From: Microbacteriaceae bacterium VKM Ac-2854
Lineage (GTDB): Bacteria > Actinomycetota > Actinomycetes > Actinomycetales > Microbacteriaceae
Length of the DNA: 63,443 bases
Assembly: GCA_013205085.1 (NCBI GenBank)
Contig: JABMLH010000012.1
Coordinates: 1-63,443 of the forward strand
Direction of reading: 5' to 3'
Shown here: positions 1-63,443 of the stretch, one piece after another
Numbering within the stretch: the stretch's first letter is position 1
How the letters are laid out: each line of letters opens with the position of its first letter
The notes under the pieces: generated by a model
Database searches by the model: none
Told to the model about the DNA's origin: nothing
What the model saw: the letters and a program-made list of their open reading frames with translations, nothing else
Made by a program: the position numbers and the translations under genes

Positions 1-1
1 G

Positions 2-82
2 GTAACCCACTTCGATACCGGAGATCCTCGCTATTTCAACTCACGCCACGCTGAACACAACCTCCCGGGGAACTACATCTAG
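2..82 (+). CDS. C-terminal tail of an unidentified gene (cut by window edge)
   Basis: One frame is open from base 2 to a TAG at 80-82 and ends in the residues GDPRYFNSRHAEHNLPGNYI. Its stop overlaps the stop of the convergent hydrolase gene by three bases, a common arrangement for tail-to-tail genes. The base composition is less GC-rich than the neighbours. Only 26 codons are visible and I cannot assign a family, so it may not be a gene. Confidence 0.35.
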   Translation, partial: VTHFDTGDPRYFNSRHAEHNLPGNYI

Positions 83-519
83 AGCCTCGCGAGCCAGCGT
101 TCGACGGTACGCACGAACGCGGCGGGCGCCTCGCGATGCAGGTCCCGGCTGAGGCCGGGCCAGACGACGCGGTCGGCGCCCCCGGCGAGGCGCTCGACGT
201 CGGCGGTCTCCTCGGCGGCGAAGACGCCGAGCGTCGGCTTGGTGCGCCGCGCGATCGGGGCATCGGCGGGGTAGGTGGGCTCGATCACGATCTCAGCCGC
301 GACGAGTTCGGGATGATCGGCGTGGACGGCGGTGCTGATGCTCGCGGCGTCGCCGTGGGCGACCAGAACGGCCGGCGAGCCGAGCGTCTGCAGGAGCTCG
401 ACGACGGATCCGACGCTCGGCGAGTCCGGCGCGAACGTCGGGCGCTCGGGCGGCCACGGGAATCCCGACCAACTGGTCGCGGTGTCGCCGGAGGTGTGCA
501 GCAGGACGAGGGGGAGCAT
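79..519 (-). CDS. small alpha/beta-hydrolase-like protein
   Basis: A 146-residue protein that opens with the alpha/beta-hydrolase strand LPLVLLHTSGD and has a short Arg-free segment in place of the usual cap region. The nucleophile elbow reads VAHGDAAS, so the position normally held by Ser (GxSxG) is Asp. A C-terminal His occurs in DLHREAP. At 146 residues it is about half the normal family length, and the lid domain is missing. It lies 51 bp downstream of the MDR oxidoreductase on the same strand and may be cotranscribed with it. Substrate unknown; it could be an inactive relative. Confidence 0.6.
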   Translation of the reverse strand: MLPLVLLHTSGDTATSWSGFPWPPERPTFAPDSPSVGSVVELLQTLGSPAVLVAHGDAASISTAVHADHPELVAAEIVIEPTYPADAPIARRTKPTLGVFAAEETADVERLAGGADRVVWPGLSRDLHREAPAAFVRTVERWLARL

Positions 520-570
520 CCGACTATTCTCTCGAGACTCTCGGCGTCGGCTCTCTCGTCTCTCGTGGCG

Positions 571-1509
571 TCAGGGGCGCACGAGCACGTTGCCGACCTT
601 GCGGCCGGAGTCGACGCGGTGGTAGGCGGCCGCGATGTCCTCGAGCGGATGCACGGATTCGATGGGCACGCTCAGGGCTGCGCTCGCGACGAGGTCGAGG
701 AGCACGGCGAAGTCGGCCGGATTCTCGGAGGACGAGCCCGACCTCACGTTGCCGCGCGAGCGGACGGTGTCGGCGAGAGCGGCGACCGCGAGCAGCAGGG
801 TTCCGGACTCGGTGAGCAGCCGGCGGCCGCTGCTGCGATCGAGGGTGCCGACCGTGTCGAAGACGACGTCGAACCGCTCCGGGATGGTGGCCGCGGGCGT
901 CCTGGCGTAGTCGACGATGCGATCGGCGCCGAGGCCGGTCACGAACGCGGCGTTGTGCGCACTGGTCACCGCCGTGACCGTCGCGCCGAGGTGCTTCGCG
1001 AGCTGAACCGCGAGACTGCCGACCGCACCGGAGGCGCCGTTGATCAGCACACTCGCGCCGGGCCGCACCCCGGCGAGGTCGCGGAGGAAGTAGAGCGCCG
1101 TGCTGCCGCCGAAGAGCAGCGCCGCCGCAACCTCGTCGGACACCGCCTCCGGCACCCGGGCGACCTTCTTGGCAGGCACGGCCACGTACTCGGCGTGCGC
1201 GCCCATCCGCATCCCGGTCATGCCGCACACGCGCTCGCCGGCCTCGAATCCGTCGGCGGCGGTCTCGACGACTCCCGAGAAGGAGCTGCCGAGAACGGTG
1301 CGTCGCGGTCGCCCGATTCCGAACATCAGCCGCCCGGGCAGGCCGAAGCCGCGGGGGAAGCGGGCGGCGCGCAGGCGGGCGTCGCCCGTGGTCACGGCCG
1401 CGGCGGCGACGCGGATCAGGACCTCACTCGGGCGCGGTACAGGCGCGGGGATGTTCTCGATCGCCACGACCTCCGGTGGTCCGTAGCGGTGGTTCACTGC
1501 TGCTCTCAT
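571..1509 (-). CDS. NADP-dependent MDR oxidoreductase (quinone-reductase-like)
   Basis: A 312-residue medium-chain dehydrogenase/reductase. The N-terminal GroES-like domain starts RAAVNHRYGPPEVV. The Rossmann nucleotide-binding turn is in VLINGASGAVGSLAVQLAK near residue 150. There is no zinc-ligand pattern, which fits the quinone oxidoreductase / zeta-crystallin branch rather than zinc alcohol dehydrogenases. I chose the ATG at 1507-1509 because GGGAGAA lies just upstream; an in-frame TTG one codon earlier is less likely. The gene is divergent from a TetR regulator with two matching operator palindromes between them, so it is probably the target of that repressor. Likely role: reduction of an electrophilic or quinone-like compound. 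The substrate cannot be read from the sequence. Confidence 0.85.
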   Translation of the reverse strand: MRAAVNHRYGPPEVVAIENIPAPVPRPSEVLIRVAAAAVTTGDARLRAARFPRGFGLPGRLMFGIGRPRRTVLGSSFSGVVETAADGFEAGERVCGMTGMRMGAHAEYVAVPAKKVARVPEAVSDEVAAALLFGGSTALYFLRDLAGVRPGASVLINGASGAVGSLAVQLAKHLGATVTAVTSAHNAAFVTGLGADRIVDYARTPAATIPERFDVVFDTVGTLDRSSGRRLLTESGTLLLAVAALADTVRSRGNVRSGSSSENPADFAVLLDLVASAALSVPIESVHPLEDIAAAYHRVDSGRKVGNVLVRP

Positions 1510-1519
1510 CAACTTCTCC

Positions 1520-1567
1520 CTTACGCCTGTAAGTCTTGGTTGTGGACTGTAGCCTTACAGTCGTAAG
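1520..1567. promoter_or_regulatory. pair of TetR-type operators between MDR gene and tetR
   Basis: Two 14-bp near-palindromes, CTTACGCCTGTAAG at 1520-1533 and CTTACAGTCGTAAG at 1554-1567. The second is the reverse complement of the first with one mismatch. They are 34 bp apart centre to centre and lie between the divergent start codons at 1509 and 1587. They are the natural binding sites for the adjacent TetR protein and would repress both genes. Confidence 0.75.
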
Positions 1568-1586
1568 TTCGCAAGAGGAGGCGCGG

Positions 1587-2240
1587 ATGGCGGCACGGAC
1601 CCCGCTGAGTCGGGAGCGGATCATCGACGCCGCCGTGCGCGTGGCGGACGGCGGCGGGCTGGTGGCGGTGAGCATGCGCAACGTCGGCAGGGAGCTCGGC
1701 GTCGAGGCGATGTCGCTCTACAACCACGTGGCCAACAAGGAGGACCTGCTCGACGGGCTGGCGAATCGGGTCTTCGAGCTCTTCGGGCCGGTGTCGGCCG
1801 GCCCGTGGCGCGCGTCGATGACGGCGCGAGCACGCACCGCGCGGGAGGTGCTGTCGGCGCATCCGTGGGGGCTCGGGCTGATCGAGTCGCGTCGCGCCGG
1901 GGGGCTCGCGATCCTGCGGTACCACGATGCGGTGCTGGGTTGCCTCCGGGCCGATGGCTTCTCGGTCCCGCTGGCCGCCCATGCGTTCTCGGCGCTCGAT
2001 GCCTACGTCTACGGCTTCGTGCTGACGGAGGTGAACCTGCCGTTCTCGTCGGGCGAGGGCGCGGACGAGATGGCGGCAGAACTCGCACTTCCGGCTCAGG
2101 AGTACCCGCACATGGTCGAGATGATGCAGGCGATGGTGATCGGGCACGGCTACGAGTACGGCAGCGAGTTCGAGTACGGGCTGGAGCTGATCCTGGATGC
2201 GCTGGAGGTCAAGCGTGCGTCCTCCGCGGATGTCGGCTGA
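1587..2240 (+). CDS. TetR/AcrR family transcriptional repressor
   Basis: A 217-residue DNA-binding regulator. The N-terminal helix-turn-helix runs from SRERIIDAAVRVAD to SMRNVGRELGVEAMSLYNHV (residues about 8-55). The C-terminal half, with ALDAYVYGFVLTEVNLPF, resembles the TetR_C_1 ligand-binding domain seen in TetR(A/B)-like proteins. The start at 1587 is set by AGAGGAGG a few bases upstream; an earlier in-frame ATG at 1536 lies between the two operators and is unlikely. The gene is divergent from the MDR oxidoreductase and probably autoregulates through the two palindromes. Inducer unknown. Confidence 0.9.
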   Translation: MAARTPLSRERIIDAAVRVADGGGLVAVSMRNVGRELGVEAMSLYNHVANKEDLLDGLANRVFELFGPVSAGPWRASMTARARTAREVLSAHPWGLGLIESRRAGGLAILRYHDAVLGCLRADGFSVPLAAHAFSALDAYVYGFVLTEVNLPFSSGEGADEMAAELALPAQEYPHMVEMMQAMVIGHGYEYGSEFEYGLELILDALEVKRASSADVG

Positions 2241-2364
2241 GTCGCCGGGGAGGGGAACGTGTCTTCGATGAAACCTCGGGTATCGAGCGGGGTGGGCGCC
2301 TGCGGCGCCAGCGCGGGGCGGTGAAAAGAGCGGTTCACCTCTGCTTGGCGACGCTCACTTGTTC

Positions 2365-2488
2365 GCTGGTTGAGTAGGGGGAGGCCGCCTGCGGCCGACC
2401 GTATCGAAGCCCTTGCACCTGCTCTCAAGGGAGGTGCATGGGTCTCGATACGCGTCGGCCGTGGCCGGCCTTGGGCTACTCGACCAGC
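2365..2488. repeat. dispersed palindromic repeat (REP-like)
   Basis: The element is bounded by GCTGGTTGAGTA (2365-2376) and its near-exact inverse TACTCGACCAGC (2477-2488). Inside are TTGCACCT...AGGTGCA and the core CTCGATACGCGTCGGCC. The same pieces recur at 2531-2684 and 13362-13471. Together with the next copy it fills most of the 535-bp gap between tetR and the HNH gene. I see no gene in this gap. Confidence 0.8.
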
Positions 2489-2530
2489 GAGAGGGCGGGC
2501 ACACCCGTGGGCTGACTTTTCCAAGTAGAC

Positions 2531-2684
2531 CCTTGCACCCACCATTGAGAGCAGGTGCAGGGATCTCGATACGCGTCGGTCGGGTTCCCTTCGACAGGCT
2601 CAGGACAAGTCGGCAGGCTCAACCACCGGATCGACGACTACGCCGACAGCGCTTCGAAGCGGCCTTGGGCTACTCGATCAGCGG
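2531..2684. repeat. second, interrupted copy of the REP-like repeat
   Basis: This copy carries the same CCTTGCACC, ATCTCGATACGCGTCGG and GGGCTACTCGATCAGCGG segments as the copy at 2365, with extra material inside (TTCGACAGGCTCAGGACAAG and GGCAGGCTCAACCA). The insert resembles the inverted repeats at 22458 and 37142, so two repeat families appear to have merged here. Confidence 0.65.
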
Positions 2685-2740
2685 AGGAGGGAGCGCCCCG
2701 TGAACCTGAACGTATCTCCGAATGAATGTAGACGAGACCC

Positions 2741-2775
2741 TGGACTCGTTAGAACTTGTCACCTATAATGGGGGT
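2741..2775 (+). promoter_or_regulatory. promoter for a leaderless HNH transcript
   Basis: A -35-like TGGACT (2741-2746), a 17-bp spacer and a perfect TATAAT (2764-2769) end 6 nt before the ATG at 2776. The expected transcription start coincides with the A of the ATG. No separate Shine-Dalgarno is needed, and this supports 2776 over the upstream in-frame ATG at 2722. Confidence 0.65.
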
Positions 2776-4233
2776 ATGACTCCAACTCTCCTCCCTCGCA
2801 TCGCCGCTCTGGCGGCGCAGGTGCGTGATGAGGTCGCCTCGATCGAGTGGGGGCGGCTGACGGAGAACGAGCGCGTGGAACTCGCGGTCGCGTGGGGCGG
2901 ACTGGAGCGGGCCGTCGTCGGCGGCGCGATCGGGGCAGCGGGCGCGATCGAGGCGGCCTGCCAGGTCGAGCGGGGGATGGACTCGCTCGCGTTGCGGCAC
3001 GGGGTCCGCACCGGCAAGCAACTACTGGCGATGCTCACCGGATCCTCCGAGATGACCGCCGGGCGACGCATCCGGCTGGCGCAGGCGGGGATGGGGAAAG
3101 CGGTCACCAGCGGCTGGGGCGCGCCCGCACTGTTCCCCGTGATGGGACAGGCGGTACTGGCCGGGACCATGCACGCGGACGCCGCGGAGGTGCTCGTATC
3201 GACCCTGTCCGGGTCCGCGGCGCGGATCCACCCCGACGAACTCGCGGTCGCGGAGAAGGCGATCGTGGAATCCGCGACCGACCCGGCCGGGGACGCGAAC
3301 GCGCACGGCGCCGTCACCGGGACCGGGATCGCGGCGGAACTGGTGAAGATCCAAGCCCTCGCCTGGCGAGCCCGGTTGGACCCCGACGGGCTCGAACCCA
3401 GCGAAGAAGAAGCGTTCCACCTCCGCAACGCGGTGTGGCGTCGCGGGAGGACCGGCACGGAGACGCTCGTGTTGACGGTCACGACGGAGCAGGCCGCGGC
3501 GATCAAATCGTCGCTGTCCCCGCACACCAGCCCCCGCAAGCCCGCGTTCCGCGACGGCGACAACACCCGCGAGGCGGCGGAGGGCGTCGTGTTCGGGGAT
3601 GACCGCACGCACGGGCAGAAGGCGCTCGATACCGTCGTCGCGCTCGTCGTCGCCGGCGCCGCATCCGAAGCCCCGACCGGGGCGACGCCGCAGATCACCG
3701 CTTACGTGAACGCCGACGACCTCGACCACGACACCGCCGGTCCCGCGTACCTAGACCACACCGAAGAGCCCGTGCCCGCCTCAAGTGTGCGGCGGTTGCG
3801 GTGTCACGGGGAGGTGCGCATCGCGATCCTCGGTGACCGCAACGTGACCGACGCCCTCGGCCGGCCCGTGCGCGAGTTCACGCCCGCGCAGAAGAAGCTC
3901 CTCGCTGCCCTCTACGGCGGCTGCGCCTGGCCGGGCTGCACCGCCCCACCCGCATGGACCGAAGCGCACCACGTGCACTGGCACTCCCGCGGCGGGAAGA
4001 CCAGCGTCGACAACGGGGTTCCGCTGTGCGCTTTCCACCACCACGTGATCCACGCGAACACCGGCTGGGAGATCGTGATGAAGCAGACCGTCCACGGCCT
4101 GCGCGCGCACCTGATCCCACCGTTCGTGATCGACCCGCACCGCACACCACGACCGATGGGCAACCCCCACCGAAGACTCACCCGAAAACCCGAAGACCCC
4201 GACCCACCACCCCGGAAGGCCCTCGGTGATTGA
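2776..4233 (+). CDS. DUF222 / HNH endonuclease (13E12-type) protein
   Basis: A 485-residue protein with an N-terminal DUF222 region (helical, about residues 1-330) followed by a C-terminal HNH nuclease fold. The HNH core reads GCAWPGCTAPPAWTEAHHVH and then GGKTSVDNGVPLC and HHHVIH, so both Cys pairs and the catalytic His positions are intact. Such genes occur in many divergent copies in actinobacterial genomes, particularly Microbacteriaceae; their biological role is unsettled and a mobile or homing origin is often suggested. It stands alone behind a repeat-rich gap and is apparently transcribed without a leader. A second, truncated member lies at the right edge of the window. Confidence 0.9.
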   Translation: MTPTLLPRIAALAAQVRDEVASIEWGRLTENERVELAVAWGGLERAVVGGAIGAAGAIEAACQVERGMDSLALRHGVRTGKQLLAMLTGSSEMTAGRRIRLAQAGMGKAVTSGWGAPALFPVMGQAVLAGTMHADAAEVLVSTLSGSAARIHPDELAVAEKAIVESATDPAGDANAHGAVTGTGIAAELVKIQALAWRARLDPDGLEPSEEEAFHLRNAVWRRGRTGTETLVLTVTTEQAAAIKSSLSPHTSPRKPAFRDGDNTREAAEGVVFGDDRTHGQKALDTVVALVVAGAASEAPTGATPQITAYVNADDLDHDTAGPAYLDHTEEPVPASSVRRLRCHGEVRIAILGDRNVTDALGRPVREFTPAQKKLLAALYGGCAWPGCTAPPAWTEAHHVHWHSRGGKTSVDNGVPLCAFHHHVIHANTGWEIVMKQTVHGLRAHLIPPFVIDPHRTPRPMGNPHRRLTRKPEDPDPPPRKALGD

Positions 4234-4339
4234 GGCGCCGCCCCTCTCGCCGCCCGGTGCGTCCGACGTGGCCGGATCTTGCGCATCCGCGTCGGCTCCC
4301 GAAGGCCACGACACCGCACTGCCCTGCCAAGCTGGAGTC

Positions 4340-5134
4340 ATGCGAATCGCTTCCGGACAGTTCAGCGCGGGCGTCGACGTTTCGGCGAATCTCGCGACGG
4401 TGCTCGACCTCATAACGCGGGCCGCCGATGCCGGCGCCGAACTCCTGGTACTCCCGGAGATGAGCAGCTATGCCACCTCGAAGCCGTCCACCGTGATGGC
4501 GGCGATCGCCGAACCGCTCGACGGCCCCTTCGTGACTGCGGTAGCCGATCGCGCGGCCGCCTTGAACCTGCCCGTGGTAATCGGGATCATCGAAGCGAAC
4601 GACGACGGGCACCCGTTCAACACCCTTGTCGCGATCGATGCCCGCGGCGCGATCGTCGGCAGCTACCGCAAGATCCACCTGTACGACGCTTTCGGCTACG
4701 CCGAGAGCGACGGCATCACGCCCGGGGGCTACGACGAGCCGTTCCTGCTCGATCTCGGCGGCCTCCGCATCGGCGCGTTCACCTGCTACGACCTGCGCTT
4801 CCCCGAAAGCGCGCGCCGCGTGATCGACGCGGGCGCGAACGTGCTGCTGCTGCCGGCGATGTGGGTGGCCGGCCCCGGTAAGGAGGACGCGTGGATCACC
4901 CTCGTGCGAGCGCGCGCCATCGAGAACACGGCCTACGTGGTCACCGCGAACCAGACCGGCCCGCTGGCGACCGGCCAGTCGATCATCGTCGACCCTGCCG
5001 GCGTGGTGATCGCGGCCGCGGGGGAGTCGCCCGGCGTGATCGTCGCCGACCTCGAGACCCGGCGGATCCAGGATGTGCAGGCCCGCGTCCCCTCCCTCGC
5101 CAATCGCCGCTTCCGCGTTGTGCCGAAGGACTGA
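4340..5134 (+). CDS. carbon-nitrogen hydrolase (nitrilase superfamily amidase)
   Basis: A 264-residue cytoplasmic hydrolase of C-N (amide or nitrile) bonds. The Glu-Lys-Cys triad is complete: E40 in LLVLPEMSSY, K111 in GSYRKIHLYD and C149 in GAFTCYDLRFPE. Length fits the small amidase branches (Nit / omega-amidase-like). I chose the ATG at 4340 because the upstream in-frame extension has no family homology and overlaps the end of the HNH gene. A weak CTGGAG precedes it. The DUF1272 gene follows after 3 bases, suggesting one transcript. Substrate unknown. Confidence 0.88.
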   Translation: MRIASGQFSAGVDVSANLATVLDLITRAADAGAELLVLPEMSSYATSKPSTVMAAIAEPLDGPFVTAVADRAAALNLPVVIGIIEANDDGHPFNTLVAIDARGAIVGSYRKIHLYDAFGYAESDGITPGGYDEPFLLDLGGLRIGAFTCYDLRFPESARRVIDAGANVLLLPAMWVAGPGKEDAWITLVRARAIENTAYVVTANQTGPLATGQSIIVDPAGVVIAAAGESPGVIVADLETRRIQDVQARVPSLANRRFRVVPKD

Positions 5135-5137
5135 GCG

Positions 5138-5449
5138 TTGGCCCTCGAACTGCGCCCGAACTGCGAGTACTGCGACGTCGACCTGCCGCCCGCCGCGACG
5201 AACGCGATGACCTGCACCTACGAATGCACCTTCTGCGCCGACTGCGTCGCGTCGAAGCTGCACAACGTCTGCCCGAACTGCGGGGGCGGCTTCGCATCGC
5301 GGCCCATCCGGCCCGCTCGAGCGTGGCGGGCCGGGCTGTCGATCGCGGATCGGCCCGCCTCGACCGCCCGGGTGCACCTGTCGTTCAGTGAGGCGGAGGT
5401 CGCCGCGTTCGCCGCCGGCATCGCGGCGATCCCCGCCGCGGAACGGTAG
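5138..5449 (+). CDS. DUF1272 zinc-ribbon-like protein
   Basis: A 103-residue protein starting with TTG, ALELRPNCEYCDVDLPPAA, typical of DUF1272. Four CxxC-type pairs (CEYC, CTYECTFCADC, CPNC) probably bind zinc. The conserved domain takes up the first 55 residues; the rest is a low-complexity alanine-rich tail. It begins three bases after the nitrilase stop. Function of the family is not established. Confidence 0.8.
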   Translation: MALELRPNCEYCDVDLPPAATNAMTCTYECTFCADCVASKLHNVCPNCGGGFASRPIRPARAWRAGLSIADRPASTARVHLSFSEAEVAAFAAGIAAIPAAER

Positions 5450-5450
5450 C

Positions 5451-5467
5451 GGGCAAACGCTTTCCCG
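5451..5467. promoter_or_regulatory. LacI-family operator before the Gfo/Idh operon
   Basis: GGGCAAACGCTTTCCCG is a near-palindrome with the CG centre typical of LacI/GalR operators. The identical 17 bp recur at 9373-9389 before the sugar ABC operon. It ends 15 bp before the ATG at 5483, so bound repressor would block transcription or early elongation. Confidence 0.8.
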
Positions 5468-5482
5468 TGTAGCGTCGGAGCC

Positions 5483-6565
5483 ATGACCGACGACGTTCAC
5501 CCCTCCGCTCGCCTCCGCGTCGCCCTCGTCGGAACCGGCGGGGTGGCCCGGCTGCACGCCGAGGCGTTGGCCACCCGTGACGACGTCGAGCTGGTGGCCG
5601 CGATCGACTCCGACGCCGAACGCGCTGCGGCCTTCGCCCGGCTGCACGGCTTCTCGGCATCCGGCACCGCGATGGGCGAGCTGCCGCCGGTCGATGTCGT
5701 TCACCTCTGCACCCCGCCCGGAGGCCATGCCGAGCAGGCCGAGGCCGCCTTCGCGCTCGGCGCCCACGTGATCGTGGAGAAACCGCCCGCGCTCACGCTC
5801 GCGGAGGTCGACCGGATGACGTCGGCCGCCGACCGCGCCGGTCGCCTGCTCGCCGTGGTCTTCCAGCAGCGCACCGGAACGGCCGCCGCTCACGTCAAGC
5901 GCCTGTTGAGCGAGGGCGCGTTCGGTCGGGCCCTGCTCGCCCGCTGCGACACGCTCTGGTTCCGCGGCGACGACTACTTCGCGGTGCCCTGGCGAGGCAC
6001 CTGGGAGACCGAGGGCGGCGGCACCACGATCAGCCACGGCATCCACCAGCTCGATCTGCTCGCCCACCTCCTCGGTGAGGTCTCCGAGGTGACGGGTCAG
6101 GCCTGGCGCCTCGGTCGCGACATCGAGACGGAGGACGTCTCCACCGCGGTGCTGCGCTTCGAATCGGGGGCGATCGCCTCGGTCCTGACCTCGGCGATCT
6201 CGCCGCGCGAGGTCAGCTCGATCCGGATCGACACCGAACGGGCAACGATCGAGCTCGAGCACCTGTACGGCCACGGCCACGCGAACTGGCGGATCACCCC
6301 TGCTCCCGGCGTCGAGCCGGAGCCGAGTTGGGCGTTCCCGAGCGAGGAGACGCCGAGCGGCCACATCGCGTATCTCGATGCCGTCTATGCGGCGATCCGC
6401 ACCGGCTCCGCACTGCCGGACGTTGCCGAGGCCCCTGCGCGCTCGCTCGAGATCGTGGCGGCGCTGTACGCGTCGAGCCGGAGCGGAGCGGCCGTAGCCA
6501 TCGCTTCGCTGCGCGACCCGGCGGCGCGCGGGCTCGCTCCGGCCCGAGTCGTCGACCTGCGATGA
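5483..6565 (+). CDS. Gfo/Idh/MocA family sugar oxidoreductase
   Basis: A 360-residue NAD(P)-dependent dehydrogenase. The Rossmann start RVALVGTGGVARLHAEAL is at residues 12-29, the EKPPA motif characteristic of the family follows at VIVEKPPALTL, and the C-terminal substrate domain contains GGGTTISHGIHQLDLLAHLLG with the expected catalytic His region. Family members oxidise or epimerise sugars, inositols or their derivatives. It is first in a three-gene operon (4-bp ATGA overlap with the next gene) behind a LacI-type operator, so it is probably induced with the ABC importer by an oligosaccharide. Confidence 0.9.
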   Translation: MTDDVHPSARLRVALVGTGGVARLHAEALATRDDVELVAAIDSDAERAAAFARLHGFSASGTAMGELPPVDVVHLCTPPGGHAEQAEAAFALGAHVIVEKPPALTLAEVDRMTSAADRAGRLLAVVFQQRTGTAAAHVKRLLSEGAFGRALLARCDTLWFRGDDYFAVPWRGTWETEGGGTTISHGIHQLDLLAHLLGEVSEVTGQAWRLGRDIETEDVSTAVLRFESGAIASVLTSAISPREVSSIRIDTERATIELEHLYGHGHANWRITPAPGVEPEPSWAFPSEETPSGHIAYLDAVYAAIRTGSALPDVAEAPARSLEIVAALYASSRSGAAVAIASLRDPAARGLAPARVVDLR

Positions 6566-7353
6566 TCGCGCTCGAACTTCCGGAGGGCGTCGGGCGGCTG
6601 GTGCTGGCGGATCCCGAGCTGCCCGCCATCGGATCGCCGCGGCCCTACGTGCACCCGCTGCGGACTCCCGATGGGCGGGTGGTCAGCGACTTCCGCCCGG
6701 CCGATCACGATTGGCACTGGGGGCTCTCGCTCGCGATCGCGAACATCCGCATCGGCGACGACGAACCGGAGAGCAACCTCTGGGGCGGGGTGACCTGGGT
6801 CGCGGACGGCGGCTACCGCCAGCTCGACAACAACGGATCGCAGCGCAGCGAGGGCGGCGACCGGTTCGGATGGTTCGATGCGCGGGGTCGGCGGTTCCTG
6901 AGCGAGCGGCGCCGACACACCGTGCGCACTGCTGGGGACGCCGTTGTGCTGACGATCGAGAGCGACTGGACCGCCCAGGATGCCGCGGTGCGCTTCGGCT
7001 CGCCGACCACCGCCGGTCGCCCCGGGGCCGGCTACGGCGGGCTCTTCCTCCGCCTGGATCCGTCGTTCAGCGGCGCGCAGGCCTTCGGCCCCGGTGGTGG
7101 CGTCGCAATGGGGGAGTCGGCGCCGTGGCTAGCGCTGATGCGGGGTGCGACGGTCGCGATGTGGGCGGATCCGGGCAACCCCGTGCATCCGTCGCCCTGG
7201 TTCGTGCGCACGGAGGCGACCCCGATGCTGTGCGCGGCTCCGTTCTTCCACGAGACGTGGACGCTCGAGCCCGGCGCGACGGCGAGCTGGCGATGGCAGG
7301 TGCTGCTCGCCGACAGCGAGCTCGACCCGGAGCGGATCGAGGCGAGGTGGTGA
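6562..7353 (+). CDS. DUF6807 / PmoA-like protein of a carbohydrate operon
   Basis: A 263-residue protein with the family's patterns RPYVHPLRTPDGRVVSDFRP, ADHDWHWGL and FHETWTLEPGA. These proteins are regularly found next to Gfo/Idh dehydrogenases in sugar-use loci; their biochemical activity is not established. There is no signal peptide. It starts in the ATGA overlap with the dehydrogenase and ends in a GTGA overlap with the next gene, so the three are translationally coupled. Confidence 0.8.
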   Translation: MIALELPEGVGRLVLADPELPAIGSPRPYVHPLRTPDGRVVSDFRPADHDWHWGLSLAIANIRIGDDEPESNLWGGVTWVADGGYRQLDNNGSQRSEGGDRFGWFDARGRRFLSERRRHTVRTAGDAVVLTIESDWTAQDAAVRFGSPTTAGRPGAGYGGLFLRLDPSFSGAQAFGPGGGVAMGESAPWLALMRGATVAMWADPGNPVHPSPWFVRTEATPMLCAAPFFHETWTLEPGATASWRWQVLLADSELDPERIEARW

Positions 7354-8285
7354 CAGGCGAGGTGACGGCCCTCGCGCTGAGAGCCGACGCGTTCGGAACG
7401 CCCTACGAGGATCCGATCTTCGCCGGCCCGACCGATCCGGTCGTCGTCACGGCGCCGGACGGCTCGCTGCGGATGTTCTACACCCAGCGCCGAGCGACGC
7501 TGGACCTGCCGGGCGTGCAGTGGGTGCACGGGACGGCGATCGGTGTGGCCGAGTCGAGCGACGGGGGAGCGACCTGGCGGTACCGCGGCACGGTCGCGGG
7601 CCTGGACCCGAGCGGTGGGCACCATACGCACTGGGCGCCCGACATCGTGCGGATCGACGGGCGATACCTGATGTTCCTGACCTGGATCGAGGGTGTGCGG
7701 AGCGATTGGATCGGACGCGCCTCGATCGTGCAGTTCAAGAGCGACGACCTCGAGACCTGGACCGGACTCGGCGAGATCGATCTCGGCTCCGACCGGGTGA
7801 TCGACGCGGCGGTCGCGCTCTGCGGCGATGGCCGTTACCGGCTCTGGTACAAGGACGAGCGGCAGGACTCGACGACGTGGGCGGCGGTCAGCGACACCCC
7901 GGCGGATCCGGCGTCGTGGCGGGTGGAGGGGCTCGCGATCGGCGGGCGTCCACACGAGGGGCCGAAGGTGTTCCGGCTCGGCGCCTGGTACTGGATGATC
8001 GTGGATGAGTGGCGCGGTCAGCAGCTCTACCGATCGGCGGATGCGGCGGGCGGTTGGCAGCAGTGCGGGCTGCTGCTGGCGGCGACGCCGGACGGTGCCG
8101 CCATCGCCGCCCGGCACGCGGACGTGGTGCCGCTGGACGCCGAGCGTGCTCTGCTCGTCTACTTCACGCATCCGGGCTGGGATGGCAGCGAGCTCGGCGA
8201 CATGCCCGCGGCGCTCGCGCAACGCCGCAGCCACGTCCGCGCCGCCGTGCTCACCCTCGACGGAGACACCCTCACCGTCGCCTGA
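7350..8285 (+). CDS. five-bladed beta-propeller glycosidase (GH43-like)
   Basis: A 311-residue intracellular protein starting at GTG within the GTGA overlap. The N-terminal blade PIFAGPTDPVVV, then HTHWAPDIVRIDGRYLMF and a later EGPKVF give the Asp...Asp...Glu spacing of GH43/GH62-type propellers. Further propeller-strand repeats (YRLWYKDE, WYWMIVDEW, ALLVYFTHPG) follow. Likely role: hydrolysis of an imported oligosaccharide, possibly removing an arabinose or xylose side group. Exact family and linkage cannot be fixed by eye. Third gene of the LacI-controlled operon. Confidence 0.7.
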   Translation: MTGEVTALALRADAFGTPYEDPIFAGPTDPVVVTAPDGSLRMFYTQRRATLDLPGVQWVHGTAIGVAESSDGGATWRYRGTVAGLDPSGGHHTHWAPDIVRIDGRYLMFLTWIEGVRSDWIGRASIVQFKSDDLETWTGLGEIDLGSDRVIDAAVALCGDGRYRLWYKDERQDSTTWAAVSDTPADPASWRVEGLAIGGRPHEGPKVFRLGAWYWMIVDEWRGQQLYRSADAAGGWQQCGLLLAATPDGAAIAARHADVVPLDAERALLVYFTHPGWDGSELGDMPAALAQRRSHVRAAVLTLDGDTLTVA

Positions 8286-8305
8286 GGGCGGGGTGCCGGC
8301 CGGCG

Positions 8306-9286
8306 TCAGAGCCGTTCGGCGAGGAAGCGCAGGTGTTCCACGAGTTGGAAGACCTCGCCGTTCTCGTGGCCGTTGTACGGGTAGACCTTCATCCGCTTGG
8401 CGCCGGCGTAGGCGTTGTAGGAGGCGTACACCGTGGACGGCGGGCAGATCTGGTCGAGCAGCGCGACGGAGAACAGGGCGGGCACCGTGGCGTGCGGCGC
8501 GAAGGTGGTGCCGTCGATGTAGCGCAGCGTGGCGAAGACCCGATCCTCCGCGCCGCGGTGCACCCGCAGGTACTGCACGATCTCGGCGTACGGCAGCGTG
8601 TCGACGATCGTGGTCGCGTGCCGGATGTGGCTCAGGAACGGAACGTCCACGATGGCGGCCCGGGCGGCGTCGGATTCGCCCAGCAGGCCGAGCAGACCGG
8701 CGACGGCGAGGCAGATGCCGCCGCCCTGGCTGCCGCCCGAGATCGCGACGCGATCGGCGTCGATGCGTGGATGCGCCTGGGCGACGTCGAGGGCGAGCAG
8801 CGCGTCGGTGAACACCCGGCGGTAGAAGTGCTCCTCGGGCGATTCGATGCCCTGGGTGAGGAAGCCGCTCGTGTGCGGGCCGCTGCCGACGGGGTCGGCC
8901 GTGTCGCCCGGACGGTGTCCGCTGCCCTGGCCGCGGACGTCCATCACCAGGTGCGCGTAGCCCGCCGCCGAGAGCGCGGTCCACTCCTGCACGAGTCCGC
9001 GGCCGCCGCCGTAGCCGATGTAGGTGACGACGGCCGGGAGCGGGCCGTCGATGCCCCGAGGCAGGACCAGCCACGCCTTGATCGGATGCCCGCCGAAACC
9101 CGCGAACGTGACGTCGAAGGTCTCCAACAACGCGAATCCGGCGTCGACCGGCTCGAACCGGGCCGGCCACGACTGGGCGCGGGCCTCGGCGACCGTGCCG
9201 CGCCAGAAGGCGGCGAAGTCCTCGGGTTCCTCGCGTTCCGGCGCATAGATCTCGAGCAGGTCCAAGGGGAGGTCGAACTGGGGCAC
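8306..9286 (-). CDS. AXE1-type acetyl xylan esterase / deacetylase
   Basis: A 326-residue cytoplasmic alpha/beta-hydrolase of carbohydrate esterase family 7 type. The nucleophile is S186 in AISGGSQGGG. The family RGQGSG motif is at about 118-123, and the catalytic His is in YNGHENGEV near the C-terminus. Enzymes of this group remove acetyl groups from xylo-oligosaccharides or cephalosporin C. Start is GTG at 9286 with GGAAGGAG upstream. It is convergent with the Gfo/Idh operon and divergent from the sugar importer, sharing an upstream region that carries LacI-type operators. Its neighbours therefore suggest an acetylated plant-derived oligosaccharide. Confidence 0.88.
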   Translation of the reverse strand: MPQFDLPLDLLEIYAPEREEPEDFAAFWRGTVAEARAQSWPARFEPVDAGFALLETFDVTFAGFGGHPIKAWLVLPRGIDGPLPAVVTYIGYGGGRGLVQEWTALSAAGYAHLVMDVRGQGSGHRPGDTADPVGSGPHTSGFLTQGIESPEEHFYRRVFTDALLALDVAQAHPRIDADRVAISGGSQGGGICLAVAGLLGLLGESDAARAAIVDVPFLSHIRHATTIVDTLPYAEIVQYLRVHRGAEDRVFATLRYIDGTTFAPHATVPALFSVALLDQICPPSTVYASYNAYAGAKRMKVYPYNGHENGEVFQLVEHLRFLAERL

Positions 9287-9341
9287 GGTTACTCCTTCCA
9301 GCGGCGGCGGTGCCGTCTGAGTGGTCGATTCCGATCCGGCC

Positions 9342-9400
9342 TTGACGAGCGTCCGGGTCTGTATCTATCGTAGGGCAAACGCTTTCCCGAAACGTTTCAC
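9342..9400 (+). promoter_or_regulatory. promoter and double LacI-type operator of the sugar ABC operon
   Basis: A candidate promoter TTGACG (9342-9347), 18 bp, TATCGT (9366-9371) is followed directly by GGGCAAACGCTTTCCCG (9373-9389), identical to the site at 5451. A perfect 10-bp palindrome GAAACGTTTC (9389-9398) follows. The sites cover the expected transcription start, as in classical LacI-type repression. The same region lies upstream of the divergent esterase. Confidence 0.75.
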
Positions 9401-9466
9401 ACCTCGGAGCCCACGACGGTGCCGATCGTATCGGGTACGAACGATGAGGTTCTTGAAAGGACGATG

Positions 9467-10777
9467 ATGTTCCGTAATCACAGCACTCGAAAGCACGGCT
9501 TCCGCTTCGGCGCCGTCGCCGTGGCCGCGGTGGCCGCGCTCGGCCTGAGCGCCTGCGCCGGTGGCGGCGGCTCCAGCGCCGGCGCGACCCTGGACCCGGA
9601 CGAAGAGGTCACCCTCAACTACACCTTCTGGGGCAACGACGACCGCGCCGGTCGCTACGACCAGGCGATCGCACTGTTCGAGGAGGAGCACTCGAACATC
9701 ACGGTCAACTCGACCTTCACCGACTACTCCTCGTACTGGGAGAAGCGGCAGACGGAGGCGGCGGGCGGGGGCCTTCCGGACGTGATGCAGTTCGACTACA
9801 CCTACCTGCGTCAGTACGGCGACAACGGCCTGCTCGGCGACCTCTCCGGCTACTTCGGCGGCGTGATCGACGAGAGCACGATCTCGCCCGAGCTGCTGGC
9901 GACCGGCGAGCTGGACGGCCAGACCTACGCGATCCCCACCGGCTACAGCGCCTGGGCGATCTTCCAGAACGAAGACCTGCTCGCCGCGAACGGCGTCGAG
10001 CCCTACGCGGGCGGCGGCACCTGGGACGACTACTCGGCCTACATCGCCGATGTCACGGCCAAGACCGGCGGCGCCGTGTACGGCGGCACCGACTGGACGA
10101 TGCGGATCCAGAACTTCGAGCTGCAGCTGCGCGAGAAGGGCGAATCGCTGTTCACCGAGGACGGCGAGCTCGGTTTCACCAAGGATGAACTCGCCGCGTT
10201 CTGGAAGCAGGGCGAGGAGATGCGCAGCACGAGCGGCGTTCCCGGCGCACGCCTGCAGGAGCTGCTGCCCAAGTCGGGCTTCGGCGGCAACCTCTCCACG
10301 AGCGAGATGAGCTGGAGCAACTTCCTCGGCGGTTACATCGGCGACTCCGGTTCGTCGAACATCACGCTGGTCGCTCCGCCGACCGACGACGCCGACTCGA
10401 AGGACCTCTACCAGAAGGTCGGCCTGATGCAGGCGATCTCCTCCGGCACGAAGCACCCGGAGGCCGCGGCGACGTTCCTCGACTTCCTGATCAACAGTCC
10501 GGAGGTGGGCAAGATCTTCGGCGCCACCCTGGGCATCCCCGCCTCGTCGGCTCAGCTCGAGGGAGCCGACCTGCAGGGCTCCGACAAGGCCGTCGCCGAC
10601 TACCTCGACTCGATCACCGACCGCATCGGCACCGCCCCGGAGGCGCCGGTCGCCGGTTACGGCGCGATCGAGGCCAACTTCCTCGACCTCGGCACCAGCC
10701 TCGGGCTGAACGCGATCACGGTGGATGAAGCCGTGAACCAGTTCTTCGACGAGACCGCCGTCACGCTCGGCAACTAG
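9467..10777 (+). CDS. sugar ABC transporter substrate-binding lipoprotein (family 1)
   Basis: A 436-residue extracellular binding protein. The signal peptide ends in a lipobox LGLSAC followed by AGGGGSS, so it is probably anchored to the outer face of the membrane. The fold begins VTLNYTFWGNDDRAGRYDQA, typical of SBP_bac_1 proteins that bind oligosaccharides. AAAGG lies 6 nt before the ATG at 9467; the preceding in-frame ATG at 9464 is too close to it. First gene of a four-gene importer operon controlled by the LacI-type sites directly upstream. No ATPase is encoded here, so a shared MsiK-like ATPase elsewhere probably energises it (inference from related actinobacterial importers). Confidence 0.92.
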   Translation: MFRNHSTRKHGFRFGAVAVAAVAALGLSACAGGGGSSAGATLDPDEEVTLNYTFWGNDDRAGRYDQAIALFEEEHSNITVNSTFTDYSSYWEKRQTEAAGGGLPDVMQFDYTYLRQYGDNGLLGDLSGYFGGVIDESTISPELLATGELDGQTYAIPTGYSAWAIFQNEDLLAANGVEPYAGGGTWDDYSAYIADVTAKTGGAVYGGTDWTMRIQNFELQLREKGESLFTEDGELGFTKDELAAFWKQGEEMRSTSGVPGARLQELLPKSGFGGNLSTSEMSWSNFLGGYIGDSGSSNITLVAPPTDDADSKDLYQKVGLMQAISSGTKHPEAAATFLDFLINSPEVGKIFGATLGIPASSAQLEGADLQGSDKAVADYLDSITDRIGTAPEAPVAGYGAIEANFLDLGTSLGLNAITVDEAVNQFFDETAVTLGN

Positions 10778-10811
10778 CGCAACCCGGCATCGAACCAAGG
10801 GAAGGCACATC

Positions 10812-11804
10812 ATGACGACACTGCACACCGAGAGCGGGACGACCGCCCCCGGCCGTGCCGCGTCCGGTCCGGGCGGGGCGAGCACTGCTCGCCCCGCCGC
10901 GGACTCCGCGCCACGGAAGAACCGCCGCCGCGACACCGTCGCCGGCTACGCCTTCCTCTCTCCCTGGCTGCTGGGCTTCGTCGCCCTGACGCTGGGCCCG
11001 ATGCTGATGTCGTTGTACTTCGCGTTCACCGACTACAACCTGTTCCGCGCTCCGGAGTGGATCGGCACCGCCAACTTCGAGCGGCTGTTCTCCGACCCGA
11101 AGTTCCTGCAGTCGGTGCAGCTCACGCTGACCTACGTCTTCGTCGGCACGCCGGTGAAGCTCGCGGCGGCGCTGCTGGTGGCGATGCTGCTGAACTACAA
11201 GGCGAAGGGCACGGGCTTCTTCCGTTCCGCGTTCTACGCTCCGTCGCTGATCGGGGCGAGCGTCAGCGTGGCGATCGTGTGGCGGGCGATGTTCTCGACC
11301 GACGGCCCCGTCGACTCGGGCCTGAGCCTGTTCGGCATCAACCTCGGCGGCTGGATCGGCGTGCCGGCCCTGGTGCTGCCGATGATGATCCTGCTGGCGG
11401 TGTGGCAGTTCGGCGCCCCGATGGTGATCTTCCTCGCGGGCCTCAAGCAGGTGCCGGGCGAGCTGTACGAGGCGGCGTCGATGGACGGCGCCGGCCCGTG
11501 GCGCAAGTTCACCAGCGTGACCCTGCCGATGCTCTCACCGGTGATCTTCTTCAACCTGCTGCTGGAGCTGATCAACGCCTTCCAGGTGTTCGCCTCGGCG
11601 TACATCATCGGCAACGGCACGGGCGGCCCGGCCGGCGCGACCAACTTCTACACGGTGTACCTGTACACCCGAGCCTTCACCAACAACCAGATGGGCTACG
11701 CCTCGGCGATGGCCTGGGTGCTGCTGGTCTTCGTGGGCATCATCGCCTTCGTCCTGTTCAAGACCCAGAAGAGCTGGGTGCACTACTCGGGAGACACCAA
11801 ATGA
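10812..11804 (+). CDS. sugar ABC transporter permease (MalF/UgpA type)
   Basis: A 330-residue inner-membrane protein with six predicted membrane segments after an Ala/Arg-rich cytoplasmic N-terminus. The coupling EAA motif is recognisable as ELYEAASMDGAGPWRKFTSV near residue 215, which contacts the ATPase. AGGGAAGG precedes the ATG. It overlaps the next permease by 4 bp (ATGA), so the two subunits are made together. Confidence 0.93.
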   Translation: MTTLHTESGTTAPGRAASGPGGASTARPAADSAPRKNRRRDTVAGYAFLSPWLLGFVALTLGPMLMSLYFAFTDYNLFRAPEWIGTANFERLFSDPKFLQSVQLTLTYVFVGTPVKLAAALLVAMLLNYKAKGTGFFRSAFYAPSLIGASVSVAIVWRAMFSTDGPVDSGLSLFGINLGGWIGVPALVLPMMILLAVWQFGAPMVIFLAGLKQVPGELYEAASMDGAGPWRKFTSVTLPMLSPVIFFNLLLELINAFQVFASAYIIGNGTGGPAGATNFYTVYLYTRAFTNNQMGYASAMAWVLLVFVGIIAFVLFKTQKSWVHYSGDTK

Positions 11805-12706
11805 GCACGTTGGAGCACCCGACGACCACCGGCATCGTCACCGCCGGCACCACGCCGCCGCGCGGGCGCCGCCGGATCAAGACCGGCACCATCGTCTGGA
11901 TCCTCGCGATGATCGTGCTGACCGCGATCGTGCTGTATCCGCTGATCTGGATGGTCTTCGCCTCCTTCAAGCCCTCGGCGGAGTTCGGCGGGGTGACCTC
12001 GCTGCTGCCGCAGAACCCGACGATCGACAACTACATCAAGGTGTTCTCCGGCGTGGCGGGCGTGCCGCTGTGGCAGTTCTTCCTGAACTCGACGGTGCTC
12101 GCGGTCGGCTCGGTGATCGGCGTGGTGATCTCGTCCTCGATGGCGGCCTACGCGTTCGCCCGGCTCGACTTCCGCGGGCGGCCGATGTACTTCGCGATCA
12201 TGATCGGCACGTTGCTGCTGCCGGTGCACGTGCTGATCATCCCGCAGTACACGATCTTCCGGACCCTCGGCATGATGGACAGCTACTGGCCGCTGCTGAT
12301 CGGCAAGTTCCTGGCGACCGAGGCGTTCTTCGTCTTCCTGATGGTGCAGTTCATCCGCAACCTGCCGATGGAGCTGGACGAGGCGGCGCGGATCGACGGG
12401 GCCGGTCACGTGCGGATCTTCCGCTCGATCACGCTGCCGCTGATCCGCCCGGCGATCATCACCTCGTCGATCTTCGCGTTCATCTGGAGCTGGAACGACT
12501 TCCTCGGCCCGCTGCTGTATCTGAACACGCCCGACAAGCAGCCGCTGCCGCTGGCGCTGCGGGTCTACAACGACCAGACCTCGTCGTCGGACTACGGAGC
12601 GACGATCGCGATCTCGGTGTTGGCCCTCCTGCCGATCATGATCTTCTTCATCATCTTCCAGCGCTTCCTGGTGGACGGCGTCGCGACGCAGGGGCTGAAG
12701 GGATGA
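11801..12706 (+). CDS. sugar ABC transporter permease (MalG/UgpE type)
   Basis: A 301-residue permease, starting MSTLEHPTTT in the ATGA overlap. Six membrane segments, the first being TIVWILAMIVLTAIVLYPLI. The EAA loop reads ELDEAARIDGAGHVRIFRSI. It forms the heterodimeric channel with the upstream permease. The following YesL-like gene overlaps its stop by 4 bp. Confidence 0.93.
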   Translation: MSTLEHPTTTGIVTAGTTPPRGRRRIKTGTIVWILAMIVLTAIVLYPLIWMVFASFKPSAEFGGVTSLLPQNPTIDNYIKVFSGVAGVPLWQFFLNSTVLAVGSVIGVVISSSMAAYAFARLDFRGRPMYFAIMIGTLLLPVHVLIIPQYTIFRTLGMMDSYWPLLIGKFLATEAFFVFLMVQFIRNLPMELDEAARIDGAGHVRIFRSITLPLIRPAIITSSIFAFIWSWNDFLGPLLYLNTPDKQPLPLALRVYNDQTSSSDYGATIAISVLALLPIMIFFIIFQRFLVDGVATQGLKG

Positions 12707-13335
12707 GCGTGGCCTCGAAGGCACGGCGGGCCGCCCGGGATTCCCGGGCGGCCTCCGCCGATGGCACGGCACTGCGCTGGCCGGGGGCGACGAACAAGTT
12801 CGCGCTCTTCGCCGAGGTGCTCTACACCGGGCTGGTGATCACGATCGTGGCCCTGCCGCTGGTGACCCTGCCGCTCGCGCTGGCGGTGGGCATCCGGCAC
12901 CTGCGCCGCTTCGTGCTCGACGAGAGCTCGACCGTGGCGAAGGTGTGGGCGGATGTCCGCGCCGGCTTCGTGCGATCGCTGCCCGTCGGTCTCGCCGTCG
13001 TGGGCGGCTCCGCCGTGGTCGCCCTCGACCTGCTGCTCGCCTCGACCGGCGCGCTGCCGGGCGGGATCGGCGTGGCGGTTGTGCTCGCGCTGGCTCTGCT
13101 CGCCGCGCTGGTCGCCCTGGTCGGCGCCGCCGCGGACTGGCAGCCGAGCGCGCGCTGGCTTCCGCTGCTGCGCACCTCCGCCCGCCGTGCGGCGACGGAT
13201 GCGCGGGGCACCTCGTTCCTCGTGGTCGCGCTGGTGCTGACCGGGGTGATCACGTGGCAGCTCGCGCCCCTGATCGTGCCGTGCCTGGGCTGCCTCGCCT
13301 TCGCGGCGCTGGCGCTGCGGCTCGCGCGAGACTGA
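12703..13335 (+). CDS. YesL/DUF624-like membrane protein
   Basis: A 210-residue integral membrane protein with about four or five hydrophobic segments, the first in LVITIVALPLVTLPLALAVG followed by RHLRRFVLDES. This fits the YesL family (DUF624), small membrane proteins of unknown function that often accompany carbohydrate ABC importers. It is the last gene of the importer operon, coupled by ATGA. A REP-like repeat follows and probably marks the end of the transcript. Confidence 0.65.
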   Translation: MSVASKARRAARDSRAASADGTALRWPGATNKFALFAEVLYTGLVITIVALPLVTLPLALAVGIRHLRRFVLDESSTVAKVWADVRAGFVRSLPVGLAVVGGSAVVALDLLLASTGALPGGIGVAVVLALALLAALVALVGAAADWQPSARWLPLLRTSARRAATDARGTSFLVVALVLTGVITWQLAPLIVPCLGCLAFAALALRLARD

Positions 13336-13361
13336 CTCCGTCAGCGGGTGCCTGCCGGCCT

Positions 13362-13471
13362 CGCTGGTTGAGGAGGGAGGCCGCGTGACCCTTGCACCCT
13401 CCGCCCGAGGGAGGGTGCAAATCGCTCGATACGCGTCGGCCGCAAGCGGCCTTTGGCTACTTGACCAACGA
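13362..13471. repeat. REP-like palindromic repeat between convergent operons
   Basis: Outer arms CGCTGGTTGAGGA (from 13362) and TACTTGACCAACG (to 13471). Inside is a perfect 11-bp hairpin, TTGCACCCTCC (13392-13402) and GGAGGGTGCAA (13410-13420), and the core CTCGATACGCGTCGGCCG. It lies between the end of the importer operon and the end of the convergent GH42 gene, so it can act as a bidirectional terminator. Same family as 2365 and 2531. Confidence 0.8.
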
Positions 13472-13488
13472 ACGACTGGGGCGCGAAC

Positions 13489-15504
13489 TCAGACGCGGAG
13501 CATGGCCCAGCCGAACGGGGCGAGGGTGAGCGACGAGACCGACTCGCCGGTTTGCAGTTCGGTGCCGGAGACCGTGACCGTGGCCGACTCGGTGCCGTGG
13601 TTGATCACGGTGAGCACGTCGCCGCGGCGGGCGAGCTCGACGAAGGGGTCGACATTTGCCAGGTCCGGAGTGACGCCCGCCTCCGTGGCGGCCCAGCCGG
13701 TGATCGCGCGCATCCCGTCGTCGTCGGGGATGGTCGCGAGGTAGTGGGCGCGGCCGGAGCCGGCGCCGTTCGTCGTGAGCGCGGGGCGGCCGGTGAGCCG
13801 GCCGTCGGTGAAGCGTCCGAGCACCTCCGCGCCGGCGGGGTGGATCTCCTCGGCGAAGAACTCGCCGCGGATCGCTCCGGCGGGGGAGTCGAGAGTGGCG
13901 TGGTCCTCGCCGGGGCCTCGGGCACCGGCCGGGCCGCCGAGGTCGCCCGCGGACGATCCGCCCGATGCGGCGGCCGGTGGAACCAGGGCGCCGAAGTCCT
14001 CCAGCGTGATGCCCAGCGTTGGGCCGAGCTGCTGCAGGAAGCCGCCGTCGCGGAAGGCGTCGTTCTCGTCGACGACATCGGAGAACGCCGAGACGAGCAG
14101 GTGCCCGCCGGCCTGCACGTAGCCCACCAGCTTGGCCGCGCCCGACGCCGTCAGCTGGTACAGCTGCGGCGCGACCACGAGGGCGTAGCCGCTGAGGTCG
14201 CTGTCGGCGCGGACGATGTCGACGGCCAGGTGCTGCCGCTGCAGCGCGGCGAACCAGCGCTGGATCAGCGTGGCGTACTCCACGGGCACGGGATGATCGG
14301 CCCCGCTGATCGCCCACCAGTTCTGCCACTCGAAAACGAGGGCCACGCGCGCGCCGGAGCCGACGGGCAGCTCGGGCAAAGACGCGAGGTCGGCGCCCAA
14401 GGCGGTCACCTCGCGCCACGTGCGGGTGTCGGTGCCGGCGTGCGGCAGCATCGCGGAGTGGAACTTCTCGCTGCCTGCGCGGGACTGCCGCCACTGGAAG
14501 AACAGGATGCCGTCGGCGCCGCGGCCGACCGCCTGCATCGACAACGCGGCCATCTGGCCGGGCGCCTTCGGCGCGTTCGTGGGCCGCCAGTTCACCGCGT
14601 TCGTCGACTGCTCCATCAGGATCCACGGCACGTCCGGCTTGAGCGAACGCATCAGTTCCCGGGTGAACGCGGCGGCGCGGAACGACTCCGGGTCGTTGGG
14701 GTCGGGGTACGAGTCGTCCGAGATCAGGTCGACCTCCGGCGCCCAACGCCAGTAGTCCGCGGCGGGGAACGCCCCCATGAAGTTGGTGGTGATCGGCTGC
14801 GTCGCCCCGGCGGCGCGGATGATGTTGCGCTCCATGACGTACAGCTCGAGCAACGCGTCGGAGGAGAAACGCTTGAAGTCGAGCACACCGGCGGGGTTCT
14901 GCGAGTACGGCGCCTTCCGCGGCGGCACGATCTGCTCGAACGCGGTGTAGCGCTGCGACCAGAACGCCGTGCCCCACGCCGCGTTCAGCGCGTCGAGGTC
15001 GCCGTACTTCGCCATCAGCCAGAGCCGGAACGCGTCGCGCGCGTTGTCGGAGTAGTCGTAGTTGAGGTGGCAGCCGTACTCGTTGTTGACGTGCCACATC
15101 ACCACGGCGGGATGGGCGGCGTAGCGTTCCGCGAGCGCCGTGACCAGATCGGCGGCGAGGCGGCGGTACTCGGGCGAGGTCGGCGCGAAGTGCTGCCGGC
15201 TGCCCGGCCAGTAGGTGGATCCGTTCTCGTCCTGCGGCAGCATCTCGGGGTAGGCACTCGTCGCCCACGGCGGGGGAGACGCGGTCGCCGTGGCGAGGTC
15301 GACCGCGATCCCGGCATCGTGCAGGATGCCGATCACGCTGTCGAGCCACTCGAAATCGAACACGCCCTCGGCGGGCTGGATGCGCGACCACGCGAAGATG
15401 CCCAGGCTCACCATGGTGACTCCGGCCTCGCGCATCAGTCGTGCATCCTCCGGCCAGACGCTCGCGGGCCACTGTTCGGGGTTGTAATCGCCGCCGTAGT
15501 GCAC
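13489..15504 (-). CDS. GH42 beta-galactosidase
   Basis: A 671-residue intracellular glycosidase of family GH42, normal length. The TIM barrel begins HYGGDYNPEQWP. The acid/base Glu is E142 in WHVNNEYGCH, and the nucleophile is E298 in PWILMEQSTN. A trimerisation domain (about 400-590) and a small beta C-terminal domain ending FGWAMLRV follow. It releases terminal galactose (in some members arabinose) from plant oligosaccharides and does not require secretion. It lies 40 bp downstream of lacI on the same strand and is probably cotranscribed, which makes the enzyme part of the LacI regulon. Confidence 0.93.
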   Translation of the reverse strand: MHYGGDYNPEQWPASVWPEDARLMREAGVTMVSLGIFAWSRIQPAEGVFDFEWLDSVIGILHDAGIAVDLATATASPPPWATSAYPEMLPQDENGSTYWPGSRQHFAPTSPEYRRLAADLVTALAERYAAHPAVVMWHVNNEYGCHLNYDYSDNARDAFRLWLMAKYGDLDALNAAWGTAFWSQRYTAFEQIVPPRKAPYSQNPAGVLDFKRFSSDALLELYVMERNIIRAAGATQPITTNFMGAFPAADYWRWAPEVDLISDDSYPDPNDPESFRAAAFTRELMRSLKPDVPWILMEQSTNAVNWRPTNAPKAPGQMAALSMQAVGRGADGILFFQWRQSRAGSEKFHSAMLPHAGTDTRTWREVTALGADLASLPELPVGSGARVALVFEWQNWWAISGADHPVPVEYATLIQRWFAALQRQHLAVDIVRADSDLSGYALVVAPQLYQLTASGAAKLVGYVQAGGHLLVSAFSDVVDENDAFRDGGFLQQLGPTLGITLEDFGALVPPAAASGGSSAGDLGGPAGARGPGEDHATLDSPAGAIRGEFFAEEIHPAGAEVLGRFTDGRLTGRPALTTNGAGSGRAHYLATIPDDDGMRAITGWAATEAGVTPDLANVDPFVELARRGDVLTVINHGTESATVTVSGTELQTGESVSSLTLAPFGWAMLRV

Positions 15505-15544
15505 GGAGGTCTCCTTCGGGTTCGGGGGTGTTCGGGTTCGGGGT

Positions 15545-16546
15545 TCAGGCGTCGCGTGTGGACTGGCGCACGACGAGGGAGGGCTGGAAGCGCACGGACT
15601 CCGGCGCCGCCTCGCCGTCGAATTGGGCCAGCAGGAGCCGGGTCGCCGCCGCCCCGATGTCGTAGCTGGGCTGTCGCACCGATGTGAGCGGCACGGCGGC
15701 GGCCTCGGCGTAGACGATGTCGTCGTAGCCGATCACGGCGATGTCGCCCGGGATGTCGACGCCCGCCCGCAGCAGCCCGAGCAGGATGCCGAGCGCCATC
15801 TCGTCGTTGCCGCTGAAGATGCCGTCGGGGCGTTCGCCCTCCGGCAGCGCCCCGATCCGCTCGCCGAGCTCGCGACCGACCCGGGCGTTCAGCGTGCCGC
15901 TCTCGTGCACGGTGAGGCGGGCGCCGGCCGCCTCGACGACGGCGCGGCAGCCTGCCAGGCGCTCACTCATCTGCGGAATGCCGAGCGGACCGCCAACGAA
16001 AAGGATGCTGCGGCAGCCGCCGGCGAGCAGGTGCTCCGCGGCCAGCCGCCCGCCGAGCACGTCATCGAGCGAGACGGAGGGGATCACGCCGTCCGGATCG
16101 ACCCGGTCGACGAGAACGACCGGCACCCGGCGCGCCCGGAACCGGCTGAGGTCGGCGAAGTCGCGCATCCGCGGCGCCAGCAGCACGCCGTCGACACGCT
16201 GACGCTCGAACAGGTCGAGATAGCGGGATTCGCGCGTCGCGGAGTCGTGGCTGTTGCCGACCAGCAGCGAGTAACCGGCGGTGTCTGCAGCGTCCTCCGC
16301 CCCGAGCGCGACGTCGGCGAAGAACGGGTTCGTCAGATTGACCACCGCGAAGCCGATCGCCCAACTGCGGCCCGCCTTGAGTTGCCGCGCGGCGATGTTG
16401 GGGACGTAGCCGAGTTCCGCGGCGGCGGCGGCGACCAGGGCGACCGATTTAGCGGAGACCCGTTCCGGGCGGTTCAGCGCGTACGACGCGGTCGCGACCG
16501 AGACTCCGGCTCGGGCCGCAACATCACGGATGCCGATGTCGGCCAT
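15545..16546 (-). CDS. LacI-family repressor of the carbohydrate regulon
   Basis: A 333-residue regulator. The LacI helix-turn-helix is at the N-terminus, IRDVAARAGVSVATASYALN, with the hinge helix region PNIAARQLKAGRSWAIGFAV, followed by a periplasmic-binding-protein-like sugar domain. I chose the ATG at 16544-16546 because AAGGGG lies 8 bp upstream and the HTH starts at residue 4; longer in-frame starts read through the operator region. LacI-type sites occur in its own upstream region and before the operons at 5483 and 9467, so it most likely represses all three and is released by an imported oligosaccharide. Confidence 0.92.
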   Translation of the reverse strand: MADIGIRDVAARAGVSVATASYALNRPERVSAKSVALVAAAAAELGYVPNIAARQLKAGRSWAIGFAVVNLTNPFFADVALGAEDAADTAGYSLLVGNSHDSATRESRYLDLFERQRVDGVLLAPRMRDFADLSRFRARRVPVVLVDRVDPDGVIPSVSLDDVLGGRLAAEHLLAGGCRSILFVGGPLGIPQMSERLAGCRAVVEAAGARLTVHESGTLNARVGRELGERIGALPEGERPDGIFSGNDEMALGILLGLLRAGVDIPGDIAVIGYDDIVYAEAAAVPLTSVRQPSYDIGAAATRLLLAQFDGEAAPESVRFQPSLVVRQSTRDA

Positions 16547-16567
16547 CTGCGCCCCTTCGCCGCCCGT

Positions 16568-16615
16568 GGAAGGAATGCGTTTTCCTTCCGGATAGAGCCT
16601 ATGTGAAACGTTTAG
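16568..16615. promoter_or_regulatory. autoregulatory LacI-type sites before lacI
   Basis: GTGAAACGTTTAG (16603-16615) matches the GAAACGTTTCAC site before the importer operon. Nearer the gene is a perfect inverted repeat, GGAAGGAA (16568-16575) and TTCCTTCC (16582-16589) around TGCGTT, whose centre resembles the AACGCTTTCC half of the main operator. Both lie upstream of the ATG at 16546 and fit autorepression. Confidence 0.65.
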
Positions 16616-16664
16616 GCCATCGCAACCGATGGTCGACGCGATGGTCGCCTGGTTGTCGCTCGAC

Positions 16665-16694
16665 TTGACTATGACGCTCGTCATAGTGCACGAT
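16665..16694 (+). promoter_or_regulatory. palindromic operator inside the tautomerase promoter
   Basis: The perfect palindrome ACTATGAC-GCTC-GTCATAGT (16668-16687) sits between a -35-like TTGACT (16665-16670) and a possible -10 CACGAT (16689-16694). Location and symmetry fit a TetR- or MarR-type repressor. The nearest candidate is the TetR gene convergent with the tautomerase, but its own upstream palindrome is different. Confidence 0.55.
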
Positions 16695-16744
16695 CATGAC
16701 ATCGGCTCGACACCGTCGGCCGCACGACCTCCGAGGAGAACCCC

Positions 16745-17188
16745 ATGCCCATGATCGACGTCTACGCCACCGCCGGAACCTTCGCCGACAAGCACCAGCT
16801 CGCCATCGATCTCGCCTCCGCGCTGATGACTATCGAGCAGGTGCCGAACATCCCGATGTTCCGCACGAACACCGTCGCGTTCGTGCACGAGCTGCCGGCC
16901 GGAGATCTCGCGAACGTCGACGGCGACAGCAACGGTGTGCGGGTGCAGGTGCTGACCAACGAGGGTGGCCTCGACCGCGACAAGCAGGTTGCCGTCGTCG
17001 CTCGACTCACCGACATCGTCGCGGTGACCGCGGGCGACGAGAGCCTTCGTGGGCGCACCTGGGTGCTGCTGACCGAGGCGACGCAGGGCGGCTGGGGCCT
17101 GCAGGGGCACGCCAACACCAACGACGACCTCGTCGCCGCCGCTCGCGCCGAGATCGCCGCGCTACAGGCCGCAGCCGCGCAGGGCTAG
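16745..17188 (+). CDS. 4-oxalocrotonate tautomerase-family protein
   Basis: A 147-residue protein beginning MPMIDVYATAGTF. The Pro that follows the initiator Met is the catalytic residue of the tautomerase superfamily. At 147 residues it is the long, fused-subunit-like form, consistent with a cis-3-chloroacrylic acid dehalogenase / MSAD-like fold, though activity cannot be told. GAGGAGAA precedes the ATG. It is convergent with and overlaps by 3-4 bp the stop of a TetR gene. A perfect palindrome in its promoter suggests repression by a dedicated regulator. Confidence 0.8.
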   Translation: MPMIDVYATAGTFADKHQLAIDLASALMTIEQVPNIPMFRTNTVAFVHELPAGDLANVDGDSNGVRVQVLTNEGGLDRDKQVAVVARLTDIVAVTAGDESLRGRTWVLLTEATQGGWGLQGHANTNDDLVAAARAEIAALQAAAAQG

Positions 17189-17844
17189 GCCTTCGGGATC
17201 CCCGCCGCGGGCAGGATCACTCCGTCGATCACCGAGATGATGTAGTCGCGATCCACCGGCTTGTTCAGCATCAGGGTTCGGTAGAACGCCATCGAGGGTG
17301 AGATCGCCGCGATCATCGCGACGTCCACGTCGGCGCTGATCTCGCCGCGATCGATCGCGCGCTGCAGGAACATCCGATTGATCCGGGCTCGGGGTTCGAC
17401 GATCGCCGCCGCGGCGGCCTTCGCGAACTCCGGGTCGCGGGCGACCATCGACATCAGACCCGCCATGATCCGGAGCTTGCGCTCGCCGTCCTCGATCGCG
17501 TGCGGGCGGATCATCGCGACGAGGTCGCCGCGCAGCGAGCCGGTGTCAGGAAGGTTCGCCTCGTCGATGTCGGCTTTTTTCATGCACGCGACCGCCTCGA
17601 TCACGAGCTCCTCCTTGGAGCCCCAGCGCCGGTAGACGGTGGCCTTGCCGGCCTTCGCGCGGGCAGCGACCATGTCGACGGTCATCCGCTCGTAGCCCGT
17701 CTCGGCGAGGACGTCGAGCGCAGCGGCGAGGATCTCGGGGTCTCGGGTGTGGTCGCGCTTGCGACCGAGCTTGGGAGCGTCGGCGGCGGCGTCGACGGTC
17801 GCCTCGGCGGCGGTCTCGGCTTCGGCGAGGTCGAGCGGCGTCAT
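17185..17844 (-). CDS. TetR/AcrR family regulator of the divergent MFS pump
   Basis: A 219-residue regulator. After an Ala/Glu-rich leader comes the HTH, ILAAALDVLAETGYERMTVD, then KAGKATVYRRWGSKEELV. The C-terminal domain carries KPVDRDYIISVIDGVILP. The start at 17844 has GGGAG 8 bp upstream; a longer in-frame start at 17898 falls inside a good -10 box and is unlikely. It is divergent from an EmrB/QacA-type exporter, the usual arrangement for a drug-pump repressor. Confidence 0.9.
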   Translation of the reverse strand: MTPLDLAEAETAAEATVDAAADAPKLGRKRDHTRDPEILAAALDVLAETGYERMTVDMVAARAKAGKATVYRRWGSKEELVIEAVACMKKADIDEANLPDTGSLRGDLVAMIRPHAIEDGERKLRIMAGLMSMVARDPEFAKAAAAAIVEPRARINRMFLQRAIDRGEISADVDVAMIAAISPSMAFYRTLMLNKPVDRDYIISVIDGVILPAAGIPKA

Positions 17845-17896
17845 CGCAGCTGCTCCCATCTGCCCGCAGGGGATCGCGGGCGTTGAATCTCCGACC

Positions 17897-17979
17897 ATTG
17901 TAGGCCATTTCCCCGATATTCAAGACTGAGTAGATCCGAAACTTCGCAGTTCCGTAACTCGCGAGTTTCGTATAGAGTC
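17897..17979. promoter_or_regulatory. divergent promoters and operator, tetR/MFS
   Basis: On the minus strand TTGAAT, 15 bp, TACAAT (complement of 17918-17923 and 17897-17902) drives tetR. On the plus strand TATAGAGT (17971-17978) lies 7-9 nt before the MFS ATG at 17986, which has no Shine-Dalgarno, so that mRNA may be leaderless. A perfect palindrome AACTCGCGAGTT (17956-17967) covers the spacer and overlaps a larger inverted repeat GAAACTTCGCAG...CGCGAGTTTC; this is the likely TetR operator. Confidence 0.65.
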
Positions 17980-17985
17980 GCCGTT

Positions 17986-19488
17986 ATGCCTTCGACTACT
18001 CCGACCGATCCGGTCGTTTCGACGCGGCGCTGGTGGACCCTCACCACCGTCGCCCTCGCGCAACTCATGGTGGTGCTCGACGCGACCGTCGTGAACATCG
18101 CCCTCCCCGCGGCCCAGGCCGACCTCGACTTCTCCGACGGTCAGCGCCAGTGGGTCATCACCGCGTACTCCCTCGCTTTCGCCAGCCTGCTGCTGCTCGG
18201 CGGGCGCCTCTCCGACCTCATCGGCCGCAAGCGCACCTTCGTGATCGGCCTGATCGGCTTCGCCCTCGCCTCCGCCCTGGGTGGCGCCGCCGGCAGCTTC
18301 GAGATGCTCGTCGCCGCCCGCGCCCTGCAGGGCGTCTTCGGCGCGCTGCTCGCGCCGACCGCTCTCGCCGTGCTGACCACCACCTTCACCATTCCGAAGG
18401 AGCGCGCTCGCGCGTTCGGCGTCTTCGGCGCGATCGCCGGCGCCGGCGGCGCCGTGGGCCTGCTGCTCGGTGGTGTCCTCACCGAGAACCTCGACTGGCG
18501 CTGGAACCTGTACATCAATGTCGTGATCGCGGTCGTCGCCGTCATCGGCGCCTTCCTCTTCGTCGACCACCTCGAGCGCACCGGCCCGCGGCCGAAGCTC
18601 GACGTGCCCGGCACCGTTCTGGTCTCCGGCGCGCTGTTCGGCCTCGTCTTCGGCTTCTCCAACGCCGAGACCGACGGTTGGGACTCGCCGGCCACGTGGG
18701 GGATGCTCGCCGGTGCGGTGGTGCTCCTGGTCGCGTTCGTGCTGTGGCAGCGCCGCGCCGCGCATCCGCTGCTGCCGCTGTCGATCGTGCTCGACCGCAA
18801 CCGCGGTGCGGCGTACGCCTCCGTGCTGATCGCCGGTGCCGGGATGTTCGGCATCTTCCTCTTCGTCACCTACTACCTGCAGGTCTCCCTCGGCTTCTCG
18901 CCGATCCAGACCGGACTGTCGTTCCTGCCGATGATCGGCATGCTCGTGCTGGCCGCTCAGCTGGGCACGAACATCTTCGTGCCGCGCTTCGGCCCGAAGA
19001 TCATGGTGCCGTTCGGTATGACGCTCGGTGTGATCGCGATGGTGATGCTGACGCGTCTCGACCTCGACAGCAACTACGCGGCGAACGTGCTGCCCGCCCT
19101 GATGGTGATGGGCTTCGCGATGGGCTCGATCATGCCCGCCTCGATGCAGACCGCCACGCTGGGCGTGGACCGCCAGTTCGCCGGCGTCGCGTCGGCCATG
19201 GTCAACACCAGCCAGCAGGTCGGCGGATCCATCGGCACCGCGCTGCTGAACACCCTCGCCGCCAGTGCGGCCGCCGATTACATCGCCGCGAACGCCCCGG
19301 CCACCGCCGCGGTCGCCGCACAGGCCGCGATCCAGAGCTACGCCACCGCGTACTGGTGGGGCGCCGGCTTCTTCGCCGTCGGCGCGGTGCTGTCGGCGCT
19401 GCTGTTCCGCCGCAAGGGCCAGGGCCTCTCGCTCGCCAACGCGCACACCGCGCCGGCGGCGGACGCGGAGCCGGTGCTCGCGCACTAG
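17986..19488 (+). CDS. MFS drug exporter, DHA2 (EmrB/QacA) family
   Basis: A 500-residue transporter with about 14 membrane segments. Signature regions: LMVVLDATVVNIALPAAQ in TM1, the loop GGRLSDLIGRKRTF between TM2 and TM3, and motif C-like GAIAGAGGAVGLLLGGVL in TM5. Members expel cationic drugs, dyes or antibiotics in exchange for protons. The divergent TetR gene and the operator between them indicate inducible expression. Followed by a long perfect hairpin terminator. Confidence 0.92.
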   Translation: MPSTTPTDPVVSTRRWWTLTTVALAQLMVVLDATVVNIALPAAQADLDFSDGQRQWVITAYSLAFASLLLLGGRLSDLIGRKRTFVIGLIGFALASALGGAAGSFEMLVAARALQGVFGALLAPTALAVLTTTFTIPKERARAFGVFGAIAGAGGAVGLLLGGVLTENLDWRWNLYINVVIAVVAVIGAFLFVDHLERTGPRPKLDVPGTVLVSGALFGLVFGFSNAETDGWDSPATWGMLAGAVVLLVAFVLWQRRAAHPLLPLSIVLDRNRGAAYASVLIAGAGMFGIFLFVTYYLQVSLGFSPIQTGLSFLPMIGMLVLAAQLGTNIFVPRFGPKIMVPFGMTLGVIAMVMLTRLDLDSNYAANVLPALMVMGFAMGSIMPASMQTATLGVDRQFAGVASAMVNTSQQVGGSIGTALLNTLAASAAADYIAANAPATAAVAAQAAIQSYATAYWWGAGFFAVGAVLSALLFRRKGQGLSLANAHTAPAADAEPVLAH

Positions 19489-19505
19489 CGGCGCCCGCTC
19501 TTCCA

Positions 19506-19560
19506 GAAGGGGGTTGTCACTCCGTCCCGCTATCGGTGGGACGGAGTGGCAACCCCCTTC
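19506..19560 (+). terminator. long hairpin terminator (GTTGTCA family)
   Basis: A 23-bp stem: GAAGGGGGTTGTCACTCCG continuing to 19528, paired with GGGACGGAGTGGCAACCCCC continuing to 19560, with one wobble, around a 9-nt loop. It lies 18 bp after the MFS stop. The arm sequence GGGTTGTCACT recurs at 27536 and, as GGGTTGTCAGT, in the array at 62299-62872. Confidence 0.85.
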
Positions 19561-19662
19561 GGCGTCGGCGCTGCCCCCTGTTCGGGATGAGCGGCCGCGG
19601 TGAGTCGGCGCTAGCCTTCCGATCAACTCGCGCGTGCGGTGCGGGTGTCGGGAGGGGACCCC

Positions 19663-21483
19663 ATGATCCAACGCACCACGGCGCTCGTCTGCGCACTCCT
19701 GCTCGCCGCGTTGTTCGGGGCGGTCGGCTCGACGTCGGCCGTCGCGGCCACCGCACAGGGTACGGTCCGCGGTACCGTCCTGGGCGAAGGGTCGGGACCG
19801 CTCGATGCCGTCGACGTGATCGCCTTCGGTCCGTCCGGCTACGAGGAGGCGCGCGCCACGACGAACAGCGCCGGCCAGTACGAACTCCCGCTGGATCCGG
19901 GTTCGTACCCGCTCGTGTTCCAGCCCCAGAACGAGAGCCGCTGGGCGGGTCAGGTCTGGGGCGGCGGCGTCGACCTCGATGACGGGACGGACGTCGTGGT
20001 GACGCCGGGTTCGACCGTCACGGCGGATGCGACCCTCATCGTCGGCTCGACGATCTCCGGCACCGTCACCTGCGGCGGCGAGCCGATCGCCGGGGTGGGC
20101 GTCGCAGGGCAGAACGGAGCGGTCGGTCGGACCGCGACGAGCGCCGATGACGGCAGCTACCGGATCGTCGGCGCGAGCCCGGGCGAGACCGAGGTGTACT
20201 TCACGGGCACGGGCGATTGCCTCGGCGGGGCCTGGAACGGTGTCACGATCGGCGACCTCCCGACCCCGCTGCTAGTGACGCCGGGTGAGGACCGCGGGGG
20301 CATCGATGCCGATCTCGAACTCGGCGGATCACTGCGCGGGGTGGTGACAGCGGCGTCGGGAGAACCGACCCAAGGCAATATCAACGTCTACGCCGTCACG
20401 GACACCGCGGCTGTGGGCCCGCTCGTCGCGTCTTGGCCGGCTTACTCGGGTGAGGACGACGGCTACGTGGTGCACGCGATCCCCGAAGGCGACTACCTTG
20501 TGCAGTACCAGGCGCTCTACGGATCTCGCGACCAGTGGTATTCGGGGGCGCCGACCAGCGCCGGCGCGGATACCGTGCACATCGCTCCGGGCGAGGCGAC
20601 GAGCGGGATCGACTTCGCGGCGATTCCGGGCGGAAGGATCGAGGGCGCGGTCGGCGGGTACTACGGGGAGCACCCGTCGTTCCTGCAGATCACGGCGACA
20701 CTTGTGGGTGCGCCTCCGGGGGAGGGCATCCGCACCGCGGTGGTCGAGCCGGATGGCGGCTACGTGATCACGGATCTCGCGACGGGTGAATACATCGTCA
20801 ACGCGCCGAGCCTGCGCGATGAGGCGTTTCGGTCGCTGACGGCCCGGGCGTGGTACGACGATGCTTCCTCGGCCCGGATGGCAGAACCGGTGCCGGTTGT
20901 CGAGATGGAGACCACGAGTGGCATCGACTTCAGCCTGCTGCCGAGTGCTTCGATCTCGGGAACAGTCACCGCCGTTGACGAGGCCGGCCGGGCATCCGCT
21001 CTGACGGCGCCAGTCGAGGTGACGGTGCTTGAGCAGACGGATGAAGGCTGGCTGCCCGTGCAGGGCGAGCTGGCCGGTGCGTCCGTCGACCAGGCCGACG
21101 GCGGATACACCGTGGACGGCCTCGGCCCTGGTACGTACCGCGTGCAGTTCGCCGGCTACGCGCAAGATCCTGACGAGCCCTACTACGGCACCGCGGGTGG
21201 CGACTCCGACATCGTGCTCGGTGTCGGCGAGCAGCGGACCGGCGTCGACGCGGTGATCGCGCCGGTGGGCGTGGTGATCGCGCCGCCGGTCACACCGGCG
21301 CCGAGCATTCCCCGTGCAGTACAGGCCGCTCTCGATCGTCTCGGCGTCGAGGCGGGCGACCCCCGGATCGCTGCGGCCTGCTCCGAGGTCAGCGACAAGG
21401 AACTGATGCGGCGTCTCGCGCGCTATGGCGTAATCGGTTCCGCCCCCGCTCTACGCGAGGCGCGGGCAGCGCTCTGCGGCTGA
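19663..21483 (+). CDS. secreted multi-domain carboxypeptidase-regulatory-like repeat protein
   Basis: A 606-residue exported protein. A Sec signal peptide (residues 1-31, TALVCALLLAALFGAV core, AVA|A cleavage) precedes about five beta-sandwich repeats of the carboxypeptidase-regulatory / CNA-B type, each with a pattern like GTVxGxVxxxG...Y.V..L.pG.Y.V.F. The C-terminus (last 60 residues) is a separate helical segment, PRAVQAALDRLGVEAGDPRI, ending with Cys. There is no LPXTG motif or C-terminal membrane anchor. GGGAGGGG precedes the ATG at 19663. Role unknown; such repeats usually serve as stalks or binding modules at the cell surface. Confidence 0.8.
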   Translation: MIQRTTALVCALLLAALFGAVGSTSAVAATAQGTVRGTVLGEGSGPLDAVDVIAFGPSGYEEARATTNSAGQYELPLDPGSYPLVFQPQNESRWAGQVWGGGVDLDDGTDVVVTPGSTVTADATLIVGSTISGTVTCGGEPIAGVGVAGQNGAVGRTATSADDGSYRIVGASPGETEVYFTGTGDCLGGAWNGVTIGDLPTPLLVTPGEDRGGIDADLELGGSLRGVVTAASGEPTQGNINVYAVTDTAAVGPLVASWPAYSGEDDGYVVHAIPEGDYLVQYQALYGSRDQWYSGAPTSAGADTVHIAPGEATSGIDFAAIPGGRIEGAVGGYYGEHPSFLQITATLVGAPPGEGIRTAVVEPDGGYVITDLATGEYIVNAPSLRDEAFRSLTARAWYDDASSARMAEPVPVVEMETTSGIDFSLLPSASISGTVTAVDEAGRASALTAPVEVTVLEQTDEGWLPVQGELAGASVDQADGGYTVDGLGPGTYRVQFAGYAQDPDEPYYGTAGGDSDIVLGVGEQRTGVDAVIAPVGVVIAPPVTPAPSIPRAVQAALDRLGVEAGDPRIAAACSEVSDKELMRRLARYGVIGSAPALREARAALCG

Positions 21484-21519
21484 TGCAACCGATAGCGGGT
21501 GCGAAACCGGTTCGTGTGT

Positions 21520-21631
21520 GAAACGAAGGACGGCGCGACGTCGCACCCTCCTTGCGCCACTCCGGATCCGCGCAATCACGCGGATCTCGGCGACTGCGGT
21601 GAAGGTGGCCGACTGCGCCGTCCTTCGTTCC
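21520..21631. repeat. structured hairpin element, copy 1
   Basis: Outer stem AACGAAGGACGGCGC (21522-21536) pairs perfectly with GCGCCGTCCTTCGTT (21615-21629). An inner hairpin GATCCGCG-CAATCA-CGCGGATC (21565-21586) is identical in copy 2. The unpaired segments CGCACCCTCC and GGTGGCCG are also shared. It lies in the 374-bp gap between the secreted protein gene and the HEAT gene, where I see no ORF worth calling. Confidence 0.75.
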
Positions 21632-21666
21632 GTACGACCCGTCGGCCCGAGTGCCGACGGCGTCCT

Positions 21667-21787
21667 GTATGAAATGTCGGACGGGGTGGGAACGCACCCT
21701 CCGGCGCGCCGTCAGGATCCGCGCAATCACGCGGATCTTGTGGCCAGCTGAGGAGGTGGCCGCCGGGCGCATCCGACATTTCACACG
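21667..21787. repeat. structured hairpin element, copy 2
   Basis: Homologous to the element at 21520 but with a different outer stem: TGAAATGTCGGA (21670-21681) pairs perfectly with TCCGACATTTCA (21772-21783). The inner hairpin GATCCGCG-CAATCA-CGCGGATC (21716-21737) and the CGCACCCTCC segment are kept. Both arms have changed while pairing is retained, which points to selection for structure. Confidence 0.75.
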
Positions 21788-21857
21788 CGCCCGGCCCGGC
21801 ACCGGCACAGTCGCCTCGCCGTTTCGATCTGTCGGCGGCGAGGCGGCGAAGTCGGAG

Positions 21858-22424
21858 TTACTTCAGGGAGTCGGCGGCCTGCTGGGCGGCGCGGCGGACG
21901 TCGCGGTCGGGGTCGCGAAGCATGGCGGTGAGCGTGTGCACGACGGAGGCGGCGAACTCGCCGCCCGAGTCGCGGCCGGAGGCGGTTCCGGCGGCGGCGA
22001 TGGCGGCCAGCGCACGGGCGCCGGCGGCGCGGACGCGGGGGTTCTCGTCGGTGGTCAGGCGGGCAAGCTTCTTCTGCCCGCCGAGGACGCGCTCGGTGCA
22101 GACGCGGGCGCACATCTCGCGCACGCGCCAGGCGGGATTCGCGAGGCCGGCGAGAACTGCATCCGTCGCCTTCTCATCCCAGACGTAGAGCAGGGCGCGG
22201 GCGCCCCAGAGCTCGGGCCAGTACAGCGACGGCGCGCCCTTGAGGATGCCGTCGGCGTGCTCGCCGCCGACCACGAGCAGGAACGACTCGCCCTCGTAGC
22301 CGCCCTGGAGCAGGGCGGCGGCGCGCAGCGCGACGGCGGATTCGCTCTCGCGGGCGACCTGGGTGCGGATCCGCTCCTCGAGGGAGTCGGTGAGGGAGAC
22401 GGTCGGTTCGTTGTCGTGTGCCAT
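21858..22424 (-). CDS. HEAT-repeat protein
   Basis: A 188-residue soluble protein of unknown function. Residues 60-188 form about three HEAT/Armadillo-like helical repeats (GLANPAWRVREMCARVC, TDENPRVRAAGARALAAI, LRDPDRDVRRAAQQAADSL). Start at 22424 is the ATG of MAHDNEPTV with GGGAAG upstream. It is downstream of the type III glutamine synthetase on the same strand but separated from it by an inverted repeat, so cotranscription is uncertain. HEAT repeats usually mediate protein contacts. Confidence 0.8.
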   Translation of the reverse strand: MAHDNEPTVSLTDSLEERIRTQVARESESAVALRAAALLQGGYEGESFLLVVGGEHADGILKGAPSLYWPELWGARALLYVWDEKATDAVLAGLANPAWRVREMCARVCTERVLGGQKKLARLTTDENPRVRAAGARALAAIAAAGTASGRDSGGEFAASVVHTLTAMLRDPDRDVRRAAQQAADSLK

Positions 22425-22457
22425 GTGGCTTCCCAGGGTAGTCGCCCGAAAGACGAA

Positions 22458-22522
22458 CGCTGGTTGAGCCTGCCGAAGCCACATCCTGTGAAGGGGAGTG
22501 GTCTCGGCAAGCTCAACCAGCG
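22458..22522. repeat. inverted repeat between glnA-III and HEAT gene
   Basis: CGCTGGTTGAGCCTGCCGA pairs with TCGGCAAGCTCAACCAGCG around a loop (22458-22522). The same arm sequence, GGCAGGCTCAACCAGCG, occurs at 37147-37162. It lies 15 bp after the glutamine synthetase stop and probably serves as its terminator or mRNA 3' end. Confidence 0.75.
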
Positions 22523-22536
22523 GACGGCTGTCCGAA

Positions 22537-24714
<2,178 letters not shown>

Positions 24715-24846
24715 TGCTGCCCCTTTGCGCGGCTCACTGCTCCGCTACGGTCGGCGGAGTCGCTGAGCCAAAGCTACGGATGCGGTGTAGCGGGGGTGTT
24801 TCGGGGGCGTGACGGTCTCTCGCGTGTGTTGCCACGGATCCGAGGG

Positions 24847-24869
24847 CCGTGTCCCCGTGGAGGGGACGG
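24847..24869 (-). terminator. hairpin in the gap between a membrane-protein gene and glnN
   Basis: CCGTGTCCCC (24847-24856) pairs with GGGGACGG (24862-24869) with one bulge. It follows the stop of the membrane-protein gene at 24883, read on the minus strand. No T-tract follows. Confidence 0.45.
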
Positions 24870-24882
24870 TCGGCTGGTGCGA

Positions 24883-25695
24883 TCAGTGGTGGATGCAGTC
24901 GCCGAAGCGGGAGAAGCCGCTCGCGGTGACGTACGCGGCGTGATCCATCTCGAGCATCGAGGCCTCGAGGCAGCCGTCCGTCAGGGTGACTGTGACCCCG
25001 GTGACGCGCGGTTCGTCGGGCTGCAGGGTGGTGATCACGACCGCGTCCCCGGCGTAGCCGGCGCCCAGGACGGCGCGTTCGACCTGGGCCGCGGTCGGGA
25101 AGTCGTCGGCGATCAGGGGGCCGAGCGTATCGGCGAGCAGCGTGCGCGAACGCTCCATCGTCGCCTCCGTGCCGGGCGTGATCTCGGCGAAACGGGTGGC
25201 GTTCGCGGCGTCGCGCTCGGCGTGGGCCTGCTGGTTCATCCGCTCGGATCGCTGCACCTCCAGCGCGCGTTGCTCCGCCTGCGCCGCGGCCTCGCGCTGC
25301 TGAGCGGCGGCGACCTCGGGCAGCGGATTCGAGCGGATGAAGCCGGAGGCGAGCCCCGACCAGCCGAGGATGGAGATGAGCGCGAGCGCGGTCAGCGTGA
25401 CGCGGATGCGGTGGCCCGGCCTGTCGGAGCCACGGATGGTGAGTATGAGGCAGATCGCGGCGCTGACGATGTCGATCACGAGGCCGCTGATCAGCGGCGG
25501 GTACATCTCGCGGACCTGCTCCTCGGTCGCCGACGTCCCGATCGTGAAGATCGAACCCAGCGCGAGTACGGTGCCGGCGAACGGCGCGATCACGCAGCCG
25601 ATCAGCGCCCAGAACAGCACGGAGCCCGTCGAGCTCGAACGCGGATCCGGCGGCGACGGAGTCGCCGGAGTCGGCGCGGGATGGAGGGTGGTCAC
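24883..25695 (-). CDS. membrane protein of unknown function
   Basis: A 270-residue protein. A Pro/Ser-rich cytoplasmic start is followed by three hydrophobic segments (VLFWALIGCVIAPFAGTVLA, LISGLVIDIVSAAICLIL, VTLTALALISILGWSGLA), then a charged coiled-coil stretch (AAAQQREAAAQAEQRALEVQ) and a C-terminal globular part ending SRFGDCIHH with two Cys residues that could form a disulphide. Looks like a DUF4190-like membrane module fused to a unique extracytoplasmic domain. No family assigned. Confidence 0.65.
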   Translation of the reverse strand: MTTLHPAPTPATPSPPDPRSSSTGSVLFWALIGCVIAPFAGTVLALGSIFTIGTSATEEQVREMYPPLISGLVIDIVSAAICLILTIRGSDRPGHRIRVTLTALALISILGWSGLASGFIRSNPLPEVAAAQQREAAAQAEQRALEVQRSERMNQQAHAERDAANATRFAEITPGTEATMERSRTLLADTLGPLIADDFPTAAQVERAVLGAGYAGDAVVITTLQPDEPRVTGVTVTLTDGCLEASMLEMDHAAYVTASGFSRFGDCIHH

Positions 25696-25764
25696 CCCGT
25701 CACGGTAGGCGTCCGCGCGAGCGGGCAGTAGTCGGCACTTCGGCCGACAGCCGGTGTACCCCGG

Positions 25765-26211
25765 TCAGAGCGTTGCCGGCTGGTGCAGTGCGTCGACGAG
25801 GGGAGCGAGCTCGGGACTCGTGCGCGCCTCGTCGAGGGCGGCCTCCAGGGTCTCGTCGTGGACGGGACGTGCCTTCTCGAGCAGCGCCCGGCCGGCGGCG
25901 GTGAGCTCGGTGTAGACGCCGCGTCGATCGTCGGCGCAGAGCACGCGCGTGAGCAGGGCGCGATCCTCGAGCCGATTGACCAGTCGCGTAGTGGCGCTGC
26001 TGGACAGGGCGGCGGCGCGGGCGAGCTGCTGCATCCGCATGTGCCAGCCGTCCTGCCGGCTGAGTGCGTCGAGCACGGTGTACTCGATCACCGAGAGACC
26101 GGGGCCGGCCGAGAGGGCCTTCTCCAGGGCGGTGTCGATCGCGCCGTGCAGGGCGGCGAGGGTGCGCCAGCCCTGGGCGCGGACTTCGACGGCGTCGTCT
26201 TCGATGCTCAT
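25765..26211 (-). CDS. MarR family transcriptional regulator
   Basis: A 148-residue winged-helix repressor: VIEYTVLDALSRQDGWHMRM, then LARAAALSSSATTRLVNRLE as the recognition helix and the wing LLTRVLCADDRRGVYTELT. Start MSIEDDAVEV has GAGGAG upstream. Divergent from an MFS efflux gene, which is its probable target; inducer unknown. Confidence 0.9.
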   Translation of the reverse strand: MSIEDDAVEVRAQGWRTLAALHGAIDTALEKALSAGPGLSVIEYTVLDALSRQDGWHMRMQQLARAAALSSSATTRLVNRLEDRALLTRVLCADDRRGVYTELTAAGRALLEKARPVHDETLEAALDEARTSPELAPLVDALHQPATL

Positions 26212-26270
26212 CCGGGCTCCTCGTACGTTTCTCTCGCTGGTCGTCGTTGCTTGCGCGGATACCAAGCGTG

Positions 26271-26310
26271 TGCAACTATCTCTGGAGCACTTATGCGGCG
26301 TCTGCAACTA
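26271..26310. promoter_or_regulatory. direct repeats between marR and MFS gene
   Basis: TGCAACTA occurs at 26271-26278 and 26303-26310, 32 bp apart (three helical turns), in the 147-bp divergent region. They are candidate MarR half-sites or activator sites. There is no strong long palindrome here. Confidence 0.4.
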
Positions 26311-26358
26311 ACAGCGTACGCGTGCCGCTCCCCATCCGCATCCTTCTGGAGGCCCGCC

Positions 26359-27522
26359 ATGCCCATCGGACTCATCGCCCTCGCCCTCGGCGGCTTCGGC
26401 ATCGGACTCACCGAGTTCGTGATCGCCGGCCTGCTGCCGGAGGTCGCGGCCGACTTCGCCGTCACGGAGGCCGCGGCGGGGTGGCTGATCTCGGGCTACG
26501 CGCTCAGCGTCGCCGTCGGCGCGATCGCGCTGACCGCGGCCGTGACGCGGTTCTCGCGCAAGCGGGTGCTGCTGGCCCTGCTCATCCTGTTCATCGTCGG
26601 CAACCTGATCTCGGCGATCGCCCCCGACTACTCCGTGATGCTGCTGGGGCGGATCGTCGCGGCGCTGTGCCACGGCGCGTTCTTCGGTATCGGCGCCGTG
26701 GTCGCGGCCGACATGGTCGCGGCGGACAAGAAGGCCGGCGCGATCGCGGTGATGTTCACCGGGCTGACCCTGGCGAACGTGTTGGGCGTGCCGTTCGGCA
26801 CCTTCCTCGGCCAGGCGTTCGGCTGGCGCTCCACGTTCTGGGCCATCACCGCGATCGGCGTGATCGCGTTCGTGGGCATCCTCACGCTGGTGCCGAATGT
26901 GCGGCACGCGGCCGGGGCGGGCGGGCTGCGCGGCGAGCTGCGCGCGTTCCGCTCCGGCCAGGTCTGGCTCTCGCTCGTGGTCACCGTGCTCGGCTTCGGC
27001 GGCATGTTCGGCGCGTTCACCTACATCGCCTATACGCTCACCGAGGTGTCCGGCTTCGCCTCGGGCGCGGTGCCGTGGTTGCTGGTGCTGTTCGGAGTCG
27101 GGCTGTTCCTCGGCAACATCGCGGGCGGCAAGGCGGCCGACCGGCGACTCGACGCGACGCTGATCGTGGTGCTCGCCGCGCTGACCCTGGTGCTGGTCGC
27201 CTTCGCGGTGGTGGCCGCGAACCCGATCCTCACCCTGGTCGCGCTGTTCCTGATGGGGGCACTGGGATTCGCGACGGTGCCCGGACTGCAGACCCGGATC
27301 ATGCACTCCGCCGACGGCGCGGCCACGCTCGCCTCGAGCGCGAACATCGCCGCGTTCAACGTCGGCAACGCACTGGGGGCGTGGATCGGCGGCCTCACCA
27401 TCGCCGCCGGTCTCGGCTACACCTCGCCGCTGTGGGCGGGAGCCGGCATCACCGCGGCGGCGCTCGTGGTGATGGTGATCGCCGCGGTGTCGGCGAAGCG
27501 CCCGGTGCCGGCGCTCGTCTGA
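26359..27522 (+). CDS. MFS efflux transporter, DHA1 (AraJ/Cmx-like)
   Basis: A 387-residue 12-TM transporter. It begins GLIALALGGFGIGLTEFVIA, characteristic of the DHA1 sugar/chloramphenicol efflux group, with SAIAPDYSVMLLGRIVAALC in TM4 and motif C-like GLTLANVLGVPFGTFLGQ in TM5. GGAGG precedes the ATG at 26359. Divergent MarR regulator suggests inducible efflux of a toxic compound. Ends 13 bp before a strong bidirectional terminator. Confidence 0.9.
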   Translation: MPIGLIALALGGFGIGLTEFVIAGLLPEVAADFAVTEAAAGWLISGYALSVAVGAIALTAAVTRFSRKRVLLALLILFIVGNLISAIAPDYSVMLLGRIVAALCHGAFFGIGAVVAADMVAADKKAGAIAVMFTGLTLANVLGVPFGTFLGQAFGWRSTFWAITAIGVIAFVGILTLVPNVRHAAGAGGLRGELRAFRSGQVWLSLVVTVLGFGGMFGAFTYIAYTLTEVSGFASGAVPWLLVLFGVGLFLGNIAGGKAADRRLDATLIVVLAALTLVLVAFAVVAANPILTLVALFLMGALGFATVPGLQTRIMHSADGAATLASSANIAAFNVGNALGAWIGGLTIAAGLGYTSPLWAGAGITAAALVVMVIAAVSAKRPVPALV

Positions 27523-27535
27523 CGGGCGCGGCCCG

Positions 27536-27584
27536 AAAGGGTTGTCACTTTGTCGGTGAGTTCCCGACAAAGTGACAACCCTTT
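27536..27584. terminator. perfect 21-bp bidirectional terminator hairpin
   Basis: AAAGGGTTGTCACTTTGTCG (27536-27555, plus G) pairs perfectly with the arm at 27564-27584 around a 7-nt loop, ending CCTTTT. It lies between convergent genes and works in either direction because both outer edges are A/T-rich. It shares GGGTTGTCACT with the hairpin at 19506. Confidence 0.9.
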
Positions 27585-27601
27585 TCCCGCGTGGCGCTTC
27601 T

Positions 27602-29596
27602 TCAGAAGCAGCGTCCCGTGGCGCGACCGGCGGTCAGCAGGTATCCGCAGTTCGGCTTCGCGACGCTGAGGAGCGTCGATCGGGCGCTGAGGGGCGTCCC
27701 GTCGGTGTACCGCAGCGACAGCCCGGCGGCGGCGATCGTGCCGGAGGGGCCGACGCGGATGCCGGACCAGTCGCCGGCGGCCGGCGGGCGTTCGTAGACG
27801 TAGTCGGACACCGTCGCACCGACCGTGTCGTCGAAGACCGAGGTGACGACGACGGGTCGCGCCCCGGTGCCGATCACGGCGAGGCGCCCGTCCACCACGA
27901 ACGACGCCCGCTGCGGCCCGACCTTGAGCGTCACGCCCGGCGGCAGCGTCAGGGTGGTGTTCTTCGCCACGCTCAGTCCGGGTCGCGATCCGAGTGCCGT
28001 GATCGCGAAGCCCGTGCCGGTCGTCGGCACCGTCCAGTTGCCGACGAGGGTGCCGTTCAGGGCGATCAGGTTCGACTCGGTTCCCTCGGCGGAGTTGCCG
28101 GCGATAGCGCTCGGCTTCAGCCGCGGCGACGACAGCACGATCGCGAACGGCAGGTCGGCGTCCTCCGTGCCATCCCAGAGCGGGCCGGCCACGCGGTTGC
28201 CGGTCACGCTGTACGGCACGCCCGCATCCGTGCCGGCCACCGCGAGCAGCTGGCCGTCGGTGACGACGTTGTCGGTGAGGGTGATCGGCCCGGCCAGACT
28301 CTGATCGGCGGCGGCGGAGGGATGCGCGGCGAGTCCGCCGTCGATCAGCGAGCGCCGCACCGTGGTCGCGCCGGGGCCGTCGGCGACGAGGCCACGCACC
28401 GAGCTCTGCAACTCGGAGTCGGTCAGGCTCAGCGCTCCGAACGCTTGCAGCGACGCGTAGCGGATCTGCGCGTGTTCGAACGCGGCGGCACCGGATGCGG
28501 ACACGATCACTCCGCCCCAATCCTCCGGCTCCGGGTCGGCCGCCGTGCCGCCGTCGCCGTCGAAGCCGACGCCGTCGTCGCGCTGCGAGGTGAGCACGAT
28601 CGGCTCGTTCGCCGTGCCGACGGCGGCGAGGGTGCCGTCGATCGTCAGCCTCGGCGCGAGTGGCGGGTAGCCGGCGTAGCTGGTCGGCTTGAGGACGAGG
28701 CCGGGCTCCAGCGTGAGGGTGCGACCGGTGGGGATGCGCAGTCCGCTGAAGGAGGATCCGATCATCACGGGCAGCAGCTCCTCGCCCGTCAGGGTCCAGT
28801 CCTCCTGGACGACACCCGACAGGCCGATCGCGTTCACATCGTTGTCGACGGCGACGTTGCCGCTGAGGGCGCTCGGCCGCAGCTGCGGCGAGCCGACCTC
28901 GAAGGCCGCGACGGCGCCGCGCACCCCCGACACGGTGTTGCCCTGCACGGCGAGGTCGGTGCCGCCGACGACGCTGATCCGCTCATCCGTCACGGTGTTG
29001 TCGACGACCTCCACCGTGTCGAACGCGACGCCCGAGACGCCGCCCTGCACCTGCGAACCGGACACCCGCAACGACGTCCCGCTGTACTCGATGCCCTCGA
29101 TCGATTCGGTGATCGAGCCGTCGGCGAACACCAGCGGGCCGACCTCGGGGTCGACGACGGCGTTGATCCCGCCGAATCGCAGCGCGACATCGAAGAACGT
29201 CGCGGAGCCGACCCCGGTCATCCAGACGCCGCCCCAGACGCTCGGTGCCGGCGCGCCGCCGGCCCCGTCGGTGTCGCCGCCGACCGAGTCGTCGCGGGCC
29301 GAGGTGAGGGTCGCACCCTCGGCGTCGAGAACGCCCTGCACGCCCAGGCGAGCGTCGTCGGCGGCCTTGACGACGACCCCCGGCCGGATGCGCAGCGTGG
29401 CCCCGGCGAGGACGGTCACCGTTGTATCCAGCACGTAGACATCGGCGTCGGCCAGGCTCCAGTCGGTGCTCACTGCGATGTCGGCGGCCACGTGCAGCAC
29501 GCGCGGGGGAGCGGCGTTCGCCGGGGGCGCGAGCAAGGTGGTCGCGGCGAGCAGCGCCGCGAGCACGAGGGACGGATGACGGTTCACGGTGTCCAC
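27602..29596 (-). CDS. secreted right-handed beta-helix-like protein
   Basis: A 664-residue exported protein. Signal peptide LVLAALLAATTLLAPPANAA at about residues 10-29. The rest is made of short repeats of parallel beta-helix type (LTLEPGLVLKPTSYAG, LTIDGTLAAVGTANEPIVLT, LAVIGTGARPVVVTS; 'GVVVKAADDARLGVQGVLDA'), a layout common in secreted polysaccharide-binding or cell-surface proteins. No catalytic residues can be identified. The C-terminal NCGYLLTAGRATGRCF has a possible disulphide. Start is GTG at 29596, or GTG at 29587, which has AGGTGG upstream. No partner genes are apparent. Confidence 0.75.
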   Translation of the reverse strand: MDTVNRHPSLVLAALLAATTLLAPPANAAPPRVLHVAADIAVSTDWSLADADVYVLDTTVTVLAGATLRIRPGVVVKAADDARLGVQGVLDAEGATLTSARDDSVGGDTDGAGGAPAPSVWGGVWMTGVGSATFFDVALRFGGINAVVDPEVGPLVFADGSITESIEGIEYSGTSLRVSGSQVQGGVSGVAFDTVEVVDNTVTDERISVVGGTDLAVQGNTVSGVRGAVAAFEVGSPQLRPSALSGNVAVDNDVNAIGLSGVVQEDWTLTGEELLPVMIGSSFSGLRIPTGRTLTLEPGLVLKPTSYAGYPPLAPRLTIDGTLAAVGTANEPIVLTSQRDDGVGFDGDGGTAADPEPEDWGGVIVSASGAAAFEHAQIRYASLQAFGALSLTDSELQSSVRGLVADGPGATTVRRSLIDGGLAAHPSAAADQSLAGPITLTDNVVTDGQLLAVAGTDAGVPYSVTGNRVAGPLWDGTEDADLPFAIVLSSPRLKPSAIAGNSAEGTESNLIALNGTLVGNWTVPTTGTGFAITALGSRPGLSVAKNTTLTLPPGVTLKVGPQRASFVVDGRLAVIGTGARPVVVTSVFDDTVGATVSDYVYERPPAAGDWSGIRVGPSGTIAAAGLSLRYTDGTPLSARSTLLSVAKPNCGYLLTAGRATGRCF

Positions 29597-29640
29597 CTGA
29601 CGCCCCGTTCATCGTCGGACGGGGCGAGGCCAACGTACAG

Positions 29641-29668
29641 CGGGTCCTGTGAATTCACACAGGACCCG
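29641..29668. terminator. hairpin after the 30-kb secreted-protein gene
   Basis: CGGGTCCTGTG (29641-29651) pairs perfectly with CACAGGACCCG (29658-29668) around AATTCA. It is 59 bp beyond the stop of the gene at 29727 and 45 bp upstream of the next start, so it is the likely terminator of the former. Confidence 0.7.
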
Positions 29669-29726
29669 TTGTGGGGCGTACAGGAGTTGCGCGGCCGGAG
29701 CTTCTTCGGCGGGGAGGCTCTTCGGG

Positions 29727-30596
29727 TCAGGGGAGGGGCGTCGGGTTGCTCGGGTTCGGCGGCACCGGGAGGGAGCCGTTGATCCGGTTCTGCGCCTGGC
29801 ACTGCTGGGTGCAGTTGGTGGCGCCCTGCGAGAGCTCGATCGCATCCTCGCCGAGCACGCCGCCGAGGCGGCCGCCGGAGGTGACCGACCACTTCGTGAC
29901 GGTGCCGCTCTGGAAGGTCTTCGTGGCGACCTGCGGGCTGTCCTTGCCGAGCAGCATCTGGTGGTAGCCGGTCGCGCTCTGCGCTGTCGTGACCGCGTCG
30001 ACACCGTTGCCGAAGTTGATCTTGCCGGTGAAGCTGTTCACGAAGTAGAACAGCCCGGGGCCGAGCGTGTGCACCAGCTCGACGTTACCGGCGAACTCCG
30101 GCTCCATCTGGAAGATGCCGCCCTGGGCGCCGTCCTTCGCCTGGATCTTCAGCTTGCCGGCTGCGGTGCTGAAGATGATCACGAGCGAGTCGTCCTTGAC
30201 CTCGAGCTCCTTGATCTTCGCGCCGCTCAGCTGGGCGGCCGTGAGGGTCGGCACCTTCGAGGCGAAGATCACGGTCGGCGCGGTGACCATCCGCAGCGCG
30301 TCGGGAGCGCCGGTGAGAGTGTAGTCGTACACGCCGAGGGTCGAGAGGCGGATGTCGAAGCGGTTGTTCACGCCGCGCACCGCGATGGTGCCGGTGGCGG
30401 CGAGATCTTTGAGCTTGACGTCCTTGCCGGCGGCGGGGTTGTAGGTGGTGCCGTTCACGGTGACGGCGTAGTCGCCGCCGTTCTCGGACGGCTTCGCCTC
30501 GGCGGGCGCGGCGGCGAGGCCGGTGAGCACGAGGGCGGCCGCGGCGATCGCGACGACGCGAGCGGCACGGGAGATGCGGGGGCGGATCGAGGGCAT
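29727..30596 (-). CDS. secreted protein of unknown function
   Basis: A 289-residue exported protein: positively charged MPSIRPRISRAARVV, then hydrophobic AIAAAALVLTGLAAAPAEA with an AEA|K cleavage site. The mature part is beta-rich with Lys/Gly/Thr-rich strands and ends in a Pro/Asn tail (VPPNPSNPTPLP). Two Cys (TNCTQQCQ) may form a disulphide. There is no recognised domain. AGCAGGAAGG precedes the ATG. It lies directly downstream of a NarL-type response regulator and a 12-bp palindrome, so regulation by that system is possible. Confidence 0.65.
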   Translation of the reverse strand: MPSIRPRISRAARVVAIAAAALVLTGLAAAPAEAKPSENGGDYAVTVNGTTYNPAAGKDVKLKDLAATGTIAVRGVNNRFDIRLSTLGVYDYTLTGAPDALRMVTAPTVIFASKVPTLTAAQLSGAKIKELEVKDDSLVIIFSTAAGKLKIQAKDGAQGGIFQMEPEFAGNVELVHTLGPGLFYFVNSFTGKINFGNGVDAVTTAQSATGYHQMLLGKDSPQVATKTFQSGTVTKWSVTSGGRLGGVLGEDAIELSQGATNCTQQCQAQNRINGSLPVPPNPSNPTPLP

Positions 30597-30673
30597 CCGT
30601 GGGCCTTCCTGCTGGGGGAGTGGTGCGGTGCTCTCACCCTCGGGCAGCGGATGCGCGGCGGCAATCGGACTTC

Positions 30674-30685
30674 GGTACTAGTACC
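30674..30685. promoter_or_regulatory. 12-bp palindrome upstream of the secreted-protein gene
   Basis: GGTACTAGTACC is a perfect palindrome 78 bp upstream of the ATG at 30596 and 15 bp beyond the stop of the response-regulator gene. It fits the position and symmetry of a NarL/LiaR-type response-regulator box. Confidence 0.5.
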
Positions 30686-30699
30686 TGCGGGGCGGGTCC

Positions 30700-31314
30700 T
30701 CAGCCGGAGAGGTGGTCGCGGGCCCAGAGCGCGGCGCTGGTGCGGTCGCGGACGTCGATGCGGCGGAACAGGTGGCCGACGTGCACCTTGACGGTGCGCT
30801 CGGCGATGCCGAGCTCCGCTCCGATCTGCTTGTTCGACCAGCCGCGAGCGATCAGGCGGAGCACCTGCTCCTCGCGGGCGCTCAGCGCCGGACCCTCGCT
30901 GCCGACGGAGGGCAGCAGGGCGCGGGCCGCACGCGGGTCCAGCGGTACGTCGCCCGCGGCGGCGGAACGGATCGCGGCGATGATGGCCGCGGGATCGGCG
31001 TCCTTGAGCTGATAGCCGACGGCACCGGCGCGCAGCGCGGCGAGCACGCGGGCGCGATCGTCGAAGGAGGTGAGGACGACCACCCGCGCCGCCGGGTCTT
31101 CGCCGCGCAGGCGTTCGGTCGCCGTCACGCCTTCCATGCCGGGCATCGAGAGATCCATCAGGACGACGTCGGGCCGGTGCTCCGCGTAGGCGGCGAGCGC
31201 GGCAGCACCGTCGGCCGCCTCCGCGACCACGTGCATCCCGTCGCTCGCGCCGATGAGTCCGGCGAGTCCGGCGCGGACCAGCGGATGGTCGTCGACCAGC
31301 AGCACGCGGATCAC
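30700..31314 (-). CDS. NarL/LuxR-family response regulator
   Basis: A 204-residue two-component regulator. Receiver domain residues 1-120 with phosphoacceptor D54 in VVLMDLSMPGMEG, acidic DD at 8-9, and the conserved K in LKDAD. The C-terminal LuxR HTH is LSAREEQVLRLIARGWSNKQ and IGAELGIAERTVKVHVGHLF. It starts in a 4-bp overlap with the histidine kinase stop, so the pair is coupled. Downstream on the same strand is an unknown secreted protein, a possible output of the system. Confidence 0.93.
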   Translation of the reverse strand: MIRVLLVDDHPLVRAGLAGLIGASDGMHVVAEAADGAAALAAYAEHRPDVVLMDLSMPGMEGVTATERLRGEDPAARVVVLTSFDDRARVLAALRAGAVGYQLKDADPAAIIAAIRSAAAGDVPLDPRAARALLPSVGSEGPALSAREEQVLRLIARGWSNKQIGAELGIAERTVKVHVGHLFRRIDVRDRTSAALWARDHLSG

Positions 31315-32645
31315 GGCGCGAGCTCCAGCCGCCAGGTGGTGCCGTTCCCGGGGGAGCTGCGCACCGCGAGGCGCGCGCCGTGCTCGACGGCGAGGTCGCG
31401 GAGCACCCGCAGGCCGAGGTGGCCCGCCTCGGGAGCGGCGAGGGCGGCGGCGGGGTCGAAGCCGACGCCGTCATCGGCGATCTCCAGCACCGAACCGGCG
31501 AGGCTCACCGTGACCGTCGTCGCGGCGGAGTGGGCGACGACGTTCGCCAGAGTCTCGTGCGCGATCCGGAAGACGAGACGTTCCGCGTCCGCGTCGAGGC
31601 CGGAGTCGTCGTCGATGTCGAGTCGCACGGCGACGCCGCGTGCCCGCGTGATCGCGGCGAGGTCGGCCAGCGCCGCGGTCAGGCCGGCCTCGGCCAGGCT
31701 CGGCGGGTAGATGTCGACGAGCAGCGAGCGCAGGCCGCCGATGCCGGCGCGGACGGTGCGCGAGACGCCGCGCAGCGACTCCGCTCCGGCGGCGTCCCCC
31801 GCCGCATCCGCTCGCTCCGCCGCGGCGTGCACGGCGAAGGAGGCCGCGGTCAGCTCCTGCACCACGCCGTCGTGCAGCGTGCCCGCGATGCGGCGGCGCT
31901 CATCCGCCGAGGCGTCGATCGCGCGCTGCAGCAGGCCCTCGCGCTGGCGCCGGCCGCGCTCGAGCAGCGTGATCAGCCGGCGCAGCACGGGGAGCAGGAG
32001 CAGGACGAGCAGCACCAGGCTGCCGACGGTGATCGCGGCGAAGCTCTGCCAGAGTTCCCCGCTGCGACGCACGACGTCGTCGTAGCGGAAGTAGCTCTCG
32101 AACAGCAGCGTGCCGCCGTCGGGCGTCCACACCGGCCGATACGCCTCCAGCAGGGTGCCGCTGTCGCGTTCGTACACGTTCTCGGGTTCCTGCAGGTCCG
32201 AGACGTCGGCGTGCACGGTCGGGTCGGCGAACGCCTCCTCCTCGTCCTCCTCCAGCGGGAAGACCTGACCGATCAGCCGCGACTCGTCGGAGTAGAGGAT
32301 GCGGCCGGTGTCGTCCCACAGCTTCACCCGCACGATCGAGTCGTTCAGCACGTGATCGCGCACCACCTCGTCGAGGGCGGCGAGCGCCGCTGGGTCGCCG
32401 GCGGTGATGCCCTCGGTCAGCGCGGGCTGCACCAGGAGCTCCGCGATCAGGTCGGCCGTGTCCGCCGCGTCGTCGACCGCCTCCGCCTCGGCGAGGCGTT
32501 GGGCGGCGAGAACGCCGAGTACGGCGACGATCAGGATCACGGCGAGCGCGACGCCGAGGACGCCGGCCACGATGCGCCGCGGCGACACCGTCGGGGCGGC
32601 GGAGCGATCACTCGCTTGCGCGACGACGAGCCATCCGGATTCCAT
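31311..32645 (-). CDS. NarL-type sensor histidine kinase (HisKA_3)
   Basis: A 444-residue membrane kinase. TM1 is at 25-49 (VAGVLGVALAVILIVAVLGV), an extracytoplasmic sensor segment about 50-203 is rich in Glu/Asp (LEEDEEEAFADP), TM2 is at about 204-221, and the HisKA_3 dimerisation domain has phosphoacceptor H258 in RRIAGTLHDGVVQE. The ATPase domain has the N box HETLANVVAHS and G1 EIADDGVGFD. Start at 32645 is chosen because an upstream TAACTT lies 7-8 nt away (possible leaderless start); a longer version begins at 32690. It is divergent from the sulfur operon leader. Confidence 0.9.
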   Translation of the reverse strand: MESGWLVVAQASDRSAAPTVSPRRIVAGVLGVALAVILIVAVLGVLAAQRLAEAEAVDDAADTADLIAELLVQPALTEGITAGDPAALAALDEVVRDHVLNDSIVRVKLWDDTGRILYSDESRLIGQVFPLEEDEEEAFADPTVHADVSDLQEPENVYERDSGTLLEAYRPVWTPDGGTLLFESYFRYDDVVRRSGELWQSFAAITVGSLVLLVLLLLPVLRRLITLLERGRRQREGLLQRAIDASADERRRIAGTLHDGVVQELTAASFAVHAAAERADAAGDAAGAESLRGVSRTVRAGIGGLRSLLVDIYPPSLAEAGLTAALADLAAITRARGVAVRLDIDDDSGLDADAERLVFRIAHETLANVVAHSAATTVTVSLAGSVLEIADDGVGFDPAAALAAPEAGHLGLRVLRDLAVEHGARLAVRSSPGNGTTWRLELAP

Positions 32646-32702
32646 ATGTCGAAAAGTTACCAACGATCGCGTTCTCCGATGGGAAGTCATCCGGATTCAT
32701 CG

Positions 32703-32739
32703 TTGGACGCGATCGGACCCTCGCGCCTAGCGTTGCAGC
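32703..32739 (+). promoter_or_regulatory. promoter of sulfur operon A (leaderless leader ORF)
   Basis: TTGGAC (32703-32708), 19 bp, TAGCGT (32728-32733), 6 nt, ATG at 32740. Operon B has TTGGAC, 19 bp, TACAGT, 6 nt, ATG, so spacing is identical; bases just after the -35 also agree (TTGGACGnnnTCGGA). The predicted start of transcription falls on the ATG of the leader ORF. Confidence 0.6.
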
Positions 32740-32880
32740 ATGACCTCGAGCCGTGCCTCCGTGCGCCCCACGCCCTCCGGCGTGCAGGGCGCCGTTGCGC
32801 GCGCCGAGATGATGATGCGAATGCTCCCGGACAGGAACGGCTACGCGCTGGTGCGCGGATGTTCCTGTCCGATGTCGTAG
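32740..32880 (+). CDS. putative leaderless cysteine leader peptide, operon A
   Basis: A 46-codon ORF with no Shine-Dalgarno, starting MTSSRASVRPTP and ending MRMLPDRNGYALVRGCSCPM-S. Its C-terminus aligns with the leader ORF of operon B: MRM(L/I)xxRN, one-codon gap, A-x-VRGCSCP. A stretch of 22 nt (32850-32871) is identical in the two copies. The tandem Cys-Ser-Cys codons would make ribosomes pause when Cys-tRNA is scarce. Cysteine-codon leader ORFs, some leaderless, are known as sulfur-status attenuators in mycobacteria; this version differs in sequence and sits before organosulfur monooxygenase genes. The stop is 139 nt before the monooxygenase start. Promoter, translation and regulation are inferred. 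Confidence 0.65.
   Translation: MTSSRASVRPTPSGVQGAVARAEMMMRMLPDRNGYALVRGCSCPMS
32828..32871 (+). other. hairpin spanning the Cys codons of leader A
   Basis: CGGACAGGAAC (32828-32838) pairs perfectly with GTTCCTGTCCG (32861-32871). The 3' arm contains the TGT TCC TGT Cys-Ser-Cys codons, so a ribosome pausing there keeps the stem open. The same stem exists in leader B with a G-T wobble. No T-tract follows, so it is not a plain intrinsic terminator. Downstream, 32979-33006 is pyrimidine-rich (CCTCCCTCTCACACCTCC) and could be a Rho loading site. Confidence 0.6.
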
Positions 32881-33019
32881 CTCCCCGCAACGCTGCGCGC
32901 GCCTGATCGGCGCATGCCCTCCGGCCGTCGGGCCGAGCCCTCGGTGCACCCGAGCCGGCCCTTCGCTGCGCCAGAACAGCCTCCCTCTCACACCTCCTTC
33001 TCCCACATAAGGAACATCC

Positions 33020-34183
33020 ATGACCGTCGAGTTCATCTCCGCCATCAACGTCAACGCCGCCAACGAGATCAACGGGCTCACCGACCCGACGATCGACGTC
33101 GCGCACCTGAAGCGCTACTCGCGCATCCTCGAAGACGGCGGATTCGACTACACGCTGGTGCCCTACGGCTCGGCCGGTCACGACCCGTTCACCATCGCTT
33201 CCGCCGTCACGCAGTACACCGAGCACATCAAGCCGATCGTCGCGCTGCGCCCGAACACGATCTACCCGACCGTCGCCGCGAAGGCGCTCGCGACGCTCGA
33301 CCAGCTCTCGAACGGCCGCGCGGTCGTGCACTTCATCGCCGGCGGCAACGATCACGAGCAGGCCCGCGAGGGCGACCGGCTGAACAAGACCGAGCGCTAC
33401 GAGCGTCAGGAGGAGTACATCCGCATCCTCCGCGCCGTCTGGTCGAACACCGAGGCGTTCGACCACGCCGGGAAGTACTACTCCTTCGAGGACTTCGTCT
33501 CCCGCGTCCGCCCCGTCAACGGCGACATCCCGATCTCGGTCGGCGGCTCCAGCGACGACGCCTACCGCCAGGGCGGCGCGCTCGCCGACATCTTCGGCCT
33601 CTGGGGCGAGCCGCTGAAGGACACCCAGGAGCAGATCGACCGCGTCGCCGCCGCCGCGCGGGCCGCCGGTCGCACGGACACCCCGCGCACCTGGGTCACC
33701 TTCCGCCCGATCATCGCCCCGACGGAGGCGCTGGCGTGGGAGAAGGCCCACAACACGCTCGACATCCTCACCAACCGCGCCGAGGGCGCGAAGGGCCTCT
33801 GGGTGCAGAAGCCCGGCGCCGACGGCCCCGCCAACCGCGGCTCGCAGCGACTGCTCGAGATCGCCGACCGCGGCGACCTTCACGACCGCGCCCTCTGGAC
33901 GCCCACCGCGAAGGCCACCGGCGCCCAGGGCGCCTCGACCGCGCTGGTCGGCACGCCCGAGACGGTCGCGGCCGCGATCCTCGACTACATCGACCTCGGT
34001 GCCGACCTGATCTCGATCCGCGGCTACGACAACCTCAACGACGCCGTCGACTACGGCCGCTACATCATCCCGCTGGTGCGCCAGGAGCTCGCCCACCGCG
34101 AGGCCACCGGCCGGCGCGGCGAGGTCGTCGCCCAGCCGCCGCTGGCCGAGGTCGTCCGCGAGCGCGAGCTGGTCGAGGCATGA
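33020..34183 (+). CDS. SsuD-like FMNH2-dependent (alkane)sulfonate-type monooxygenase, copy A
   Basis: A 387-residue luciferase-like monooxygenase of the SsuD group: VEFISAINVNAANEIN, then DYTLVPYGSAGHDPF, the substrate-loop GRAVVHFIAGGNDHEQAREG and C-terminal ISIRGYDNLNDAVDYGRY. Such enzymes use reduced FMN and O2 to cleave C-S bonds of sulfonates or sulfones, releasing sulfite. AAGGA precedes the ATG. It is the first gene after the Cys leader and is 4 bp coupled to the DszC-like gene. A close paralogue starts operon B. The FMNH2 is probably supplied by the reductase at 43897. Substrate not determined. Confidence 0.87.
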   Translation: MTVEFISAINVNAANEINGLTDPTIDVAHLKRYSRILEDGGFDYTLVPYGSAGHDPFTIASAVTQYTEHIKPIVALRPNTIYPTVAAKALATLDQLSNGRAVVHFIAGGNDHEQAREGDRLNKTERYERQEEYIRILRAVWSNTEAFDHAGKYYSFEDFVSRVRPVNGDIPISVGGSSDDAYRQGGALADIFGLWGEPLKDTQEQIDRVAAAARAAGRTDTPRTWVTFRPIIAPTEALAWEKAHNTLDILTNRAEGAKGLWVQKPGADGPANRGSQRLLEIADRGDLHDRALWTPTAKATGAQGASTALVGTPETVAAAILDYIDLGADLISIRGYDNLNDAVDYGRYIIPLVRQELAHREATGRRGEVVAQPPLAEVVRERELVEA

Positions 34184-35358
34184 CGCTGACCGAGGCGCCG
34201 CGCGTGAGCATCGCCGCGCCGGACCTGTCGGATGCGGCGCTCGCCGCGGTCACGGCGAAGCTCGCCGAGACCGCCGAGCACTACGACCGCACCGCGGAGT
34301 TCCCCTGGCAAGGCATCGAGGCCGTGCACGACGCCGGGCTGCTGACGATCGGCATCGCGCCGCAGTACGGCGGGCACACGATCTCGACGCTCGACCTGGT
34401 CCGCGTCTTCGGGGCGCTGGGCAAGGGCGACCCGTCGGTCGCGCTGATCACGGCGATGACCGTGTTCCAGCACCTGTTCCAGGGCATCGCGCCGAGCTGG
34501 CCGGAGGAGCTGTACCGCTCGCTCGTGGCCGACTCGATCGAGAAGCCGCAGCTGCTGAACGCGATCCGGGCGGAACCCGAGTGGGGCGCCCCCGCCCGCG
34601 GCGGCCTGCCGAACACCGTCATCGTGCGCACCGCCGACGGCTGGGTGCTCAACGGCCGCAAGGGATTCGCGACCGGTTCCGAGGGGCTCGCGTACCACCT
34701 GGTCTGGGCCGTGAACCACGACACCGAGTCGGGCGAGCCCGAACTGGCGCACGCGATCGTGCCCGCCACGCTGCCCGGAATCACGATCGAGAAGACCTGG
34801 GACCACCTCGGCCAGCGCGCGACCAGCACGCACGACGTGATCTACGACAACGTCACCATTCCGGCGGAGTACTTCACCGGCGTGCCGGTGTCGCGCATCC
34901 CGCGCGAAACGGGCGGGCCGATCGGGCTCGCGATCACCGCGCTGTACGTCGGCGTCGGCCGCGCGGCGCAGGACTTCTTCGTCCGCTTCGCCAACGAGCG
35001 CATCCCCACCTCGCTCGGCAAGCCGATCGCGACCACCGAGCGGATCCAGTCCGTCGCCGGCGAGATCGAGGCGCAGCTGATCCAGGCGGAGGAGGTGCTC
35101 TTCGGCCTCGCGGCGCGAGCCGATGCGGGCGACCCCGGCGTCGGCGAACGCCTCGTTGTCGCGAAGCTGCTGGCCACCCGCTCCGCCATCGCCGCGGTGC
35201 AGACCGCGGTCGCGGCGCTGGGCAACCCCGGGCTCACCCGGCACAACCCGCTCGAGCGGCACCTGCGCGACCTGCTCGCCTCCCGCGTGCATCCGCCGCA
35301 GGACGACGCGGCCCTGCTCATCGCGGGGCGGCGCTCGCTCGCCACGTACGTTTCCTGA
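34180..35358 (+). CDS. acyl-CoA-dehydrogenase-fold monooxygenase (DszC/SfnB-like), copy A
   Basis: A 392-residue flavoprotein with the acyl-CoA dehydrogenase fold. Landmarks are FPWQGIEAVHDAGLLTIGIA, GDPSVALITAMTVFQH, WVLNGRKGFATGSEGLAY and HNPLERHLRDLLASRVHPPQ. The last segment is typical of the DszC / SfnB / XiaF-type FMN monooxygenases rather than true dehydrogenases; they lack the catalytic Glu of the latter. Probably oxidises a thioether or sulfone with reduced FMN before C-S cleavage by the SsuD-like enzyme. Coupled to its neighbour by ATGA. Confidence 0.85.
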   Translation: MTLTEAPRVSIAAPDLSDAALAAVTAKLAETAEHYDRTAEFPWQGIEAVHDAGLLTIGIAPQYGGHTISTLDLVRVFGALGKGDPSVALITAMTVFQHLFQGIAPSWPEELYRSLVADSIEKPQLLNAIRAEPEWGAPARGGLPNTVIVRTADGWVLNGRKGFATGSEGLAYHLVWAVNHDTESGEPELAHAIVPATLPGITIEKTWDHLGQRATSTHDVIYDNVTIPAEYFTGVPVSRIPRETGGPIGLAITALYVGVGRAAQDFFVRFANERIPTSLGKPIATTERIQSVAGEIEAQLIQAEEVLFGLAARADAGDPGVGERLVVAKLLATRSAIAAVQTAVAALGNPGLTRHNPLERHLRDLLASRVHPPQDDAALLIAGRRSLATYVS

Positions 35359-35398
35359 CCATTCCCATCCCGAAACACCCAGAGGACACAGCATCCCC

Positions 35399-37066
35399 AT
35401 GACGACCACCCGATTCCGACGCTCGTGGAAGGTCGCGACGGCACTCGCCGTCGCCGCCGGCCTGAGCCTCACCGCCTGCTCCGCCGGATCCGACGCGGCA
35501 CCCGCCTCCGACGACGCGACCCCGGTCGCGGGCGGCACGCTGAAGCTCGCCTTCTTCCCCGACAACGCGGCGTTCTCCTGCGTCGACCCGTTCCAGGTCT
35601 ATTGGATCGAGCACCGCACCGTCATCCGCAACTTCGCGGACTCGCTGACCGATCAGGACCCGGAGACCGGCGAGCTCAAGCCGTGGCTCGCGACCGACTG
35701 GAGCGTCAACGACGCCGGCACCGAGTACACCTTCAACCTGCGCGACGACGTCACCTTCTCCGACGGCACGACGTTCGACGCGACCAGCGTGAAGACCGCG
35801 TTCGACAACGACAAGGCGACGCTGGCCACGCTGCCCGCCGCCTACGGCGGGGTCTACCTCTCGGGTTACGACTCGACCGAGGTCGTCGACGACGACACCG
35901 TGGTGGTGAAGTTCGCCACGCCGAACGCGTCGTTCCTGCAGGGCACCTCGACCACCAACCTGGCGATCCTCGCCGCGTCCTCCTACCAGCAGGACCCGAC
36001 CGCCCGCTGCCTCGGCACCGGCCTGATCGGCTCCGGCCCGTTCGTGCTCGACTCCTACACCCCGGGCACCGGCATCGAGCTGTCCAAGCGCGACGGCTAC
36101 GCCTGGGGTTCGGAGCTGCGCGAGAACACCGGTGAGGCGTACCTCGACGGCATCTCGATCACCTACGTTGCCGAGGACAGCGTCCGCGTCGGTCAGCTCA
36201 CCAGCGACGCGATCGACATCGCCTGGGGCCGCAACCCGATCTCCGAGAACGACCAGGCGCTGATCACTTCCGGCGGCGACACCGTCGAGTCGCGCTCGCT
36301 GCCGGGCCCCGCGTACAACTACTACCCGAACGTCGCGGACGGCAAGATCCTCTCCGACGAGAAGGTGCGCCAGGCCGTGCAGAAGGCGATCGACAAGGAG
36401 AGCTACGCCTCCACCGTCTACAGCGCCGACTACCCGGCGGCGACCGGCGTCTACGACACCACCACCCCGTACTACGAGGACCAGTCGAAGGCGATCGCCT
36501 TCGACGAGGACGGCGCCAACGAGCTGCTCGACGAGGCCGGCTGGACGCTGGGCGATGACGGCTACCGCTACAAGGACGGCCAGAAGCTCACGCTGTCGAC
36601 CCCGATCGTGACGCAGTTCGGCTCCGGCGACCAGCTCGTCCAGGACCAGCTCAAGCAGGTCGGCATCGACCTCGAGCTGAACGTGATCACCGCCGCTCAG
36701 CGCAGCGAGGTGCTCAACTCGGGCGACTACGACCTGATCTCGACCTACTACACCCGCGCCGACCCGGGCGTGATCCAGTGGATCATCGACCCGCGCTACG
36801 CCGGTTCGAAGGCGCAGGCCACCAACAACTTCACGGCCGAGCAGGCCACGAAGGTGCAGGCGCTGCTGGATCAGGGCACCGCGACCATCGACCCGACGGC
36901 CCGCGCGGCGGTGTACGCCGAGCTGCAGGACTATCTGATCGACAACGCGCTGGTGTTCCCGTTCGCGGAGCGTGTGCAGACGGTGGGCGTCTCGTCCGCG
37001 GTGCACGGCTTCCGCTTCACCTCCGAGGCGTTCGGCGACTTCGCCGGCGTCTGGCTGCAGAAGTAA
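35399..37066 (+). CDS. Dpp-type ABC importer substrate-binding lipoprotein, copy A
   Basis: A 555-residue SBP_bac_5 protein. Signal peptide (FRRSWKVATALAVAAGLSLT) with lipobox LTAC at about 23-26, so anchored outside. Mature start GGTLKLAFFPDNAAFSCVD. In this family it can bind peptides, but here it sits between a sulfur monooxygenase pair and Dpp-type permeases, so an organosulfur ligand is likely. Most of the protein, including the AFSCVDPFQVYWIEHRTVIR block, matches the copy-B protein at 47336. The downstream 140 bp contains a repeat and a hairpin that may lower expression of the permeases relative to it. Confidence 0.9.
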   Translation: MTTTRFRRSWKVATALAVAAGLSLTACSAGSDAAPASDDATPVAGGTLKLAFFPDNAAFSCVDPFQVYWIEHRTVIRNFADSLTDQDPETGELKPWLATDWSVNDAGTEYTFNLRDDVTFSDGTTFDATSVKTAFDNDKATLATLPAAYGGVYLSGYDSTEVVDDDTVVVKFATPNASFLQGTSTTNLAILAASSYQQDPTARCLGTGLIGSGPFVLDSYTPGTGIELSKRDGYAWGSELRENTGEAYLDGISITYVAEDSVRVGQLTSDAIDIAWGRNPISENDQALITSGGDTVESRSLPGPAYNYYPNVADGKILSDEKVRQAVQKAIDKESYASTVYSADYPAATGVYDTTTPYYEDQSKAIAFDEDGANELLDEAGWTLGDDGYRYKDGQKLTLSTPIVTQFGSGDQLVQDQLKQVGIDLELNVITAAQRSEVLNSGDYDLISTYYTRADPGVIQWIIDPRYAGSKAQATNNFTAEQATKVQALLDQGTATIDPTARAAVYAELQDYLIDNALVFPFAERVQTVGVSSAVHGFRFTSEAFGDFAGVWLQK

Positions 37067-37075
37067 TACCCGCCT

Positions 37076-37165
37076 CTCGCTGATTGAGCTTGCCGAAACT
37101 CGCTGATTGAGCTTGCCGAAATCATTCCCACCCGGACTCGGTTTCGGCAGGCTCAACCAGCGGGC
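37076..37165. repeat. 23-bp tandem duplication plus inverted arm inside operon A
   Basis: CTCGCTGATTGAGCTTGCCG continuing AAA occurs twice in tandem (37076-37098 and 37099-37121). TTTCGGCAGGCTCAACCAGC (37142-37161) is the inverse of the unit, so two alternative hairpins can form between the binding-protein and permease genes. Confidence 0.8.
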
Positions 37166-37206
37166 GTCTGCAGGCTCGACCAGCGGAATCCACAAGGAGA
37201 CACGAC

Positions 37207-38223
37207 ATGGCCACGATCGCCATCGCGCCGAAGGCGAGCCGCCCCACGGCGGCCCGCGGCGCCCGATACGGACTCGCCCGGTACATCCTCGGCCGCGTCG
37301 GCCAGGCCGTGCTCGTGCTCTGGGCCGCCTACACGGTGACCTTCGCGGTGCTCTGGCTGCTGCCGAGCGACCCGCTGGCGCTGCTGCTCTCGGCCAACAA
37401 CGTCGAGGTCGACTCGCTCAGCCCGACGCAGCTGGCGGATGCGCAGGCGCAGTACGGCCTGGACAAGCCGGTCTGGCTGCAGTACTTCACCATGCTGGGC
37501 CACGCCCTGCAGGGTGACTTCGGCACCTCCATCACCAAGGGGATCCCTGTCACCGAGTTGATCTCGCAGCGCCTGCCCGGCACGGTGCAGCTGAGCGTGC
37601 TCGCGATCGTGATCGCGCTGGTCTCGGGCGTCGCCATCGCCTACCTCGCCGCCTTCGTGCAGTGGAAGCCGGCGAAGGTGTTCCTGAACCGGCTGCCCTC
37701 CGTCGGCGTCGCGTTCCCCTCCTTCTGGATCGGCCTGCTGCTGATCCAGGTCTTCGCCTTCACGCTGCACCTGCTGCCGTCGACCGGTCAGAACGGGCCG
37801 GAGTCGCTGATCCTGCCGGCGGTGACCATGGCGATCCCGACCTCGGCGGTCTTCGCCCAGGTGCTCTCGCGCTCCTTCGCCGACACGCTGGGCGAGGCGT
37901 ACATCACCACCGCCCGGGCGAAGGGCCTCTCGCGCTCGGCCATCCAGTGGAAGCACGCCTTCCGCAACGCGGCGCTGCCGACCCTGACCATCCTCGGCCT
38001 GCTGGTCGGCTCGACCGTGACCGGCGCGATCGTCACCGAGACGATCTTCGCCCGCCAGGGCATCGGCACGCTGGCGCAGGAGTCGGTGCTGACGCAGGAC
38101 GTGCCGGTGGTGCAGGCCATCGTGGTGCTCGCCGCCGCCGCCTTCGTTGTGGTCAACCTCATCGTCGACCTCCTCTATCCGCTGCTCGACCCGCGCATCA
38201 CCCACACCCCGAAGGTGAGCTGA
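37207..38223 (+). CDS. Dpp-type ABC permease 1 (DppB-like)
   Basis: A 338-residue membrane protein with six helices. N-terminal YILGRVGQAVLVLWAAYTVT followed by the periplasmic loop SVEVDSLSP-type region, then a BPD_transp_1 core. The EAA-type loop is GEAYITTARAKGLSRSAIQW. AAGGAG precedes the ATG. Pairs with the following DppC-like permease (2 bp gap). Confidence 0.92.
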   Translation: MATIAIAPKASRPTAARGARYGLARYILGRVGQAVLVLWAAYTVTFAVLWLLPSDPLALLLSANNVEVDSLSPTQLADAQAQYGLDKPVWLQYFTMLGHALQGDFGTSITKGIPVTELISQRLPGTVQLSVLAIVIALVSGVAIAYLAAFVQWKPAKVFLNRLPSVGVAFPSFWIGLLLIQVFAFTLHLLPSTGQNGPESLILPAVTMAIPTSAVFAQVLSRSFADTLGEAYITTARAKGLSRSAIQWKHAFRNAALPTLTILGLLVGSTVTGAIVTETIFARQGIGTLAQESVLTQDVPVVQAIVVLAAAAFVVVNLIVDLLYPLLDPRITHTPKVS

Positions 38224-38225
38224 CC

Positions 38226-39131
38226 ATGACCCTCGAACTGACTCGCGAGACCGTGACGGAGACGGTGCCGACGGCGCCGGTCGCCGAGAAGGGCGGCCAC
38301 GGCCGCTCCGCCCGACGCATCGCCACCGCCCGCGCGCTGCTGCGCCGCCCCGGCTTCGTGGTGGCCCTAGCGTTCGTGATCTTCGTGCTCGTCTCGGCGG
38401 TCGCGCCCGCGCTGTTCACGGGCTACGACCCGAACGCGACAGCGCCGGCGGACAAGCTGCTCGCGCCGAACCTCGCGCATCCGTTCGGCACCGACGAACT
38501 GGGCCGCGACCTGTTCGCCCGGGTGCTGCACGGCGGCGCGCTGACGATCCAGGCCACGCTGCTGGCCATCGTGATCGCCCTCGTCGCCGGCCTCGTGCTC
38601 GGGGTGGTCTCCGGCTTCTTCGGCGGCTGGATCGACGCCGTGGTGATGCGTGTGGTCGACGTGCTGCTCGCCATCCCCGGCCTGTTGCTCGCCCTGGCAA
38701 TCGTCACCGCGATCGGCTTCGGCACCATCCCGGTCGCGATCGCGGTCGGTGTCGGCATCGTGCCCGGCTTCGCCCGCACCACGCGCGCCGAGGTGCTGCG
38801 GGTGAAGACGCTGCCCTACGTCGAGGCGGCGCGCACCGGCGGCGCCTCCTGGCTGCGCGTGCTGGTGAAGCACGTGCTGCCGAACTCCTGGGGCCCCGTC
38901 ACGGTGCTCGCCGTGCTCGACTTCGGCGCCGCGATCATCGCGGTCGCCGCCCTGAGCTTCCTCGGCTTCGGCGCAGCGCCGCCCGCCGCCGAGTGGGGCA
39001 CCCTGATCTCCAACGGCCGCAACTTCCTGGTCACCAGCCCGTGGCTCTCGCTGCTGCCCGGCCTGTTCGTGGGCCTGCTGGTCTTCGGCCTGAACCACAT
39101 CTCCAAGACGATCGAAGAGGTGCAGCGATGA
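38226..39131 (+). CDS. Dpp-type ABC permease 2 (DppC-like)
   Basis: A 301-residue permease. Cytoplasmic start followed by PGFVVALAFVIFVLVSAVAP, then the typical HPFGTDELGRDLFARVLHG and the EAA-type loop LPYVEAARTGGASWLRVLVK. Overlaps the ATPase by 4 bp (ATGA at 39128). Confidence 0.93.
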   Translation: MTLELTRETVTETVPTAPVAEKGGHGRSARRIATARALLRRPGFVVALAFVIFVLVSAVAPALFTGYDPNATAPADKLLAPNLAHPFGTDELGRDLFARVLHGGALTIQATLLAIVIALVAGLVLGVVSGFFGGWIDAVVMRVVDVLLAIPGLLLALAIVTAIGFGTIPVAIAVGVGIVPGFARTTRAEVLRVKTLPYVEAARTGGASWLRVLVKHVLPNSWGPVTVLAVLDFGAAIIAVAALSFLGFGAAPPAAEWGTLISNGRNFLVTSPWLSLLPGLFVGLLVFGLNHISKTIEEVQR

Positions 39132-40795
39132 CCGCCGCAGCGTTCACCCCCACCGCGTCCACCCCCATCGTGCAGATCTCGGGCCTCGAGGTCCGCTACG
39201 GCCGCGACAAGAAGACGGCCAAGCCGGCCGTGCACGACGTGTCGCTCACGATCGCACCGGGCGAGGTCGTCGCCGTCGTCGGCGAGTCGGGCTCCGGCAA
39301 GACGACCACCGCGAACGCCGTGATCGGGCTGCTGCCGACCAACGGTCACGTCACCGCGGGGTCGATCCACATCGACGGCGTTGCCATTTACTCTGCGGAA
39401 AAGGGTACCCACGCCTCCGACAAGGAGCTGCGGAAGATCCGCGGGCGCGTGGTGGGGCTGGTGCCGCAGGACCCGATGGTCGGGCTCAACCCGACGCAGC
39501 GGGTCGGCACCCAGGTGGCCGAGGCCGTGAAGCTGCGTGGTGTGCCGAAGCCCTCGGTGGATGCGGAGGTCCTGGTCGCCTTGCAAGATGCGGGCATCGA
39601 CGACCCGGAGCTGCGCGCCGGTCAGTACCCGCACGAACTGTCCGGGGGCCTGCGCCAGCGCGTGCTGATCGCGATCGCGCTCGCCGGGCATCCGAAGCTG
39701 ATCATCGCCGACGAGCCGACCTCGGCCCTCGACGTGACGGTGCAGAAGCGCATCCTCGATCACCTGCAGCACCTGGTCGCCGAGCGCGGCATCTCGCTGC
39801 TGATCATCACGCACGACCTCGCCGTCGCCGCCGATCGCGCCGACCGCGTGCTGGTGATGCAGCAGGGCCTCGTCGTCGAGGCCGGCGCGCCGAGCGAGAT
39901 CCTGGTCGCCCCGCGCGAGGCCTACACGAAGCAGCTGATCGCCGCCGCCCCGGGCCTCGGCCACGGCGGCGAGGTGCAGCCGCGCTACACCACCGTGGAG
40001 GATGCGCCGGAAATTCTGCGGATCGACAACGTCACCAAGGAGTTCGCGCTGCCGGGCGGCCGCGAGCCGTTCCGCGCGCTGGACGACGTCTCGTTCTCCA
40101 TCCGCGCCGGGCAGACCCTCGCGATCGTGGGGGAGTCGGGCTCCGGCAAGACCACCGCGCTGCGGGTCGCGCTGGGCCTGGAGAAGCCGACCTCGGGATC
40201 CGTCTTCTTCGAGGGCGAGGACATCACACACGCGAGCTGGAAGCAGTGGCGCCCGCTGCGCCGCCGCGTGCAGCTGGTGCACCAGAACCCGTTCGCCGCC
40301 CTCGACCCGCGCTTCACCGTGCTGGAGAGCGTCGTCGAGCCGCTGGTCTCGTTCCGGATCGGGGACCGGGCCAGCCGGCTCGCCCGCGCGAAGGAACTGC
40401 TGGACCGCGTCGGGCTGCCCGAGTCGTTCCTGTCCCGGCTGCCCGCCGAGCTCTCCGGCGGCCAGCGCCAGCGCGTGGCCATCGCCCGCGCGCTCTCCGT
40501 CGGCCCCGAGCTGGTGCTGTTGGACGAGCCGGTCTCGGCGCTCGACGTCTCGGTACAGGCGCAGATCCTGGAGCTGCTGGTGGAGCTGCAGCGCGAGCTC
40601 GGCGTCTCGTACCTGTTCATCTCGCACGACCTCGCGGTCGTCGCGCAGGTCTCGCACCGGGTCGCCGTGCTGAACAAGGGCCGCGTCGAGGAGCAGGGCA
40701 CCACCGCCTCCGTCTTCGCGGATCCGCAACAGAAGTACACACAAGCCCTGCTCGCCGCCATCCCGGGGCGCGCTCGTGAGAAGGTCGACAAATGA
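39128..40795 (+). CDS. fused Dpp-type ABC ATPase (DppD-DppF in one chain)
   Basis: A 555-residue protein containing two complete nucleotide-binding domains. Domain 1: Walker A GESGSGKTT (about 50), signature LSGGLRQR, Walker B IIADEPTSALD. Domain 2 after a linker near residue 290: Walker A GESGSGKTT, signature LSGGQRQR, Walker B VLLDEPVSALD. Each has an H-loop. The usual DppD and DppF are here one polypeptide. It powers the importer of the two upstream permeases. Coupled to the next gene by ATGA at 40792. Confidence 0.92.
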   Translation: MTAAAFTPTASTPIVQISGLEVRYGRDKKTAKPAVHDVSLTIAPGEVVAVVGESGSGKTTTANAVIGLLPTNGHVTAGSIHIDGVAIYSAEKGTHASDKELRKIRGRVVGLVPQDPMVGLNPTQRVGTQVAEAVKLRGVPKPSVDAEVLVALQDAGIDDPELRAGQYPHELSGGLRQRVLIAIALAGHPKLIIADEPTSALDVTVQKRILDHLQHLVAERGISLLIITHDLAVAADRADRVLVMQQGLVVEAGAPSEILVAPREAYTKQLIAAAPGLGHGGEVQPRYTTVEDAPEILRIDNVTKEFALPGGREPFRALDDVSFSIRAGQTLAIVGESGSGKTTALRVALGLEKPTSGSVFFEGEDITHASWKQWRPLRRRVQLVHQNPFAALDPRFTVLESVVEPLVSFRIGDRASRLARAKELLDRVGLPESFLSRLPAELSGGQRQRVAIARALSVGPELVLLDEPVSALDVSVQAQILELLVELQRELGVSYLFISHDLAVVAQVSHRVAVLNKGRVEEQGTTASVFADPQQKYTQALLAAIPGRAREKVDK

Positions 40796-41796
40796 CGGAG
40801 AACAACTCGGCGTCGGCCTCTCGGCGCTACGTGATCATCGGGGCCGGCGCGATCGGCGCCACCTTGGCCGCGCAGTACGAGCAGGCGGGCATCCGCTCGA
40901 TCCTGGTCGCCCGCGGTCGCCAGCTGGAGGCGATCCGGGCCAACGGCCTGCGGGTGCGCCGGCCCGCCGGCGACGACGTGGTCCAACTCGCGACGGCTTC
41001 CGGCCCGGGCGACCTCCGGCTCACGCCCGCCGACGTGCTGGTGCTCGCCACCAAGACGCAGGACGCCGAGGCGGCGCTGGCAGAGTGGGCCTGGCAGCCC
41101 GTGGCCGGCGGGGGAGTCGCGGCCGACCTGCCGATCCTGACGTTCCAGAACGGCCTGATCACGGAGGACCTGGCGCTGCGCCGCTTCTCGAGGGTCTACG
41201 CCGTCTCGATCGGCATCGCCGCCAGCTACCTGGAGCCCGGCGTCGTCGTCTCGCCCTCGTTCCCGATCGTCGGCGTGCTCTGGCTCGGCCGCTACCCGGA
41301 CGCGCACGACGAGCTGCAGGACGAATTCGTCGCCGACCTCACCGCGGCCGGCTACGAGTCCACCAGCGTGCCGAACGTCTCCGCCTGGAAGGCGCGCAAG
41401 CTGCTCGGCAACGTGAACAACGGCCTCGACGTACTCGACGGCTCCGACGAGGAGCGAGCCGAGGCACGGCGCGCCATCGTCGCGGAGACCGCCGAGGTGC
41501 TCGCCACCGCCGGCGTCGCCGTGGCCGAGCACACCGGGCCGTTCGCCCTGCGCATCGAGTCGATCCCCGGGCACACCGCCGGCAAGCTCTCCACGTGGCA
41601 GAGCTTCGCCCGCGGCGCCTCCAGCGAGGTCGACTACCTCAACGGCGAGGTCGTGCTGATCGCGCGCCGTGCCGGCATCGAGGCGCCCCTGAACGAACGC
41701 CTGCAGCGCATCCTCGGCGCGCAGGCCCAGGCCGGTTCCGCTCCCGGCACGCACACCCTGTCCGATCTCCTCATCGACTCCGGAGTCTTCGCATGA
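40792..41796 (+). CDS. ketopantoate reductase (ApbA/PanE)-like enzyme
   Basis: A 334-residue NADP-dependent protein. Nucleotide-binding turn IIGAGAIGATLAAQYEQAGI at residues 13-32, TKTQDAEAAL and the Asn-containing LPILTFQNGLI, then the helical C-terminal domain with WKARKLLGNVNNGLD. Members reduce a 2-oxo acid to a 2-hydroxy acid. A role in panthothenate synthesis is unlikely given the operon; it may reduce the carbonyl product left after desulfonation. Coupled on both sides. Confidence 0.8.
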   Translation: MTENNSASASRRYVIIGAGAIGATLAAQYEQAGIRSILVARGRQLEAIRANGLRVRRPAGDDVVQLATASGPGDLRLTPADVLVLATKTQDAEAALAEWAWQPVAGGGVAADLPILTFQNGLITEDLALRRFSRVYAVSIGIAASYLEPGVVVSPSFPIVGVLWLGRYPDAHDELQDEFVADLTAAGYESTSVPNVSAWKARKLLGNVNNGLDVLDGSDEERAEARRAIVAETAEVLATAGVAVAEHTGPFALRIESIPGHTAGKLSTWQSFARGASSEVDYLNGEVVLIARRAGIEAPLNERLQRILGAQAQAGSAPGTHTLSDLLIDSGVFA

Positions 41797-42563
41797 CCAT
41801 CGACACGACCGCCACTGCTGCCACCACTGCCATCGCCGCCACCACCGTCGGATCCTTCGACGAGCCCGAAGGCCTCGCCGCGCGCGGCACCCTCGTGCTG
41901 CTCGGCGGCCGCGGCGAGACGCCCGCCGTCTACGAGCGCTTCGGCACCCGGATCTCGCGCGACGCCTACAAGCTGCGCGTGCTCGGTGACGCCACGGCCG
42001 ACACGGATGCGGTGCGCGCGGCGGCCCTCGAACTGCTCGCGGATGCGGAGCTGCCCTCGCCCAAGATCCTGGTCGGCTCGGACGCCGGCGCCTCGCTGGC
42101 CCTGGAGATCGCGGCCACCGCGGCCGGGAACATCGACGGCGTAGTCCTCGCCGGCCTGCCCGCCGGCAGCGCCTCCGCGGCCGATGACCAGATCGAGGCG
42201 CGCACGGCGTGCCCGAACCACCAGAAGGTGCTCCGCCGCGAGGTGGGCGACTCCGCCCTCGACCGCACGCTGCCCGCCGAGCTGCTCGCCGTCGCCGCCA
42301 GCGCCGTCACCGTGCCGGTACTCGCGGTCCACGGCGAGGCGGATGCGATCAGCCCGCTCGCCGACGCGAGCACGGTCTACACGCAGCTGCCGCACGTCGA
42401 GTTCTTCACCGTGAACGCGGGCCGGCACGACATCTTGAACGACGTCAGCCACCGATCCGTCGCCGCGACCGTCACGCTTTTCCTGGAGCGACTCAAGGTG
42501 AACGGCGACATGTCGCTGCCGATCATCCGCAAGGCCGCTCTCGACGCGCCGGCGCAGGCATGA
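41793..42563 (+). CDS. alpha/beta hydrolase of operon A
   Basis: A 256-residue hydrolase-fold protein: ARGTLVLLGGRGETPAVYER oxyanion strand, nucleophile elbow LVGSDAGAS, acid region PVLAVHGEADAISPLAD and catalytic His in NAGRHDILND. The nucleophile position is Asp rather than Ser, as in epoxide hydrolases and haloalkane dehalogenases, although the loop sequence is not theirs. May act on a product of the monooxygenases. An unusual N-terminal Thr/Ala tract (TTATAATTAIAATT) precedes the fold. Confidence 0.75.
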   Translation: MTIDTTATAATTAIAATTVGSFDEPEGLAARGTLVLLGGRGETPAVYERFGTRISRDAYKLRVLGDATADTDAVRAAALELLADAELPSPKILVGSDAGASLALEIAATAAGNIDGVVLAGLPAGSASAADDQIEARTACPNHQKVLRREVGDSALDRTLPAELLAVAASAVTVPVLAVHGEADAISPLADASTVYTQLPHVEFFTVNAGRHDILNDVSHRSVAATVTLFLERLKVNGDMSLPIIRKAALDAPAQA

Positions 42564-43894
42564 CCCTGGTCTCGCCGGCCCCCGTCTTCGACCTCGGCGC
42601 GCTGACGCTGGCGCGCGTGGATCGCTCGGGCTGGACGCCCGGCGGCGAGCCGCGCGGCGTCGTGCGGGCCACGACCGTGGCGGAGGTGCAGCAGACGCTG
42701 GCCTACGCGAACGAGCATGGCATCCCCGTCGTTACGCGCGGCGCCGGTTCCGGGCTTGCGGGTGCCGCCAGCGCGGGCGAGGGCGCGATCGTGCTCGACC
42801 TGTCGGGCCTGAACCGGATCCTCTCGATCGACGCCGTCGACGGTATCGCTCGCGTCGAGCCCGGCGTGATCACGGCCGACCTCGACCGCGCGGCGGCCGA
42901 GCACGGCCTGTTCTACGCGCCCGACCCGGGCAGCGTCGAGATCTCGACCATCGGCGGCAACATCGCCACCAACGCCGGCGGCCTGCGCGGCGCCAAGTAC
43001 GGGGTGACCCGGGACGCGGTGCTCGCGCTGGACGTGGTGCTCGCGGACGGTTCGCTGATCCGCGTCGGCCGCGAGACCGTGAAGGGTGTGGTCGGCCTCG
43101 ACCTGACCGCGCTGATCGTGGGCTCCGAGGGCACGCTCGGCGTCGTCGTCGGCGCGACGGTGCGGCTGCTGCCGCGGCCGAAGCACGTCGCGACCGCCGC
43201 CGCCTACTTCGCCGACGTCACCGCCGGGGCGGAGGCGTCCATCGCCCTCGCGCTGGCCGGACTGCGCCCCAGCGTGATCGAGCTCGTCGACGGCAAGACC
43301 CTCGGCGCGATCGATGCGCTGCGCGGCACCGACTACGCGGTCCGCGGCGGGGCGTTCCTGCTGGTGCAGACCGACGGCTTCGGCGCGGAGGCGGAGATCG
43401 CCGCCGTCGCCGAGGTGCTTGCGCTCACGGCGACGGGTGTCGAGACCACGCTGGACCCGGCCGTGGGACTGCTGCTCTCCTCCGCCCGGCGCGACGCGCT
43501 GCCCTCGATCGAGGCGCGCGGTCGGGTGCTGATCGAGGACATCGCGGTGCCGCGTTCGCGCCTCGCCGAGGCGATCCGCCGCGTCCACGGCATCGCGGCG
43601 GAGACCGGAGCCGACATCTACGTGTTCGCGCACGCGGGCGACGGCAATCTGCATCCGATCATCCGGCTGCGCGATGACAGCGAGGCCGCGGCTGCTCAGG
43701 CGCACCGCGCCGCGGAGGCGATCTTCGCGCTCGCCCTCGAATTCGGCGGCACCGTCAGCGCCGAGCACGGCATCGGCGGCTTGAAGCGCGAGTGGGCCCG
43801 GCGCGAGTTGGGCGCGGAGGTCGTCGAACTCCAGCGCCGCCTGCAGGCCGTGTTCGATCCGAACGGCATCCTCAATCCCGGAAAGGCACTCTGA
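42560..43894 (+). CDS. FAD-binding 2-hydroxy-acid oxidase/dehydrogenase (GlcD type)
   Basis: A 444-residue flavoprotein of the VAO/PCMH family. FAD-binding GVVRATTVAEVQQTLAYANE and VVTRGAGSGLAGAASA, IGGNIATNAGGLRGAKYG, and C-terminal VFAHAGDGNLHPII with EHGIGGLKREW. Oxidises a 2-hydroxy acid such as glycolate or lactate. Together with the preceding PanE-like enzyme and hydrolase it suggests that the desulfonation product is a short C2-C3 acid. Start in the ATGA overlap. Confidence 0.9.
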   Translation: MTLVSPAPVFDLGALTLARVDRSGWTPGGEPRGVVRATTVAEVQQTLAYANEHGIPVVTRGAGSGLAGAASAGEGAIVLDLSGLNRILSIDAVDGIARVEPGVITADLDRAAAEHGLFYAPDPGSVEISTIGGNIATNAGGLRGAKYGVTRDAVLALDVVLADGSLIRVGRETVKGVVGLDLTALIVGSEGTLGVVVGATVRLLPRPKHVATAAAYFADVTAGAEASIALALAGLRPSVIELVDGKTLGAIDALRGTDYAVRGGAFLLVQTDGFGAEAEIAAVAEVLALTATGVETTLDPAVGLLLSSARRDALPSIEARGRVLIEDIAVPRSRLAEAIRRVHGIAAETGADIYVFAHAGDGNLHPIIRLRDDSEAAAAQAHRAAEAIFALALEFGGTVSAEHGIGGLKREWARRELGAEVVELQRRLQAVFDPNGILNPGKAL

Positions 43895-43896
43895 TC

Positions 43897-44553
43897 ATGA
43901 GCCTGGAACAACCCGGCACCGACGCATTGCGCGTCGTCGCCGTCATCGGCAGCCTGCACAGCCCCTCCAAGACCGAGGTGCTGGTCGAGGCCATCCTGAC
44001 TTCGCTGGCCGACGCGCTGCCGATCGACGTGCACATCGTGCGCATCGGCGAGATCGGGCCGCAGTTCGCCGGCGCGTTCTACCGATCGCAGCTGCCCGAC
44101 ACCGTCGAGCAGGAGTTGCGCCGGATCGAGGAGGCGGAGCTGCTCGTCGTCGCGACCCCGGTGTACCGCGCCTCCTTCACCGGACTGTTCAAGCACCTGT
44201 TCGACTTCGTCGAGCAGTACGCGCTGGTGGACACGCCGGTGCTGCTCGCGGCGACGGGCGGCAGCGAGCGGCACGCGCTGATCCTGGAGCACCAGCTGCG
44301 CCCGCTGTTCGGCTTCTTCCAGGCGCTGACCCTGCCGCTGGGCGTGTACGCCCACGACCGCGACTTCGAGAACTACGTGATCACCTCGCCGCTGCTGCAG
44401 GAGCGCATCGGCAACGCGATCCGCCGCGGCCTGCCGCTGATCCGCTCCTCCATCGTGGAGCGCGAGCGGCTCGAGCGCGTGCTCTCGGAGGGCGGCGACG
44501 AACTCGCCGCGGCGGCCCCCGCGGGCGGCGCCCCGGTGCGGCTATACAGCTAG
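43897..44553 (+). CDS. NAD(P)H:FMN reductase (MsuE/SsuE-type)
   Basis: A 218-residue flavodoxin-fold reductase. FMN phosphate-binding loop VAVIGSLHSPSKTEVLVEAI at residues about 14-34 and AELLVVATPVYRASFTGLFK. It supplies reduced FMN to two-component monooxygenases such as the SsuD-like and DszC-like enzymes in both operons; operon B has no reductase of its own. GGAAAGG precedes the ATG, 2 bp after the oxidase stop. Last gene of operon A. Confidence 0.88.
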   Translation: MSLEQPGTDALRVVAVIGSLHSPSKTEVLVEAILTSLADALPIDVHIVRIGEIGPQFAGAFYRSQLPDTVEQELRRIEEAELLVVATPVYRASFTGLFKHLFDFVEQYALVDTPVLLAATGGSERHALILEHQLRPLFGFFQALTLPLGVYAHDRDFENYVITSPLLQERIGNAIRRGLPLIRSSIVERERLERVLSEGGDELAAAAPAGGAPVRLYS

Positions 44554-44584
44554 AACGCCGCCTCGTGGGCGGCCGCATCCCCTC

Positions 44585-44625
44585 TGCTGATTGAGTAGGG
44601 AGGCGCCTTTGGTGCGCTACCAGCA
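44585..44625. repeat. decayed REP-like hairpin at the end of operon A
   Basis: TGCTGATTGAGTAGG...CGCTACCAGCA contains the same outer arms as the repeats at 2365 and 37076 in degraded form. It starts 31 bp after the last gene of operon A and is its likely 3' end. Confidence 0.45.
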
Positions 44626-44657
44626 ATAAGGGGCAAAGAATGTGCGCGTCCTCTCGG

Positions 44658-44672
44658 TTATCCATCGGATAA
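44658..44672. promoter_or_regulatory. palindrome upstream of operon B promoter
   Basis: TTATCCATCGGATAA is a perfect 6+3+6 palindrome 29 bp upstream of the TTGGAC -35 box of operon B. Position suits an activator (for example a LysR- or GntR-type sulfur regulator). No equivalent is visible before operon A. Confidence 0.5.
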
Positions 44673-44700
44673 GCGGATCGGGATGCATAGGCAATAGCAG

Positions 44701-44737
44701 TTGGACGTCGTCGGATGGCCGACAATACAGTGTGAAT
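44701..44737 (+). promoter_or_regulatory. promoter of sulfur operon B (leaderless leader ORF)
   Basis: TTGGAC (44701-44706), 19 bp, TACAGT (44726-44731), 6 nt, ATG at 44738. Spacing is the same as at 32703 before operon A, so the transcript would start at the leader ATG. Confidence 0.6.
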
Positions 44738-44863
44738 ATGAACCCGATCCGTGTTGAGAAGAACCGCGCATTCCGCGCGCGCGCTCAGTGGATGGGTATG
44801 CGGATGCGAATGATCGAGGGCAGGAACCACGCGTCGGTGCGCGGATGTTCCTGTCCGGCCTGA
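44738..44863 (+). CDS. putative leaderless cysteine leader peptide, operon B
   Basis: A 41-codon ORF without Shine-Dalgarno. It starts MNPIRVEKNRAF and ends MRMIEGRNHASVRGCSCP-A. The terminal 20 residues align with the operon A leader, while the first half does not, which indicates selection on the C-terminal peptide (or on the RNA) rather than recent duplication of the whole ORF. Both leaders have several in-frame ATGs in the middle (MGMRMRM here), so internal starts are possible. The stop lies 88 nt before the monooxygenase start. Confidence 0.65.
   Translation: MNPIRVEKNRAFRARAQWMGMRMRMIEGRNHASVRGCSCPA
44818..44856 (+). other. hairpin spanning the Cys codons of leader B
   Basis: GGGCAGGAAC (44818-44827) pairs with GTTCCTGTCC (44847-44856), with one G-T wobble. 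It is the counterpart of the perfect stem at 32828-32871. The loop differs by one codon. Downstream of the stop, 44864-44930 is pyrimidine-rich (CACTCTCTTTCGCGATCTTC). Confidence 0.6.
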
Positions 44864-44951
44864 TCTTCGCACTCTCTTTCGCGATCTTCTTCGCAACATT
44901 CCGACACATTTCGTCATCTCATTCTTCTGCGCTTGAAAAGAGCAATTCCCT

Positions 44952-46118
44952 ATGCCTATCGATACCCCCGAGGTCGAATTCATCAGCCTCATCAACGTCC
45001 GCGAATCCAGCGAGCTGAAGCCCAATCCGGGTAGCGGCATCGACGTGCCCTATCTGAAGCGCTACGCCCGCGCTCTGGAGGACGGCGGCTTCGACTACAC
45101 GCTGGTCGCCTACAACTCGAACAGCTACGACCCCTTCACCGTCGCGACCGCCGTCACCCAGGTCACCGAGCGGATCAAGCCGATCGTCGCGCTGCGACCG
45201 AACACCGTGTATCCGACCGTCGCCGCCCAGGCGCTGGCGACCCTCGACCAGCTCTCCGGCGGCCGGGCCGTCACCCACATCATCTCGGGCGGCAGCCAGG
45301 AGGAGCAGGCGCGCCAGGGCGACCACACCACCAAGGAGCAGCGCTACGACCGCTCGGAGGAGTACGTCGAGATCCTCAAGCGCGCGTGGAGCGAGACGGA
45401 GGCGTGGAGCTACGCGGGGGAGTACTACCAGTTCGAGGACTTCGGCCCGGGCTTCCCCACCGTCAATGGCACCATCCCGGTCTCCGTCGGCGGCTCCTCC
45501 GACGCGGCGTACCGGGTCGGCGGCCGGCTCGGCGACATCTTCGGCCTGTGGGGCGAGCCGCTCGCCGACACGAAGCAGCAGATCGACCGCGTCGCGGCGG
45601 AGGCCCGTAAGGCCGGCCGGATCGACACGCCGCGCACCTGGGTCACCTTCCGCCCGATCGTCGCGGCGACGGATGAACTGGCGTGGGAGAAGGCGCAGCG
45701 CACGATCGCGACGGTTGAGCAGACCTACCAGGCCGGCACCTTCCGCGGGCGCAAGCTGACGGATCCGTCGCGCCCGCAGAACGTCGGCTCGCAGCGTCTG
45801 CTCGACATCGCCTCGCGACAGGACGTGCACGATCGTGCCCTGTGGACCCGCCCGGCGCAGGTGACCAATGCCGGCGGCGCCTCGACCGCCCTGGTCGGCA
45901 GCTATGAGACCGTGGCCGCCGCCATCCTCGACTACGTCGATCTCGGCGCGAGCCTGGTCTCGATCCGCGGCTACGACAACCTCAATGACGCCATCGACTA
46001 CGGCCGCTACGTGCTGCCACTGGTGCGCGAGGAGCTGGCGCACCGCACGGCGACCGGCCGCCGCGGCGAGGTGGTGGTGCAGCCGCCGCTGGAGCAGCTC
46101 GCCCAGGCCCGCGCATGA
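44952..46118 (+). CDS. SsuD-like FMNH2-dependent monooxygenase, copy B
   Basis: A 388-residue paralogue of the protein at 33020, alignable over its whole length (VEFISLINVRESSELKPNP, DYTLVAYNSNSYDPF, GRAVTHIISGGSQEEQARQG, SIRGYDNLNDAIDYGRY). The two differ most in the N-terminal substrate loop and around residues 250-275, so they may have different substrates. The Shine-Dalgarno is weak (AAAGAG). Coupled by ATGA to the next gene. FMNH2 must come from another locus, probably 43897. Confidence 0.87.
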   Translation: MPIDTPEVEFISLINVRESSELKPNPGSGIDVPYLKRYARALEDGGFDYTLVAYNSNSYDPFTVATAVTQVTERIKPIVALRPNTVYPTVAAQALATLDQLSGGRAVTHIISGGSQEEQARQGDHTTKEQRYDRSEEYVEILKRAWSETEAWSYAGEYYQFEDFGPGFPTVNGTIPVSVGGSSDAAYRVGGRLGDIFGLWGEPLADTKQQIDRVAAEARKAGRIDTPRTWVTFRPIVAATDELAWEKAQRTIATVEQTYQAGTFRGRKLTDPSRPQNVGSQRLLDIASRQDVHDRALWTRPAQVTNAGGASTALVGSYETVAAAILDYVDLGASLVSIRGYDNLNDAIDYGRYVLPLVREELAHRTATGRRGEVVVQPPLEQLAQARA

Positions 46119-47311
46119 GTGTGCTCGCGCCCACGATCGTCGCCCCCGATCTCTCGGACGCCGCGCTGGCGAGGGTCACCGCTCGCCTCGCGGAGACCGC
46201 CGAGGAGTACGACCGCAGCGGCGCGTTCCCGTGGCAGGGGATCCAGGCCGTGCACGAGGCCGGCCTGCTCAGGCTCGGCATCGGGAAGCGCTACGGCGGG
46301 CCCGGCCTCAGCGCGGTCGACGGCGTGCGCGTCTTCGAGGCGCTCGGCGCGGGCGATCCGTCCGTCGCGCTGATCACCGCGATGACGGTGTTCCAGCACG
46401 CGCGTCAGGACGCTTCGTCGGTCTGGCCCGAGGAGCTCTACCGCTCGCTCGTCGCCGAATCGGCCGAGCGGCCGCGACTGTTGAACGCCATCCGCGCCGA
46501 GCCCGAGTGGGGCGCCCCGGCCCGCGGCGGCCTGCCCGCCACGATCGTCCGCCGCACGGCGGACGGCTGGCTGCTCAACGGTCACAAGGGCTTCGCGACC
46601 GGCTCGGAGGGCCTGGCCTACCACCTGGTCTGGGCCGTCGACCACGATGCGGCGTCGGGTGAGCCCGAGCTGGCGCACGCGATCGTGCCGGCGGATGCGC
46701 CGGGTATCGAGATCGTGCGCACCTGGGACCATCTGGGCCAGCGCGCGACCAGCACCCACGACGTGATCTACACCGACGTCGCGATCCCGCTCGAGAACTT
46801 CCAGGGTGTGCCCGCCTCGACCATCTCGGCCGAACGCAGCAATGTCTCGGGGCTCGGCGCGGTGTCGCTCTACGTCGGGGTCGCCCGCGCGGCGCAGCGG
46901 TTCTTCGTGCGGTTCGCGAACGAGCGCCGACCGACCTCGCTCGGCAAGCCGATCGCGACCACCGAACGGATCCAGTCGGTCGCGGGCGAGATCGAGGCGC
47001 AGCTGGTCCAAGCCGAGGAACTGCTGCTCGGCCTCGCCACCCGGATCGACGCGGGCGACGAGAGCGTCGGCGAGCGCCTGGTCGTCGCGAAGTTGCTGGC
47101 TACGCGCAGCGCCGTCACGGCGGTGCAGACCGCGGTCGCGGCTCTCGGCAATCCCGGGCTCACGAGGCACAACCCGCTGGAGCGGCACCTGCGCGACGTG
47201 CTCGCGTCGCGCGTGCATCCGCCCCAGGACGATGCGGCGCTGCTGATCGCGGGGCGCCGCTCGCTCGCGACCTCGCCAGCCCTGAACCCTTCCCTTTCCC
47301 CGTCCCACTGA
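46115..47311 (+). CDS. acyl-CoA-dehydrogenase-fold monooxygenase, copy B
   Basis: A 398-residue paralogue of 34180, with shared blocks FPWQGIQAVHEAGLLRLGIG, GDPSVALITAMTVFQH, WLLNGHKGFATGSEGLAY and HNPLERHLRDVLASRVHPPQ. The region 265-275 (VSRIPRETGG in A, STISAERSNVSG in B) and a Ser/Pro-rich C-terminal tail differ. Probably works with the SsuD-like copy B. Starts in the ATGA overlap. Confidence 0.85.
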   Translation: MSVLAPTIVAPDLSDAALARVTARLAETAEEYDRSGAFPWQGIQAVHEAGLLRLGIGKRYGGPGLSAVDGVRVFEALGAGDPSVALITAMTVFQHARQDASSVWPEELYRSLVAESAERPRLLNAIRAEPEWGAPARGGLPATIVRRTADGWLLNGHKGFATGSEGLAYHLVWAVDHDAASGEPELAHAIVPADAPGIEIVRTWDHLGQRATSTHDVIYTDVAIPLENFQGVPASTISAERSNVSGLGAVSLYVGVARAAQRFFVRFANERRPTSLGKPIATTERIQSVAGEIEAQLVQAEELLLGLATRIDAGDESVGERLVVAKLLATRSAVTAVQTAVAALGNPGLTRHNPLERHLRDVLASRVHPPQDDAALLIAGRRSLATSPALNPSLSPSH

Positions 47312-47335
47312 CCACCCTGACTTGGACCCTGCATC

Positions 47336-49018
47336 ATGACCAGCACACCCCGACCTCGACGCCACCAACGACACCGACGCCGCTGGCAGGCCGCGACCGC
47401 GGTCGCCGTGGCCGCCGCCTTCGCCCTCACCGCGTGCGCGGGCGGCAGCTCCGCCGAGCCGAGCGCCTCCGCCTCCGCCGAGACCCCGCAGGAGGGCGGC
47501 CGGCTGAAGCTCGCCTTCTGGCCCGACAACGCGGCGTTCTCCTGCGTCGATCCGTTCCAGGTCTACTGGATCGAGCACCGCACCGTGATCCGCAACTTCG
47601 CGGACTCGCTGACCGACCAGGATCCCGAGACCGGCGAGATCACGCCGTGGCTCGCCACGGACTGGTCCATCAACGATGCGGGCACCGAGTACACCTTCAA
47701 TCTGCGCGACGACGTGACCTTCTCCGACGGTACGACGTTCGACGCGAACAGCGTGAAGACGGCGTTCGACAACGACAAGGCGACCGCCGCCGCCGTGCCC
47801 GGCGCCTTCGGCGCGAGCTACATCGCGGGCTACGACTCGACCGAGGTCGTCGACGACGACACGGTGATCGTGAAGTTCGCCACCCCGAACGCCGCGTTCC
47901 TGCAGGCGACCTCGACCACGACGCTGGCCGTCCTGGCGCCGTCCTCCTACGCGCAGACGCCCGAGCAGCGTTGCCTCGGCGAGGGCGTCATCGGCTCCGG
48001 TCCGTTCACGCTCGACAGCTACGTGCCGGGCACCTCGCTCTCGCTGACCAAGCGGGATGGCTACGCCTGGGGATCGGAGTTGCGGGCGCACACGGGAGCG
48101 GCGTACCTCGACGTCAGCTACGTGGCGGAGGACAGCGTCCGGGTCGGTCAGCTGACCAGCGACGCGGTCGACATCGCCTGGCCACGCAACCCCTTCACCG
48201 AGAACGATCAGGCGCTGATCACCGCGGGCGGCGACAGCATCGAGAGCCGTTCGCTGCCGGGCCCCGCGTCGAACTACTACCCGAACACCAGCGCGGGCCA
48301 CGTGCTCGCGGATCCGGATGTGCGCACCGCCGTGCAGAAGGCGCTCGACCTGGAGAGCTACGCCTCCACGATCTACGGCGCCGACTACCCGGTCGTCTCG
48401 AGTGTCTTCGACACCACGACTCCGGGCTACGAGGACGAGTCGGCGCTGCTGGCCCACGATGCGAAGGGTGCGGCGAAGCTGCTGGACGACGCGGGCTGGG
48501 CCCTCGGCGACGACGGCTACCGGAGCAAGGACGGCCAGAAGCTGACCCTCTCCATCCCCGTCAGCGCTGCCCTGCCGGGCGACCAGCTCGTGCAGGACCA
48601 GCTCAAGGCCGTCGGCATCGACGTCGAGCTGAACGTGATCACCGCTGCACAGCGCAGCGAGGTGCTCAGCTCGGGCGAGTACGACCTGATCGGCTCGTAC
48701 CTCACCCGCGCCGACCCGTCCGTGATCCAGTCGATCATCGACAGTCGCTACGCGACGTCGAAGGCGCTCGCGGCGAACCTGCTCACACCGGAGCAGTCGG
48801 CGACGGTGCAGGGCCTGATCGACGAGGGTACAACGACCATCGATCAGACCGCGCGGGCGAAGGTCTACGCGGAGCTGTCGAGCTACCTGCTGGAGAACGC
48901 CCTGGTCTTCCCGACCTTCGAGCGCGTGCAGCTGGCCGGTTTCTCCTCGGCCGTGCACGGCTTCCGCTACACCTCGGAGGCTTTCGGCGACTTCGCCGAT
49001 ACGTGGCTCGAACAGTAA
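47336..49018 (+). CDS. Dpp-type ABC substrate-binding lipoprotein, copy B (no cognate permeases)
   Basis: A 560-residue SBP_bac_5 lipoprotein with an Arg/His-rich start (PRPRRHQRHRRRWQ), a hydrophobic core and lipobox LTAC. The mature chain is closely similar to that of copy A (AFSCVDPFQVYWIEHRTVIR, LRDDVTFSDGTTFDANSVKT). Operon B has no permease or ATPase, so this protein probably delivers ligand to the operon A importer. No clear Shine-Dalgarno. Confidence 0.88.
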   Translation: MTSTPRPRRHQRHRRRWQAATAVAVAAAFALTACAGGSSAEPSASASAETPQEGGRLKLAFWPDNAAFSCVDPFQVYWIEHRTVIRNFADSLTDQDPETGEITPWLATDWSINDAGTEYTFNLRDDVTFSDGTTFDANSVKTAFDNDKATAAAVPGAFGASYIAGYDSTEVVDDDTVIVKFATPNAAFLQATSTTTLAVLAPSSYAQTPEQRCLGEGVIGSGPFTLDSYVPGTSLSLTKRDGYAWGSELRAHTGAAYLDVSYVAEDSVRVGQLTSDAVDIAWPRNPFTENDQALITAGGDSIESRSLPGPASNYYPNTSAGHVLADPDVRTAVQKALDLESYASTIYGADYPVVSSVFDTTTPGYEDESALLAHDAKGAAKLLDDAGWALGDDGYRSKDGQKLTLSIPVSAALPGDQLVQDQLKAVGIDVELNVITAAQRSEVLSSGEYDLIGSYLTRADPSVIQSIIDSRYATSKALAANLLTPEQSATVQGLIDEGTTTIDQTARAKVYAELSSYLLENALVFPTFERVQLAGFSSAVHGFRYTSEAFGDFADTWLEQ

Positions 49019-49049
49019 GCAGAACTCGAGAACTCACCACCCAGCGGAT

Positions 49050-49080
49050 GCCGGTGGAGCGCCTTCGGGCCTCCACCGGC
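49050..49080 (+). terminator. hairpin after the copy-B binding protein
   Basis: GCCGGTGGAG (49050-49059) pairs perfectly with CTCCACCGGC (49071-49080); an inner GCC-TTCG-GG tetraloop stem adds stability. There is no T-tract, so it may only partly stop transcription or protect the upstream mRNA, as at 37142 in operon A. Confidence 0.65.
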
Positions 49081-49107
49081 TTCCGTGCGTCCCGAATGGA
49101 ACATCCG

Positions 49108-50103
49108 ATGTCGGATCCCCGTGATATCCCCTCTCCCGAAGCCCTTCGCTACCTGGAAGGCGTCGCCGGCGACGGCCGCATCGCCGCCGAGAACGAGGAG
49201 GCGTGGCGCCGCTACGCGATCCTGCCGCGGATGTTCCGCACGCCGCGCGTCGTCGACACCCGCGTCGCGCTCCTCGGCCTCGACCTCGCCTTCCCCGTCC
49301 TCGTCGCGCCGAGCGCGGCGCACGGGCTCGGACATCCGGACGGCGAGGTGGCGACGGCCGAGGGCGCCCGCCGGGCCGGCGCCGGCTTCGTCTTGAGCCA
49401 GGCCGCCTCGCGCGACGTCGAGGACGTCGCCGCGGTCGGCCCGTTCCTCCAGCAGATCTACCTGCCCGAGGAGCGCGCGCTGATCGTTCCGTTCCTCGAA
49501 CGCACGGCGGCGGCCGGCGCCCGCGCCCTGGTGCTCACGCTCGACCAGCCCGGATCCGCGTACCAGCATCCGTTCCGTCGCGGGGCGATCGCGGGCCGGG
49601 GTCCGCGCCGGCCGCCGGTCGACTACTCGGTCGCGGGCGCGACGCCCGCCGTCTCCGTCGACCTCGACGACATCGCCTGGCTGCGCGACGCCTCGGGTCT
49701 GCCCGTACTGGTCAAGGGGGTGCTGCATCCGCAGGACGCGGCAGACGCGATCGATGCCGGAGCCGCCGGGATCGTGGTCTCCAATCACGGCGGCCGGCAG
49801 ATCGGCGGCAGCATCAGCTCGGCGCAGGCGTTGCCCGAGGTGGTCGACGCCGTCGCCGGCCGGGTGCCCGTGCTGGCCGATTCCGGCATCCGCAGCGAGG
49901 ACGACGTCTTCCGCGCGCTCGCGTTGGGAGCGGACGCGGCGCTGATCGGCCGCCCCGCGGTGCGTGCGCTCTGGCGCGGCGGCGCGGAGGCGGTGGCCGA
50001 GGAACTCACCGCACTGCGCGACGCGTTCGAACACCTGCTGCGTCTGGCCGGCATCCCGGATGTGGCGGGCATCACCCGCGATCACCTGCGGGTGCGCGCG
50101 TGA
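49108..50103 (+). CDS. FMN-dependent alpha-hydroxy-acid oxidase
   Basis: A 331-residue TIM-barrel flavoenzyme related to lactate/glycolate oxidase. Landmarks are the FMN-binding PVLVAPSAAHGLGHPDGEVA, LPVLVKGVLHPQDA (catalytic-loop Lys), GIVVSNHGGRQIGG with the catalytic His, and VLADSGIRSEDDVFRALALG. It is shorter than most (about 360) and lacks part of the N-terminal helix; an in-frame ATG at 49096 would add four residues. In operon A a GlcD-type oxidase occupies the corresponding functional place, so both operons may convert a 2-hydroxy acid. Confidence 0.85.
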   Translation: MSDPRDIPSPEALRYLEGVAGDGRIAAENEEAWRRYAILPRMFRTPRVVDTRVALLGLDLAFPVLVAPSAAHGLGHPDGEVATAEGARRAGAGFVLSQAASRDVEDVAAVGPFLQQIYLPEERALIVPFLERTAAAGARALVLTLDQPGSAYQHPFRRGAIAGRGPRRPPVDYSVAGATPAVSVDLDDIAWLRDASGLPVLVKGVLHPQDAADAIDAGAAGIVVSNHGGRQIGGSISSAQALPEVVDAVAGRVPVLADSGIRSEDDVFRALALGADAALIGRPAVRALWRGGAEAVAEELTALRDAFEHLLRLAGIPDVAGITRDHLRVRA

Positions 50104-52001
50104 GGGGCTCACCCGACGCGGTCCCCGACGAACTCGGCGAGCGGCGCACCGCTACGATCTTCCGCACCGGGCTGGCGGTGATGTTCCGCGGCGCCCGGCT
50201 GCATCCGATCGCCTCCGCCGTCGCGATCGTGAGCAGCCTGATCAACGGCTCGACCATGGTGCTCGGCGCCGCGGCGATCGGCTGGGCGACGGATCACCTG
50301 GTGCTGCCCGCGTTCGCCGGCGGCGACGTGGCCGGCGGGGTCTGGCTCGCGGCGTTCCTGGCCATCATCGGCGTCTCGTTCCTGCGGTTGTCGACCATCG
50401 TCATCCGCGGCGTGGCGACCGGATACATGCAGTTCGGCGCTCAGGCCGACACCCGGCGCGCGGTGACGCGGCAGTTCCTCCGACTCGGCCTGCCCTGGCA
50501 CCGGCGGCACTCCTCCGGCCAGCTGCTCTCGAACGCGGTCTCGGACGTCGAGGTGCTGTGGCAGCCGATGCTGAACTTCGCGTTCTCGATCGGCATGGTC
50601 TTTATGCTGCTGCTCGCCATCGTCGACCTCGCCCTGACCGACGCCGGCTTGGCCCTGGTCGCCCTGGTGTTCGTGCCGGTGGTACTGGCCGCGAACATCG
50701 CCTATCAGCGCGTGATCGCGCCGCGGGCGCGGCGGGCGCAGCAGGCGCGCGCCGCCGTGAGCTCGCTCGCCAACGAGGCGTTCGAGGGCACGCAGGTGAT
50801 CCGGACCCTCGGCATCGCCGCCGCCGAGGAGCAGCGCTTCGACGCCGCGACCGAGGAGCTGCGCCGCGCGAACACGCGGATGGGCTTCGTCAGCGCGGTG
50901 TTCGATCCCGTGATCGAACTGGCGCCGACGGTGACCGTGCTGGTGGTGCTGCTCGTGGGCTCCCTCCGGGTCGCCGACGGCGAGATCAGCACCGGCACCC
51001 TCGTGCAGGTGATCTACCTACTGCTCACGATGGCGCTGCCGCTGAACGTGATCGGCCGCTTCCTCAGCGTGCTGCCGCTCGCGGTCGTCGGCCACGAGCG
51101 CGTCTCGCAGGTGCTCGACTCCGAGGAGTTCCCGGCCCACGGCGAGCGCGCCGCGGCGGCGGTGGCGCCGGTCGCCGTGAGCGTCGAGGCCGCCGGGCAC
51201 CAGTACGACGCGTCGCCCGCGCTGGCCGACGTCAGCTTCGAGGTGGAGCCGGGCGAGATCATCGCCGTCGTCGGTGCGACCGGCTCGGGCAAGAGTACGC
51301 TGTTGCGGCTCGTGGCCCGACTGCTGGATGCGCACCGCGGCGCCGTGCGGCACGACGCGGTCGAGGTGGCCGCCTACGCGCCCGAGGTGATCCCGAGCCG
51401 CGTCGCCATCGTGCCGCAGACGGCCTTCGTCTTCGACGACAGCGTGCGCGGCAACGTCACCCTCGGCCGTCCGATCGACGACGCGGAGGTCTGGCGGGCG
51501 CTCGAGGTGGCGGCGGCGGACGGATTCGTGCGCGCCCTGCCGCAGGGCCTCGACGCCGCCGTCGGCGAGGCCGGATCGGGCCTCAGCGGCGGGCAGCGGC
51601 AGCGGCTCGCGCTGGCCAGGGCGCTCGCGGGGGAGCCGAGCCTGCTGGTGCTCGACGACGCGACCAGCGCGCTGGACGCCGAGGTCGAACGCGACGTGAT
51701 CGACGGGCTGCGTCGACACCTCGGCGCCGAGCGGCCGCGCCCGACCACCGTGCTGATCGCCGCCTCGCGGGCGTCGAGCGTGCGGCTCGCCGACCGCGTC
51801 GTGTATCTCGAACGCGGCCGCGCCGTCGCCGTCGGCCGGCACGCCGAGCTGCTGACCGAGCAGCCCGGCTACCGCGCGATCGTCACGGCGTACGACACGA
51901 CGCTGGATGCGCTGGGTGGGCGGAGCGACTCGCCCGAGCCGGGTGCTCCGCCTGCGCGCGACGACCTGACTGAACGCGATGACCTGAAGGATGCATCATG
52001 A
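50100..52001 (+). CDS. heterodimeric ABC exporter, degenerate-site half
   Basis: A 633-residue half-transporter: six membrane helices (about residues 20-330) followed by an ATPase. Walker A GATGSGKST and signature LSGGQRQRLAL are intact. Walker B is LLVLDDATSALD with Asp in place of the catalytic Glu, and the H-loop reads LIAASRASS with no His. It therefore cannot hydrolyse ATP at its own site, as in TM287/TM288-type heterodimers. Start is GTG at 50100 overlapping the previous stop; it overlaps the partner gene by 4 bp. Confidence 0.88.
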   Translation: MRGSPDAVPDELGERRTATIFRTGLAVMFRGARLHPIASAVAIVSSLINGSTMVLGAAAIGWATDHLVLPAFAGGDVAGGVWLAAFLAIIGVSFLRLSTIVIRGVATGYMQFGAQADTRRAVTRQFLRLGLPWHRRHSSGQLLSNAVSDVEVLWQPMLNFAFSIGMVFMLLLAIVDLALTDAGLALVALVFVPVVLAANIAYQRVIAPRARRAQQARAAVSSLANEAFEGTQVIRTLGIAAAEEQRFDAATEELRRANTRMGFVSAVFDPVIELAPTVTVLVVLLVGSLRVADGEISTGTLVQVIYLLLTMALPLNVIGRFLSVLPLAVVGHERVSQVLDSEEFPAHGERAAAAVAPVAVSVEAAGHQYDASPALADVSFEVEPGEIIAVVGATGSGKSTLLRLVARLLDAHRGAVRHDAVEVAAYAPEVIPSRVAIVPQTAFVFDDSVRGNVTLGRPIDDAEVWRALEVAAADGFVRALPQGLDAAVGEAGSGLSGGQRQRLALARALAGEPSLLVLDDATSALDAEVERDVIDGLRRHLGAERPRPTTVLIAASRASSVRLADRVVYLERGRAVAVGRHAELLTEQPGYRAIVTAYDTTLDALGGRSDSPEPGAPPARDDLTERDDLKDAS

Positions 52002-53572
52002 GCGCCATTCCCGCCGGCACGTGGCCGGTCGTCCGTGCCGGACTCGCCGCCTCGCCCGGGGTGCTGCGCGGCTGGTGGCTGACCGCGCTGATCGGGCTGA
52101 TCGCCGCCTCCGGCCGCGTCGCGGTGCCGCTGACCGTGCAGTACGCGATCGACGACGTGCTCACTCCCGGCGGCGCCGACGTCGCCGCGACGATCACCGT
52201 CGTCGTGTTGATCGGCTTCACGGGGGTCGTCGCCGCCGGCCTGTCCTCGCTGCTGATGAACCGGCGGCTGATCGCGGCCAGCGAGCGCGCGATCGCCGGG
52301 CTGCGCTCGCGCGCCTTCGCGCACATCCTCGCCGTCGCGCCCGCGCGGCTGCCGACGGAGCAGCGTTCCGCTCTGGTGTCCCGGGTCACGAACGACGCGG
52401 ACACGCTGACCCAGTTCGTGCAGAGCGGCGGCATCACCCTGGTGATCAACGCGGCGCAGATGCTGGTCTCCGCCGCGATCATGCTCAGCTACTCCTGGCT
52501 GCTGGCGCTCGTCGTCTTCGCCGTATCGATCCTCGCGGTGGTCGGGATGCGGCTGTTCCAGCGCAGCATCGCCGGCGGCCTGATCACGGCGACCGTGGTG
52601 GTCGCCGGCGTCGCGCTGGGCACCGGGCTGATCGGCGGCGGGCTGGCCGAGCTGTCGGCCGGTCAGCTGGTCGCGTTCCTCTTCCTGATCACCTTCTTCG
52701 TGCGTCCGCTGCAGTTCTCCGTCTCGATCCTCGGCGAGGCGCAGGGCGCGATCGCCGGCTGGCGGCGCATCCTCGAGATCCTCGCGCTGCCCACCGGGGC
52801 CGTGACCGACGGCGTCGAACTCCCCGCCGGGGCGCTCGGCGTCGCCTTCGAGGGCGTCGGCTTCAGCTATCGGCCGGGCACGCCCGTGTTGCGCGACATC
52901 GAGTTACGCATCCCCGCGGGCACGCACGTCGCGGTCGTCGGCGAGACCGGCTCGGGCAAAACGACCTTCGCCAAACTGCTCACCCGCCAGCTGGAACCGG
53001 GCGAGGGCACGATCCGGCTGAACGGCGTCGACCTCGCCGCTGTGGCCGATGCGGCGCTGGCCCGCCGCGTCGCGATCGTGCCGCAGGAGGCGTTCCTCTT
53101 CGATCGGACGGTATTGGAGAACATCGCTATCGCCCGGCCCGGCGCCGACGAGGCCACCGTGCGCGGCGTGCTGCGCGGGCTCGAACTGGAGGGTTGGGCG
53201 GATGCGCTGCCGAACGGACTGCACACCCGCACCGGTCAGCGCGGCGAGGCGCTCTCGGCCGGCGAGCGGCAGCTCATCGCGCTCGCCCGCACGGCCCTGG
53301 TCGATCCCGATCTCCTGGTGCTCGATGAGGCGACCAGCGGCGTGGATCCGGCCACCGACGTGCGCGTGCAGCGCGCGCTCGCGGCGGTCACGCGCGGCCG
53401 CACGACCGTGACGATCGCGCACCGGATGATCACCGCCGAGGGAGCCGACACGGTGCTGCTCTTCACGGGCGGACGGTTGGCCGAGCAGGGTTCGCACGCC
53501 GAACTCGTCGCGCTCGGCGGGCGCTACGCTGCCCTGCACCGGGCGTGGACCGGCGTGAAGGGGGACGGATGA
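51998..53572 (+). CDS. heterodimeric ABC exporter, catalytic half with shortened membrane domain
   Basis: A 524-residue partner of the previous protein. The ATPase is canonical: Walker A GETGSGKTT, signature LSAGERQLIAL, Walker B LLVLDEATSGVD, H-loop TIAHRMIT. The membrane domain is short: after helix 4 (LAVVGMRLFQR) the chain passes straight into helix 5 (SIAGGLITATVVVAG). About 70 residues that are present in the partner (the TM4-TM5 intracellular loop with coupling helix 2) are missing, in frame. This may be a real adaptation, a recent deletion or a sequence error. Substrate unknown. Confidence 0.8.
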   Translation: MSAIPAGTWPVVRAGLAASPGVLRGWWLTALIGLIAASGRVAVPLTVQYAIDDVLTPGGADVAATITVVVLIGFTGVVAAGLSSLLMNRRLIAASERAIAGLRSRAFAHILAVAPARLPTEQRSALVSRVTNDADTLTQFVQSGGITLVINAAQMLVSAAIMLSYSWLLALVVFAVSILAVVGMRLFQRSIAGGLITATVVVAGVALGTGLIGGGLAELSAGQLVAFLFLITFFVRPLQFSVSILGEAQGAIAGWRRILEILALPTGAVTDGVELPAGALGVAFEGVGFSYRPGTPVLRDIELRIPAGTHVAVVGETGSGKTTFAKLLTRQLEPGEGTIRLNGVDLAAVADAALARRVAIVPQEAFLFDRTVLENIAIARPGADEATVRGVLRGLELEGWADALPNGLHTRTGQRGEALSAGERQLIALARTALVDPDLLVLDEATSGVDPATDVRVQRALAAVTRGRTTVTIAHRMITAEGADTVLLFTGGRLAEQGSHAELVALGGRYAALHRAWTGVKGDG

Positions 53573-54060
53573 GCGCAGTGACGATCCGAGCGGGCGGGCC
53601 GGCGGATGCGCTCGGCATCGCGACCGTGCAGCTCACCTCGTGGCGGGAGACCTACGCGGGGCTGGTGCCGGCGGCGTTCTGGGACGAGCATCCGTTGGAG
53701 CGCTTCCGCGACCGCTGGCAGGGCTGGCTGGACGCGGGCGCGACGCCGCCGGTCGCGGTGGCCGGCGGCGCGGTCGTCGGCTTCGCCTACGTCGGCGCGG
53801 CGCAGGAGCGGGGCGGGCATCCGCCGGTGCGGGAGCGGCAGTTGTTCACGATCTACCTGCTCGCCGCCTGGCACGGCAGCGGCGCCGGGCAGCTGCTGCT
53901 CGACGCCGCCCTGCCGGCCGGCGAGCCCGCCGAGCTGTGGGTCGCCGCGGACAATCCGCGCGCCCGCCGCTTCTACGAACGCAACGGCTTCGCGCCCGAC
54001 GGCGCCACCGTGCTCGATCCCGACTTCGCCGGGCTCCCCGAGCTGCGCCTGGTGCGCTGA
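53569..54060 (+). CDS. GNAT family N-acetyltransferase
   Basis: A 163-residue acetyl-CoA-dependent transferase. Acetyl-CoA binding motif LAAWHGSGAGQLLLDAAL near residue 105 (in place of the usual R-x-x-G-x-G/A), FYERNGFAPDGAT at the C-terminus and RETYAGLVPAAFW at the N-terminus, the last typical of RimI-like GNATs. AAGGGGGACGG precedes the ATG at 53569, which overlaps the exporter stop. Last gene of operon B. Might acetylate an amine before export; substrate unknown. Confidence 0.88.
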   Translation: MSAVTIRAGGPADALGIATVQLTSWRETYAGLVPAAFWDEHPLERFRDRWQGWLDAGATPPVAVAGGAVVGFAYVGAAQERGGHPPVRERQLFTIYLLAAWHGSGAGQLLLDAALPAGEPAELWVAADNPRARRFYERNGFAPDGATVLDPDFAGLPELRLVR

Positions 54061-54099
54061 GGGCCCGGTGCTGGCCCGACCCTCTGCTGCGCTGTCGTG

Positions 54100-54165
54100 C
54101 TGCGCTGTCGTTTTGGCAGCGCGCGGGTGGCGTGCCGACCGCGCGCGGTGAAAACGACAGCGCAG
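54100..54165. terminator. perfect 15-bp hairpin after operon B
   Basis: CTGCGCTGTCGTTTT (54100-54114) pairs with AAAACGACAGCGCAG (54151-54165); CGCGCGG...CCGCGCG pairs inside. It follows the acetyltransferase stop by 40 bp and is the likely end of operon B. An extra copy of GCTGCGCTGTCGT lies just upstream (54087-54099). Confidence 0.75.
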
Positions 54166-54222
54166 GCTACAGCGCGCAGCACGGGTGAACTCAATGTCGG
54201 TCCTCGCCTTGCGCCTCCGTTC

Positions 54223-54630
54223 GTGCTGGACGACCCGTTCTGGCGATCATTCTTCACGTCAGCGGGATTCGGTGGCGTCATGGCGTTGTCCGCCGGAGCA
54301 TTGGCCTTCGGGGCCGCCGTCTACGCCGCGCGCCGGACCGCGCTGAACGCGGATCGCGACCACGCTCAGCGCGACGAAGCGGCCGCGCTCGATCGGTCTC
54401 AACGCGAACGCGCAGATCAGCGTGCTCAGTGGTGGGGCCGATTCACCTGGGCCACGGAACGAGCCCTCGATAGCAGCACGCGCGATGTCGGGGTCGTCAG
54501 CATGATCGGCCTTGTCGGACATCGTTGGGCGAGCGAAGAGGATACGGAGATCGCGATCGCCGTTGCCGACGCCCTCGACACGATGGATACTGAGGCTGCG
54601 AGAGGGCAGACGGCGGGAGGACCGCGATGA
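54223..54630 (+). CDS. small membrane-anchored protein, unknown
   Basis: A protein of about 135 residues from GTG at 54223 (ATG at 54280 is an alternative giving about 116). One hydrophobic segment GVMALSAGALAFGAAVYAA is followed by a highly charged Arg/Asp/Glu helix (ALNADRDHAQRDEAAALDRS) and a helical tail. Codon use is more mixed than in neighbouring genes (TCT, CAA, CGA), hinting at foreign origin. It is coupled to the following small gene by ATGA. No domain recognised. Confidence 0.55.
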   Translation: MLDDPFWRSFFTSAGFGGVMALSAGALAFGAAVYAARRTALNADRDHAQRDEAAALDRSQRERADQRAQWWGRFTWATERALDSSTRDVGVVSMIGLVGHRWASEEDTEIAIAVADALDTMDTEAARGQTAGGPR

Positions 54631-54818
54631 CCACGGCGAACCAGCATTCGAGGGACCTTGTGCGTCGACTCCGCGAGAAAGCGCTCCTGGTGGCTGCGCA
54701 ACGCGCGCAGCAGGCTTCGGGAGCCCCTGTAGCCGCATCGCGCAAGAACGAGGGAGTACCGGCAGCAACAGGCTCGTTGTCGGTCGGCGTGTCGCGAGGT
54801 AGTCGCACGAGCTGGTAG
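54627..54818 (+). CDS. small hypothetical protein coupled to the previous gene
   Basis: A 63-residue basic protein, MTTANQHSRDLVRRLREKAL, with an Ala/Gln-rich helix and a Gly/Ser tail. Overlaps the upstream stop by 4 bp. Codon use is similarly mixed. Function unknown; with its partner it could be a remnant of a mobile element or a small conserved actinobacterial pair. Confidence 0.5.
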   Translation: MTTANQHSRDLVRRLREKALLVAAQRAQQASGAPVAASRKNEGVPAATGSLSVGVSRGSRTSW

Positions 54819-54889
54819 CCCTGTCCCGCTGGCCGCCGCTTCTCCGTACGCAACGGCATCGAGCCCGACAGCGCAGGGACCAGCCCCGG

Positions 54890-55378
54890 CTAGAGCACCT
54901 CATTGAGGCGGCCGGTTGCGACGTCGAAGACGAAGCCGCGCACGGCGTCCTTCTTCGGGATGAACGCGCTCGCGGTGATCCGGGCGATCGACTGCCGCAC
55001 GTCGTCCGCGGCGTCGGGGAACGCCTCCGGCGCCCACGGCGGGCGGATGCCCGTCTCGGCGCGGATCTGTTCCTTGAAATCGTCGTCGTGGAAGGTCACC
55101 ATTCCGCAGTCGGTGTGGTGGATCAGGATGATCTCCTCCGTTCCGAGCAGGCGCTGGCTGATCGCGAGCGAGCGGATCTCGTCCTCGGTGATCACCCCGC
55201 CGGCGTTGCGGATCACGTGCGACTCGCCCTCGTTCAAGCCGAGGATGCGGTAGACGTCCAGCCGCGCATCCATGCAGGCGACGACGGCGAGGTGCTTGCT
55301 CGGCGGCAGGGGGAGTGGGCCGGTGAAGGCGGCGGCGTAGGCCTCGTTGTTGCGCAGGAGCTCGTCGGTGATGCTCAT
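54890..55378 (-). CDS. beta-carbonic anhydrase
   Basis: A 162-residue enzyme interconverting CO2 and bicarbonate. Zinc ligands are C35 (VVACMDARL), H88 and C91 (LIHHTDCGM), with D37 in the CxD dyad. RNAGGVITEDEIRSLAIS is the active-site loop. Length fits the short Mycobacterium Rv1284-like class. No operon partner on this strand; the convergent small genes end 71 bp away. Confidence 0.9.
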   Translation of the reverse strand: MSITDELLRNNEAYAAAFTGPLPLPPSKHLAVVACMDARLDVYRILGLNEGESHVIRNAGGVITEDEIRSLAISQRLLGTEEIILIHHTDCGMVTFHDDDFKEQIRAETGIRPPWAPEAFPDAADDVRQSIARITASAFIPKKDAVRGFVFDVATGRLNEVL

Positions 55379-55560
55379 GATCGGGTCCGTTCTGTCGGCG
55401 GTTACGGCGGCGGTGAAGTCGGCGCTTCAGGGTTAGGCGTCGCGATCACCTTGCGCCCGAATCAGCCCGGCTCCTAGCGCTCGCGCGGAGTATGACGTTC
55501 CGGCCCGCTTCATTACGCGTGGACTGGACGCCGCCGCCGAGGCGCGCGAGCGTTGACCGC

Positions 55561-56586
55561 ATGTCCCTCCTCGAGACCGCCGGTTCCGCTCCCGTCGCAG
55601 CCCCCGCCGCCGACCGCCCCGTCGTGTACGCCCTGCACGAGAACCCCGACTGGTTCGGCCCGTTCGCCGCGGCGTTCGCAGCGGAGGGTGTGGAGTACCG
55701 GGAGTGGCTGCTCGTGGACGGCGCGTTCGACTTCGACCAACCGCCGCCGGAGGGCGTGTTCTGGTCGCGGATCAGCGCCTCCTCGCACACCCGCGGTCAC
55801 GGCCTGAGCAAGGAGTACGCCCGCGGCGTGCTCAGCTGGCTGGAGGCGTACGGCCGGCGCACCGTGAACGGGCGTCGCGTGCTGGAGTTCGAGGTGAGCA
55901 AGATCGATCAGCTCACCGCGCTGAAGGCGTTCGGTATCGAGGTGCCGCGCACCGTCGCCGTTGTCGGCCGGGAGGCGCTCGTCGAGGCAGCGCGGGGCTT
56001 CGGCACCCCGTTCATCACCAAGCACAACCAGGGCGGCAAGGGCCTGGGCGTGCGCCGCTTCGACAGCCTCGCCGACTTCGCGGGCTACGTCGACTCCGCC
56101 GAGTTCGAGCAGCCGCAGGACGGCATCACCCTGATCCAGGAGTTCGTGCAGGCCGCTCGCCCCTTCGTCACCCGCGTCGAGATCGTCGGCGGCGAGGTGG
56201 TCTACGCGATCACCGCCGATACCGAGCGCGGCGGCTTCCAGCTCTGCCCGGCGGATGCCTGCGCGATCGATCCCGCCTCCGGCCTGCCGGTCATCCCACC
56301 GGGCGCGACGCTCGCGCCCGAGCCGGGGCGCTCACTGTTCGCGCTACGCGAGGGCTTCGAACATCCGATCCTGGAGCGCTACCGTGCCTTCACCCGGGCG
56401 CACGGGATCGAGGTCGCGGGCATCGAGTTCATCGAGACCGCGGACGGCCGGGTCGTCACCTACGACGTGAACACCAACACGAACTACAACGCCGAGGTCG
56501 AGTCCGTCGCGCCGCGATCGGCGCCGCGAGCGGTCGCGCGGCACCTGGCCGCGGTGCTCGCCGCGCGGTATCCCGCCGCCGGATGA
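55561..56586 (+). CDS. ATP-grasp ligase (RimK/LysX-like), substrate unknown
   Basis: A 341-residue ATP-dependent carboxylate-amine ligase. Pre-ATP-grasp domain VVYALHENPDWFGPFAAAFA, glycine-rich ATP lid FITKHNQGGKGLGVRRF near residue 155, metal-binding VAGIEFIETADGRVVTYDVN and the Asn-rich NTNTNYN. It starts a tightly coupled three-gene run with a half-size and a complete luciferase-like monooxygenase. It might attach an amino acid or form a peptide-like bond on a sulfur-containing substrate, but no published function fits clearly. Start at 55561 is favoured, as the 23-residue upstream extension has no family homology. Confidence 0.78.
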   Translation: MSLLETAGSAPVAAPAADRPVVYALHENPDWFGPFAAAFAAEGVEYREWLLVDGAFDFDQPPPEGVFWSRISASSHTRGHGLSKEYARGVLSWLEAYGRRTVNGRRVLEFEVSKIDQLTALKAFGIEVPRTVAVVGREALVEAARGFGTPFITKHNQGGKGLGVRRFDSLADFAGYVDSAEFEQPQDGITLIQEFVQAARPFVTRVEIVGGEVVYAITADTERGGFQLCPADACAIDPASGLPVIPPGATLAPEPGRSLFALREGFEHPILERYRAFTRAHGIEVAGIEFIETADGRVVTYDVNTNTNYNAEVESVAPRSAPRAVARHLAAVLAARYPAAG

Positions 56587-57281
56587 GCGCGCCGTTGCTG
56601 GGCATCGAGGCGGATGCGGCCGCGCTGATCGCGGGAACGGTCCGGGTGGATCCGGCGGTCACGGTGATCGTCCTCGGCGGCTCCGACCCGGCGGTCGCCG
56701 TGCCCTTCATCGCCGCGCGGGTGCCCGAGGTCGCGCTGCTGGTCCGAGAGGACGTCGGCCGCGCGCATCCGTACAACATCGCGCGACGGATCGCCTCGCT
56801 GCACCGCTTGCACGGCGGGCGCGTCGGCGTGCTGCTGTCCGGGCCGGCCACGGATCTCGGCTCCGGCGCCCGCGCGGTCCTTGAGCTCTGGGCGAGCTGG
56901 CCGGAGTCGTCGCTGCGTCTCGACAAGGCCGGCGGCGTCTTCGCGGACGTGGCGGGCATCCGGCGGGTGAACACGGAGGGCGTGTTCCGGATCGACGGAC
57001 CGCTGACGGTGCCGTTGGATCCGGCCGACGCACCGGTGCTGGCGCTCGACGGTGACGCGCGCGGCGCGGCGGCCGATCTGGTCCTGACCGGCGGCGAGCT
57101 CGTCGGCGTCGACACCCGAATCGTGCTGCTGCCCGCGACGGACGCGGGGGCGCGAATCGCGGCCGGCGCGTTCCGCGCCCCCGCCGGCCACCGCTCCGCC
57201 CGCTCGCGGCTCGGCCTGGGCCCATCGCGCGCTCGCGTCGACGAGGCGCGCGCCACGGCGTACCCGGCGCGGCGAGCATGA
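56583..57281 (+). CDS. half-length luciferase-like (NtaA/DszA-type) protein
   Basis: A 232-residue protein that aligns only with the central part of the monooxygenase encoded next to it: HPYNIARRIASLHRLHGGRV matches PVDLARQFAALDRLSGGRA, then VLELWASWPESSLRLDKAGG and the GPLTVPLDPADAPVLAL strand. The N-terminal barrel strands and the whole C-terminal half are missing, and the tail is Ala/Arg-rich and probably disordered. It is open, in frame and coupled on both sides (ATGA at 56583 and 57278), so it is more likely a retained non-catalytic subunit than a decayed gene. Confidence 0.7.
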   Translation: MSAPLLGIEADAAALIAGTVRVDPAVTVIVLGGSDPAVAVPFIAARVPEVALLVREDVGRAHPYNIARRIASLHRLHGGRVGVLLSGPATDLGSGARAVLELWASWPESSLRLDKAGGVFADVAGIRRVNTEGVFRIDGPLTVPLDPADAPVLALDGDARGAAADLVLTGGELVGVDTRIVLLPATDAGARIAAGAFRAPAGHRSARSRLGLGPSRARVDEARATAYPARRA

Positions 57282-58486
57282 CCGGCCGCCGGCGCTTCGC
57301 CGTCAACATCAACGTGCAGGGCTTGGGCCAGCGCCCCGGCGCCTGGCGCACCCCTGAGGCGGATCCGGTCGCGCTGTTCGGGCCGGAGCACTGGCTGACC
57401 ATCGCCCGAACCGCCGAGCGCGGCGTCGTCGACGCGCTGTTCTTCGCGGACTCGCCGTCACTGCCCGATCCGCGGGTGCGCGCGCTGTTCGTCTTCGAAC
57501 CGCTCGTGCTGCTGGCGGGCATCGCCGCAGCGACCGAGCACATCGGGCTCGTCGGCACCGCCTCGACCTCGTTCAACGACCCCGTCGACCTCGCCCGGCA
57601 GTTCGCCGCGCTCGATCGCCTGTCGGGCGGTCGCGCGGCCTGGAACGTCGTCACCTCGCACAGCGCCGACTCCGCGAGAAACTTCGGGGCCGACGACATG
57701 CCGGGGCGGGCCGAGCGCTACGCCCGCGCCGAGGCGTTCGTCGACACGGTACGGGCACTCTGGCGCGGCGAGACGGTCGAGCACGCGGGGGAGCAGGTGC
57801 GGCTGGAGCATCCGGCGTCGCCCGTGCTGATCCAGGCCGGCGGCTCGCCCGCCGGGCTCGAACTCGCCGCGCGGATCGCGGAGGCCGTCTACTCCGTGGA
57901 GTTGGTGCACCAGCGCGCCGTCGAGAACGCGGCGGCGTTGCGGGCGGCGGCCGCGCGGCACGGGCGTCGGCTGAGCGTGCTGCCCGGCCTCTCGCTGGTG
58001 ATCGGCAGCACCGAGCGCGAGGCGCGCGAGCGGTTCGACGCCCTCGAGGCGCTGGGCCCCGCGGACACCACGATCAACGCGCTCTCCTACAACCTCGGCG
58101 TCGACGTCTCGGGGCTGGCGCTGGACGAGCCGATCCCGGACGCGATCCTCGACGCACCGCCGGATGCGGACACCCTCGCCGCGTCCCTCGCCTACCGCGA
58201 CGCCATCGTCGCCTCCCTGCGCGGCTCGCCGCGGACCCTCCGCGAGGTGCTGCGCGGCTTCGGGGGCTACGGCCAGCGGATCATCGTCGGAACGCCGGAG
58301 CAGATCGCCGATTCCCTGCAGCACTGGCACCGGAGCGGCGCCGCCGACGGCGTGAACGTGATGCTGGACAGCTTCCCCGACGGCCTGGAGACCTTCGTCG
58401 ATCAGGTGATGCCCGAGCTGCGCGCCCGCGGCCTCGCGCGAGCCGAGTACCCGTCCGGCGAGACTTTCCGGCAGCGCCTCGGCTAG
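57278..58486 (+). CDS. NtaA/SnaA/DszA-family FMN monooxygenase
   Basis: A 402-residue luciferase-like enzyme of the NtaA/DszA branch. FAVNINVQGLGQRPGAWRTP at the start, FNDPVDLARQFAALDRLSGG, AWNVVTSHSADSARNFG (flavin-binding region), VLIQAGGSPAGLELAARIAE and a C-terminal GVNVMLDSFPDGLETFVDQV. DszA-type enzymes cleave C-S bonds of sulfones; others act on nitrilotriacetate or S-substituted cysteine derivatives. Third gene of the ATP-grasp operon and 38 bp from the convergent monooxygenase at 58525. Confidence 0.88.
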   Translation: MTGRRRFAVNINVQGLGQRPGAWRTPEADPVALFGPEHWLTIARTAERGVVDALFFADSPSLPDPRVRALFVFEPLVLLAGIAAATEHIGLVGTASTSFNDPVDLARQFAALDRLSGGRAAWNVVTSHSADSARNFGADDMPGRAERYARAEAFVDTVRALWRGETVEHAGEQVRLEHPASPVLIQAGGSPAGLELAARIAEAVYSVELVHQRAVENAAALRAAAARHGRRLSVLPGLSLVIGSTEREARERFDALEALGPADTTINALSYNLGVDVSGLALDEPIPDAILDAPPDADTLAASLAYRDAIVASLRGSPRTLREVLRGFGGYGQRIIVGTPEQIADSLQHWHRSGAADGVNVMLDSFPDGLETFVDQVMPELRARGLARAEYPSGETFRQRLG

Positions 58487-58524
58487 CCGCGCTGTCTCGT
58501 CGTCGCCCGAGGACGCGCCGCAGT

Positions 58525-59547
58525 TCACACCGCCGGCTGCCAGCCCAGGTGCGGGGCGACGTGGGTGACGATGTCCTCGATCAGGCGCAGGTTCTCGGCG
58601 AGGCCGAACGCCGGCGGCAGGAAGGCGATCAGTTCGTCCGCCTCGGCCACGGCGACGTCGGCGAGCAGCTGCTCGACCACGTGCTCCGGGTCGCCGTGGA
58701 TGGCGCCGCTGACGCTGAACTTCGCCGCCGGCAGAACCCGCGGATCCAGGGCGCCCGCCGGGCGCGATGCCGCCGGACCCTGGGTTCGGCGCTCCTCGTC
58801 GTACGCCGCATAGCGGCGCGCCGTCTCGGGGCTGGTCGCAGGCAGGATGGAGCGGCTCACCGAGACGCGGGGCGCCTCCGGCCCGGTGTGCGCGGCCCGG
58901 TACGCCTCGATAGCGCGCAACTGCTCGGCGTTGTAGTCCTCGACCGAGTCGGTCAGGATCGTGCTGAGCATCAGCCGCAGCCCCTGCGAGCCGATCCGCT
59001 CGGCCGAGGCGACGGATCCGCCGCCGAACCAGACCCGACCGGGCAGGCCGGCACTCGCCCCGCGGATCCGCAGCTCCTCACCGATCGGATCGCCCTCGCG
59101 GTCCGTGGCCTCGCCGACGCTCTCGCCGCGGATGCCACGGAGGAAGGTGGCCAATCGCCGCTGCGACTGCTCGCGTCCGTCGTTCACCGGCTGCCCGAAC
59201 GCGGCGTCGTAGCCGCCCTGCCCGGTGCTCAAGCCGAGCTGCAGCCGGCCGTCCGTGAGGTGATCGGCGATGCTGGCCGCCTCGGCCAGGAGCACCGGAT
59301 CCTCGTAGCGGATGCCGATGATCGCGGTGCCGAGGCCGATCCGCTCCGTGTGCTGCGCCACCACTGGGAGGTAGACCAGTGGCGAAGCCAGGTAGTTGTC
59401 GAAGTGGCGCTGGTAGACCCAGCCCCGGTCGTACCCGAGATCCTCGCCGGCGCGGAACAGCTCGATGCCCTCGCGCACGCCCTCGGCGACCCGGCCGGCG
59501 GGGAACGGCACGCGGGTGTGGAAGCCGAGCTTCAGCGTCCGGGTCAT
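58525..59547 (-). CDS. luciferase-like monooxygenase (alkanal-type), sulfur cluster
   Basis: A 340-residue LLM-class flavin enzyme: LKLGFHTRVPFPAGRVAEGV, GWVYQRHFDNYLASPLVYL, ERIGLGTAIIGIRYEDPVLL and LQLGLSTGQGGYDAAFGQP. The ATG lies in an ATGA overlap with the stop of a 14-codon upstream ORF that has its own Shine-Dalgarno. Divergent from metY-like 59740. Possibly supplies a thiol or sulfite precursor; substrate unknown. Confidence 0.88.
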   Translation of the reverse strand: MTRTLKLGFHTRVPFPAGRVAEGVREGIELFRAGEDLGYDRGWVYQRHFDNYLASPLVYLPVVAQHTERIGLGTAIIGIRYEDPVLLAEAASIADHLTDGRLQLGLSTGQGGYDAAFGQPVNDGREQSQRRLATFLRGIRGESVGEATDREGDPIGEELRIRGASAGLPGRVWFGGGSVASAERIGSQGLRLMLSTILTDSVEDYNAEQLRAIEAYRAAHTGPEAPRVSVSRSILPATSPETARRYAAYDEERRTQGPAASRPAGALDPRVLPAAKFSVSGAIHGDPEHVVEQLLADVAVAEADELIAFLPPAFGLAENLRLIEDIVTHVAPHLGWQPAV

Positions 59548-59588
59548 CGGACGCGCTCCGCGGCGTTGATGTTGATGTATCGGGACAT
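59544..59588 (-). CDS. 14-codon ORF coupled to the LLM gene
   Basis: MSRYININAAERVR, starting at 59588 with GGAAG 8 bp upstream and ending in the TGA that overlaps the LLM ATG (ATGA, 59544-59547). The LLM itself has GGAG inside this ORF, so initiation there is probably helped by terminating ribosomes. It lacks Cys codons and so is not of the leader type described for operons A and B. Confidence 0.5.
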   Translation of the reverse strand: MSRYININAAERVR

Positions 59589-59739
59589 GGGGTTCACTTC
59601 CGGGCTCGATGACGGGCGACGGATCCACCCTGGTGTCGCGGCGACCACGGGGCGACCAGCATTGCGGAGTGTGTCGAGTGCTACGCCCCGGGTCGGCGCG
59701 ATTGGACAGCGGGCCCGAGGCATCCGCAGGCTTCCGTGC

Positions 59740-61080
59740 ATGACCTCGGCCCCCGATGACCACGCCGCGCACGCCGTGCACGCCCCCGAGTACGACTGGA
59801 GCGGCTACGACTTCGACACCCGCCAGGTGCACGCCGGCGAGTACGCGGATACCGCGGCTGGAGCGCGGATCCCGCCGATCGCGCTGACCGCCGGCTACCG
59901 CTTCGACTCCTTCGACGACGGCGCCGCGCGCTTCGGCCAGACCGCCGACGGGCTGATCTACTCCCGCCAGCGCAACCCCTCCGGGCAGGTGGCGGAGCAG
60001 CGCATCGCCGCTCTGGAGGGCGGCACCGAGGCGATCGTGGTCGGCTCCGGTCAGGCCGCGATCACCTCGGCGCTGCTGGCGCTCGCGCAGTCGGGCGAGC
60101 GGATCGTGACCACGGCGAGCATCTACAGCGGCACCCGCATCCTCTTCGGCCGCAGCTTCGCCCGTTTCGGGGTGACGGTCGACGAGGTGTGGGACGAGTA
60201 CGACGACGATGCCTGGGACCGGGTGATCACCCCGCAGACCAAGGCACTCTTCAGTGAGACGATCCCGAATCCGAAGAACGACGTCGTCGACATCGATCAG
60301 CTCGCCAGGGTCGCGCGGCGGCACCGCATCCCGCTGGTGATCGACAACACCATCGCGACGCCGTACCTGATTCGTCCGTTCGAGCACGGTGCGGACGTGG
60401 TGGTGCACTCGGCGACGAAGTTCCTCAGTGGCCACGGCGCATCGCTCGCCGGCACGATCGTCGACGGCGGCGGCTTCGACTGGGCGGGCACCGATCGGCG
60501 CTACCCGCTGCTCACCGACGCCGTCCGGCCCGGGCTGCCCTCGCTGCTGGAACGATTCCCGTCGACCGCGTACGCCCGGCTCGCCCGGGAGGCGGTCGTG
60601 AACGACATCGGGCCGGCGCTCTCGCCGTTCAACGCCTTCCTGCTGCATCAGGGCATCGAGACGCTGTCGTTGCGGATGCAGAAGCACCTCGAGAACGCGG
60701 CGACCATCGCGCGCTGGCTCGCCGAGCATCCCGCGATCGAGAGCGTCGACTACGCGGGGCTGCCGGGCAACCCACGTCACGACCTCGCGCAACGGCTCTA
60801 CGGTGGGCGCACCGGTTCGGTCTTCGCGGCCACGATCGCCGGTGGTCGTCCGGCCGCCCGCCGGTTCATCGACCGGCTGCGGGTGTTCAGCCGGATGACG
60901 AACATCGGCGACACCCGATCGATGGCGCTGCACCCGGCCACCACGACGCACACCTCGTTCTCGGCGGAACTGCGGGAGCGGTTGGGCATCGGTGAGGGAC
61001 TCGTCCGGCTGTCGATCGGGATCGAGGGCGCGAACGACCTGATCGCCGATCTCGACCAGGCGCTCGGCGGGACCGCGTGA
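59740..61080 (+). CDS. metY: O-acetylhomoserine sulfhydrylase-type PLP enzyme
   Basis: A 446-residue Cys/Met metabolism enzyme. PLP Lys is K227 in [31 protein letters not shown] binds the cofactor phosphate, and [20 protein letters not shown] precedes the Lys. Length (about 430-450) and the absence of a small cystathionine-type C-terminus fit the MetY group, which joins sulfide or methanethiol to O-acetylhomoserine (or O-acetylserine). It could assimilate sulfide produced from organosulfur compounds by the surrounding monooxygenases. 28 bp upstream of the amine-oxidase-like gene. An exact distinction from cystathionine gamma-synthase cannot be made by eye. Confidence 0.85.
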
Positions 61081-61108
61081 GGGCCGGCCGGAGTCGGACT
61101 AGCCTCTG

Positions 61109-62254
61109 ATGGTGGATTTCGAAACGATCGTCGTCGGCGGCGGCGCGATGGGTTCGGCCGCGGCGTGGCAGCTCGCTCGTCGCGGCGTCGAGGTGGTGCT
61201 CCTCGAGCGATTCGGACCGGGGCATCGCAACGGAGCGTCGCACGGGGCGTCGCGGAACTTCAATGTCGCGTACGCCGAGGCGGACTACCTCGGCCTGCTC
61301 GATCGGGCGTTACCGCTCTGGCGCGAACTCGAGGCGGAGGCCCGCACCGAGCTGCTGCAGCAGGTCGGCATCGTGAACCACGGTCGCACCCACGCGCACG
61401 ATGCGGTGCACGCGGCGCTCGTCGCGGCGGGCATCCCGAGCGCGTTCGTGCCTTTGGCCGAGGCCGCGGAACGCTGGCCTGGCATCCGCGCCGATGGGCG
61501 GGTGCTGTGGACGCCGACCGCCGGCCGATTGCACGCCGATCGGGCGGTGGCTGCGTTGCAGCGGGCGGCGGCGGATTCGGGCGCGCAGGTCCGTCACAAC
61601 ACACGAGTGATCAGCATCGAGCCGCACGACGATCACGTGCTCGTCGAGGTGATGGACGGCGACTCCGGGGCCGTTCGCCGACTTCGCTCGCGCACCGCCG
61701 TCGTCACCGTCGGCGCGTGGACGCAGAAGCTGCTCGACGGGCGGATCGCGCTGCCGCGGCTGGTGGTGACGCAGGAGCAGCCCGCGCACTTCGCCCTGCG
61801 CGACGGCTCGTTCGTGTGGCCGGGTTTCAACCACACCCCGGCGCCAGGGGAGGTCGACACCGCGTGGTGGCCGTCGCCGATCTACGGGATGCAGACGCCG
61901 GGCGAGGGGATCAAGGCCGGCTGGCACGGCGTCGGACCGGTGACCGACCCGGATGAGCGCAGTTTCCGCTCGGAGCCGACCCAATTGGCGCAGTTGCGCC
62001 GCTACGTCGCCGAGTGGCTGCCCGGCGCCGATCCCGATGCCGTCACCGAGATCAGCTGTACCTACACCACGACCCCCGACTCCGACTTCGTGCTCGATCG
62101 GGTCGGACAGCTCATCGTCGGGGCGGGATTCTCGGGTCACGGCTTCAAGTTCACGCCGGCGGTCGGCGAGGTGCTCGCCGATCTCGCGACCGCTGCACCC
62201 ACAGCGGTGCCCGAGCGGTTCCGCCTCGGACCAAGAGCGGCCCCTCGCCGCTGA
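61109..62254 (+). CDS. FAD-dependent sarcosine / N-methyl-amino-acid oxidase
   Basis: A 381-residue flavoprotein of the monomeric sarcosine oxidase / N-methyltryptophan oxidase family. Dinucleotide fold TIVVGGGAMGSAAAWQLARR (residues 6-25), the substrate/flavin loop SHGASRNFNVAYAEADY, and C317 in EISCTYTTTPDSDFVLD at the position that binds FAD covalently in family members. It demethylates secondary amino acids to formaldehyde and H2O2. It follows metY by 28 bp and may process a methylated sulfur amino acid, though its true substrate is unknown. Confidence 0.87.
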   Translation: MVDFETIVVGGGAMGSAAAWQLARRGVEVVLLERFGPGHRNGASHGASRNFNVAYAEADYLGLLDRALPLWRELEAEARTELLQQVGIVNHGRTHAHDAVHAALVAAGIPSAFVPLAEAAERWPGIRADGRVLWTPTAGRLHADRAVAALQRAAADSGAQVRHNTRVISIEPHDDHVLVEVMDGDSGAVRRLRSRTAVVTVGAWTQKLLDGRIALPRLVVTQEQPAHFALRDGSFVWPGFNHTPAPGEVDTAWWPSPIYGMQTPGEGIKAGWHGVGPVTDPDERSFRSEPTQLAQLRRYVAEWLPGADPDAVTEISCTYTTTPDSDFVLDRVGQLIVGAGFSGHGFKFTPAVGEVLADLATAAPTAVPERFRLGPRAAPRR

Positions 62255-62298
62255 TCTCCCTGAACGGGTTTCGCTCGAGAGAGCCGGTGGGCGGATGC

Positions 62299-62872
62299 GG
62301 GTTGGTGGGTCCGCCGTCGGCCCAGAGTGGGACGGACTGACAACCCTCTGTGCTGGGTGCGTTTTACTCGCAGGACCGGCGGCCGACGCACGGCCGGCGG
62401 ACGCGGAGCGGCGGATGCGGGTTGTCAGTCCGTCCTGCGAGCTCTGCGAGTGGGACGGAGTGACAACCCTCTGAGGAGCGCGTCCTCCGATCCGCGGGAG
62501 GGCCGGCGGATGCGGGTTGTCAGTCCGTTCTGCGAGCTCTGCGAGTGGGACGGAGTGACAACCCTCTGCGGAGGGTGGCCTTCTACCGGCGGGAGGGCCG
62601 GCGGATGCGGGCTGGTGGGTCCACCGTCGGCTCAGAGTGGGACGGGGTGACGACCCTCTGCGGAGGATGCGTCTCACTCGCGGTTGGGGCGGCGGATGCG
62701 GGTTGTCAGTCCGTTCTGCGAGCTGTGCGAGGGACGGAGTGACAACCCTCTGCAGAGGGCGGCCTTCTATTGGCGGGAGGGCCGGCGGATGCAGGGTCGG
62801 CGGACGCGGAGCGGCGGATGCGGGTTGTCAGTCCGTTCTGCGAGCTCTGCGAGTGGGACGGAGTGACAACCC
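62299..62872. repeat. array of six ~50-bp hairpin units
   Basis: Units at 62299-62346, 62419-62469, 62514-62564, 62609-62656, 62700-62748 and 62822-62872. Type 1 (units 2, 3, 5, 6) starts GGGTTGTCAGTCCGT and ends ACGGAGTGACAACCC, a 15-bp stem around TTCTGCGAGCTCTGCGAG or a shortened form. Type 2 (units 1, 4) starts GGG(T/C)TGGTGGGTCC and ends with the same right arm. Each unit is preceded by GGCGGATGC and followed by TCTG. This fills the 634 bp between the sarcosine-oxidase-like gene and the HNH gene; I see no credible gene in it. Confidence 0.85.
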
Positions 62873-62888
62873 TCTGAAGGGGTGCGTC

Positions 62889-63443
62889 TCACCCGCGGTT
62901 GGGCCGGCGGATGCGGGAGCGGCGAGCGGGTTTGGGGAGGCGGTGTCTGCGGTTGCGGCGGGGTTTCTGGTGGGGGTCGATCTGCCAGGGTGGGATGAAG
63001 TGGGGGATCCCGTTGATGAGGACGATGCGCCAGTCGGAGTGGTGCACGAGGGTGTGGTGTGCCCGGCAGAGCAGCACCGTGTTCTCCAACGACGTGGGTC
63101 CGCCGTCGGCCCAGTGACGAATGTGATGGCCGTCGGTCCAGGTGGCCGGGGCGTCGCAGGTGGGGAACGCGCAGCCGCCGTCGCGGGCGATCAGCGCGTC
63201 CCGGAGGTCGCCTTTCACGAGCCGGACGGACTGGCCCTGGTCGAGGATCGCGCCGTCCGCGCCGAGGACAACGGGGATGATGCGGGCGTCGCAGGCGATC
63301 TGCCGGATCTGCGCGGCGGGCACGGGGCCGGCGAACGTGGTGTCGGCGTCGCCGACCCGCTCGCGGAGGTCATCCAACCCGACGGTCACGATGACGGCGG
63401 GCTTCACGCCGCCGTTGCGGGGCAGCTTCCCGGTTCTGGACGC
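62889..63443 (-). CDS. DUF222/HNH endonuclease protein, N-terminal part outside the window
   Basis: The reading frame is open from the right edge (residues ASRTGKLPRNGGV before the GTG at 63407) to a stop at 62889, so this is the last ~185 codons of a longer protein. HNH core GCAFPTCDAPATWTDGHHIR, GGPTSLENTVLLC and HHTLVHHSDW are intact. The C-terminal tail is Arg-rich (PHQKPRRNRRHRLPKPARRS). It is the same family as 2776 but with a different C-terminus. Confidence 0.9.
   Translation of the reverse strand, partial: ASRTGKLPRNGGVKPAVIVTVGLDDLRERVGDADTTFAGPVPAAQIRQIACDARIIPVVLGADGAILDQGQSVRLVKGDLRDALIARDGGCAFPTCDAPATWTDGHHIRHWADGGPTSLENTVLLCRAHHTLVHHSDWRIVLINGIPHFIPPWQIDPHQKPRRNRRHRLPKPARRSRIRRPNRG

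Follow-up and report, generated by a model that had tools for sequence, protein, structure and literature searches.

Probable cysteine-responsive leader ORFs under a conserved leaderless-type promoter before organosulfur-type operons of Rathayibacter and other actinomycetes

The DNA analyzed here (the window) is a 63,443-nucleotide stretch of the genome of Microbacteriaceae bacterium VKM Ac-2854, which we count as Rathayibacter; the genes and ORFs listed below with window positions are on the forward strand. It contains two short ORFs of leaderless type, each lying before an operon that starts with an LLM-class monooxygenase gene. Leader A (positions 32740 to 32880) has 46 codons, translates to MTSSRASVRPTPSGVQGAVARAEMMMRMLPDRNGYALVRGCSCPMS, and ends in the tail VRGCSCPMS. 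Leader B (44738 to 44863, from the ATG to the end of the stop codon) has 41 codons, translates to MNPIRVEKNRAFRARAQWMGMRMRMIEGRNHASVRGCSCPA, and ends in VRGCSCPA. Leader A is preceded by a -35 element, TTGGAC (32703 to 32708), and a -10 element, TAGCGT (32728 to 32733), with 19 bp between the two hexamers and 6 nt between the second hexamer and the ATG. The initial annotation had described this arrangement and reported a second copy before operon B, and both observations stood when the coordinates were rechecked. The layout of leader B is indeed the same, its TTGGAC (44701 to 44706) and TACAGT (44726 to 44731) being 19 bp apart and the latter 6 nt from the ATG.

The promoter elements, all on the forward strand, were assigned because they are conserved; a standard sigma-70 scan, which found no promoter-like site in the region of either leader, lends no support. 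We searched for the pattern TTGGACN{17,20}TANNNTN{5,7}ATG, using the same pattern read backwards as a control. The strain's own 4.75-Mb genome gave two matches, leaders A and B (control, none), and the 15 Rathayibacter genomes gave 16, of which 15 were leaders (control, two). From the position of the promoter, transcription would start at the leader ATG. The one match that is not a leader lies at G011:C2:89226-89264. Full-length leader A had no match among the NCBIfam and Pfam profiles, and neither did the 23-aa tails of leaders A and B in NCBIfam. The Rfam 15 covariance models produced three matches between positions 28000 and 50000 (E, 0.21 to 0.55), all far below their gathering scores and none at a leader, and a scan for defence families matched nothing.

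Operon A begins with the LLM-class monooxygenase gene (33020 to 34183), assigned from profiles and structure matches. The enzyme had been called SsuD-like, and it is indeed SsuD/SfnG/MsuD-like; its identity as SsuD was not confirmed, since it scored 174.6 bits against a cut-off of 518.2 (SfnG, 142 bits against 382.95). Among solved structures, the chains closest to it are those of alkanesulfonate, dimethylsulfone, and methanesulfonate monooxygenases. Profiles further indicated an acyl-CoA-dehydrogenase-fold flavoprotein (34180 to 35358), with the SfnB and desulfinase models among the best three, all below cut-off; a frame containing a family-5 solute-binding protein, the true start of which lies further in (35123 to 37066; TIGR04028 closest, below cut-off); an ABC transporter permease of the oligopeptide/nickel type (37207 to 38223); a frame with a double ABC ATPase (38993 to 40795); and an MsuE-type FMN reductase (43792 to 44553; TIGR03566, above cut-off). 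Operon B starts with a second LLM-class monooxygenase gene (44952 to 46118), and an acyl-CoA-dehydrogenase-fold flavoprotein (46115 to 47311) and a family-5 solute-binding protein (47336 to 49018) were recognized in it by the same means. The uptake system belongs to the peptide/nickel type, and the usual sulfonate uptake system to another. By family assignment, it is plausible that the targets of the leaders are operons for the uptake and breakdown of organosulfur compounds, with C-S-cleaving enzymes.

No CysD match was found in the strain's own genome, the control being positive in 10 of 14 genomes. A search of this genome for sirohaem reductases with the NIR_SIR model returned a single match, NirB (L134, G000:C13:14946-18962), whose frame is open for about 490 codons further upstream. 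As no dedicated sulfite reductase was seen in this search, the organism may rely on sulfur in organic or reduced form. Sulfite set free by an SsuD-like enzyme would either be handled by NirB or another route, or the substrate would give a more reduced product; the lack of an evident path from sulfite to cysteine counts against the cysteine attenuation proposed below.

A 23-aa leader query run against 15 Rathayibacter genomes (E≤1) had matches in 14 of them; on reading, 15 leaders were accepted as true in 13 genomes, the strain's own and G010 having two and every other leader-bearing genome one. The two spurious matches (L003 and L016) were dropped. In all 15 leaders, the reading frame is intact over lengths of 41 to 57 codons, an in-frame ATG lies 37 or 38 nt from TTGGAC (in L017, where another in-frame ATG is found 6 nt upstream, we used the one at 37 nt), the -10 element ends 6 to 7 nt before the ATG, and the cysteine pair stands 3 to 7 codons 5' of the stop. 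VRGCSCP is invariant across leaders of the A and B types, the DNA of the tail is nearly so, and the N-terminal part is variable. The longer motif proposed initially therefore holds in part: its VRGCSCP end is present in 15/15 leaders, while its RN element, found in both window copies, is replaced in the relatives by DGN, GGN, DGK, or DGS. An LLM gene is present in 12 of the 15 genomes (E≤1e-120). Two genomes (G002 and G003) have neither leader nor LLM gene; in G005, a leader is accompanied by an LLM gene whose alignment is split between two frames. Judging from these comparisons, the promoter-leader unit is specific and is co-inherited with the LLM gene. The leaders of L048, L049, L057, L058, L062, L104, and L105 are identical to seven of the 15 and were not taken as extra evidence; L048/L105, from Microbacteriaceae bacterium VKM Ac-2855, are likewise counted as Rathayibacter.

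The tail motif was then sought in 398 genomes of the family. At E≤0.1, 85 genomes had a match, and E fell below 1e-9 in eight, all Rathayibacter. The expectation that the motif would be found at related operons was thus borne out within this genus, where the strong matches lie, and not elsewhere, the motif being absent from orthologous operons of other genera. None of 22 weaker loci (L026 to L047) proved on reading to be a leader, and a promising tail match in G263, FRKQFAPVRGCECPAQT, was rejected as one arm of an inverted repeat 3' of another gene. The Subtercola-type leader of G400 gave no strong match to the Rathayibacter tail profile; its peptide differs, and its cysteine cluster is kept. 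In a phylum-wide search, one genome of 396, the strain's own, was found at E≤1e-130.

We also surveyed the DNA upstream of 61 loci encoding LLM relatives, applying a strict rule: TAnnnT 6 to 7 nt before an ATG or GTG, a length of 15 to 60 codons, and at least two cysteines in the last 10 codons. Such an ORF lies upstream of the LLM gene in 7/7 Rathayibacter loci from six genomes (0.00 expected from shuffles), in 6/30 loci of other actinomycetes (0.05 expected), and in 0/24 alphaproteobacterial loci (0.06 expected). The six belong to Cellulomonas (L050, L052, and L053), Subtercola (L051 and L056), and Kineosporia (L060), and TTGGACG is kept in five of them, L060 having CTGGACA. Further cysteine leaders under the same kind of promoter were seen in a Subtercola-like locus (L121), with the Cellulomonas group (L126), and with the Kineosporia group (L127 and L128), L060 and L127 carrying one and the same leader. 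The distance of 6 to 7 nt from the -10 element to the ATG recurs in all of these (L050 to L053, L056, L060, L121, and L126 to L128). The leaderless layout, the cysteine leader, and the two organosulfur-type targets described for the window therefore hold up in its relatives.

What the leaders share as peptides across genera is clustered cysteine near the stop. The last 12 codons hold two to five cysteines in L050 to L053, L056, L060, and L061, and contiguous runs occur in L050, L053, L060, and L126 to L128, whereas Rathayibacter has Cys-Ser-Cys and no run. Tails outside Rathayibacter include CCCR, CRCSC, CLCR, and GCCCRC, and that of Cellulomonas marina reads RGCPCP. Four non-Rathayibacter actinomycete loci passed a looser test only, namely Subtercola L061 and three from Rhodococcus (L066, L069, and L070). 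L061, like L122, has a cysteine tail but lacks the leaderless promoter; the Rhodococcus candidates have UGC at the last two cysteines and no promoter match.

No cysteine leader was found at Kineosporia L091 and L129, both Aeromicrobium loci, or the Microbacterium loci scanned, and no acceptable one at L123, L129, or L130; Cellulomonas L059, for which 338 nt of upstream DNA are available, has no ORF conforming to the strict rule. Candidates at L063 and L064 were not taken, ending 339 and 393 nt upstream and having no promoter match, and that of L068 is doubtful (GTG start, mixed codons). Those of L108 and L130 lie inside the upstream gene, which in L108 is sulfurtransferase-like by eye. In four loci without a cysteine leader (L054, L055, L074, and L108), the LLM gene is closely preceded by a gene resembling, by eye, a thiosulfate/mercaptopyruvate sulfurtransferase and may therefore not head its operon. 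At L123 (G263:C90), TTGGACG stands shortly before the LLM gene, with no TAnnnT at the usual distance and no cysteine ORF.

The cysteine codons themselves are kept, and they are nearly always UGU: 29 of 30 in the last 12 codons of the Rathayibacter leaders and, counted over seven loci from three other genera (L050 to L053, L056, L060, and L061), 21 of 23. In the genes of the window, as called by a GC3 rule that may have a few frames wrong, TGT accounts for 7 of 106 cysteine codons, and in genes of the same loci it accounts for 2/40 in Rathayibacter, 3/41 in Cellulomonas, 4/17 in Subtercola, and 2/17 in Kineosporia. The enrichment in Rathayibacter has a Fisher p of 7e-22, computed on related loci that are not independent; with one locus per lineage, leaving out the UGC-bearing Rhodococcus candidates as well as L053 and L056, p is 6.5e-14. 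This bias, together with the hairpin and the C-rich spacer described below, adds to what the initial annotation had observed.

Fold prediction places a hairpin over the cysteine codons of both window leaders. In leader A, its 5' arm is GGACAGGAAC (32829 to 32838) and its 3' arm GTTCCTGTCC (32861 to 32870), the latter holding most of the Cys-Ser-Cys codons TGT TCC TGT (32860 to 32868); in leader B, the arms are at 44818 to 44827 and 44847 to 44856, both hairpins on the forward strand. Ten outer pairs are predicted to enclose the cysteine codons in Rathayibacter, and similar structures were predicted in Subtercola and Cellulomonas marina. The z scores range from -1.24 to -4.18 in the 15 Rathayibacter loci, with the single-sequence prediction for L007 favoring another fold, and L050, L053, and L060 have cysteine clusters without this hairpin. 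In an alignment of 19 stretches, the pairs were kept in 95.5% of cells, compared to 37 to 69% when the structure was slid. Covariation did not go beyond shuffles, with one compensatory change in 15 pairs, a count reached by 152 of 500 shuffles. Removing the repeats L010, L011, and L012 (16 of 19 stretches left) gave the same 95.5% and 152/500. For these alignments, L002, L017, L051, L056, and L121 were trimmed by 3 to 6 bases at the 5' end, and L056 was counted as aligned, although pairing in a shifted register is also possible for it. A hairpin over the cysteine codons agrees with these data but is not proven by them, and its 3' arm may be kept for its codons alone.

The spacer between leader and monooxygenase gene is rich in C and poor in G. 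That of leader A (32881 to 33019, forward strand) has 65 C and 33 G in 139 nt, which puts it in the top 0.35% for C/G and the top 0.30% for C minus G among windows of equal length on both strands; by this composition, it is a candidate Rho loading region. Spacer B (44864 to 44951, forward strand), ranked in the same way, has 29 C and 11 G in 88 nt (top 0.13% and 1.4%). C/G is 1.63 to 2.64 in 15/15 Rathayibacter loci; 21 other upstream regions of the window, some of which overlap coding DNA, have a median of 1.19 and a range of 0.60 to 1.71, overlapping the lowest leader spacers. A terminator scan of the two regions found nothing terminator-like around leader A; around leader B, its single hit lies within the leader on the minus strand, the coding strand having none. 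Neither leader is thus followed by the intrinsic terminator of a classical attenuator, and both have 3' of their stop the C-rich, G-poor untranslated stretch of a tnaC-like Rho attenuator.

The cysteine codons close to the stop, the use of rare codons, the leaderless entry, and the sulfur-type targets together point to ribosome-mediated attenuation. Since orthologous operons in three genera have Cys-clustered leaders of their own, sensing of cysteine is favored over a conserved peptide. We consider it likely that the leaders are ribosome-mediated cysteine attenuators and represent a variant form of the leaderless polycysteine ORFs known from mycobacteria. The promoter position, reading frame, cysteine clustering, UGU choice, target operons, and spacer composition are established at the level of sequence, and from them we infer that the leaders are translated, that cysteine is the signal, and that control runs as follows. 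RNA polymerase would start at the A of the leader ATG, and ribosomes, needing no Shine-Dalgarno sequence (SD), would load at the 5' end and translate the 41 to 57 codons up to the cysteine pair. When Cys-tRNA is ample, the ribosome would pass the cysteine codons, terminate, and leave; the hairpin would close, and the naked C-rich, G-poor spacer would invite termination before the monooxygenase gene, most likely by Rho. When Cys-tRNA is short, the ribosome would wait at UGU-UCC-UGU by the stop, hold the hairpin open, and keep the message coupled to the polymerase, so that the organosulfur operon would be expressed. The last step is a guess, and we rate Rho at slightly below even chances. Of a spacer of 88 to 350 nt, a stalled ribosome would cover no more than the beginning, and plain occlusion of Rho is therefore insufficient as a switch; ribosome-polymerase coupling, or the open hairpin, would have to supply the rest. 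Pairing of the hairpin 5' arm with the spacer, as in an anti-rut element, showed no trend (z, -1.55 to 1.38, with a window fitted to operon-A type leaders and a few bases out of place in L002, L017, and the Subtercola loci). The 3' arm with the whole spacer gave z from -1.03 to 2.31, the exception being L052 at -4.23, and no alternative arm-spacer pairing common to the loci was found.

Alternatively, the SD of the monooxygenase gene could be held in pairing by the 3' part of the leader and released when a ribosome stalls on the cysteine codons. Such translational attenuation, which has been reported for M. smegmatis (PMC13236596, as far as its available text goes), has support in leader A: GGATGTTCCT (32857 to 32866) is the exact reverse complement, over 10 nt, of AGGAACATCC, the SD and adjoining spacer before the LLM ATG (33010 to 33019, forward strand). 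The duplex of 3' arm and SD has z from -1.9 to -2.9 in 5 of 18 loci (L001, L002, L015, L017, and L052), both window copies among them. In 11 of the 18, however, z is above 0, no better than shuffled sequence. The 10-nt complement is not kept in the relatives, whose SD is mostly AAAGGACC or similar, and it is missing even from the closest one, L004, where z is -0.44 though its genome, G010, encodes a 97% identical LLM protein. In 25 of 27 loci, moreover, the predicted accessibility of the SD shifts by no more than 0.10 when the cysteine region is masked, the two exceptions being L001, where it falls, and L068, with its doubtful leader, where it rises. An erm-like anti-SD switch was set aside for this loss of pairing and, since the five loci named above retain it, is kept as a rival that we hold to be unlikely. 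Rho was preferred for the last step of the cysteine attenuator because SD accessibility is nearly unchanged and the pairing of cysteine region and SD is mostly at chance level.

We regard it as very improbable that the VRGCSCP end arrests the ribosome as a nascent peptide in response to cysteine oxidation, zinc, or a thiol ligand. The invariance of VRGCSCP in all 15 Rathayibacter leaders would fit such an arrest, but the tail DNA is kept as well, so the invariant peptide need not mean a peptide function. In addition, the choice of UGU acts at the level of the codon and not of the peptide, and beyond Rathayibacter clustered cysteine alone is shared, the RGCPCP of Cellulomonas marina notwithstanding. 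The chances are slighter still that the ORF is fortuitous and that an operator, a promoter, or a structured 5' untranslated region explains the conserved bases. Near invariance of the tail DNA, strong conservation upstream, and the hairpin z scores of the 15 Rathayibacter loci speak for this reading; against it, the frame survives many length changes in 15/15 leaders, the excess of Cys-tailed leaderless-type ORFs in other actinomycetes (6/30 against 0.05 expected) has to be accounted for, and the cysteine clusters of L050, L053, and L060 occur without that hairpin. Least probable of all is a small functional peptide that binds a metal or thiol instead of acting in cis, for although CxC and its flanking residues are conserved in the genus, the ORF lies directly before the LLM operons there and is missing from the two genomes without the operon, its N-terminal part and length vary, and it matches no family.

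The closest known counterparts of the proposed cysteine attenuators are the leaderless polycysteine short ORFs of mycobacteria (Canestrari et al. 2020, as presented in the available parts of PMC9031893, PMC9094748, and PMC13236596), for which leaderless cysteine ORFs at cysA2, Rv0485, and nirA had been reported earlier (PMC4633059, in part). According to these sources, they share with the leaders described here the leaderless start, the short ORF, the terminal cysteine codons, and the first position in a sulfur operon. They differ in having a contiguous run instead of the UGU-UCC-UGU of Rathayibacter. The present leaders are also distinct in belonging to other actinomycete families, in preceding an LLM organosulfur-type target, and in having a hairpin over the cysteine codons and a C-rich spacer; they also show a preference for UGU. 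The mycobacterial ORFs are described as masking the SD, which is possible in both window copies and is not a shared feature here. The candidate leader peptides of cys/cbs operons in Mycobacterium, Propionibacterium acnes, and Bifidobacterium (Seliverstov et al. 2005, PMC1262725) are similar, as far as the portion consulted describes them, in their cysteine runs near the stop, the lack of a terminator hairpin, and the suggestion of Rho, although their targets are other than LLM operons; their authors call their own Rho sites unconserved and the prediction weak, and a leaderless start is not mentioned in that portion. The available text on the uORFC-8-2 motif before Rhodobacterales cysS (PMC8632094) likewise places cysteine codons within the stem of a leader uORF, but there UGC dominates, an intrinsic terminator is present, and the hosts are alphaproteobacteria. 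The metL leader of metNIQ in Streptomyces lividans (PMC8079986, in part) is leaderless, with terminal cysteines (CMCRRMC) and no clear terminator, but it is assigned to methionine and differs in target and peptide. In bacilli, the leader before an alkanesulfonate transporter is, in the part of PMC2965389 available, an ABC-leader with a terminator and not a cysteine ORF. A search of mainly open-access literature yielded no cysteine leader before LLM or alkanesulfonate operons.

Cysteine attenuation at these loci would widen the range of ribosome-mediated cysteine sensing beyond mycobacteria, to Microbacteriaceae, Cellulomonas, and Kineosporia, as well as to organosulfur scavenging, with cysteine codons and promoter kept across genera while the peptide is not. 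We more tentatively suggest, as a reading with perhaps one chance in three, that cysteine attenuators are deliberately built on the rare, wobble-read UGU codon, that the UGU cluster by the stop is the slowest point at low Cys-tRNA, that codon choice sets the threshold, and that the signal is passed through Rho rather than the SD in several actinomycete families. If true, this would be a codon-specific cysteine sensor in which a single conserved TTGGAC/TAnnnT promoter drives differing leader peptides at orthologous organosulfur operons. The question raised is whether a swap of UGU for UGC alters the sensitivity of an attenuator when a single tRNA reads both codons.

Upstream of leader A, two inverted half-sites, CCAACGAT (32660 to 32667) and ATCGTTGG (32699 to 32706), the latter overlapping the -35 element, are nearly invariant across the 13 operon-A type Rathayibacter loci, the exceptions being L012 (CCAATGAT) and L010 (GTCGTTGG). 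They are a candidate operator. In five Rathayibacter loci (L049, L057, L058, L062, and L104), a LysR-type gene lies directly 5' of the operon. In the window and L048, that position is taken by a histidine kinase/response regulator pair instead, and a 73% ortholog of the LysR gene is found at a separate site of the strain's own genome (C11:756458-757306).
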